This document shows positions 1 through 33,397 of a stretch of 33,397 bases of DNA, piece by piece. The notes below the pieces were generated by a model. That model was given only the letters and a program-made list of their open reading frames with translations, did not search any database and was not told where the DNA came from. Positions within the stretch are counted from its first letter, which is position 1. Each line of letters starts with the position of its first letter. A program made the translations under genes and the position numbers. Origin of the DNA: Thermodesulfovibrionales bacterium (GTDB lineage Bacteria; Nitrospirota; Thermodesulfovibrionia; Thermodesulfovibrionales; UBA6898); assembly GCA_020056455.1 (NCBI GenBank), contig JAGVHR010000036.1, forward strand, positions 1-33,397, in the 5' to 3' direction.

Positions 1-732
1 AAGACAACCGGATTGAGTCATAACCGCATACTGGTCATCGAGGTCTTCGGCAGATATGTCGGCCACACAGCCTTCCGGGGAGGAGTCGGCGCAGAAGCTG
101 ACTGCATCCTGATACCGGAGATACCTGTTGACTTCGAGGTTGTATACGAACATATGAAGATGACCTACTTTGGCAGGGTCATGCGTAGCGATGTAAAGGC
201 CGGCACCTATATCATAGTTGTCGCAGAAGGCCTGAAAAACGCTACAGGAGAGATGCTTTATGACGAATCAGCAGGAGTGGACGCCTTCGGCCACAAGAAG
301 CTGGCAGGCGCAGGCAAATTTGTCAGGCAGCAGCTTGAAAAAAGACTAAAGACCGACCCCACAGTCATTGAGTTCATGAAGAAAAGCGGCATGTACGCCC
401 CAGGCGTTTATGAGGTCCCAGAGGTCAGGGAAGTGACTCCAGGCCATCTGGTCCGTTGCGGAGGCTCCTCAGCTTATGATGTCACCTTCGGATACAAAAC
501 AGGTGCAGCAGCAGTATTTCTTCTATCCCAGGGCAAAACAGGCATAACTGTCGTAAATGTTGACGGGGGACAGATCTATTACCAGGCAACTGAAGAGGCG
601 ATTAAAAGAAGAGAGGTTGATCTCAGCGAGATCGGGCTGTATGAAAGTCTCGGCACCTGCTTTGGCAGAAAGATTGAGAAGTATGAATATACGTTTGTTG
701 AGGTAAAGGACAAGATTGTACGGCACCTGTAA
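1..732 (+). CDS. 6-phosphofructokinase family protein, C-terminal part (5' truncated by window edge)
   Basis: Frame is open to base 1; EVFGRYVGHTA, GYKTGAAAVFLLSQGKTG and CFGRKIEKYE-type PFK C-terminal sequence. ATP versus PPi specificity not resolvable from this part. Confidence 0.85.
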   Translation, partial: KTTGLSHNRILVIEVFGRYVGHTAFRGGVGAEADCILIPEIPVDFEVVYEHMKMTYFGRVMRSDVKAGTYIIVVAEGLKNATGEMLYDESAGVDAFGHKKLAGAGKFVRQQLEKRLKTDPTVIEFMKKSGMYAPGVYEVPEVREVTPGHLVRCGGSSAYDVTFGYKTGAAAVFLLSQGKTGITVVNVDGGQIYYQATEEAIKRREVDLSEIGLYESLGTCFGRKIEKYEYTFVEVKDKIVRHL

Positions 733-747
733 GATTATAATCATCCT

Positions 748-2850
748 GTGCTGACCAAAGAATCCGTATCTGCATTCTTCAGGCAAAAGGGCTCCAGACC
801 TCTGCCCTTCAAAGAGATCTCCAGGCTCATGGAACTAAGCAGGCCCGAGGGCCGCGCTCTAAAACGCGTTCTCAGGGAAATGCTCAGAGACGGCGATATC
901 CTGCTCAACCGCAAAGGCCTGTACGGTCCTGCTGAAAAGATGAATGTTATAACCGGCCATTTCGAGGCACACCGGAACGGTTATGGGTTTGTTGTCTCTG
1001 AAAGGCCAGGGGAACGCGACTTCTTCATCCCTCCCAGAAGCACTCTCGGCGCCATGAAAGGCGATCGAGTCATGGCAGCAATAGAAAATTCCAAAAAACG
1101 TGAAGCGAAGATCATCAGGATTCTCGAAAGGGCGTATGCGAGGGTGTTAGGCACATTTGAAATCTCCAGGGCAGGCGCTTATGTCAGGCCGAAAGACAAG
1201 TCAATCCCTTTTGACCTCTACGTTGCTCCGGACGCAAGAGGCACAGCGCGCAACAATGATATGGTTATCGCAGAGATCCTTACATATCCTACCGACAAAA
1301 GACCGCCGTCTGCAAAGGTGCTGAAGGTAGTCGAAAAACCTCAGGACCCCCGGGCAGAAGTTGAACTGATCATCGATGAATTCGGCCTGCCAAGACGGTT
1401 CCCAAGGGCCGCTGCTGAAGAGGCTAAGGCACTGCTGGCCGGCAATGTTCCAAGTCTGAAACGCGAAAAACGCACGGACTTGCGTAATATCCATACAGTC
1501 ACTATAGACGGCGAACGTGCCAGGGACTTTGATGATGCAGTCTCAGTAAAACTCACTGAACATGGGTACAGACTATGGGTCCATATCGCAGATGTAGGCT
1601 TTTATGTTCCATGGAATTCCATCCTTGACCTTGAGGCAAGAAAACGCGGCACAAGCGTTTATTTGCCTGACAGGGTTATACCCATGCTTCCCGGTGAACT
1701 CTCTGAAGACCTCTGCAGCCTCAGGCCCAGGGTAGACCGGAATGCCTTTACTGTTGAGATGGAATTCGACCGTTTCGGTCACCGTACCCATGCGCGGTTC
1801 TATCCCAGCGTAATCAACAGCAATGAGCGAATGACCTATACATCAGTCAGTCGGATCATAGTCGACCAGGACCCGGCTGAGCGCTCAAAATACGACCCTC
1901 TCCTCAGTGATTTCGAGTTGATGGCTGAACTATGCAGCGTCATAAGAACAAGGAGGTTCGAAAGAGGGAGCCTTGATTTTGATCTGCCGGAACCCGAGGT
2001 GCTGCTCGATCTGCAGGGAAACCCGGAAGCTATCATCAGGGCTGAACGGAATTTTGCGCACATGATCATCGAAGAGTTCATGATCGCGGCGAATGAGGCA
2101 GTCGCAGAGCATATTGAAGGCCTCGGGCTGCCCTGCGTCTACAGGATACATGAAGAACCTGACCCCATGAAACTTGAGGATGTATTGACCATAGTCAGGC
2201 AGTTTACAAAAACGAGGGGGAAGACCTTCACTGCAAAGGATTTCTCAGGCATCCTGAAATCCATCAAGGACTCCCCCCAGGAAGAGATCATAAACTATAT
2301 TGTGCTGAGAAGCCTCAAGCAGGCAAGATATTCGGTCTCGAATGTCGGCCATTTCGGCCTTGCCTCTAAGTCATACACCCATTTCACGTCGCCCATCCGG
2401 CGCTATCCTGACCTGGTCGTACACAGGATCCTTCGGGAGGTCCTGACAAAAAAGATCTTATCAGACCAGCGCAGGAAAGAACTTGAAGCCATGCTCCCTG
2501 ACATCGCCTTCACTTCATCGCGAACGGAAAGGGCCGCTGACGATGCTGAGTTCCAGGTGATCAAGGCAATGCGGGCATGGTTCATGAAGGACAAGGTCGG
2601 CGACACCTTTTCCGGGAAGGTCACGGGAATCTCTTCCTATGGCCTGAAGATAAGGCTGAATGATTTTTATGTCGAGGGATTCCTCCATGTCTCTTCCATG
2701 AACGACGATTTCTATCAGTACAACGAAAGGACCATGAGGCTTCACGGCAGGCATACCAGCCGTTCCTACAGGATCGGGCAGGATGTAACCGTAAGGATAG
2801 ACAGGGTTGATATGGAGGAAAGGGAGATAATCTTCGGATTGCAGGATTGA
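748..2850 (+). CDS. rnr: Ribonuclease R (RNB-family exoribonuclease)
   Basis: 700 aa, GTG start; cold-shock-like N-terminus (GYGFVVSE), RNB catalytic motif TIDGERARDFDDAVSV, HFTSPIRRYPDLVVHR, C-terminal S1 domain. Confidence 0.95.
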   Translation: MLTKESVSAFFRQKGSRPLPFKEISRLMELSRPEGRALKRVLREMLRDGDILLNRKGLYGPAEKMNVITGHFEAHRNGYGFVVSERPGERDFFIPPRSTLGAMKGDRVMAAIENSKKREAKIIRILERAYARVLGTFEISRAGAYVRPKDKSIPFDLYVAPDARGTARNNDMVIAEILTYPTDKRPPSAKVLKVVEKPQDPRAEVELIIDEFGLPRRFPRAAAEEAKALLAGNVPSLKREKRTDLRNIHTVTIDGERARDFDDAVSVKLTEHGYRLWVHIADVGFYVPWNSILDLEARKRGTSVYLPDRVIPMLPGELSEDLCSLRPRVDRNAFTVEMEFDRFGHRTHARFYPSVINSNERMTYTSVSRIIVDQDPAERSKYDPLLSDFELMAELCSVIRTRRFERGSLDFDLPEPEVLLDLQGNPEAIIRAERNFAHMIIEEFMIAANEAVAEHIEGLGLPCVYRIHEEPDPMKLEDVLTIVRQFTKTRGKTFTAKDFSGILKSIKDSPQEEIINYIVLRSLKQARYSVSNVGHFGLASKSYTHFTSPIRRYPDLVVHRILREVLTKKILSDQRRKELEAMLPDIAFTSSRTERAADDAEFQVIKAMRAWFMKDKVGDTFSGKVTGISSYGLKIRLNDFYVEGFLHVSSMNDDFYQYNERTMRLHGRHTSRSYRIGQDVTVRIDRVDMEEREIIFGLQD

Positions 2851-2934
2851 CCGTAGCGTATTCGATAAACCCGGAGCTATTCTTTATAATAAAACATTCA
2901 TGAATACTTACGCTTACGGAAATCCCTGTTTATC

Positions 2935-3846
2935 ATGATCGGCGCTGCAAAGCATAAGGCGTTTATTTTCGGGCTCCTTCTTTTACCGGCCCTCGTGCTG
3001 TCTGCCTGTGTACAGTCCGCAATACAGCAGCCTCTCCAGCAGCCAAAGGTAGCCCTTGTTCTGGGCGCCGGGGCCTCGCGGGGGTTTGCCCATATAGGTG
3101 TTCTGAAAATATTGGAAAGCAACAGGGTCACTGTTGATATGATAATAGGGACAAGCGCTGGAAGTTTTGTAGGCAGCCTTTATGCCTATGGGTATAACGC
3201 GTTTCAGATCCAGAAGATGGCCCTCAGTCTTGAAAAAGCGAATATAGCGGATTTCACAGTGCCTGACAATGGTTTTATCAAAGGAGAACGCCTTGAGGAG
3301 TATATCAATACTTTAACGCAAAATACCCCTCTTGAAAAGATGAAAACCCCTTTTTACGCAGTTGCTACCAATATACAGAACGGCCAGGAGGTTGTCTTTG
3401 GCCGCGGCAATACCGGCACTGCTGTCAGGGCAAGTTGTGCCATACCTGGAATTTTCAGGCCTGTTGTGATAGACAACCGGATGTACGTTGACGGAGGGGT
3501 TGTAAGCCCGGTTGCAATTGACGCGGCAAGGAGGCTCGGGGCTGATATTGTTATCGCAGTGGATATCTCGGCTGATATTGACACAAGGCAACCTGAGGGG
3601 ACTGTGGAAACCATCCTGCAGGCAATAGGCATTATGCATTCAAAGCTCTCTGCCATCCAGCTTGCAAAAGCCAATGTGGTTATCAGACCGAGGGTTGGCC
3701 GCATCGGGGCCTCTGATTTTGATAAACGCCATGAGGCTATTATCGAAGGTGAGAAAGCAGCAATTGAAGCATTGCCTGCAATCCATGACCTTTTGGTAAA
3801 ACGCCGGGCTGCTGCCGGTCAGAGCGCCGATAGCGTGAGTAGATGA
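2935..3846 (+). CDS. Patatin-like phospholipase family lipoprotein (RssA-like)
   Basis: Lipobox-like LPALVLSAC; oxyanion/nucleophile motifs GAGASRGFAHIG and GTSAGS; DGG dyad (YVDGGVVSPV). Confidence 0.88.
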   Translation: MIGAAKHKAFIFGLLLLPALVLSACVQSAIQQPLQQPKVALVLGAGASRGFAHIGVLKILESNRVTVDMIIGTSAGSFVGSLYAYGYNAFQIQKMALSLEKANIADFTVPDNGFIKGERLEEYINTLTQNTPLEKMKTPFYAVATNIQNGQEVVFGRGNTGTAVRASCAIPGIFRPVVIDNRMYVDGGVVSPVAIDAARRLGADIVIAVDISADIDTRQPEGTVETILQAIGIMHSKLSAIQLAKANVVIRPRVGRIGASDFDKRHEAIIEGEKAAIEALPAIHDLLVKRRAAAGQSADSVSR

Positions 3847-5306
3847 CTGACGGAATCATCGTCCGCTTCCTTGGGGACTTCGGCCCTTTTTCGCGCATGG
3901 GCAAAAGCATCGGGTATTTGATCACAATAAGCAATACAAGCTTCCTGCTCGATTGCGGGGCCCCGCTATTCCAGCAAATCGGCGGAGACGGCCTTAAAAA
4001 TATACAACGAGTCATCATCACGCATTGTCACGACGACCACAAACGCTGGTTTACGGACCTCTCCCTTTTCAACCGCTACACGTCAGGCCGCAAGACTCTT
4101 CTCATGACTTCCGAGGATGTGCATGATGAACTGATCAGGGCCTCTTTGCCGTCGCTTGACAGAAGCCTCAGCGAGGATGCCGAAACAGTTATCGACGTCT
4201 CCTGGGAGGACTTCATCGATTATCGCATGCTCGGCCCTAAAGCCCTGTATCGAATCGCAAAGATTGATGAAGGAAAAGGGAGGTATCAGTTGGCCGTTGT
4301 GGACGCTGGTGGAAATCCTCTCGGTCCGGAAAAAGCAAAGGTCGTTGTCAGCAGAAAAACCGGCAGGCTGAGGATGCTCTTTCGTGATGAAGTCAGCGGC
4401 GACTGGGTCGAACCTGAGCACTTCTATCCGTTTTCGTCAGCGGCCTTCTACGAGGAGCAGCAGAACATCTATGCAGACCCGGAAGGGTTTGTGATCGAGC
4501 CTGTAAAGGCGCCTGTCTGGCACGGGATTTCGTCATTAGGCATCAGGATCAGAACGCAAAAGGAGACCCTCACTTTCAGCTCTGATACCCATCACGACAA
4601 ACGTCTGTGGAAATCTCTCAGTGAAAAGAAGCGGCAGCAGCATCTCAGCATGAGCAGGAGAGAATTTGATGCAGTAGGCGTCATCCACGGCGATATCAAC
4701 GACTATATCCAACGTATCTGGAGTGAGGAGCGCTACCTGGAGGCGGTCCGGTCCTTTGAGGAAGGGATCGTCATCCATGATATCTCAGCTCAAAACAGCG
4801 TCGTTCATACAGACTACGAAAACCTTGTGAATACCACCCTCTCAAAGGCACGTGTCATTCTCACTCACAGCCCGGATAAAATCACCTCCACGTGGGCCCT
4901 GGGTGACACGGAAAAAATCTTCAGAATCATGGGGTCCGACTTTTTCGAGGCTGTCGGCAACAGGCTGTTCAAAATGGACGCCGATATCTACCATAAGGAA
5001 GCAGGCAGATACTTTGCAGGCTATCGTAACGGCAATGGATTGCATCAGGTATACGAAAAGTCCGGTCTCCTTGGTATCGCATACGGCGAATTGCCTGAAG
5101 GGGCAAAAGAACTCTTCCGCGTAGATCTCTATGAGGACATCGGTGGACAATACTATCCTGTACTTGACAACATGAAGCGCTACAGAACGCGGCCTGACGG
5201 ACAGATGGAGCGTGTCATATATTCGCCTGAGGGCAGCACAGGGGAGATCGTCCGGAGTCGCATGCGGAATGCAATAGATGCTGAAGGCGCTGACTTCTCC
5301 GGATGA
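3843..5306 (+). CDS. MBL-fold metallohydrolase-like protein with long C-terminal extension
   Basis: ATGA overlap with upstream gene; ITHCHDDHKRW metal-binding motif; further conserved-looking SSDTHHDK and LTHSPDK segments. Family not recognised beyond the fold. Confidence 0.7.
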   Translation: MTDGIIVRFLGDFGPFSRMGKSIGYLITISNTSFLLDCGAPLFQQIGGDGLKNIQRVIITHCHDDHKRWFTDLSLFNRYTSGRKTLLMTSEDVHDELIRASLPSLDRSLSEDAETVIDVSWEDFIDYRMLGPKALYRIAKIDEGKGRYQLAVVDAGGNPLGPEKAKVVVSRKTGRLRMLFRDEVSGDWVEPEHFYPFSSAAFYEEQQNIYADPEGFVIEPVKAPVWHGISSLGIRIRTQKETLTFSSDTHHDKRLWKSLSEKKRQQHLSMSRREFDAVGVIHGDINDYIQRIWSEERYLEAVRSFEEGIVIHDISAQNSVVHTDYENLVNTTLSKARVILTHSPDKITSTWALGDTEKIFRIMGSDFFEAVGNRLFKMDADIYHKEAGRYFAGYRNGNGLHQVYEKSGLLGIAYGELPEGAKELFRVDLYEDIGGQYYPVLDNMKRYRTRPDGQMERVIYSPEGSTGEIVRSRMRNAIDAEGADFSG

Positions 5307-5327
5307 TTGCAAAAAGTCACAAAACAC

Positions 5328-5356
5328 TTGACATTATCGCTCTTCCCTGCTATTTT
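5328..5356 (+). promoter_or_regulatory. Candidate sigma70-type promoter for the TPR/FecR/cyclase operon
   Basis: TTGACA (5328-5333), 17 nt spacer, TATTTT (5351-5356), directly before ATG 5365. Confidence 0.5.
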
Positions 5357-5364
5357 TTACCCAT

Positions 5365-6702
5365 ATGAAAACTACAACTCCTATAATAATCAGCATTTCG
5401 GCCTTATTCGTTTCAGCCCTGTTGCTATTTTCTCAGGTCCGGAGCTCATTTGCTGAGATGACCCCGGACTACGAGATTGCCGTCTCAAAAGGCAATGCAA
5501 AGATCGACAGCAAAAAATATGATGAGGCAACAGCCATCTTCCGTGAGTTGCTTAGGTCCTATCCGGATGATCCTGGGGCCATGCTCATGCTCGGCATCGC
5601 TTTAAGCAGAAAAGGTGAACTCAAAGAAGCGGAAGCCGCTCTCCTGGATGTTGCCGGCAGGCAATATGACCTTCCACGGACCCATTATGAACTTGGCGTC
5701 ATCTACTACAAGCTGGGAGACTATTCCAAATCAAAAGAATACTTCAAAAGTGCGGAGCAAAAATCGTCTGACCTTTTGCTGGACTCATCGGCTTCGGGAT
5801 TTATGGGGAGCATTGAGCAGCGGCAACAGACTAAACGGTATTCGCTTCAGGCCACTGTAGGACTGCAATATGACAGCAATGTATCGCTGCGGCCTTCTGA
5901 AGACGATCCGGTCATCAACGTCTCTGCATCAAAGGGGGCTGACTCAAGCATGGTAGTATTTCTCAGGGGTTCTATGCTCCTGACCGATGCCCCGATTCGG
6001 ACTGAGGCTTTTTATTCCATATATCAGAGCCTTCATACACATGCTGCGGATTTCAATATCCATAATCATGAGCTCGGGTTAAAAGCGGAATTCAGCCCGG
6101 CCCAGGACATTGCTTTTGAGGCCAGATATCTTCTGAATTACACTCTTCTGGGAGGGGATCGTTATTCTGCAGTTCATACGGTCAGCCCGGCTGTCCGTCT
6201 CTCATTTATCAACAGGATGCCTCTACGGCTAATATATAATTATGAGAGAAAGAGCTTCTTTGATCACGAACTTGTTGAAAATAACAATGACAGAAGCGGC
6301 AACTACCATGCCATAGGTTTTGAGCAGAAGATCTCCGCAACAAACAATCTTTTCTTCACCCTGGCATACTATTATGACGACAATAATACCCATGACGAGG
6401 TTTTTAGCTATACAGGCAACAAGATTGCCGCTTCAGTGGACTATAACTATCAGTCCAAATGGTCGGTCGGCGCGAATTTCGAGTATCATAACAAAAACTA
6501 TGGTACCCTGATTTTGGTTTCTCCTCCGCTTGTCCAGAACAGGGAGGATATTACCAGGACCTTTAACTTCTATTTTGTGCGACCAATTACACCTGTCCTT
6601 TCCGTCAGTCTCAATCAATCCTTTATCATAAATAGTTCAAGCGTGTCATTTTATTCTTATGACCGAGCAATAACAGGAATCTTCCTCACAGCGAGGTTTT
6701 AA
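5365..6702 (+). CDS. TPR-repeat protein with predicted outer-membrane beta-barrel C-terminal domain
   Basis: Signal peptide; TPR motifs (DPGAMLMLGIALSRKGELKEAEAALLD, THYELGVIYYKLGDYSKSKEYFKSAE); alternating-aromatic C-terminal half ending in ...TGIFLTARF (terminal Phe typical of OMPs). Confidence 0.75.
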   Translation: MKTTTPIIISISALFVSALLLFSQVRSSFAEMTPDYEIAVSKGNAKIDSKKYDEATAIFRELLRSYPDDPGAMLMLGIALSRKGELKEAEAALLDVAGRQYDLPRTHYELGVIYYKLGDYSKSKEYFKSAEQKSSDLLLDSSASGFMGSIEQRQQTKRYSLQATVGLQYDSNVSLRPSEDDPVINVSASKGADSSMVVFLRGSMLLTDAPIRTEAFYSIYQSLHTHAADFNIHNHELGLKAEFSPAQDIAFEARYLLNYTLLGGDRYSAVHTVSPAVRLSFINRMPLRLIYNYERKSFFDHELVENNNDRSGNYHAIGFEQKISATNNLFFTLAYYYDDNNTHDEVFSYTGNKIAASVDYNYQSKWSVGANFEYHNKNYGTLILVSPPLVQNREDITRTFNFYFVRPITPVLSVSLNQSFIINSSSVSFYSYDRAITGIFLTARF

Positions 6703-7448
6703 TGAAAAACATATATTTTAGACTTCTATTTTTCTCAGCATGTTTTACCGTCATTTCTGCTGTGACCATGGCAGCCGACAAGGCCGGAGAGGTCAGAGCG
6801 TTGAAGGGCAAGGCCTCTATTGTAAGGGCCGGCATTATCCATCCGGTTGCCATACGGGACAGTGTTGTGCTGGCGGACACAGTAGAAACTGACACGGATT
6901 CAAGGGCCAAGATACTTTTTGTTGACGACAGCATGCTGACTCTCGGAGAAAGATCCAGGCTTATGGTCAGAGAGTATCTTCTTGGCGATGATAAGAAGAG
7001 GGGCCAGTCCGTATTTAACCTGATTGACGGAAAGGTTAGGGTAATTGTCGGAAAGAACAAGTTTGAGGTGCAGACTCCGACTGCGGTTGCCGCTGCCCGT
7101 GGCACTGTACTCGTTGCATGGACAAAGCAGGATTCATCGTGCATCGCTGTTTTCAGGGGCATTGTTGACGCAAGCAACCGGGATACTTCCATTAAGGGCA
7201 CATCTGCGATTTCTGAAGACAATATGAGCTGTATTGATGTCGGGAAGCCGCCAACCGCACCTGAACGGATTCCTGATGAACTGAAGAGTCAGCTTCTCGG
7301 CGATACGAACATTACTGATACTCCTGTCATGGATGTGCCGCAGGACGGCAGCGGCGGACGCAGATATGACAGCGGAATTGCCGTTCCTCCTGCTGTTCCT
7401 CCGGTCGAGCTGAAGCCAAAGCTACCCAGCCCCAGGCTCAATAAGTAA
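6702..7448 (+). CDS. FecR-domain periplasmic protein
   Basis: Signal peptide, then FecR-like core (GKASIVRAGIIHPV, ILFVDDSMLTLGERSRLMV, FEVQTPTAVAAARGTVLVAW), Pro-rich C-terminus; TAATG overlap with upstream stop. Confidence 0.85.
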   Translation: MKNIYFRLLFFSACFTVISAVTMAADKAGEVRALKGKASIVRAGIIHPVAIRDSVVLADTVETDTDSRAKILFVDDSMLTLGERSRLMVREYLLGDDKKRGQSVFNLIDGKVRVIVGKNKFEVQTPTAVAAARGTVLVAWTKQDSSCIAVFRGIVDASNRDTSIKGTSAISEDNMSCIDVGKPPTAPERIPDELKSQLLGDTNITDTPVMDVPQDGSGGRRYDSGIAVPPAVPPVELKPKLPSPRLNK

Positions 7449-7523
7449 ATTCCCAGGTAAGGCCCCCTCACATGGTAAAAGGAGAAATGCTTTCATCTCA
7501 GGCATTCTTCTGTTCTGTACCGA

Positions 7524-9466
7524 ATGATATCACTGAGACCTGTTAATCGTACCGGCCTGATTATAAGCCTCACATCCATAGCATTGTTCGTCTGGCTTGC
7601 AGCGGTCAATCCGAAATATATCGAGGAGCGTATTGAATCCCTGACCCTCATCTACCGGTTTCAGATACGAAACCTTATCGCCAAACCGCATACTCCGGAC
7701 AATATCGTCATTGTCATGGTCGACGAAAAAAGTCTGTCTGAGCTCGGACGCTGGCCCTGGCCGCGAAAAATACAGGCCCGGCTGATTTCTGAAATACTTG
7801 ATCAGTCCCCGAAGGTACTCGCAATCGATATACTGTTTCCTGAGAATGAGGATGCTGCAAGTGATACTTCTCTTGGCAATTCTATGGCCCCTCATTCTGC
7901 AAAGGTTGTACTGGCTACAGGCTTCAATGTGCCAAAAACCAGTACTGATACGGGAGGGCCTGATGCCCCGGAGTACGCTCTTGATGCAACGATTCGCAAG
8001 GTCAAAGACATGAAACTCGGCTCGCCCATACTGGCAGACAGGATCATTCCCCCGATACAGGTAATCGGGCAAAGCGCTCAGTTGGGTCATGTATACAACC
8101 TCAAGGACATTGATGGAAAAACAGTGTGGGAAGTCCCTTTTCTCGGATACAATGGGGATTTTTATCCATCTTTGGCGCTTCAGGCAGCGCGAATAGCGCT
8201 GGACGTGCCTATGGATGAAATGGTCCTTTATATGGGAAGAGGCATCGGACTTGGCAGCAGATTTATTCATATCGCCCCTTTCGGGGGCAGAATGCCTGTT
8301 AATTATCTGGGGCCTGAAAATTCGGTCCCGAATGTTTCAGCTTCGGATGTGCTCAATGGGACAATAGACCATTCTTTTTTTAATAACAAAATCGTATTCC
8401 TCGGCACATCTGCCATAGCAACATATGACATTATTACAACCCCTTTTTCCGCCAATACTCCAGGCGCTGAAAAAAATGCCACAGTAACCGAAAATATTGT
8501 CAACAATAGATTTATAACAAAAACCTCTCAGGGCGTTGATATGTTCGCCACACTCGCAGCAGGCCTTTTCCTGGCTCTTCTGCTGCCGGGAATGCAGGCC
8601 CTGCAGGCAACCCTCTATTCGTTCCTGATACTCCTGGGATATCTCACAGCAGCCCAGATATTTTTCAGTTTTTACGGCCTATGGATCAACGTCGTCTATC
8701 CTGTTTCAAATATACTCGTTATTTTTACAGGAACAACCGTCACCAAGTATTTTCTCGAGGAAAAAAAGGCAAAAGAGATCAGGCGGATTTTCTCAAGTTA
8801 TGTGTCACCGAAAATCGTTGAAGAGGTGATCAGCCACCCTGAGAAGGCCGGCCTGAGCGGCCAAAAGAAAACCGTCACAATCCTTTTTTCGGACATCCAG
8901 GGCTTCACGAGCATATCTGAGAGAAATTCTCCGGAAGCAGTCGTGGCTATACTCAATGAATATTTTACGGAAATGACAAATATCATCTTTAAGTGGGACG
9001 GGACTCTGGACAAATTTGTCGGGGATGAGATCATGGCATTCTGGGGAGCGCCGGTTGACCAGTTCGACCATGCTGAACGAGCTATCAGGTGCGCTCTCGA
9101 TATGTCGAAGAGGCTCTCATCACTTCGGGAAAAATGGGCGATAGAGGGGAAGGAGGTCCTGAACGCAGGCTTGGGCATAAACACAGGAGAAGTCGTAATA
9201 GGCAATATTGGGGCAGAAGGCAAGAAGATGGATTACACTGCTATCGGAGATCATGTTAATATAGCTGCCCGTGTAGAAAAACTGACAAGACAGTACAAAG
9301 CAAAGATCCTTATAACCGAATTTACGCAGCAACAGATCAGTGGACTTATCAGCAAGGGCAGAGTTGGGCATATTGAAATAATGTTCACGGACACAGTGAG
9401 AGTAAAGGGCAAAGACAAAGACCTGAGGATATACTCTGTCAGAGATACTCTCGAGAAGGAGCAGAT

Positions 9467-9470
<4 letters not shown>
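7524..9470 (+). CDS. CHASE2 domain class III adenylate/guanylate cyclase
   Basis: CHASE2-like periplasmic region (VDEKSLSELGRWPWPRKIQARLI, VLAIDILFPE), three TM helices, cyclase domain with ILFSDIQGFT, LDKFVGDEIMAFWGAP and DYTAIGDHVNIAARVE. Confidence 0.93.
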
Positions 9471-10885
<1,415 letters not shown>

Positions 10886-11042
10886 TTACCTGCTCTTTCT
10901 TATAGCGATGCCGCCTCTGAAGCAGAATACTTTACCATGAAAGCACGGTCTATTTCCCCTGCGCCGGCTCCTGCGGTCAAAAAAATTGCTTTTTAAACCA
11001 CCTTTTTCTTATTCTAAAAGAAACAATTTAACGGAGGTTACT

Positions 11043-11369
11043 ATGTTACAAGTTTCAGATATGGCTGCAGAAAAGGCCCAGGAGATATTAAAAGCTGAAG
11101 GCAAGGAAGGATGGGGACTGCGGATATTCGTTCAGGGCGGCGGATGCTGCGGGCCAAGCTTCGGCATGGACATAGACGAGAAAGCCGCAGAAGGAGACCA
11201 TACTGTAGAAAAAAACGGTCTTAAAATCTTTGTCGACAACAAATCAATGGAAAGTCTGGGTGACAAAGAGATCGACTTTATAAAAAACGAGCAGGGTGAA
11301 GGGTTTGTCATCAATAGCAGCGGCGGAGCTGCTCCGTCCTGCGGTTCGGGCTGCAGCGGCTGCGAATAG
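11043..11369 (+). CDS. HesB/IscA-like (A-type iron-sulfur carrier family) protein
   Basis: ATG 11043 preceded by [26 protein letters not shown] core and Cys-rich tail [10 protein letters not shown]. The ORF-track start (10986) is upstream of the RBS and unlikely. Confidence 0.82.
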
Positions 11370-11380
11370 CAAATCATCAC

Positions 11381-12352
11381 GTGTTTCCATATCAGCGGCC
11401 GAGAAGGCTCAGGAAAAACGAAACGATCCGGAGAATGGTGAGGGAAACCTCTCTTTCTCCGGATAATTTTATCTATCCGCTTTTTGTCACCTTCGGCAAA
11501 AACGTGCGCAGGGAGATCAAGTCCATGCCGGGCTGCTATCAGGAGTCCGTGGATATGGTCACGAAACATGCAAAAGAGGTCTTCTCGCTCGGTATACCCG
11601 CGGTCATCCTGTTTGGCATTCCTGAGCAAAAAGACGAGATCGGATCAGGTGCCTTTGACCCTCATGGCGAAGTCCAGAAAGCGATCAGGGCGATTAAAAA
11701 CAAAGTGCCTGATCTCTATGTCATTACTGACGTCTGCATGTGCGAATATACAAGTCACGGCCACTGCGGCATCGTGAAAGACAGCGACGTCCAGAACGAC
11801 CCTACACTTGAACTCCTCGCAAAAGAAGCTGTCTCCCATGCTCAGGCCGGCGCTGATATGGTTGCTCCTTCCGACATGATGGACAACAGGGTCGAGACTA
11901 TCAGACTCGCACTGGATGAAGAAGGATTTCCTGAAATACCAATTATGAGCTATGCCGCAAAATACTCATCTGCGTTCTATGGCCCTTTCAGAGAGGCTGC
12001 AGAATCAACACCGCTGTTCGGAGACAGGCGCACTTATCAGATGGACCCTGCCAACAGGAGAGAGGCGCTGAAGGAAGTCGCCCTTGATATCGAGGAGGGC
12101 GCTGACATCGTCATGGTCAAGCCGGCAATGACCTATCTCGACATAATCTCTGATGTTAAAGAGAGCTTTGAAGTCCCTGTTGCAGCCTATAATGTAAGCG
12201 GCGAATACTCCTGCATCAAGGCAGCCGCAAAGCTCGGGTGGATAGACGAAGAGAGAGCCATGATGGAACTGCTTATATCCATCAAACGGGCCGGCGCAGA
12301 CCTCATACTCTCCTACTTCGCAAAAGACGCTGTGAGGCTCCTGAATAAATGA
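11381..12352 (+). CDS. hemB: Delta-aminolevulinic acid dehydratase (porphobilinogen synthase), Zn-type cysteine motif
   Basis: [14 protein letters not shown] zinc motif, catalytic Lys contexts [14 protein letters not shown] and [10 protein letters not shown]. Confidence 0.96.
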
Positions 12353-12410
12353 CGGGTTCGCAAAAAGTCCGGGATCGGCAAATCTCTCCCTGCTTGCCTT
12401 CTCCAACCCA

Positions 12411-12596
12411 TTAGTCGCTCCAGCTGATCGCCTGAACAGGGCAGATGTCTATAGCTTCCTGGCAGTTGCAGCTGCTGCATTTGTCAGGGCCAACAACCCA
12501 GGCCTTATCATCCCTCATCTGAAATACCTCCGGGCAGACCTCCGGGCAGGAACCGCAACCTATGCACGTTTCATAATCAATAACAGGCTTATCCAT
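12411..12596 (-). CDS. Small [4Fe-4S] ferredoxin
   Basis: 61 aa; [15 protein letters not shown] ... [18 protein letters not shown]. Confidence 0.88.
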
Positions 12597-12635
12597 AACA
12601 GGTCCCTCCTTGCGTAACTGTTTTCTGATAGGGAT

Positions 12636-13142
12636 TTACGCCCAAGGCGTACCGCCATCCACCATGCTATGCTCCTCCCACATGAACCAGTTGCCCGTAT
12701 CAGTGAGGAAAGAATATGTATTGGAAAATATACGAAAGTGTTGTTCTTCCGCTCTGATGAGGTGCTCGAAAAGCGCCTTCTCCTTTGGAGACTGCACGTC
12801 ATTGAGCAGGCCTCTGTAGAGATCAGCGCTCTCTTTTTCCATACCCATGGCAATGCTGAGGACCTCGATCTCGTCAGTGGTCGCGCCGATACCTGAAACA
12901 AGGTCATTTTTATGCGCTTCGAAAGCTGTCTCAATATGCTTCAGAGGGCTCAAAACCTCCCGCACCTTTAGATCCAGACCTTCCATGATGCATTTCAGAT
13001 CATCAAGATGCTGCTGCTCATCCTCCGCGATCGAAAGAAACATCTTCTTCCCAAAGGGATGGCTCGTTTTACCGGCAGCCTGCCGGTAAAAGACAATGGC
13101 ATCAGTCTCTGTTTTTATACCCAGCTTGATTGCGTTCATCAT
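12636..13142 (-). CDS. Ferritin-like/rubrerythrin-type diiron protein
   Basis: ATG at 13142 with AAAGGAGG upstream (ORF-track start 13241 too long); TDAIVFYRQAAG ... SIAEDEQQHLDDL ... ESADLYRGLL ... LIRAEEQHFRIF (E, ExxH repeats). Confidence 0.82.
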   Translation of the reverse strand: MMNAIKLGIKTETDAIVFYRQAAGKTSHPFGKKMFLSIAEDEQQHLDDLKCIMEGLDLKVREVLSPLKHIETAFEAHKNDLVSGIGATTDEIEVLSIAMGMEKESADLYRGLLNDVQSPKEKALFEHLIRAEEQHFRIFSNTYSFLTDTGNWFMWEEHSMVDGGTPWA

Positions 13143-13241
13143 GTAGCCTCCTTTTATCCCCAGTATACCACGCAAATTGACTAAACCTTCTATTGCTCGA
13201 AGTTCGCGCTGATAACCTATTACCCCCGTCTCCCAGGGCAT

Positions 13242-13514
13242 TTAAAAAGGCAGTGAATCCCTTGAAAAAATCGGATGCACGCTGATCACAGCCTCCAGCG
13301 CCTGGATCTCCCTGGCGGTGTTTGCTATGACATGGATATCGTCCGTATCCATCAGAAGCGCTATCCGGTTCCCTACAACTCCATGGATGCTGACATGGGC
13401 CTTCATCGCAAGTGAGAGCGCCAGCTCCGCAGAAGCGCCTTCCTCTGTTTGCACAATCAGCCCTATCGTGTCCTTTATGTGCCTTTCGTCAGTCCTCCAG
13501 CCCATTGCGTCCAC
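13242..13514 (-). CDS. NapD-like small chaperone-fold protein (second copy)
   Basis: 90 aa; beta-alpha-beta pattern, SIHGVVGNRIALLMDTDDIHVIANTAREIQALEAVISVHPIF; position in nap-like cluster. GTG 13514 or ATG 13505 start. Confidence 0.6.
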   Translation of the reverse strand: MDAMGWRTDERHIKDTIGLIVQTEEGASAELALSLAMKAHVSIHGVVGNRIALLMDTDDIHVIANTAREIQALEAVISVHPIFSRDSLPF

Positions 13515-13520
13515 CGTTGC

Positions 13521-13787
13521 TCAGGAATTGGGGGAAGGCATATTCTCCATGTCCTCATCGCTGCCTTCAAGACTAAAGTAGGTAAGCTGGACACTCCTGA
13601 CTCCTGCTACGCTATTGAGAGCCTCCAATTCGTTTTTTACCTCAGTCGCGGTCTCCCGTTCGATCAGGAAAATGACCTTTTCGGCATTGACGCCGCTTAA
13701 CTCCACATTCCGCGTCTGAAATCCCTGGATAACCAGATTTACATCCTCCACTGCGTTTGCTTCAACAAATCCGCTCGCAAAGATCAT
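13521..13787 (-). CDS. NapD-like small chaperone-fold protein (first copy)
   Basis: ATG 13787 preceded by GGAGGT overlapping the napH stop; ...LNSVAGVRSVQLTYFSLEGSDE resembles the NapD C-terminal VEGVLAVSLVYH segment. Confidence 0.7.
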   Translation of the reverse strand: MIFASGFVEANAVEDVNLVIQGFQTRNVELSGVNAEKVIFLIERETATEVKNELEALNSVAGVRSVQLTYFSLEGSDEDMENMPSPNS

Positions 13788-13789
13788 AT

Positions 13790-14695
13790 TCACCTCCAAA
13801 ACCTTAAGCTGACGATTTTACCCTTTGTGGCACATCCCTCGGCACACCTGCCGCAGTATATGCAATTAACGTCCCTGAGAGAAGACCGGTCAATATTCCT
13901 CGCGATCTTCACCCCCATGTAGCATTGCTGGTCGCAGAGGCTGCATTCCCCGCAGACTCCCTCTGTGAAGGCAAGCCTCAAAAGGCTCACCTTGTTAAAA
14001 AGACCGTATATCCTGCCGATCGGGCAGAGCCCCCTGCACCAGAACCTCGGGAAGAAGTATTCCAGGACAAGAAGTGCGGCTATTGTCCCTCCTGAAAACA
14101 CAATAACCTCCGGCTCAACAGGAAATCCAAGCCCAAAAGAAACTGTTCCGGTAAGAAATCTGAAGAAATTTGTCAGATGCGAAAAATAGTTGGTAAATAC
14201 CGGGACACCCATCACCCCTGAAGCAATGAGAAAACTCCCTACGACCGCATACCCCCAAACAGGGGATATGTTCGGAGTTTTACGAGGCTTTCTTCCCGTC
14301 TTCCCGATGACTTCAAAGAGAAAGTCCATAGGGCAGACCCAGCCGCAAAAAGCCCTGCCAAGTATGAGATACATACCAAGAACAGGCACTACAGCTCCGA
14401 AGGCAGCCAGGGTAAAATCTCCTGACGCCGTTAGACTCTCTGTATAAGCAAAGACGTCAAGGATTTTCACAAACCATACTGCAACAGAACCGCCAAGCCC
14501 TCCCACAAGGATTTTTATCCTCACAAACTGCAAAAGAAAAAGCATAATTATGCCCAGCGCAACAAACCGCCTCAGCCTTGACAACTTCAGAGACGACTGA
14601 CGGACAACAGATGAGGGAGCCTGAATCTCGGGGCCTGAATGCTTCAATCTGTCAGTTGCCATATCTGAGTCGTCATTGTTTTTAACGGTATTCAC
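13790..14695 (-). CDS. napH: NapH-like polyferredoxin membrane quinol dehydrogenase subunit
   Basis: TM helices, FCGWVCPMDFLFE and FWCRGLCPIGRIYG (CxxxCP pair), CGECSLCDQQC and CIYCGRCAEGC clusters. Start GTG 14695 (14 nt overlap with napG) or ATG 14662; ORF-track start 14824 lies inside napG. Confidence 0.88.
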   Translation of the reverse strand: MNTVKNNDDSDMATDRLKHSGPEIQAPSSVVRQSSLKLSRLRRFVALGIIMLFLLQFVRIKILVGGLGGSVAVWFVKILDVFAYTESLTASGDFTLAAFGAVVPVLGMYLILGRAFCGWVCPMDFLFEVIGKTGRKPRKTPNISPVWGYAVVGSFLIASGVMGVPVFTNYFSHLTNFFRFLTGTVSFGLGFPVEPEVIVFSGGTIAALLVLEYFFPRFWCRGLCPIGRIYGLFNKVSLLRLAFTEGVCGECSLCDQQCYMGVKIARNIDRSSLRDVNCIYCGRCAEGCATKGKIVSLRFWR

Positions 14696-15443
14696 GCTCA
14701 ACGAGCCTTCCCTTTGCCATAATCTGAGGCAGGTTCTGTCCATATACAATTGCATACCTCTGCTCACCCTGCATGGCCATGAGTTTTCGGGAGTCAGCAA
14801 CATATTGCCCCTTGACCCGCTCATACTGCTTTTTTGTCACGACCTTGATGGCCGAGCCGCCAAGCGGACAGTATTTTACACAAAGACCGCACCCGACGCA
14901 GTTGTCGTTGATATAGGGCTGGTTGCCCCATTCACCGTTATAAAAATCAAATATACTACCTCCCATTGGACAGGCCTTGCTGCAGGAAAGGCAGACATCT
15001 CCGTTCCAGCCAAAGCAGAGAGAAAAATCGATAAGCGCCATCCCCATGCTGACCTTCTCTTTTTCCGTCTTCTTCAGCGCGCCTGTGGGGCACTGTCCGG
15101 GGCATTCCATGCATAGGGCACAGGGGAAGTCTCTCATGTCCCTGATTTGCGGCGTGCCGAAATTCCTGATGTCTTTAAGCCCCGCAACAGCAACAGCATC
15201 GTATTTCATAACATGACAGACATTTACGCAGACCCCGCAGCTGATGCATTTTGCCCTGAACTGTTTTTCAGGGAGTGCCCCGGGCGGTCGAATGGACCCG
15301 CCCACCGGAAAGATGGAGAGCGGACCTGCAACTCCTTCACCGGAGTCAGGAGGCTGATCTGAGCATGAGACCGCACTTCCAAAAAGCGCCAGGGCACTGC
15401 CGGTAACAGACAACCCGAGAAAGGCCCTTCGTGTAATTTGCAT
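14682..15443 (-). CDS. napG: NapG-like periplasmic ferredoxin (MauM/NapG family)
   Basis: TAT signal MQITRRAFLGLS at ATG 15443; four Fe-S motifs (CISCGVCVNVC, CALCMECPGQC, CLSCSKAC, CVGCGLCVKYC); GSIRPPGALPE. TTG 15521 is an alternative start. Confidence 0.88.
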   Translation of the reverse strand: MQITRRAFLGLSVTGSALALFGSAVSCSDQPPDSGEGVAGPLSIFPVGGSIRPPGALPEKQFRAKCISCGVCVNVCHVMKYDAVAVAGLKDIRNFGTPQIRDMRDFPCALCMECPGQCPTGALKKTEKEKVSMGMALIDFSLCFGWNGDVCLSCSKACPMGGSIFDFYNGEWGNQPYINDNCVGCGLCVKYCPLGGSAIKVVTKKQYERVKGQYVADSRKLMAMQGEQRYAIVYGQNLPQIMAKGRLVEREYR

Positions 15444-15513
15444 GGCCGTGTCAGCAAAAAGTCCAAGGGCCTGGTGTTTGCCCCCGGCCTCCCGGACCCT
15501 TTGCCGCGGCTTG

Positions 15514-18500
15514 TCAGACAATGATCTTACCTGGCTCAGCCTGGACAGACCTTGTCTTGCCCTTATAGATCTTTACTGCGAACATCTTATAGTCTGCCTG
15601 GAAGCTGAAGGGATCAAAAGAATCCCTCATGATCATATTTATCAACTTGTACTCGTCAAACCATGGCACAAAAACATAATCATGCCTCGGGCCTCCAGTA
15701 TGTCTTGCAGGGTCAAGGACCTTGGCTGGGAGTTGGATCTTCCCCCTGGGCGACTCGACAATAACTGCATCGTTGTTTTTGATCCCGAGTTTGTTCGCAA
15801 GAATTTCGCTCAGCTCAACATATGCGCCGGGGACTGCCCGCGCAAGCTCAGCCACCCTCGTTGTCATTGATCCTGTGTGCCAGTGCTCCACCACCCTGCC
15901 TGTACAAGCCCCGTATTTGTAGTCAGTAGTGTCTATGATCATTAGTTTACTGCCATCAGCCTTTGTATACTCATGCCGGAGGTTATGAAACTCTGCAGGG
16001 CTCAGGGCGATATTTTTCAGGGCGTTGATGTCCTTCTCAGGATCTCCGATGACATTTGCAGTAAACTTTGTTATCTGGTCGTAAGGCGCGGCGCTGTTGT
16101 CGTTCACCTTTGCGGGATTGAATTTCCGCTCTAATACTTCGACGGTTTTATGCTTCACGAACTGCTTCCCATCGAATTTGCAGGCCCACCACGGGTTGGC
16201 CCAGGCGATTGCGCGGCCGTCCCAGCCAGGCGCCTTACGGGTCTTGCCGTCAGGAGTCGGGATATCGATCATGCCGTTGATAAAGGCATTTGAATTGTAG
16301 AAGCTTGCATACCACCCCTTCGGAACATTTTCTGCCTTGTGGTATTCAGTATCCGCCTTCATATCATTGAGATTTTTTTCAAGCCATACGCCGTAAACCG
16401 GGTTGAATTCCTTCATGTTCTTGAGATAACCGGCGGTTATCTTGTCGATATGCGGGTCATAGGGATAGGCATACTGTATCTTGGACTGGTATTTGTCATA
16501 TCGTTTTTTCACGTCATCACTGGTATGGTATTCAGCAGGAAGCGGGATGCGATATCCGTGGTTCTGCTCAAGCAGCATCTTTCTATTCATACCGCTGAAG
16601 TCATAGCCCGTGCCTTTGGACAGGGTCATGAGTTCTTCCCATATATTCGACGTGAACTCCCTGTTCCATTCCTTTGTCTTTGCAGCCACGATGGTCTTTT
16701 TCATCCAGTCAACACCGTCATATTTCTCAGGCCAGAACTGTGAGATGTGCCCTTTCGGGACAAGCCCTTTTTCCTCAAGCCTCCTCATAATCAGGGCAAA
16801 GATCGTATGGTCCGGGATCGTATTGCCATAGGGCTCAATCACCTGCTTGATGACCTGATAGCGTCGCTCCAGGTTACCGAAGACAAACTCCTTTTCATAC
16901 CAGCTCGACGCGCCGAGCACCACGTCCGAAACCATTGTAGTTGCATTCGGAAACGCCTCGAGAGTCACCACAAGCGGCCAGGCCTGGCCTTTGGTCGCTG
17001 CTGCACAGGCAAGCCGGTATGGCCAGGCATAGGGCAGGCTCTGGCCGGCATTCACGGTTGAAATGAACTGCACCTTGATCTGGCCTGCTCCGAGCCTCCT
17101 GAACATCTCGATGGTATGGGGGCCAGGCTTGTCGTGGATCTTGATCCTTTCAGTTTCGCTCTTGATGGCAGCCTCTGACATGCCCTGTTTTTTCATATAT
17201 GCAGCCGCCCTGTCAGCCCATATCTTCTCGACCGCAGACCTGTGCAGAGGGTTTGCCACGAGCCGTCCGTAGGGCAAGGCATGGCAGAGAGCGCCCGGCG
17301 CCCTGATGCCGCCGCAGGCATTCGGCTGGCCGGTAAAGCTATAGGAATGCCTGCCGGGTTTTACGGTCTTGCCGGTGATCAGATTCAGCATATGAAGAGA
17401 AGCATTTGTCCATGTGCCCTGGAGTTTCTGGTTGACACCCATGCACCATGCTGACATTGTATAGCCCTCTGCATACCATTTCGCAGCAAGACGGAGGGCC
17501 TCAGGCCCGCTGATCTTTTTCCAGGTCTTTGTCGGTCTGTCATAGACAAGCGGAGATTCGCCCTCAAAAATGATATCCGACACCTTCTCCGGCTTATAGT
17601 CCTCAAGAAACTTCAGGAATATGGCAAACCCCTTATAAAGGTCTTTCATAACATCATCTTCTGACGCATATTTGCTTTTGAGGTTCGGGTAGGTCTTTCT
17701 CGGCTCTGCAGAATAGGTAAGGTCCCATGCAGCGTCCCGCGTCCCGCCGTAGATTGTCTTGATCCAGGTCTTCTTCACATCCTCATGGATGCCGAAACTC
17801 ACATGCCGCTCGATAAATTTCCTGTCGAGATATTTCCATTTCGCAGTAACAGTCCCTTTTTCAATATCGGCCTTTGCGCCATCCATTTCGTGGGTGATGA
17901 TATACGCCAATGAGTTGATCAGTACAAGGTCCCTGCCGGTTGCAAAGGGAAGCCATAGGTCAGCGATCGTTCCGGAACGGGTCTTCCTCGGATCAGCAAG
18001 GATCACCTTGACCTTGTCCGGATTCTTTGTCTTCAGGGCCGCCATCCTGTTGAAGAGTATTGGATGCGCCTCTGCAGTGTTGCTGCCGATGAGAAAAAAG
18101 GTGTCGGCATGTTTACCGAAATCAGGATCAGGCACATCGATATCGTCAAGGCATCCGTAAGGCTCGTCCTTCCCAAAGGTATAGAGATAACCTACAACAG
18201 CAGACGCCATGCACATCCTGGGCTGGCCCTCGATCGCATTGTTTGCGATAGCGCCTCCGCCCTTGAACGCCTTGTTCATGATGTGTGTCTCCTCTGTCCC
18301 AAGTTGTCCGCTGCCATAATAAGCCACGCTGTGCTTGCCATTGTCCCTGACAGACTTCTCCACGCTGTCTGCCACAAAATCTATCGCATCTTCCCATGGC
18401 ACAAGGACAAAGTTCTCCTTCAGATCGACTTCCGAAGGTTTCAGCCCACGAGGGTCCTTTGTCGTTTTTCCCTGTATGACCCTGGGAGAGTTATGAAGAT

Positions 18501-18852
18501 CGGGTTTGCCGGTCTTTGGATTGATCCATTCCTTCCTGATCAGGGCGCCTTTGGGCCTTTCCTTGTAAGCAATCGCCTTATGGAGATAAAAACCCTTTGT
18601 ACAGAGGACTCCGCGATTCACCGGGCTTTTGAGATCGCCTTTTATTGCTACCACTCGTGTTACTTTGCCTGCTGCATCGGTTTCGCAATCCGCAACCATG
18701 GTGCATCCAACTGCACAGAATCTGCACTGCCCTACAGGCACTGATGTTATAGGATAGGCAGCAAAAAGGTCTTTGGGTCCGGCAAGGCCAGCGGCAGCTG
18801 CTGCTGTTGCAATAGCGCTCGCCTTGAGAAAATCCCGCCTGCTAAAATACAT
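15514..18852 (-). CDS. napA: NapA-like periplasmic molybdopterin oxidoreductase (putative nitrate reductase), unusually long (1112 aa)
   Basis: TAT signal SRRDFLKAS; [4Fe-4S] motif CRFCAVGC...C; RMCMASAVVGYLYTFGKDEPYGCLDDID with putative Mo-Cys; MGVNQKLQGT; SFTGQPNACGG; GRVVEHWHTGSMTTRVAELARAVPGAYVE. Substrate not proven. Confidence 0.85.
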   Translation of the reverse strand: MYFSRRDFLKASAIATAAAAAGLAGPKDLFAAYPITSVPVGQCRFCAVGCTMVADCETDAAGKVTRVVAIKGDLKSPVNRGVLCTKGFYLHKAIAYKERPKGALIRKEWINPKTGKPDLHNSPRVIQGKTTKDPRGLKPSEVDLKENFVLVPWEDAIDFVADSVEKSVRDNGKHSVAYYGSGQLGTEETHIMNKAFKGGGAIANNAIEGQPRMCMASAVVGYLYTFGKDEPYGCLDDIDVPDPDFGKHADTFFLIGSNTAEAHPILFNRMAALKTKNPDKVKVILADPRKTRSGTIADLWLPFATGRDLVLINSLAYIITHEMDGAKADIEKGTVTAKWKYLDRKFIERHVSFGIHEDVKKTWIKTIYGGTRDAAWDLTYSAEPRKTYPNLKSKYASEDDVMKDLYKGFAIFLKFLEDYKPEKVSDIIFEGESPLVYDRPTKTWKKISGPEALRLAAKWYAEGYTMSAWCMGVNQKLQGTWTNASLHMLNLITGKTVKPGRHSYSFTGQPNACGGIRAPGALCHALPYGRLVANPLHRSAVEKIWADRAAAYMKKQGMSEAAIKSETERIKIHDKPGPHTIEMFRRLGAGQIKVQFISTVNAGQSLPYAWPYRLACAAATKGQAWPLVVTLEAFPNATTMVSDVVLGASSWYEKEFVFGNLERRYQVIKQVIEPYGNTIPDHTIFALIMRRLEEKGLVPKGHISQFWPEKYDGVDWMKKTIVAAKTKEWNREFTSNIWEELMTLSKGTGYDFSGMNRKMLLEQNHGYRIPLPAEYHTSDDVKKRYDKYQSKIQYAYPYDPHIDKITAGYLKNMKEFNPVYGVWLEKNLNDMKADTEYHKAENVPKGWYASFYNSNAFINGMIDIPTPDGKTRKAPGWDGRAIAWANPWWACKFDGKQFVKHKTVEVLERKFNPAKVNDNSAAPYDQITKFTANVIGDPEKDINALKNIALSPAEFHNLRHEYTKADGSKLMIIDTTDYKYGACTGRVVEHWHTGSMTTRVAELARAVPGAYVELSEILANKLGIKNNDAVIVESPRGKIQLPAKVLDPARHTGGPRHDYVFVPWFDEYKLINMIMRDSFDPFSFQADYKMFAVKIYKGKTRSVQAEPGKIIV

Positions 18853-18906
18853 CTGAAGCCTCCTTCCAATACCCTCTTAGGAGAGGTTCTGTCGGTTTAT
18901 ATAAAA

Positions 18907-19398
18907 TTATTTGGCAGAAACAAGCGAATAACTGTTAGAGCCCACCTTGTCGCCTGCGGATGAGTAATCACCATTGGCTGCTATTGCCATAACGCTCATG
19001 CCTGCTTCACCCTTCCTGCCCGGCGCCTTCCATATAAAGGACCACTTCCTGAGCGATGAGCCCTGCTGGGTATGGGTCAGTATTTTGTCGCTCAGCTGCG
19101 TATTCTTTCTGTCCTTTACAACCAGTTCTCCGGAGGTCACCTCAACCGCAAAACCGCCGGCAACGTCGCCCAGACTCTGGTGATCGCTGGTGATCACAAT
19201 GGTCAGGTCATATCTTTTGCCCGGCACAAAGCTCTTCGGCAGACCTGTGATCTTCACCATGCCCGGCACAATATCTCCCTCATGGCAGTTTATACATTCA
19301 AAGTTCGGAGCGCTGTTGTTGTGGCCATGGCCGATTGATACATAACCAGCAGAAATTACTGCGAAAAAGAAAAGTATGATAATGACATTTTTTTTCAT
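18907..19398 (-). CDS. Secreted monoheme cytochrome with reeler/choice-of-anchor-like beta domain
   Basis: Signal peptide; one CXXCH (CINCH, 19282-19296) followed by FVPGKRYDLTIVITSDHQSLGDVAGGFAVEV. Confidence 0.72.
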   Translation of the reverse strand: MKKNVIIILFFFAVISAGYVSIGHGHNNSAPNFECINCHEGDIVPGMVKITGLPKSFVPGKRYDLTIVITSDHQSLGDVAGGFAVEVTSGELVVKDRKNTQLSDKILTHTQQGSSLRKWSFIWKAPGRKGEAGMSVMAIAANGDYSSAGDKVGSNSYSLVSAK

Positions 19399-19494
19399 GT
19401 TTCCCCCGTTTCAAGCCCGGTTATGAATAACTGATATCCTGAACTCAGACAGAAGGGGACGGGGACCAGGCCCCGCCCCCCTCTGCCGGACTGA

Positions 19495-21159
19495 CTATTT
19501 CTTTGCTGCAAGCGCGTCATTGATGAGTTTAATGCCGGCCTGGGACTCGTTCATCGACCTGGCCAGAGACTCTCTGGCCATCTCCGGATTATGGAAGCCG
19601 TCAGAGTTTTCTGCTGTCCAGTATTCCCACAGGATGTGGGCCTTCAGATGCTGGTCCTGCCCCTTTTTGATCACATCATCGCCGAGGCCTGCCTTCTTGC
19701 CCTCAACGATCTTATCAATGAGCGCTGAAAGGAAAAATTCAGCCTTCCTCATTTTGCCCCTTATATGGGCCTTCACTGAATCGATGGAGTACCGGGCCAT
19801 CTCCTCGGTCCACTTTGGATGGCACTTCAGACATGTCTCCCTGAGCTGGACCTTCGGAGTAACGGCAAAGTGCGAGGTGAATATCTTGCCGTTCTTTGCC
19901 TTCATCTTTGGCGTGTGGCAGCCGTCGCAGCCGACGCCGGCCTTGCCGTGCTTTGAGTTATAGTAACTTTCCACCTCCGGGTGCTGGGCCTTCCAGAGAA
20001 GTCCGCCGGTCAGGCCATGCTTGAAATCAAGAAAATTGATCTGGGTTACGTAGTGGTCATAGAGGCCGAATACATCCTTGAACGGAAAGTGGTTTGTCCT
20101 CTGGTCAGTCATCTTGACCGGCTCTCCGGTCTTGGTGTCTGTGCCAGGGTTGCAGTTATACTCAACATGGCACTGGCCGCACTGGAGCCTGGTGTCATAT
20201 TTATCGAGGATGGCGATCTTCCGCTTAAAGCCCCTGACGCCCATATCAATGACTTTAAAGCCGGTCCGTCTGGGGTCTTTGTGCCAGAGAGTGTCAGCCT
20301 CTTTTCTTGTGAGCGCCTGAATGAGGCCATCGCGCACTATCCTGGGCTTTGCAGCATGAGGATCGTGGCAGGTAAAGCAGTTCAGGCCATGCTGTATGTC
20401 CTTTACAAACTCAACGACATTCGAGGTGCGGGACCAGGTCGTTCCTTTTTCAGGCTCCCCCATGTATGCCCACTTCAGGATCTGGTCCTGGGTCTTGCAC
20501 TGCAGACAGACAGGGTTGGCTGCAGCGGCTGATTGAGGGATAAACGTTTTATGCTCCTTGCTGTCAGGCTGGGTATCATAAAGCACATCCCATGCCCTTC
20601 CTTTGTCGAAAATATAATTCCAGCCGTTTTTACCCTGGAACCTGCCGCCGTATGCCCTGTCTACGATCAGGTGGTCGATAAGCATCCAGTTGTGGCTTCT
20701 GGTCAGATCGTGTTCCTTGGTAAACCCATGTCCTGACATGAGCTTGTCCCAGAAGGGATTCGGGGCCCTGTTCGTCAACTGGGATTTTTCATCCCTTGCC
20801 GGACGATGGTACGCGCTCTGCATGAAGCTGTCGATCTGCTCCTTATGACACTGGCCGCACGCCTCCCACGACATATTGGTCACAGGCCTGGTGTCCGGCC
20901 CTGGAGCTTTCAGGTGCTTTTCGAGACCGCTATGACATTTTGAACAATTTACCCCGGAATGTTTGCCTGACTTGTGAAGATCCTTGACCGTAGCATGACA
21001 ACCATAACAGGTATCGGCTTTGACTGGTTTTTCTGCCATCGGATTTTTCATCTCCGCTTCCCTGTAGGTTTTTTCCGCCTCAGCAGTCGAATAATAGATA
21101 CCGCCCATCAGTACAAAAACTATAAATACTATCAAAGCTGCGCATGACTTCTTTTTCAT
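19495..21159 (-). CDS. Octaheme cytochrome c nitrite reductase-like protein (ONR/NrfA superfamily)
   Basis: Seven CXXCH plus one CXXCK as 4th heme motif (CLQCK, 20494-20508); NrfA-like CGQCHVEYN, HPEVESYYNSKHGKAGVGCDGCHTPKMK, FTSHFAVTP; signal/anchor at N-terminus. Confidence 0.88.
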   Translation of the reverse strand: MKKKSCAALIVFIVFVLMGGIYYSTAEAEKTYREAEMKNPMAEKPVKADTCYGCHATVKDLHKSGKHSGVNCSKCHSGLEKHLKAPGPDTRPVTNMSWEACGQCHKEQIDSFMQSAYHRPARDEKSQLTNRAPNPFWDKLMSGHGFTKEHDLTRSHNWMLIDHLIVDRAYGGRFQGKNGWNYIFDKGRAWDVLYDTQPDSKEHKTFIPQSAAAANPVCLQCKTQDQILKWAYMGEPEKGTTWSRTSNVVEFVKDIQHGLNCFTCHDPHAAKPRIVRDGLIQALTRKEADTLWHKDPRRTGFKVIDMGVRGFKRKIAILDKYDTRLQCGQCHVEYNCNPGTDTKTGEPVKMTDQRTNHFPFKDVFGLYDHYVTQINFLDFKHGLTGGLLWKAQHPEVESYYNSKHGKAGVGCDGCHTPKMKAKNGKIFTSHFAVTPKVQLRETCLKCHPKWTEEMARYSIDSVKAHIRGKMRKAEFFLSALIDKIVEGKKAGLGDDVIKKGQDQHLKAHILWEYWTAENSDGFHNPEMARESLARSMNESQAGIKLINDALAAKK

Positions 21160-21282
21160 CTGGCCCTCCTCGTTTAATTATTAGCATTTTTTAACTCAAC
21201 CCTCAGCCGACGCCCTCTCAACACTTCAATTAATAAGCTTCACCCCCTTTTATGATTCTATATTTATCCTATATTGGGCAGG

Positions 21283-21320
21283 GGTAAATATGATGTTAAT
21301 GAGTGTAAAGATTATGTAAA
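21283..21320. promoter_or_regulatory. Candidate OmpR-family response-regulator binding array upstream of the octaheme gene
   Basis: GGTAAA 21283, TGTTAA 21294, TGTAAA 21304, TGTAAA 21315: four direct repeats with 11/10/11 nt phasing. Confidence 0.45.
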
Positions 21321-21351
21321 CTTTCTCAGGCGCCTGAATAAATCATGTTAC

Positions 21352-21489
21352 CTTGAGCCTCTTGCAAAAGTATCAATTCTGTCATTCCGAATGAAATGAG
21401 GAATCTTTCATCGTGTTGATAAACATAAGATTCCTCCCTTTGGTCGAAATGACAACCTGTGTTTTTTTTACTTTTGCAGGAGCCTCCCT
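21352..21489. repeat. Nested imperfect palindromic repeat element (non-coding, MITE/REP-like)
   Basis: Outer arms TCTTGCAAAAGTA / TACTTTTGCAGGA; inner arms GTCATTCCGAATGAAATGAGGAATCTT (21381-21407) and AAGATTCCTCCCTTTGGTCGAAATGAC (21427-21453), 21/27 complementary positions by hand. Confidence 0.75.
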
Positions 21490-21607
21490 TGAAAGGATTT
21501 GAGGATTGTCGGCCCCGAATGTAACAATAGGGTAAATTTGACTTTTTGCGAGGGTATCTTTATTGCTGCATGTGGGGAGTAAAACCGCGTCAGGAAGCCG
21601 TCAATTA

Positions 21608-22291
21608 TTATTCTCTGAATTTATACCCCACACCGGCCACGGTTATAATAAATTCCGGTTCTGAAGGGTTTTCCTCGATCTTCTGTCTGAGGTGCTGCAG
21701 ATGAACATCAATCGCCCTGCTCCATGAATAGAGCTTCGCGTCACCCCATATCTTCTTCCTTATAAACTCTCTGGTTATTACCTCCCCTCTGTTTGACGCA
21801 AACAGGCTGAGAAGCTCAAACTCCTTTGGGGTAAGTTCCACATTCTTCCCATTTAAAGTAACCTGATGGGCCTTCATGTCGATTTCAAGACCGTTTATAG
21901 TGAGCGCCTTGTCAACAGGCACGCTCCTTCTCAGACAGGCCTTGATGCGGGCTATCAGTTCAAGAGTTTCAAAGGGCTTGACTATATAGTCATCAGCGCC
22001 GCTTTCAAGCCCGGTCACCTTGTCGGAAATACTGTCCCTCGCTGTAAGCATAATCACCGGGACCCTGTGGTTTTCTTCTTTAATCAGCCTGCATATCTCC
22101 AGGCCGTCTCCATCGGGCAGCGTCAGGTCAAGTATGATAAGGTCCGGGACCTGATCATCGAGTATTGCCCTGGCCTTTGTCCAGCTGTCTGCCGTAACAG
22201 CAGTATACCCATACAACTCAAGATTCGCCCTGAGCACCTTCAGAATATCAGGGTCGTCATCTATTACAAGCAGTTTCTTTTTCTTGTCCAT
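21608..22291 (-). CDS. OmpR/PhoB-family response regulator
   Basis: Receiver domain (LLVIDDDPDILKVL, DLIILDLTLPDGDG, VIMLTARDS, VKPFETLEL) and winged-helix output (LTPKEFELLSLFASNRGEVITRE). Start ATG 22291 (MDKKKKLLVIDDD). Confidence 0.93.
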   Translation of the reverse strand: MDKKKKLLVIDDDPDILKVLRANLELYGYTAVTADSWTKARAILDDQVPDLIILDLTLPDGDGLEICRLIKEENHRVPVIMLTARDSISDKVTGLESGADDYIVKPFETLELIARIKACLRRSVPVDKALTINGLEIDMKAHQVTLNGKNVELTPKEFELLSLFASNRGEVITREFIRKKIWGDAKLYSWSRAIDVHLQHLRQKIEENPSEPEFIITVAGVGYKFRE

Positions 22292-23894
22292 AAATACCCG
22301 TCCGAACTTTAGGAATCCTGAAATAAAAGCTGCTTCCCCTGCCCGCCTCGCTGTTGACTCCGATCCGCCCTCCATGGGCCTCCACAATGCCCTTGCAGAT
22401 TGCAAGACCAAGGCCTGTGCCGTTCTTTGTTCCCTTTGAATAGAACTGATCGAATATCAGGGGAATATCACCCTCGGCAATGCCGCTTCCGGAATCCGTT
22501 ACCGTTAAAAGCGCGTGACCATTGTCCTCTTTAACAGAGACTATTATTTCCGAGGATTCCGGGCTGAAGTTCAGAGCGTTGGAAATCAGATTGATCAGCA
22601 CCTGTTTTATTCTGTCCTCATCAGCAGAAACGGTCACGTCGTCAGACTCAAGCCGCATACGCACTCCCTTCTGCTCAGCCTCTGATCTGAAACCGATGCT
22701 CACCTCATTTAAAACCTCTTTAAGCGGGACTTCCCTGAAATGCATCCCGAACTCTCCCAGTTCAATCCGTTCATAGTCGATTATATTATTTACGAGCCGT
22801 ATCAGCCGTTCTGCGTTTTTCTTGATTACATCAAAAAATACTGCTGCGTCATCGCCGCCCCCATCGCCCTTAAGGGACATGCGCACAGACAGATAGTCCA
22901 TTGCCCCTTTTATGGAGGTCAGAGGCGTCCTCAACTCATGGGAAATCTTTGCTATAAAGTCGGATTTTGACCGGTTCAGTCTGAGCAGGGCTTTATTTTT
23001 TTCAATAAGCTCCTGTGTTGCTGACTCTATCTTTTCCTGCAGACATCCATGATAGCTGTCTATGGCCTTTGCCATAGCTACAAAGGACCTGCTAAGGTCC
23101 TCGAGTTCGTCGCCGGTCTCAATGACCGGCACGTCGGAATTCCCGTGTCCTGAAAAATCCAGCATATGTGCCCTGATCCTGCTGATCGGCATGATGACCA
23201 TCTTCCTTGTTATCAAATAATGGGCGATCATCAGAACAGCGACTGTGGCAAGGCCGCCCAGCAGCATATAGCGTCTCTCTGTCGCTATAACGCTGAAGGC
23301 ATAATCCATAGGCACGCTTATGCTGATGGCACCCCTCACATCTCCCACCCTGTAGCCCTGCTTCAGATGACATTCAAGACAGGCCTGTTCAACATACAAG
23401 GGGGCCATATAGCGGAAAAAGACTGCCCTGCCGATCTTCTCAATCCTGGAAGCTTCACCGGTCTTCCTTTCTTCAAATTCACGGAGCGCTGACCTCTCAA
23501 AGGCATCAGGCGCGTTTTCGGGATTAATCAGCTTGAGGCTTGTAATATGAAATGAAAAAAGCTTGTCTCTCTGCGCATATTTGGAAAGTTGTTTGGTTAC
23601 CATGGCAGGGTTTTCCTTCACATAACGTCTGCCTTCCCTGTCGATCATAAGGGGGTCTTTCAGATAAAGATTCGGCTCAACCCACGGCAGTTTTTCCACA
23701 AAAACGCCTCCATGGTCCGCGACCCATCTTCTTGTAATGACGATCTGCTGAAACAGCGCCTTGGCCTGAATTTTTGTCTGCTCGATAACAAGGTCTTCAT
23801 ACCTCCCGGCAATAATGCCGAGGGTTATGCCCATGACAATGAGAAGGACAAGCGCAGTCGCAAGAATATATTTCAGCCCGAGCTTAAGCCGCAT
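22257..23894 (-). CDS. Sensor histidine kinase with extracytoplasmic DUF3365/Tll0287-like c-heme domain
   Basis: N-terminal TM, VITRRWVADHGGVFV, heme motif CLECH (23367-23381), HAMP, HisKA SHELRTPLTSIKG, HATPase (NLISNALNFSP, DSGSGI, GTGLGLAICKGIV). 35 nt overlap with response regulator. Confidence 0.92.
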   Translation of the reverse strand: MRLKLGLKYILATALVLLIVMGITLGIIAGRYEDLVIEQTKIQAKALFQQIVITRRWVADHGGVFVEKLPWVEPNLYLKDPLMIDREGRRYVKENPAMVTKQLSKYAQRDKLFSFHITSLKLINPENAPDAFERSALREFEERKTGEASRIEKIGRAVFFRYMAPLYVEQACLECHLKQGYRVGDVRGAISISVPMDYAFSVIATERRYMLLGGLATVAVLMIAHYLITRKMVIMPISRIRAHMLDFSGHGNSDVPVIETGDELEDLSRSFVAMAKAIDSYHGCLQEKIESATQELIEKNKALLRLNRSKSDFIAKISHELRTPLTSIKGAMDYLSVRMSLKGDGGGDDAAVFFDVIKKNAERLIRLVNNIIDYERIELGEFGMHFREVPLKEVLNEVSIGFRSEAEQKGVRMRLESDDVTVSADEDRIKQVLINLISNALNFSPESSEIIVSVKEDNGHALLTVTDSGSGIAEGDIPLIFDQFYSKGTKNGTGLGLAICKGIVEAHGGRIGVNSEAGRGSSFYFRIPKVRTGIYGQEKETACNR

Positions 23895-24031
23895 CAGAAC
23901 AAACCCATATCAGGGTGTAGTCGTAAAAACAGGAAGACCAAAGGCCTCTCATGGCTATATCCTACCCCAAAAGCCAAGGATTTTCCTATTCCCTATAGGC
24001 AACTTCCCCAGGGTCTGTGGACAGACTCTAT

Positions 24032-25459
24032 TTAGAAACCTGCTACTGCGAGGCGGGCAAAATTTATGACCATGGAGGGCTGGATACCGATGAAGACAAC
24101 TGCCGAAACAGTGACGGCAAGCGCAAGACCGATTGCAGGTGAGCTGTTCAATTCGACCGTTGTCCTGGGCTCTTTCATATACATGAGCATCACGATCCTG
24201 AGATAGAAGTATGCTGATATGGCGCTGAACAATACCGCTATTATAACAAGCCAGGTATAGCCCGCATTTACAGCTGACATGAAAAGATAGAATTTGCCCA
24301 TGAACCCGGCCATAGGAGGGATACCGGTAAGCGAAAACATAAATACGAGCATAAGCGCCGCTGCCATGGGATGGGTTTTGGAAAGCCCCTCATAGTCTGC
24401 GATATCCTCTCCCCTGGCCCCCTCTGTCCTGAGCATGATCACTACAGCAAAAGCTCCCATATTCATAAAGGCATAAATAAACATATAGTTGAGCACGCTT
24501 GCCAGGCCGACAGGGCCGCCTGATATGATTCCAAGGAGCATGTATCCGGCATGGGCGATCGAGGAATAAGCAAGCATCCTTTTAATGTTCGTCTGGGAAA
24601 GAGCAACAATATTTCCGACCGCCATGGTAAGGATGGAAATCGGGATGAGTATTGCGGCCCAATCCATATGAGCAGAACCAAAGGCAGTGAGAAAGACCCT
24701 GCCCAGCACCGCAAAACCCGCGGCCTTCGGGCCCACAGACATAAAGGCCGTAATCGGAGTTGGCGCGCCCTCATAGGCGTCAGGCGCCCACATATGAAAC
24801 GGCACTGCGGCGATCTTGAATGAAAAAGCTGCCGCAAACATGATCATTGAGAGCGTAAGCGCCGGGTTGGATATCAGATTGTGGCCTGCAATATAGGCAG
24901 CAATCTCCTTCAGATTGGTTGTCCCGGTCAGGCCGTAGATCAAGGAGGCGCCGTAAAGAAGTATTGCCGAAGCAAACGCGCCGAGCAGCAGATACTTGAT
25001 CGCAGCCTCATTCGACCTGATATCATAGCGGATAAAACCGGCGAGTATATACGTGCTCAGGGCCATGAGTTCAAGCCCAAGATACAGGACAATAATGTCG
25101 GCAGCGGATGCCATGAGCATCATGCCGAGGGTGGAAAATAGAATAAGGCTGTAGTATTCCCCGAAGTTGATACGCATTACTGCAAGGTACTTTGGAGAAA
25201 TCAATACAGTGAGGATGAGATTCACGATAAATATAAGCTTAAAAAACGTACTATACCCGTCAGATACGAACATACCGCTGAAGGTTGTTCCCATGGAGCC
25301 GATGAGTGTGAAGGAAACAACTCCCGCGGTGATAATGGCAAGAAGTGCGAGCGTCTCCTTCCTCTTGATCACCAGCTCTGCCATAAGCAGGAGGACCGCT
25401 ATGATCGTCATGACAATTTCAGGCACCACAGGATTAAGATCAGGCATTACAAAAGGCAT
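24032..25459 (-). CDS. nuoN: NADH-quinone oxidoreductase subunit N
   Basis: 475 aa multi-TM antiporter-like subunit; AAVPFHMWAPDAYEGAPTPITAFMS; position last in nuo operon. Confidence 0.95.
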   Translation of the reverse strand: MPFVMPDLNPVVPEIVMTIIAVLLLMAELVIKRKETLALLAIITAGVVSFTLIGSMGTTFSGMFVSDGYSTFFKLIFIVNLILTVLISPKYLAVMRINFGEYYSLILFSTLGMMLMASAADIIVLYLGLELMALSTYILAGFIRYDIRSNEAAIKYLLLGAFASAILLYGASLIYGLTGTTNLKEIAAYIAGHNLISNPALTLSMIMFAAAFSFKIAAVPFHMWAPDAYEGAPTPITAFMSVGPKAAGFAVLGRVFLTAFGSAHMDWAAILIPISILTMAVGNIVALSQTNIKRMLAYSSIAHAGYMLLGIISGGPVGLASVLNYMFIYAFMNMGAFAVVIMLRTEGARGEDIADYEGLSKTHPMAAALMLVFMFSLTGIPPMAGFMGKFYLFMSAVNAGYTWLVIIAVLFSAISAYFYLRIVMLMYMKEPRTTVELNSSPAIGLALAVTVSAVVFIGIQPSMVINFARLAVAGF

Positions 25460-25520
25460 TCAGAACCCCCGGGGCTGAAATTATTGTATTCGCTGTTTTT
25501 CATTTCTTGTCTCTCAATTC

Positions 25521-27047
25521 TTATTTAATGAGTCCCAGGATGTCAGCCTGACCTGCTCCGCTGTTTACCCTCTCAATCAGGTGCTGGACAGTCGGGTGCA
25601 TGAAGCTCAGGAACGCATTGGGATAAATACCGATCCAGAAGATCAGAATTACCATCGGCATCAGCGCAACAAGCTCTCGTCCGTTTAAATCAGAGAGCCC
25701 CGCCACCTTCGAGCTGGTCTCCATGAAAAAGACCCTCTGGTAGAGCCAGAGCATATAGCCTGCGCCGATGATGATGCCGGTAGCTGACAGCACCCCTGCC
25801 CACTGGCTCGCCTTGAACGCGCCAAGGAGGATCAGGAACTCGCCCACAAATCCGTTCGTAGCAGGCAGGCCTATCGAAGCAAGAGTAAAGACAATAAAGA
25901 AAGAAGCATAGACCGGCATCACCGAGGCCACGCCCCCGTAGTCCGCAATGTCCCTCGTGTGGGTCCTGTCATAAATAATGCCTACGCTAAGGAAGAGTGC
26001 GCCTGTCACAATGCCATGGTTCAGCATCTGGAGAATTCCGCCCTCAATACCCTGCACATTCAGGGCAAAGATGCCGAGGGTCACAAAACCCATATGGCTC
26101 ACTGAGCTGTATGCGATAAGTCTCTTCAGGTCTGTCTGGGCCAGGCAGATAACGCCTCCGTAGATGATCGCGATGACCGACAGGGTCAGCATAACAGGTG
26201 TCATGGCCCGTGTTGCGTCAGGCAGGAGAGGCATCGAAAACCTGAGGAAGCCGTATGCGCCCATCTTGATAAGCACTGCTGCAAGAATAACGCTGCCGGC
26301 AGTCGGGGCCTCGGTATGAGCGTCAGGCAGCCATGTATGCACCGGGAACATGGGGACCTTGACCGCAAAGGCAGCAAAAAAGGCCCAGAAGAGCATAAGC
26401 TGCATCTTGAATGGATAGGCCGCGTTCGTAAGTTCCAGGATATTGAATGTCCGACCGGCATAGAAGTAAAGGACGATGATACCTACAAGCATCAGGACGC
26501 TTCCCACGAGGGTATAGAGAAAGAACTTCATTGCGGCATAGATCCTGTTGGGCCCTCCCCAGACACCGATGAGCAGAAACATAGGGATAAGCATCGCCTC
26601 CCAGAAGACATAAAAAAGCATGAAATCAAGGGAGCAGAATACGCCTATCATCGCGCTTTCCATCACAAGAAGGGAGATAAAAAACTCTTTTGTCTTCATC
26701 CTGACCGACTCCCAGGAAATAAGCACGCAGAGAATGGTGACAAGTGTTGAAAGAAGCACAAAGAGTACACTGATGCCGTCAAGCCCGAGATGGTAGTTCA
26801 TGTTCAGATATGGTATCCATTCATGTTGCTCGACGAACTGCATAAGATGCGTTGTCTTGTCAAAGTTCGCAAAAAGCGGCAGCGACAGGGCAAAAGTCGC
26901 GATACTGAAAAGCAGGCCCACCATTTTAACCGCTCTGTCATTCGCTCTGCTTATGAAAAGTATGAGGGCTGCTCCTGCCAGCGGCAGAACTATGAGCATG
27001 CTAAGAATCGGAAAACCTGATGTATTGTTTATCGTCTGTTCCATCAT
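25521..27047 (-). CDS. nuoM: NADH-quinone oxidoreductase subunit M
   Basis: 508 aa; VPMFPVHTWLPDAHTEAPTAGSVILA, DLKRLIAYSSVSHMGFV. Confidence 0.96.
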   Translation of the reverse strand: MMEQTINNTSGFPILSMLIVLPLAGAALILFISRANDRAVKMVGLLFSIATFALSLPLFANFDKTTHLMQFVEQHEWIPYLNMNYHLGLDGISVLFVLLSTLVTILCVLISWESVRMKTKEFFISLLVMESAMIGVFCSLDFMLFYVFWEAMLIPMFLLIGVWGGPNRIYAAMKFFLYTLVGSVLMLVGIIVLYFYAGRTFNILELTNAAYPFKMQLMLFWAFFAAFAVKVPMFPVHTWLPDAHTEAPTAGSVILAAVLIKMGAYGFLRFSMPLLPDATRAMTPVMLTLSVIAIIYGGVICLAQTDLKRLIAYSSVSHMGFVTLGIFALNVQGIEGGILQMLNHGIVTGALFLSVGIIYDRTHTRDIADYGGVASVMPVYASFFIVFTLASIGLPATNGFVGEFLILLGAFKASQWAGVLSATGIIIGAGYMLWLYQRVFFMETSSKVAGLSDLNGRELVALMPMVILIFWIGIYPNAFLSFMHPTVQHLIERVNSGAGQADILGLIK

Positions 27048-28967
27048 CTACCTCAAAAGCATTACTGCAGCTATGATCAGGATGCCTGCCGCCATAATGG
27101 TCGCATAATGCTGCATAAGCCCTGTCTGCACCCTTCTCAAGCCGGCGCTGAATGCAGCAATGGAGTTCGGCACACCGTTGACAACGGCCTCGATGATACG
27201 GGCATCAGTAATGCCGATAAGGATATTCTTCGCAACCCAGATCGTAGGCCTGATAAGAATAAAACTATAGAGCTCATCGATATAATATTTATTAAAGAGG
27301 ACCCTATGCACTGCGCTGAACTGCTGCGAGATCCTGGCCGGCAATTCCGGTCTCGTCATATACATAAACCAGGCCAGACCGATACCGGCAAAACCGACGC
27401 TGACTGAGATTGCCATTACCATCCACTCCTCCGCGTGAGTTCCGTGCCCCTCAGCATGGCCGAGCACAGGCTTCATAAACTCTGCGAAGTTCGCATGGCC
27501 GCCAAGGATATGGGGTATGCTCACCCAGCCGGAAGCTACAGCTCCGACACAGAGAAGCATAAGCGGTATGGTCATGGATTTTGGAGATTCATGGAGGTGG
27601 TGTTCCTGCTCATGGGTCCCCCGGAATTTTCCGTGGAAAGTGAGGAATATGAGTCTGAAAGAATAGAAAGCCGTAAGGAAAGCAACCGCTGTACCCATCA
27701 GCCAGACAAGTTTGCCGACAGGGCTCGGTCCTGAATAGGCAAGCCAGAGGATCTCATCTTTACTGAAGAAGCCTGCCAGACCTGGAAAGCCTGCAATACT
27801 AAACGAGGCGATAAGCATGGTAAAGTAGGTCACAGGCATGTATTTCTTCAGGTTGCCCATCTTCTGAATATTGAGTTCTCCGCCCATCGCATGCATAACG
27901 CTCCCTGCGCAGAGAAAGAGGAGCGCCTTGAAAAATGCATGGGTATACAGATGAAACACGCCTGCCGAATACGCGCCGACACCGCATGCAAGAAACATAT
28001 AACCCAGCTGGCTCACGGTTGAATACGCAATAATCCTCTTCAGATCGTTCTGAACAAGGCCTATCGTAGCTGCAAAGAGCGAGGTCACTGCGCCTGTAAG
28101 GGCAACGACCATAAGCGCTGTTTCCGAAAGGCTGAAGATCGGGCTGCAACGTGCGACAAGAAAAACACCGGCAGTGACCATGGTTGCAGCATGGATGAGT
28201 GCGCTGACCGGAGTCGGGCCCTCCATGGCATCAGGCAGCCAGACATGAAGAGGCATCTGAGCTGATTTGCCGATCGATCCGCAGAAAAGCAGAAGCGCAA
28301 TAAGAGTCATAAGATGCACGTCATATCCAAGAAATTGGACTGTTGCATCCGCAAAATTTCCGGCCTGGCTGAATACCGGCTCATAATATACAGTGCCGAA
28401 GGTAAGGAATATGACAAAGATGCCGAGGCCGAACCCGAAATCTCCGAAACGGTTCACTATGAACGCCTTTTTCCCTGCGTCCGAGGCTGACTTCTTATTG
28501 AAGTAATAGCCGATCAGGAAGTAGGAACAGAGGCCCACGCCTTCCCAGCCGAAATACAGTTGCAGGAAGTTGTTCGCCATGACCAGCATGAGCATCGAGA
28601 AGGTAAAGAGACTAAGATATGAAAAAAACCTGTAATAACCTGAATCGCCGTGCATATAGCCGACCGAATAGATATGGATCAATGTGCTGCAGGTCGTCAC
28701 AACAATGAGCATCACAACAGTGAGTTCGTCGATAAGAAACCCTACAGATACCTTGAAGCCGCCTGAAAGAATCCAGGTATAAAGGTCATAGTTGAACTTC
28801 CTGCCTGAGAGGACCTCGATCAGCGCTGTGACTGCCAGGACCCATGAGCCCGCCACTGCAAGGATTGAAATCCAGTGGGCCTTTTCCTTTAAATATTTCC
28901 TGCCGAAGACAATATTGATCATAAAGGCGGCAAGCGGCAGGAATGGTATCAATGCATGACTGTTCAT
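27048..28967 (-). CDS. nuoL: NADH-quinone oxidoreductase subunit L
   Basis: 639 aa; QMPLHVWLPDAMEGPTPVSALIHAATMVTAGVFL, NDLKRIIAYSTVSQLGYMF. Confidence 0.97.
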   Translation of the reverse strand: MNSHALIPFLPLAAFMINIVFGRKYLKEKAHWISILAVAGSWVLAVTALIEVLSGRKFNYDLYTWILSGGFKVSVGFLIDELTVVMLIVVTTCSTLIHIYSVGYMHGDSGYYRFFSYLSLFTFSMLMLVMANNFLQLYFGWEGVGLCSYFLIGYYFNKKSASDAGKKAFIVNRFGDFGFGLGIFVIFLTFGTVYYEPVFSQAGNFADATVQFLGYDVHLMTLIALLLFCGSIGKSAQMPLHVWLPDAMEGPTPVSALIHAATMVTAGVFLVARCSPIFSLSETALMVVALTGAVTSLFAATIGLVQNDLKRIIAYSTVSQLGYMFLACGVGAYSAGVFHLYTHAFFKALLFLCAGSVMHAMGGELNIQKMGNLKKYMPVTYFTMLIASFSIAGFPGLAGFFSKDEILWLAYSGPSPVGKLVWLMGTAVAFLTAFYSFRLIFLTFHGKFRGTHEQEHHLHESPKSMTIPLMLLCVGAVASGWVSIPHILGGHANFAEFMKPVLGHAEGHGTHAEEWMVMAISVSVGFAGIGLAWFMYMTRPELPARISQQFSAVHRVLFNKYYIDELYSFILIRPTIWVAKNILIGITDARIIEAVVNGVPNSIAAFSAGLRRVQTGLMQHYATIMAAGILIIAAVMLLR

Positions 28968-28970
28968 AAT

Positions 28971-29273
28971 CTATCCCTTCATCTCGTTCATTTCGTCAAC
29001 ATGCGCTGTCTGCTTGTTTCTGAAGAGCGCGAGAATTATCGCAAGCCCGATGGCAGCCTCTGCCGCCGCTACCGTAATGATAAAAAAGACAAATATATGC
29101 CCCCTCAGGTCCTGAAGAAAATGGCTGAAGGCGATGAAACTGATATTTACGGCATTCAGCATGAGCTCAGCCGACATGAACATGATAATGATGTTCTTCC
29201 TTGTCAGGAAGCCGAACATCCCTATCATGAAGACCGCGGCGCTCAGTAATAAATACCAGTTCAGAGGGACCAT
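28971..29273 (-). CDS. nuoK: NADH-quinone oxidoreductase subunit K
   Basis: 100 aa; [41 protein letters not shown]. Confidence 0.96.
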
Positions 29274-29358
29274 AACTCACTCCGTGAGAATTCAAGATTG
29301 AAAGTTAAAAATTTAAAATTCCTTAATCTATAGTTTTGAATCTCGAAGCTTCTTTTCA

Positions 29359-29871
29359 TCAACTCCTCAGCTTTCTTTTTGCAAGGACTATTGCGCCGAC
29401 AACAGCCACGAGCAATATCAGGGACGCTATCTCAAACGGAAACAGATATTCCGTATACAGGAGTGTGCCCAGCGCCTTTGTATGGGTCTCGCTTCTGATG
29501 ACATCGATCGAATACTTTCCAACCGGCCCCTGTACATATGAGCCGAGCGCGAGCGTTACGGCAATAAACAGAAGCCCGCTAACAAAGAGCCCGGCAGGCC
29601 ACGATCCGGCAAAACGCCTGCCGGCTATCTCTTCTTTCAGATTCAGCAGCAGCACGACAAAAAGGAACAGGACCAGTATGGCGCCCGCGTAAACGATCAC
29701 CTGGATAGCGGCAATAAACTCGGCATTCAGGAAAAGATACAGGCCTGCAATATGAAAAAAAAGCAGAAGCATCCACATAACGCTGTGCACCGGGTTTCTC
29801 CTGGTTACAACAAGCAGCGACAAAAGGACAATCATAACTGCATAGTATGCGAAAAAGAGTTGTTGCAACAT
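29359..29871 (-). CDS. nuoJ: NADH-quinone oxidoreductase subunit J
   Basis: 170 aa; VTRRNPVHSVMWMLL, AIQVIVYAGAILVLFLFVVLLL. Confidence 0.95.
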   Translation of the reverse strand: MLQQLFFAYYAVMIVLLSLLVVTRRNPVHSVMWMLLLFFHIAGLYLFLNAEFIAAIQVIVYAGAILVLFLFVVLLLNLKEEIAGRRFAGSWPAGLFVSGLLFIAVTLALGSYVQGPVGKYSIDVIRSETHTKALGTLLYTEYLFPFEIASLILLVAVVGAIVLAKRKLRS

Positions 29872-29873
29872 CT

Positions 29874-30431
29874 TTATGACTTTCCCTTCTGTTTGATCTT
29901 GCTGAACATTGCCTGTTCAGGGCTTCCTTTGAAATCAGCGGACAAGGGCCGCCAGAAATCCTTGAAGTATTGCCTGCCCTTTTCTCCTTCAAAATACTTG
30001 TCCCAGTTCGTTAGCAGCTTTTCCCTGGTCATATAAAAACTTTCCTTGGAGTAATCTGCATACTCATAGCGTTCGCTCAGGGTTATAGCTCCGAAAGGGC
30101 ATGCCTCGACGCAGAACCCGCAGAAGATGCACCTGAGAATATCGATCTCATACCTGTCAACGACTTTATTATGGTCGTCACCCTCAGTTGTGTAAATATG
30201 TATGCACTGTGACGGACAGTAAGCTCCGCAGAGCCCGCAGCCGACGCATTTCATCTTCCCGGCTTCGTCTCTGGCAAGCGCATGCAGCCCGCGGAATCCA
30301 GGTTTTGCCGGGACCGGCACAAGCGGATATCTGCGCGTAACAGCAGGCTTAAAGAGCGTCCTGAAGGTAAGGGCCATCCCCTTCAGGATTTCGATAAAGA
30401 ATACGGTCTTTATTAGCTTGTCAGTCTTCAT
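29874..30431 (-). CDS. nuoI: NADH-quinone oxidoreductase subunit I
   Basis: CVGCGLCGAYCPSQCI and CIFCGFCVEACPFGAI ferredoxin motifs. Confidence 0.95.
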   Translation of the reverse strand: MKTDKLIKTVFFIEILKGMALTFRTLFKPAVTRRYPLVPVPAKPGFRGLHALARDEAGKMKCVGCGLCGAYCPSQCIHIYTTEGDDHNKVVDRYEIDILRCIFCGFCVEACPFGAITLSERYEYADYSKESFYMTREKLLTNWDKYFEGEKGRQYFKDFWRPLSADFKGSPEQAMFSKIKQKGKS

Positions 30432-31513
30432 GGCATTCCTCTGAACCAGATTTTCGCAAGGCCGGTAACAACGATATTTACCAGGGCAAGCGGAATAAGC
30501 ACCTTCCAGCCGATGTTCATAAGCTGGTCATAACGGTACCTGGGCAGGGTGGCCCTCACCCAGTAATAAAGGAACATGAAAAAATACACTTTCGCCAGGA
30601 ACACGATAACCCACACAAAGGGGGGAAGGCTTGAAAGAAACGGGAGCGCCTTCATAATAAACCCCGGCAAGGTCCAGCCGCCGAGAAAGCAGAGCGCTCC
30701 GATGGACGACATAATCAGCATCCCCGTATATTCTCCCAGAAAGAACATGGCAAACCTGAACCCGCTGTACTCGGTAAAATATCCTGCAACCAGCTCACTC
30801 TCCGCTTCAGGCAGGTCAAAAGGAAGCCTGTTGGTCTCCGCAAACATGGCAACAAAAAATACGAAGAACCCCAGTATCTGAGGAACAGCATATAGCCCCA
30901 CAGGATATTCATGCTGGGCCCTTACGATTTCGGTAAGATTGAGCGATCCTGCCATGATCATGACTCCGACAAGGCTCAGACCCATCGCAATCTCATAACT
31001 GATAACCTGTGATGCAGCCCTCAGGCCTCCCAAAAAAGAGTATTTGGAGCCGGAGGACCAGCCGGCCATGACAATACCGTAAGCCCCAAGCGATGACATG
31101 GCCAGAAGAAAAAGCAGCCCGATATTGATATTGGCAACAGCGAAACCATCAAAAAACGGCAAAACCGAAAGCGAGGTCAGGGCAGATGCGAAAAAAATCA
31201 CAGGGGCGAGATAGAATATCGGCTTATCAGCAGTTGCCGGTATGATATCCTCCTTGAAGAAGAGCTTCACACCGTCTGCAATCGGCTGAAGCAGTCCAAA
31301 AGGTCCGACCTCTCTCGGACCAAGCCTCAGTTGCATGTGGCCGATGACCTTTCTCTCCCAATAAGTAGCATAGGCAACATGCAGGAGCGTAACGCCTATC
31401 ACAACAGCGATTTGAATCAGGATAACGATAATATTTACAGCCATGTCCGCAATTTCCCTGCCCAGAAGCGGCATAAGTAGAGGGATCAGGAACGATGCAA
31501 GCATTTCAGTCAT
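30428..31513 (-). CDS. nuoH: NADH-quinone oxidoreductase subunit H
   Basis: YWERKVIGHMQLRLGPREVGPFGLLQPIADGVKLFFKEDI; ETNRLPFDLPEAESELVAGYFTEYSG. Confidence 0.97.
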   Translation of the reverse strand: MTEMLASFLIPLLMPLLGREIADMAVNIIVILIQIAVVIGVTLLHVAYATYWERKVIGHMQLRLGPREVGPFGLLQPIADGVKLFFKEDIIPATADKPIFYLAPVIFFASALTSLSVLPFFDGFAVANINIGLLFLLAMSSLGAYGIVMAGWSSGSKYSFLGGLRAASQVISYEIAMGLSLVGVMIMAGSLNLTEIVRAQHEYPVGLYAVPQILGFFVFFVAMFAETNRLPFDLPEAESELVAGYFTEYSGFRFAMFFLGEYTGMLIMSSIGALCFLGGWTLPGFIMKALPFLSSLPPFVWVIVFLAKVYFFMFLYYWVRATLPRYRYDQLMNIGWKVLIPLALVNIVVTGLAKIWFRGMP

Positions 31514-33397
31514 GCAGTCACCTTCTCAAGGGTTATCTCAACGGCATCGATACATGGCGCGCCGGTCACTGCGTCAACAACGAAATCAGTAAGCCGGAAG
31601 GCAGAGGCCCCTTCAAAATTATTACTGATCCAAACTGCTGAACTGTCCCCGTCCTTGCTTATAACAACAGGCAGGTCAATAGAACCAGCTGCTGACTTTA
31701 CTGTCACAACCTCACCATCCCTTAGAGAAAACGCCTGTGCCGTCTCAGCGCTGATCCTCGCTACTGCCCTGGGATATATGTTCAGAAGTGCGGTGGAGTG
31801 AGTGCTCAGCGTGCCTGAATGAAAAAGCGGACGCTCGAGCCTGAGATAGAGTTTGCCTTCCATGGTCAGAGGAGCAGGGCTATGAACCTCGATAGCTTCT
31901 TTTGCATCACGCAAAGGCTCACCTTTGTAGGGATAGATATTGCGACCTTTCTCAATATCCTCAAGAGTGAGGTCCCTGTAAAGAGGAGACACTCTTGCAA
32001 TTTCGTGTAACACATCCTCGGCCGTAACGTAATTCATGTCGTATCCCATGTTCTTCGCAATTTCGGCAACGATCTTCCAATCTTCCATGCCTTCTCTCTG
32101 AACAGACTTTCTCACCCGCTGGACCCTGCGCTCCATATTCGTAAATGTACCGCTTTTTTCCGCCCAGCTGAGCGCCGGGAGCACCACGTCTGCAAGCTTT
32201 GCCGTTTCCGTCAGGAAGATGTCCTGAACAACAAGGAAGTCGAGCTTGCTTAAAACTGCCTCAACCCTATTGGAGTTCGGGATATTGCATACGGGATTTT
32301 CTCCCATAACATACATGGCCTTAAGTTTGTCCTGATCTGTTGCTTTGAGCATATCGAACAGGTTGAGGCCTGCTTCGCCGGATATCTCAGAGTTCCAGGC
32401 TTTTTCATATTTTTTCCTGAATTCAGAAAAGACAACAGGGCGATAACCCGGCAGGATGTCAGGAGCGCAGCCCATGTCAAGGGCCCCCTGCTCGTTGGCC
32501 CTCTCGGAAAGGAGATATATCCTGCCATTGGCAAGATAATTCAGCGCGGAAAGCAAAAGAAGCTTGTAGCTTCCGCCCCTGCTCTGAACAGTCTCCTTGC
32601 CGATGACCAGACTGAAGGTCTCAGAACCCGCAAGAAGCTCGATAAACCCGGCGAGCTGCTCTGCTGTTATTCCTGTCTTTTGGGCGACATCGCCGGCGGA
32701 TGTTGAGATGCCCTTTATCTTTTCCTCAAGAGACTTGTTAGTGCCGGGCAAACCCTTCTTGTCCCTGAGCCCGGCCACAAGCCCTTCAAGGAGTATGCTT
32801 TCATTATGGCTTCCGGTCAAAAGCTTCACCGGCTTAAAGTGCCTGAGGCCCTCCATATTGCCTATCGTAAGGACATTGCCTCCTCTTCTTGAACAGGCCC
32901 TGATCTGAAGCCCGAGAATAGGGTTAATAGTGGTCGGATCTCCGCCTATCACCATGACCATATCAGAGTTTGCAAGGCCTGAGATGATATTTGCTGTTGC
33001 GCCCTGGCCAAAAACGTTTTCAATAAACGCCTGAGCGCCTGCAAAACCCGTCCGTGCTGTCGTGTCTATATTGTTCGTTCCGACTACAGCCCGCATGAAC
33101 TTCTGGAATACATAATTGTCCTCATTCGTACACCGTGGGGAAGCAATGCCGGCTATAGCTTGAGCGCCGTAAACCGTCCTGATTTCTCCGAGTTTCCTTG
33201 CGACAAGGGTTATGGCCTCCTCCCATGTCGCCCCGGTCAATGTCCCGTTCTTTTTGATAAGCGGGGTGGTAAGCCTTTCTTTGCCGGCAACGAACTCATA
33301 GCCGAATCTGCCGCGTGAGCAGAGCATTCCGTTATTCACCGCAGAGCCGAGTTTCGGGACCACCCTTTTGATCACATCGTCCCTGACCTGCGCAACA
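31510..33397 (-). CDS. nuoG: NADH-quinone oxidoreductase subunit G (molybdopterin oxidoreductase-like), 5' truncated by window edge
   Basis: Frame remains open through 33397 (VAQVRDDVIKRVVPK upstream of listed start); NNGMLCSRGRFGYEFV; overlap ATGA with nuoH. Confidence 0.88.
   Translation of the reverse strand, partial: VAQVRDDVIKRVVPKLGSAVNNGMLCSRGRFGYEFVAGKERLTTPLIKKNGTLTGATWEEAITLVARKLGEIRTVYGAQAIAGIASPRCTNEDNYVFQKFMRAVVGTNNIDTTARTGFAGAQAFIENVFGQGATANIISGLANSDMVMVIGGDPTTINPILGLQIRACSRRGGNVLTIGNMEGLRHFKPVKLLTGSHNESILLEGLVAGLRDKKGLPGTNKSLEEKIKGISTSAGDVAQKTGITAEQLAGFIELLAGSETFSLVIGKETVQSRGGSYKLLLLSALNYLANGRIYLLSERANEQGALDMGCAPDILPGYRPVVFSEFRKKYEKAWNSEISGEAGLNLFDMLKATDQDKLKAMYVMGENPVCNIPNSNRVEAVLSKLDFLVVQDIFLTETAKLADVVLPALSWAEKSGTFTNMERRVQRVRKSVQREGMEDWKIVAEIAKNMGYDMNYVTAEDVLHEIARVSPLYRDLTLEDIEKGRNIYPYKGEPLRDAKEAIEVHSPAPLTMEGKLYLRLERPLFHSGTLSTHSTALLNIYPRAVARISAETAQAFSLRDGEVVTVKSAAGSIDLPVVISKDGDSSAVWISNNFEGASAFRLTDFVVDAVTGAPCIDAVEITLEKVTA

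Follow-up and report, generated by a model that had tools for sequence, protein, structure and literature searches.

How are electrons delivered to nitrate and nitrite by a gene cluster that encodes a NapA-like enzyme and an octaheme cytochrome and is missing NapB, NapC, NrfA and NrfH? This question is raised by a stretch of 33,397 nucleotides from an uncultured Thermodesulfovibrionales bacterium of the Nitrospirota (contig JAGVHR010000036.1; hereafter the window). An earlier note, made from the sequence alone, described nine same-strand genes in it as a self-contained cluster for nitrate-to-ammonium respiration, possibly with a monoheme cytochrome in place of NapB/NapC.

Gene content and boundaries of the module

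All nine open reading frames are present on the minus strand between positions 12411 and 21159, as the earlier note had described, and two regulatory genes lie next to them:

12411..12596, minus strand: small ferredoxin (PF13370)
12636..13139, minus strand: rubrerythrin/ferritin-like protein (PF02915, 56.6 bits; likely start at 13139)
13242..13514, minus strand: second NapD-like chaperone (PF03927)
13521..13787, minus strand: first, conserved NapD-like chaperone (PF03927; likely ATG start at 13787)
13790..14662, minus strand: NapH, membrane quinol dehydrogenase Fe-S subunit (TIGR02163, PRK09477, synteny)
14682..15443, minus strand: NapG, ferredoxin-type, with Tat-type signal (PRK09476)
15514..18852, minus strand: predicted long NapA-like molybdenum nitrate reductase, 1112 aa, with Tat signal and [4Fe-4S] site (PRK13532, 2jio, conserved residues, own clade)
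18907..19398, minus strand: monoheme reeler-fold protein, 163 aa, with Sec-type signal and one CxxCH (PF02014 in orthologues, fold match, adjacency to NapA)
19495..21159, minus strand: ONR, predicted octaheme c-type ammonia-forming nitrite reductase, 554 aa, secreted (haem motifs, PDB matches, TvNiR residues)
21608..22411, minus strand: OmpR-type response regulator (PF00072, PF00486)
22257..23894, minus strand: histidine kinase with Tll0287-like sensor domain and CLECH c-haem motif (PF11845, 87 bits; HisKA, HATPase_c)

The core of the module is made up of seven genes, encoding ONR, the monoheme reeler-fold protein, the 1112-residue NapA-like enzyme, NapG, NapH and one or two NapD proteins. A synteny search for the NapA-NapGH-ONR arrangement, which the earlier note had suggested as a check, recovered the same gene order in more than 20 genomes from several phyla, and with such recurrence chance is far too small to explain the cluster. 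The ferritin-like protein and the ferredoxin had been counted as members as well. Neither gene occurs in any of the 31 related loci searched; we therefore regard them as co-directional neighbors and rejected them as parts of the module.

The cognate two-component system (21608-23894), just upstream and beyond the nine genes first described, does belong to the module. Homologues of the response regulator (53-70% identical) flank long NapA at 14 distinct loci and also adjoin ONR in three loci (L105, L115 and L117), and the histidine kinase is kept beside the module in relatives. The response regulator is thus the probable regulator of the module. Promoter-like and terminator-like sites (15 and 10, respectively, versus 10.9 of each in shuffled controls) are in no clear excess.

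The absence of NapB, NapC, NrfA and NrfH from the cluster was confirmed. A profile search found no NapB in the 92%-complete assembly, in which ONR is also the only protein to match PF02335, leaving no pentaheme NrfA. No tetraheme protein of the NapC/NrfH type (PF03264) is encoded in the operon, and the sole match over the cut-off in the genome is a deca-haem protein elsewhere that scores 24.1 bits, just at the threshold.

The remaining Nap proteins match their families. NapG has PRK09476 and TIGR00397 as best matches, with a PRK09476 score of 96 bits that lies below the curated cut-off; its reading frame extends to 15521, and the likely start is the ATG at 15443, many orthologues aligning from about residue 27. 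NapH, likely starting near 14662 in a frame that extends to 14824, scores 116 bits with TIGR02163 and 102 bits with PRK09477, both under the cut-off, and is syntenic in relatives. The first NapD-like protein falls 0.6 bits short of the PF03927 threshold (27.4 versus 28), and an orthologue lies in synteny at most loci with sufficient flanking sequence; the second is above it (31.7 bits) and recurs in just two other loci (L017 and L024).

The predicted nitrite and nitrate reductases

ONR carries eight haem motifs, seven CxxCH plus CLQCK at residue 218. Its top PDB matches are two octaheme nitrite reductases, TvNiR (2zo5, E-value 2.8e-161) and 8rv0 (E-value 4.2e-157). The alignment with TvNiR (2zo5, 2ot4) spans residues 44-552, and all six catalytic residues checked are present (K222, R168, Y334, C336, Q392 and H393), covering the catalytic arginine, tyrosine and Gln-His, the lysine haem ligand and the Tyr-x-Cys pair. 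By its sequence, ONR belongs to the TvNiR-type octaheme nitrite reductases and is predicted to convert nitrite to ammonium; in contrast to TvNiR, it sits within a NapA-NapGH operon.

The best NCBIfam model of the NapA-like enzyme is PRK13532 (NapA) with 434 bits versus a curated cut-off of 904, and it scores 408 on TIGR01706 versus a cut-off of 930.55, while a canonical NapA from the same taxonomic family used as control reaches 1369 and 1403 on TIGR01706 and PRK13532, respectively. It matches PF10518 and PF04879 and aligns to the Desulfovibrio Nap structure 2jio with an E-value of 1e-116, exceeding that enzyme by about 390 residues. The [4Fe-4S] cysteines (C43, C46 and C50) are present, and the active-site residues of the Desulfovibrio enzyme are kept, including the molybdenum ligand C214 together with M215, Q509, R517 and K86. 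In a tree with a single formate dehydrogenase outgroup on a very long branch, long NapA forms its own clade with 100% support, and long, canonical and short NapA are separated. Formate dehydrogenases rank behind Nap among the matching models and structures; an AF2 model (pLDDT 64.7), too poor for placing the inserts, also had Nap nearest in a fold search. Judged by its sequence, the long NapA is a probable member of the Nap superfamily; it fails the canonical NapA models.

Related loci show that the nitrite reductase and the type of NapA are exchanged between relatives. ONR adjoins the monoheme-NapA pair in 21 of the 27 loci from the genome scan, being inverted in one case (L016). In G335, NrfH and NrfA occupy the position of ONR before monoheme-NapA-NapG-NapH-NapD, with the same two-component system, and in L026 and L120 long NapA is found with HAO-like octaheme genes. 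Conversely, ONR is found with canonical NapA and NapB in the same genus and family, and elsewhere with short NapA and a tetraheme protein.

With scores so far below the NapA cut-offs, a deep separate clade and large inserts, the long enzyme might act mainly on another oxyanion or N-oxide, with ONR serving nitrite from elsewhere or another nitrogen compound; some long-NapA carriers also are without ONR (G025). We consider this highly improbable, given the conserved active-site residues and the pairing with plausible nitrite reductases, be it ONR in most loci, NrfHA or the HAO-like proteins. Furthermore, the NapA of Desulfurivibrio dismutans (L032), with 73% identity, is strongly induced by nitrate (PMC12142623). 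Nitrate-to-ammonium respiration by the module, as the earlier note had read it, is very likely in view of the residues kept in ONR and NapA, the proteomic induction of the closely related D. dismutans enzyme, the NrfHA swap and the occurrence of ONR with other NapA types.

Through dissimilatory nitrate reduction to ammonium (DNRA), nitrogen is kept in sediments and groundwater. Surveys based on napAB and nrfAH would overlook or misread this module, because its NapA falls far short of the curated models and neither NapB nor a pentaheme NrfA is present.

The monoheme partner of long NapA

The protein encoded directly before long NapA has a single haem motif, CINCH, at residue 35. PF02014 (Reeler) matches 20 of its 28 orthologues at an E-value of 0.1 or less (best 2.8e-6), with no match for the protein in the window itself. 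Its AF2 model (pLDDT 83) has the F-spondin reeler domain as best Foldseek match in the PDB (E-value 3.7e-7; structures 2zot and 3coo), with TM-scores of about 0.53 (query) and 0.61 (target). Sequence identity to that domain is only ~14%, and the bacterial protein differs in carrying a signal sequence and a CxxCH site for haem. Within the literature collection covered, a search combining reeler domain, nitrate reductase and cytochrome gave no match.

Wherever a related locus includes the NapA start, across several phyla, the monoheme gene immediately precedes long NapA. In a scan of 396 Nitrospirota genomes, long NapA and the monoheme gene each occur in 23, and both in 22. The two unpaired genomes are due to contig ends: the first 175 NapA residues lie at a contig edge in G307, and the contig of G400 begins inside NapA. 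The monoheme protein is therefore an obligate partner of long NapA. NapB, in turn, is over the cut-off in none of 32 genome records with long NapA, a set that includes duplicates, with an E. coli control detected. The non-overlap of NapB and the monoheme gene among the 396 genomes (31 and 23, respectively) was rejected as statistical evidence, its probability by chance being about 0.15.

These results place the suggestion that the monoheme protein stands in for NapB/NapC on firmer ground, as it is tied without exception to one type of NapA; this tie is observed, and electron transfer through the protein is what we infer. The protein apparently replaces these cytochromes, and we assign a probability of about 0.62 to periplasmic DNRA with the monoheme protein as dedicated subunit or carrier of long NapA. 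The reactions, the electron route, the monoheme role and the regulation that we infer are as follows. NapH and NapG would oxidize menaquinol at the membrane and pass electrons to long NapA, reducing nitrate to nitrite, and to ONR for the six-electron step from nitrite to ammonium. The monoheme protein would be a subunit or electron carrier of long NapA in the role of NapB, or of NapM in Desulfovibrio. The NapD proteins would mature the Tat-exported NapA, and the adjacent haem-sensor kinase and response regulator would control the module.

Alternatively, NapG could feed NapA (and ONR) directly, with the monoheme protein having a structural, maturation or protective function, for example NO binding that guards NapA, and carrying no respiratory electrons. 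In Desulfovibrio desulfuricans and Caldithrix abyssi, neither of which has NapB, electrons were proposed to pass directly from NapGH to NapA (PMC5317091), NapG and NapH are found in all complete related loci, and the F-spondin reeler domain, the nearest solved fold, is not a redox protein. However, CxxCH is kept in 28 of 28 orthologues, H109 and M137 as candidate further haem ligands in 27 of 28 each, and where another type of Nap occupies this operon context, NapB or a small di-/tetraheme carrier accompanies it instead. This makes a purely non-respiratory monoheme protein rather unlikely.

If the monoheme protein is the electron carrier we favor, it represents a new solution to the wiring of Nap systems without NapB/NapC. 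This is directly testable, because nitrate and nitrite reductases are swapped around a constant NapGH and the cultured D. dismutans carries the NapA-monoheme pair. As a broader and tentative proposal, which we hold at somewhat below even odds, these systems may represent a distinct class of periplasmic nitrate reductase, namely a deeply branching clade of ~1110-residue NapA whose extra segments would dock a reeler-fold c-type cytochrome, a new family of redox partners for nitrate respiration, working with ONR, NrfHA or an HAO-type octaheme protein as a cassette exchangeable across phyla.

Comparison with known systems

One of the closest described counterparts is found in Desulfurivibrio. D. 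dismutans reduces nitrate to ammonium with an operon described as NapAGHD (PMC12142623). The loci of D. dismutans and D. alkaliphilus share with the window a long NapA (RS11645 in D. dismutans), the monoheme gene upstream, NapG, NapH and NapD, in an operon without NapB/NapC; the D. dismutans paper leaves the monoheme gene unmentioned. Unlike in the window, ONR of D. dismutans is unlinked and located elsewhere in the genome (RS04220).

Adjacency of Nap and ONR also has a precedent. In Trichlorobacter ammonificans and T. lovleyi (Geobacterales), adjacent Nap and ONR (TaNiR) are described as functionally coupled for periplasmic reduction of nitrate to ammonium (PMC11972089), and the nap genes of the window likewise adjoin ONR. 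Together with the description of NapAGHD plus ONR in Desulfurivibrio, this could mean that the cluster is an ordinary published Nap-ONR module with the monoheme gene as an unremarkable accessory. Four Nap-bearing Desulfuromonadia loci that we compared do have the order NapA-NapG-NapH-ONR, but they encode a canonical NapA of 770-810 residues and a small diheme protein before ONR; neither the reeler monoheme gene nor long NapA is found in any of them. As long, canonical and short NapA also fall into separate clades, an ordinary module is hardly credible.

D. desulfuricans (with NapM) and Caldithrix abyssi (with NapM, Rieske/cytochrome b and eHao) resemble the window in having no NapB, and either NapGH or a small cytochrome dedicated to the task was proposed to deliver their electrons (PMC5317091). 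In contrast, their NapM is a tetraheme protein rather than a monoheme reeler protein, and Caldithrix has an HAO-type octaheme protein in place of ONR. The cytochrome c-containing Nap of Sporomusa ovata was rejected as a precedent, being a NapC-type system.

The overall scheme has thus been published in its parts, with Nap-ONR coupling in Trichlorobacter, NapAGHD without NapB/NapC in Desulfurivibrio, and NapB/NapC-less clusters in Caldithrix. The novelty lies in the clade of long NapA proteins, in the monoheme partner that obligately accompanies them and in the swapping of parts between related loci.

Gene order and conservation of the module

The earlier note described nine same-strand genes as a self-contained cluster for nitrate-to-ammonium respiration, and our gene reading recovers all nine ORFs. 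Two regulatory genes lie upstream on the same strand:

12411-21159, minus strand: in transcription order, octaheme nitrite reductase (ONR), monoheme protein, 1112-aa NapA-like enzyme (long NapA), NapG, NapH, two NapD-like proteins, rubrerythrin/ferritin-like protein and small ferredoxin
21608-22411, minus strand: response regulator
22257-23894, minus strand: histidine kinase with a Tll0287-like domain and a CLECH motif

The corrected starts are likely 15443 for NapG, near 14662 for NapH, 13787 for NapD1 and 13139 for the ferritin-like gene. The assembly comprises 2.59 Mb in 263 contigs and is 92.2% complete; the closest organism-named relatives in a GTDB genome scan are Nitrospirota, several of them labelled Thermodesulfovibrionales.

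Scanning GTDB genomes yielded 27 long NapA loci at 67-89% identity, in which the proposed synteny recurs. The monoheme gene is immediately 5' of long NapA in every locus among the 27 that holds the NapA start, and NapG, NapH and NapD follow 3' wherever the sequence suffices, sometimes several kilobases on. ONR adjoins long NapA in 21 of the 27; the ONR-less loci number six, with L014 and L036 beginning too close to tell. At one locus (L016, 6433-8106), ONR is oriented opposite to the monoheme and NapA genes. Among 396 Nitrospirota genomes, long NapA and the monoheme gene each occur in 23 and together in 22, contig ends explaining both genomes with only one of them, while 61 genomes have ONR, including some with other NapA types. 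Seven further species in this genus all lack long NapA. Membership of the ferritin-like protein and ferredoxin, as originally claimed, did not hold up, as neither was found in any of 31 related loci searched; nor was hemB (ALAD; 11381-12352), which is convergent toward the module end here and is not kept beside the module in other genomes. Homologues of the response regulator (53-70% identity) flank 14 distinct long NapA loci and also occur near ONR where the locus has a short NapA or lacks NapA altogether. Further upstream of the two-component system, the region 24032-33375 encodes, on the same strand, membrane subunits of complex I together with a NuoG-like protein of molybdopterin fold.

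Predicted nitrate and nitrite reductases

ONR has eight haem motifs, including CLQCK at 218, and its residues 44-552 align with the octaheme nitrite reductase TvNiR. The TvNiR active-site residues Lys188, Arg131, Tyr303, Cys305, Gln360 and His361 correspond to K222, R168, Y334, C336, Q392 and H393. Alignment to 8rv0, deposited as an octaheme nitrite reductase, is nearly as good. ONR is the only PF02335 protein found in its own assembly.

Long NapA has a Tat signal, an Fe4S4 motif and molybdopterin domains. Among NCBIfam models it matches NapA best, with 434 and 408 bits, below the cut-offs of 904 and 931; on these models a canonical 923-aa NapA belonging to the same taxonomic family reaches 1403 and 1369 bits, and a short NapA of the same order reaches 729 and 687. 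The nearest structures are Desulfovibrio Nap, whose Cys140, Met141, Gln346, Arg354 and Lys49 match C214, M215, Q509, R517 and K86, all invariant or nearly so across 27 orthologues. Long, canonical and short NapA form three separate clades with 100% ultrafast bootstrap each, in a tree with a single distant outgroup and a long-branch warning from the program. Transfer of long NapA between phyla is suggested because the Desulfurivibrio sequence branches among the Nitrospirota members of the long clade. Desulfobulbaceae long NapA (L022 and L032) is nested in the Nitrospirota clade with strong support.

Judging by family, residues, context and the Desulfurivibrio dismutans homologue, the module would carry out reduction of nitrate to ammonium (DNRA), with a probability of about 85%. 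Menaquinol would pass electrons through NapH/NapG to NapA, probably via the monoheme protein, and also to ONR. In the periplasm, nitrate would be converted first to nitrite and from there to ammonium.

The monoheme protein and missing components

The 163-residue monoheme protein has a signal sequence and a single haem motif, CINCH. Its description as reeler-like is borne out by Pfam Reeler matches in 20 of 28 orthologues (best E 2.8e-6), by an NCBIfam choice-of-anchor V domain above cut-off, and by a fairly confident predicted model (pLDDT 83) whose best PDB match is the human F-spondin reeler. Lesser fold matches include cytochrome f, a beta-sandwich haem protein. CxxCH is invariant among the orthologues, and H109 and M137, each retained in 27 of 28, are candidate sixth haem ligands. 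We slightly favour a role as electron carrier.

NapB was absent from the cluster as first proposed: none was found in its own genome (92.2% complete), and none scored above cut-off in 32 long NapA genome records, some of them duplicates. The 31 NapB genomes among the 396 do not overlap the monoheme set, an outcome expected by chance at about 0.15 and not evidence alone. The claimed lack of NapC/NrfH stands for the cluster but less clearly for the genome, where a deca-haem protein just reaches the cut-off (24.1 bits) and a second match is weaker, both outside the cluster. For all these absences, genes may be hidden in missing contigs, as the assembly is about 8% incomplete. The deca-haem protein (L122, minus strand; contig C48, 23639-23812) is membrane-anchored with a NapC/NrfH-like N-terminus, and is a possible alternative quinol oxidase. 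NapC/NrfH-type proteins are present in some other long NapA genomes.

Reductase exchange and known systems

Within the same genus and family, ONR precedes canonical 923-aa NapA accompanied by NapG and NapH, and NapB occurs as well. In three genomes (G036, G128 and G071) it precedes short NapA, and both loci read gene by gene (L105 and L113) have a tetraheme protein in between. NrfH (135.5 bits, cut-off 134.2) and NrfA (PF02335, 514 bits) take the place of ONR before the monoheme protein, long NapA, NapG, NapH and NapD in genome G335 (L121, 7376-9879), a locus that keeps the module's two-component system. In genome G025, where a search for ONR or NrfA found none, an octaheme HAO-like protein (L120, 5773-7197) is encoded about 1.5 kb upstream of the monoheme and NapA genes. 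ONR occurs in 67 of 146 Desulfuromonadia genomes; in four of 20 loci read, canonical NapA, NapG or NapG plus NapH, and a small diheme protein precede it, and the monoheme gene is absent from these four. NapA types are intermixed on the ONR tree, where at least seven changes are forced for the long type, and each type is one clade in the NapA tree. Genes for nitrate and nitrite reductases have thus been swapped around a constant NapGH core.

A literature search of limited scope found no paper linking a reeler-type cytochrome to nitrate reductase, and the monoheme gene is unmentioned in the D. dismutans paper (PMC12142623). The nitrate-to-ammonium reading put forward in the earlier note gains support from catalytic residues, gene context and the homologue in D. 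dismutans; the overall scheme is already known. Nap adjoining ONR has been published (PMC11972089, citing Sorokin et al. 2023), as have Nap clusters without NapB or NapC supplied by NapGH or NapM (PMC5317091). The Candidatus Kryptonium cluster (L026, 8447-17438), which continues after monoheme-long NapA-NapG-NapH-NapD with Rieske and cytochrome b genes and one octaheme HAO-like protein, resembles the published Caldithrix cluster (PMC5317091). In D. dismutans, the NapAGHD operon likewise lacks NapB and NapC, NapA is strongly upregulated on nitrate and the organism makes ammonium (PMC12142623).
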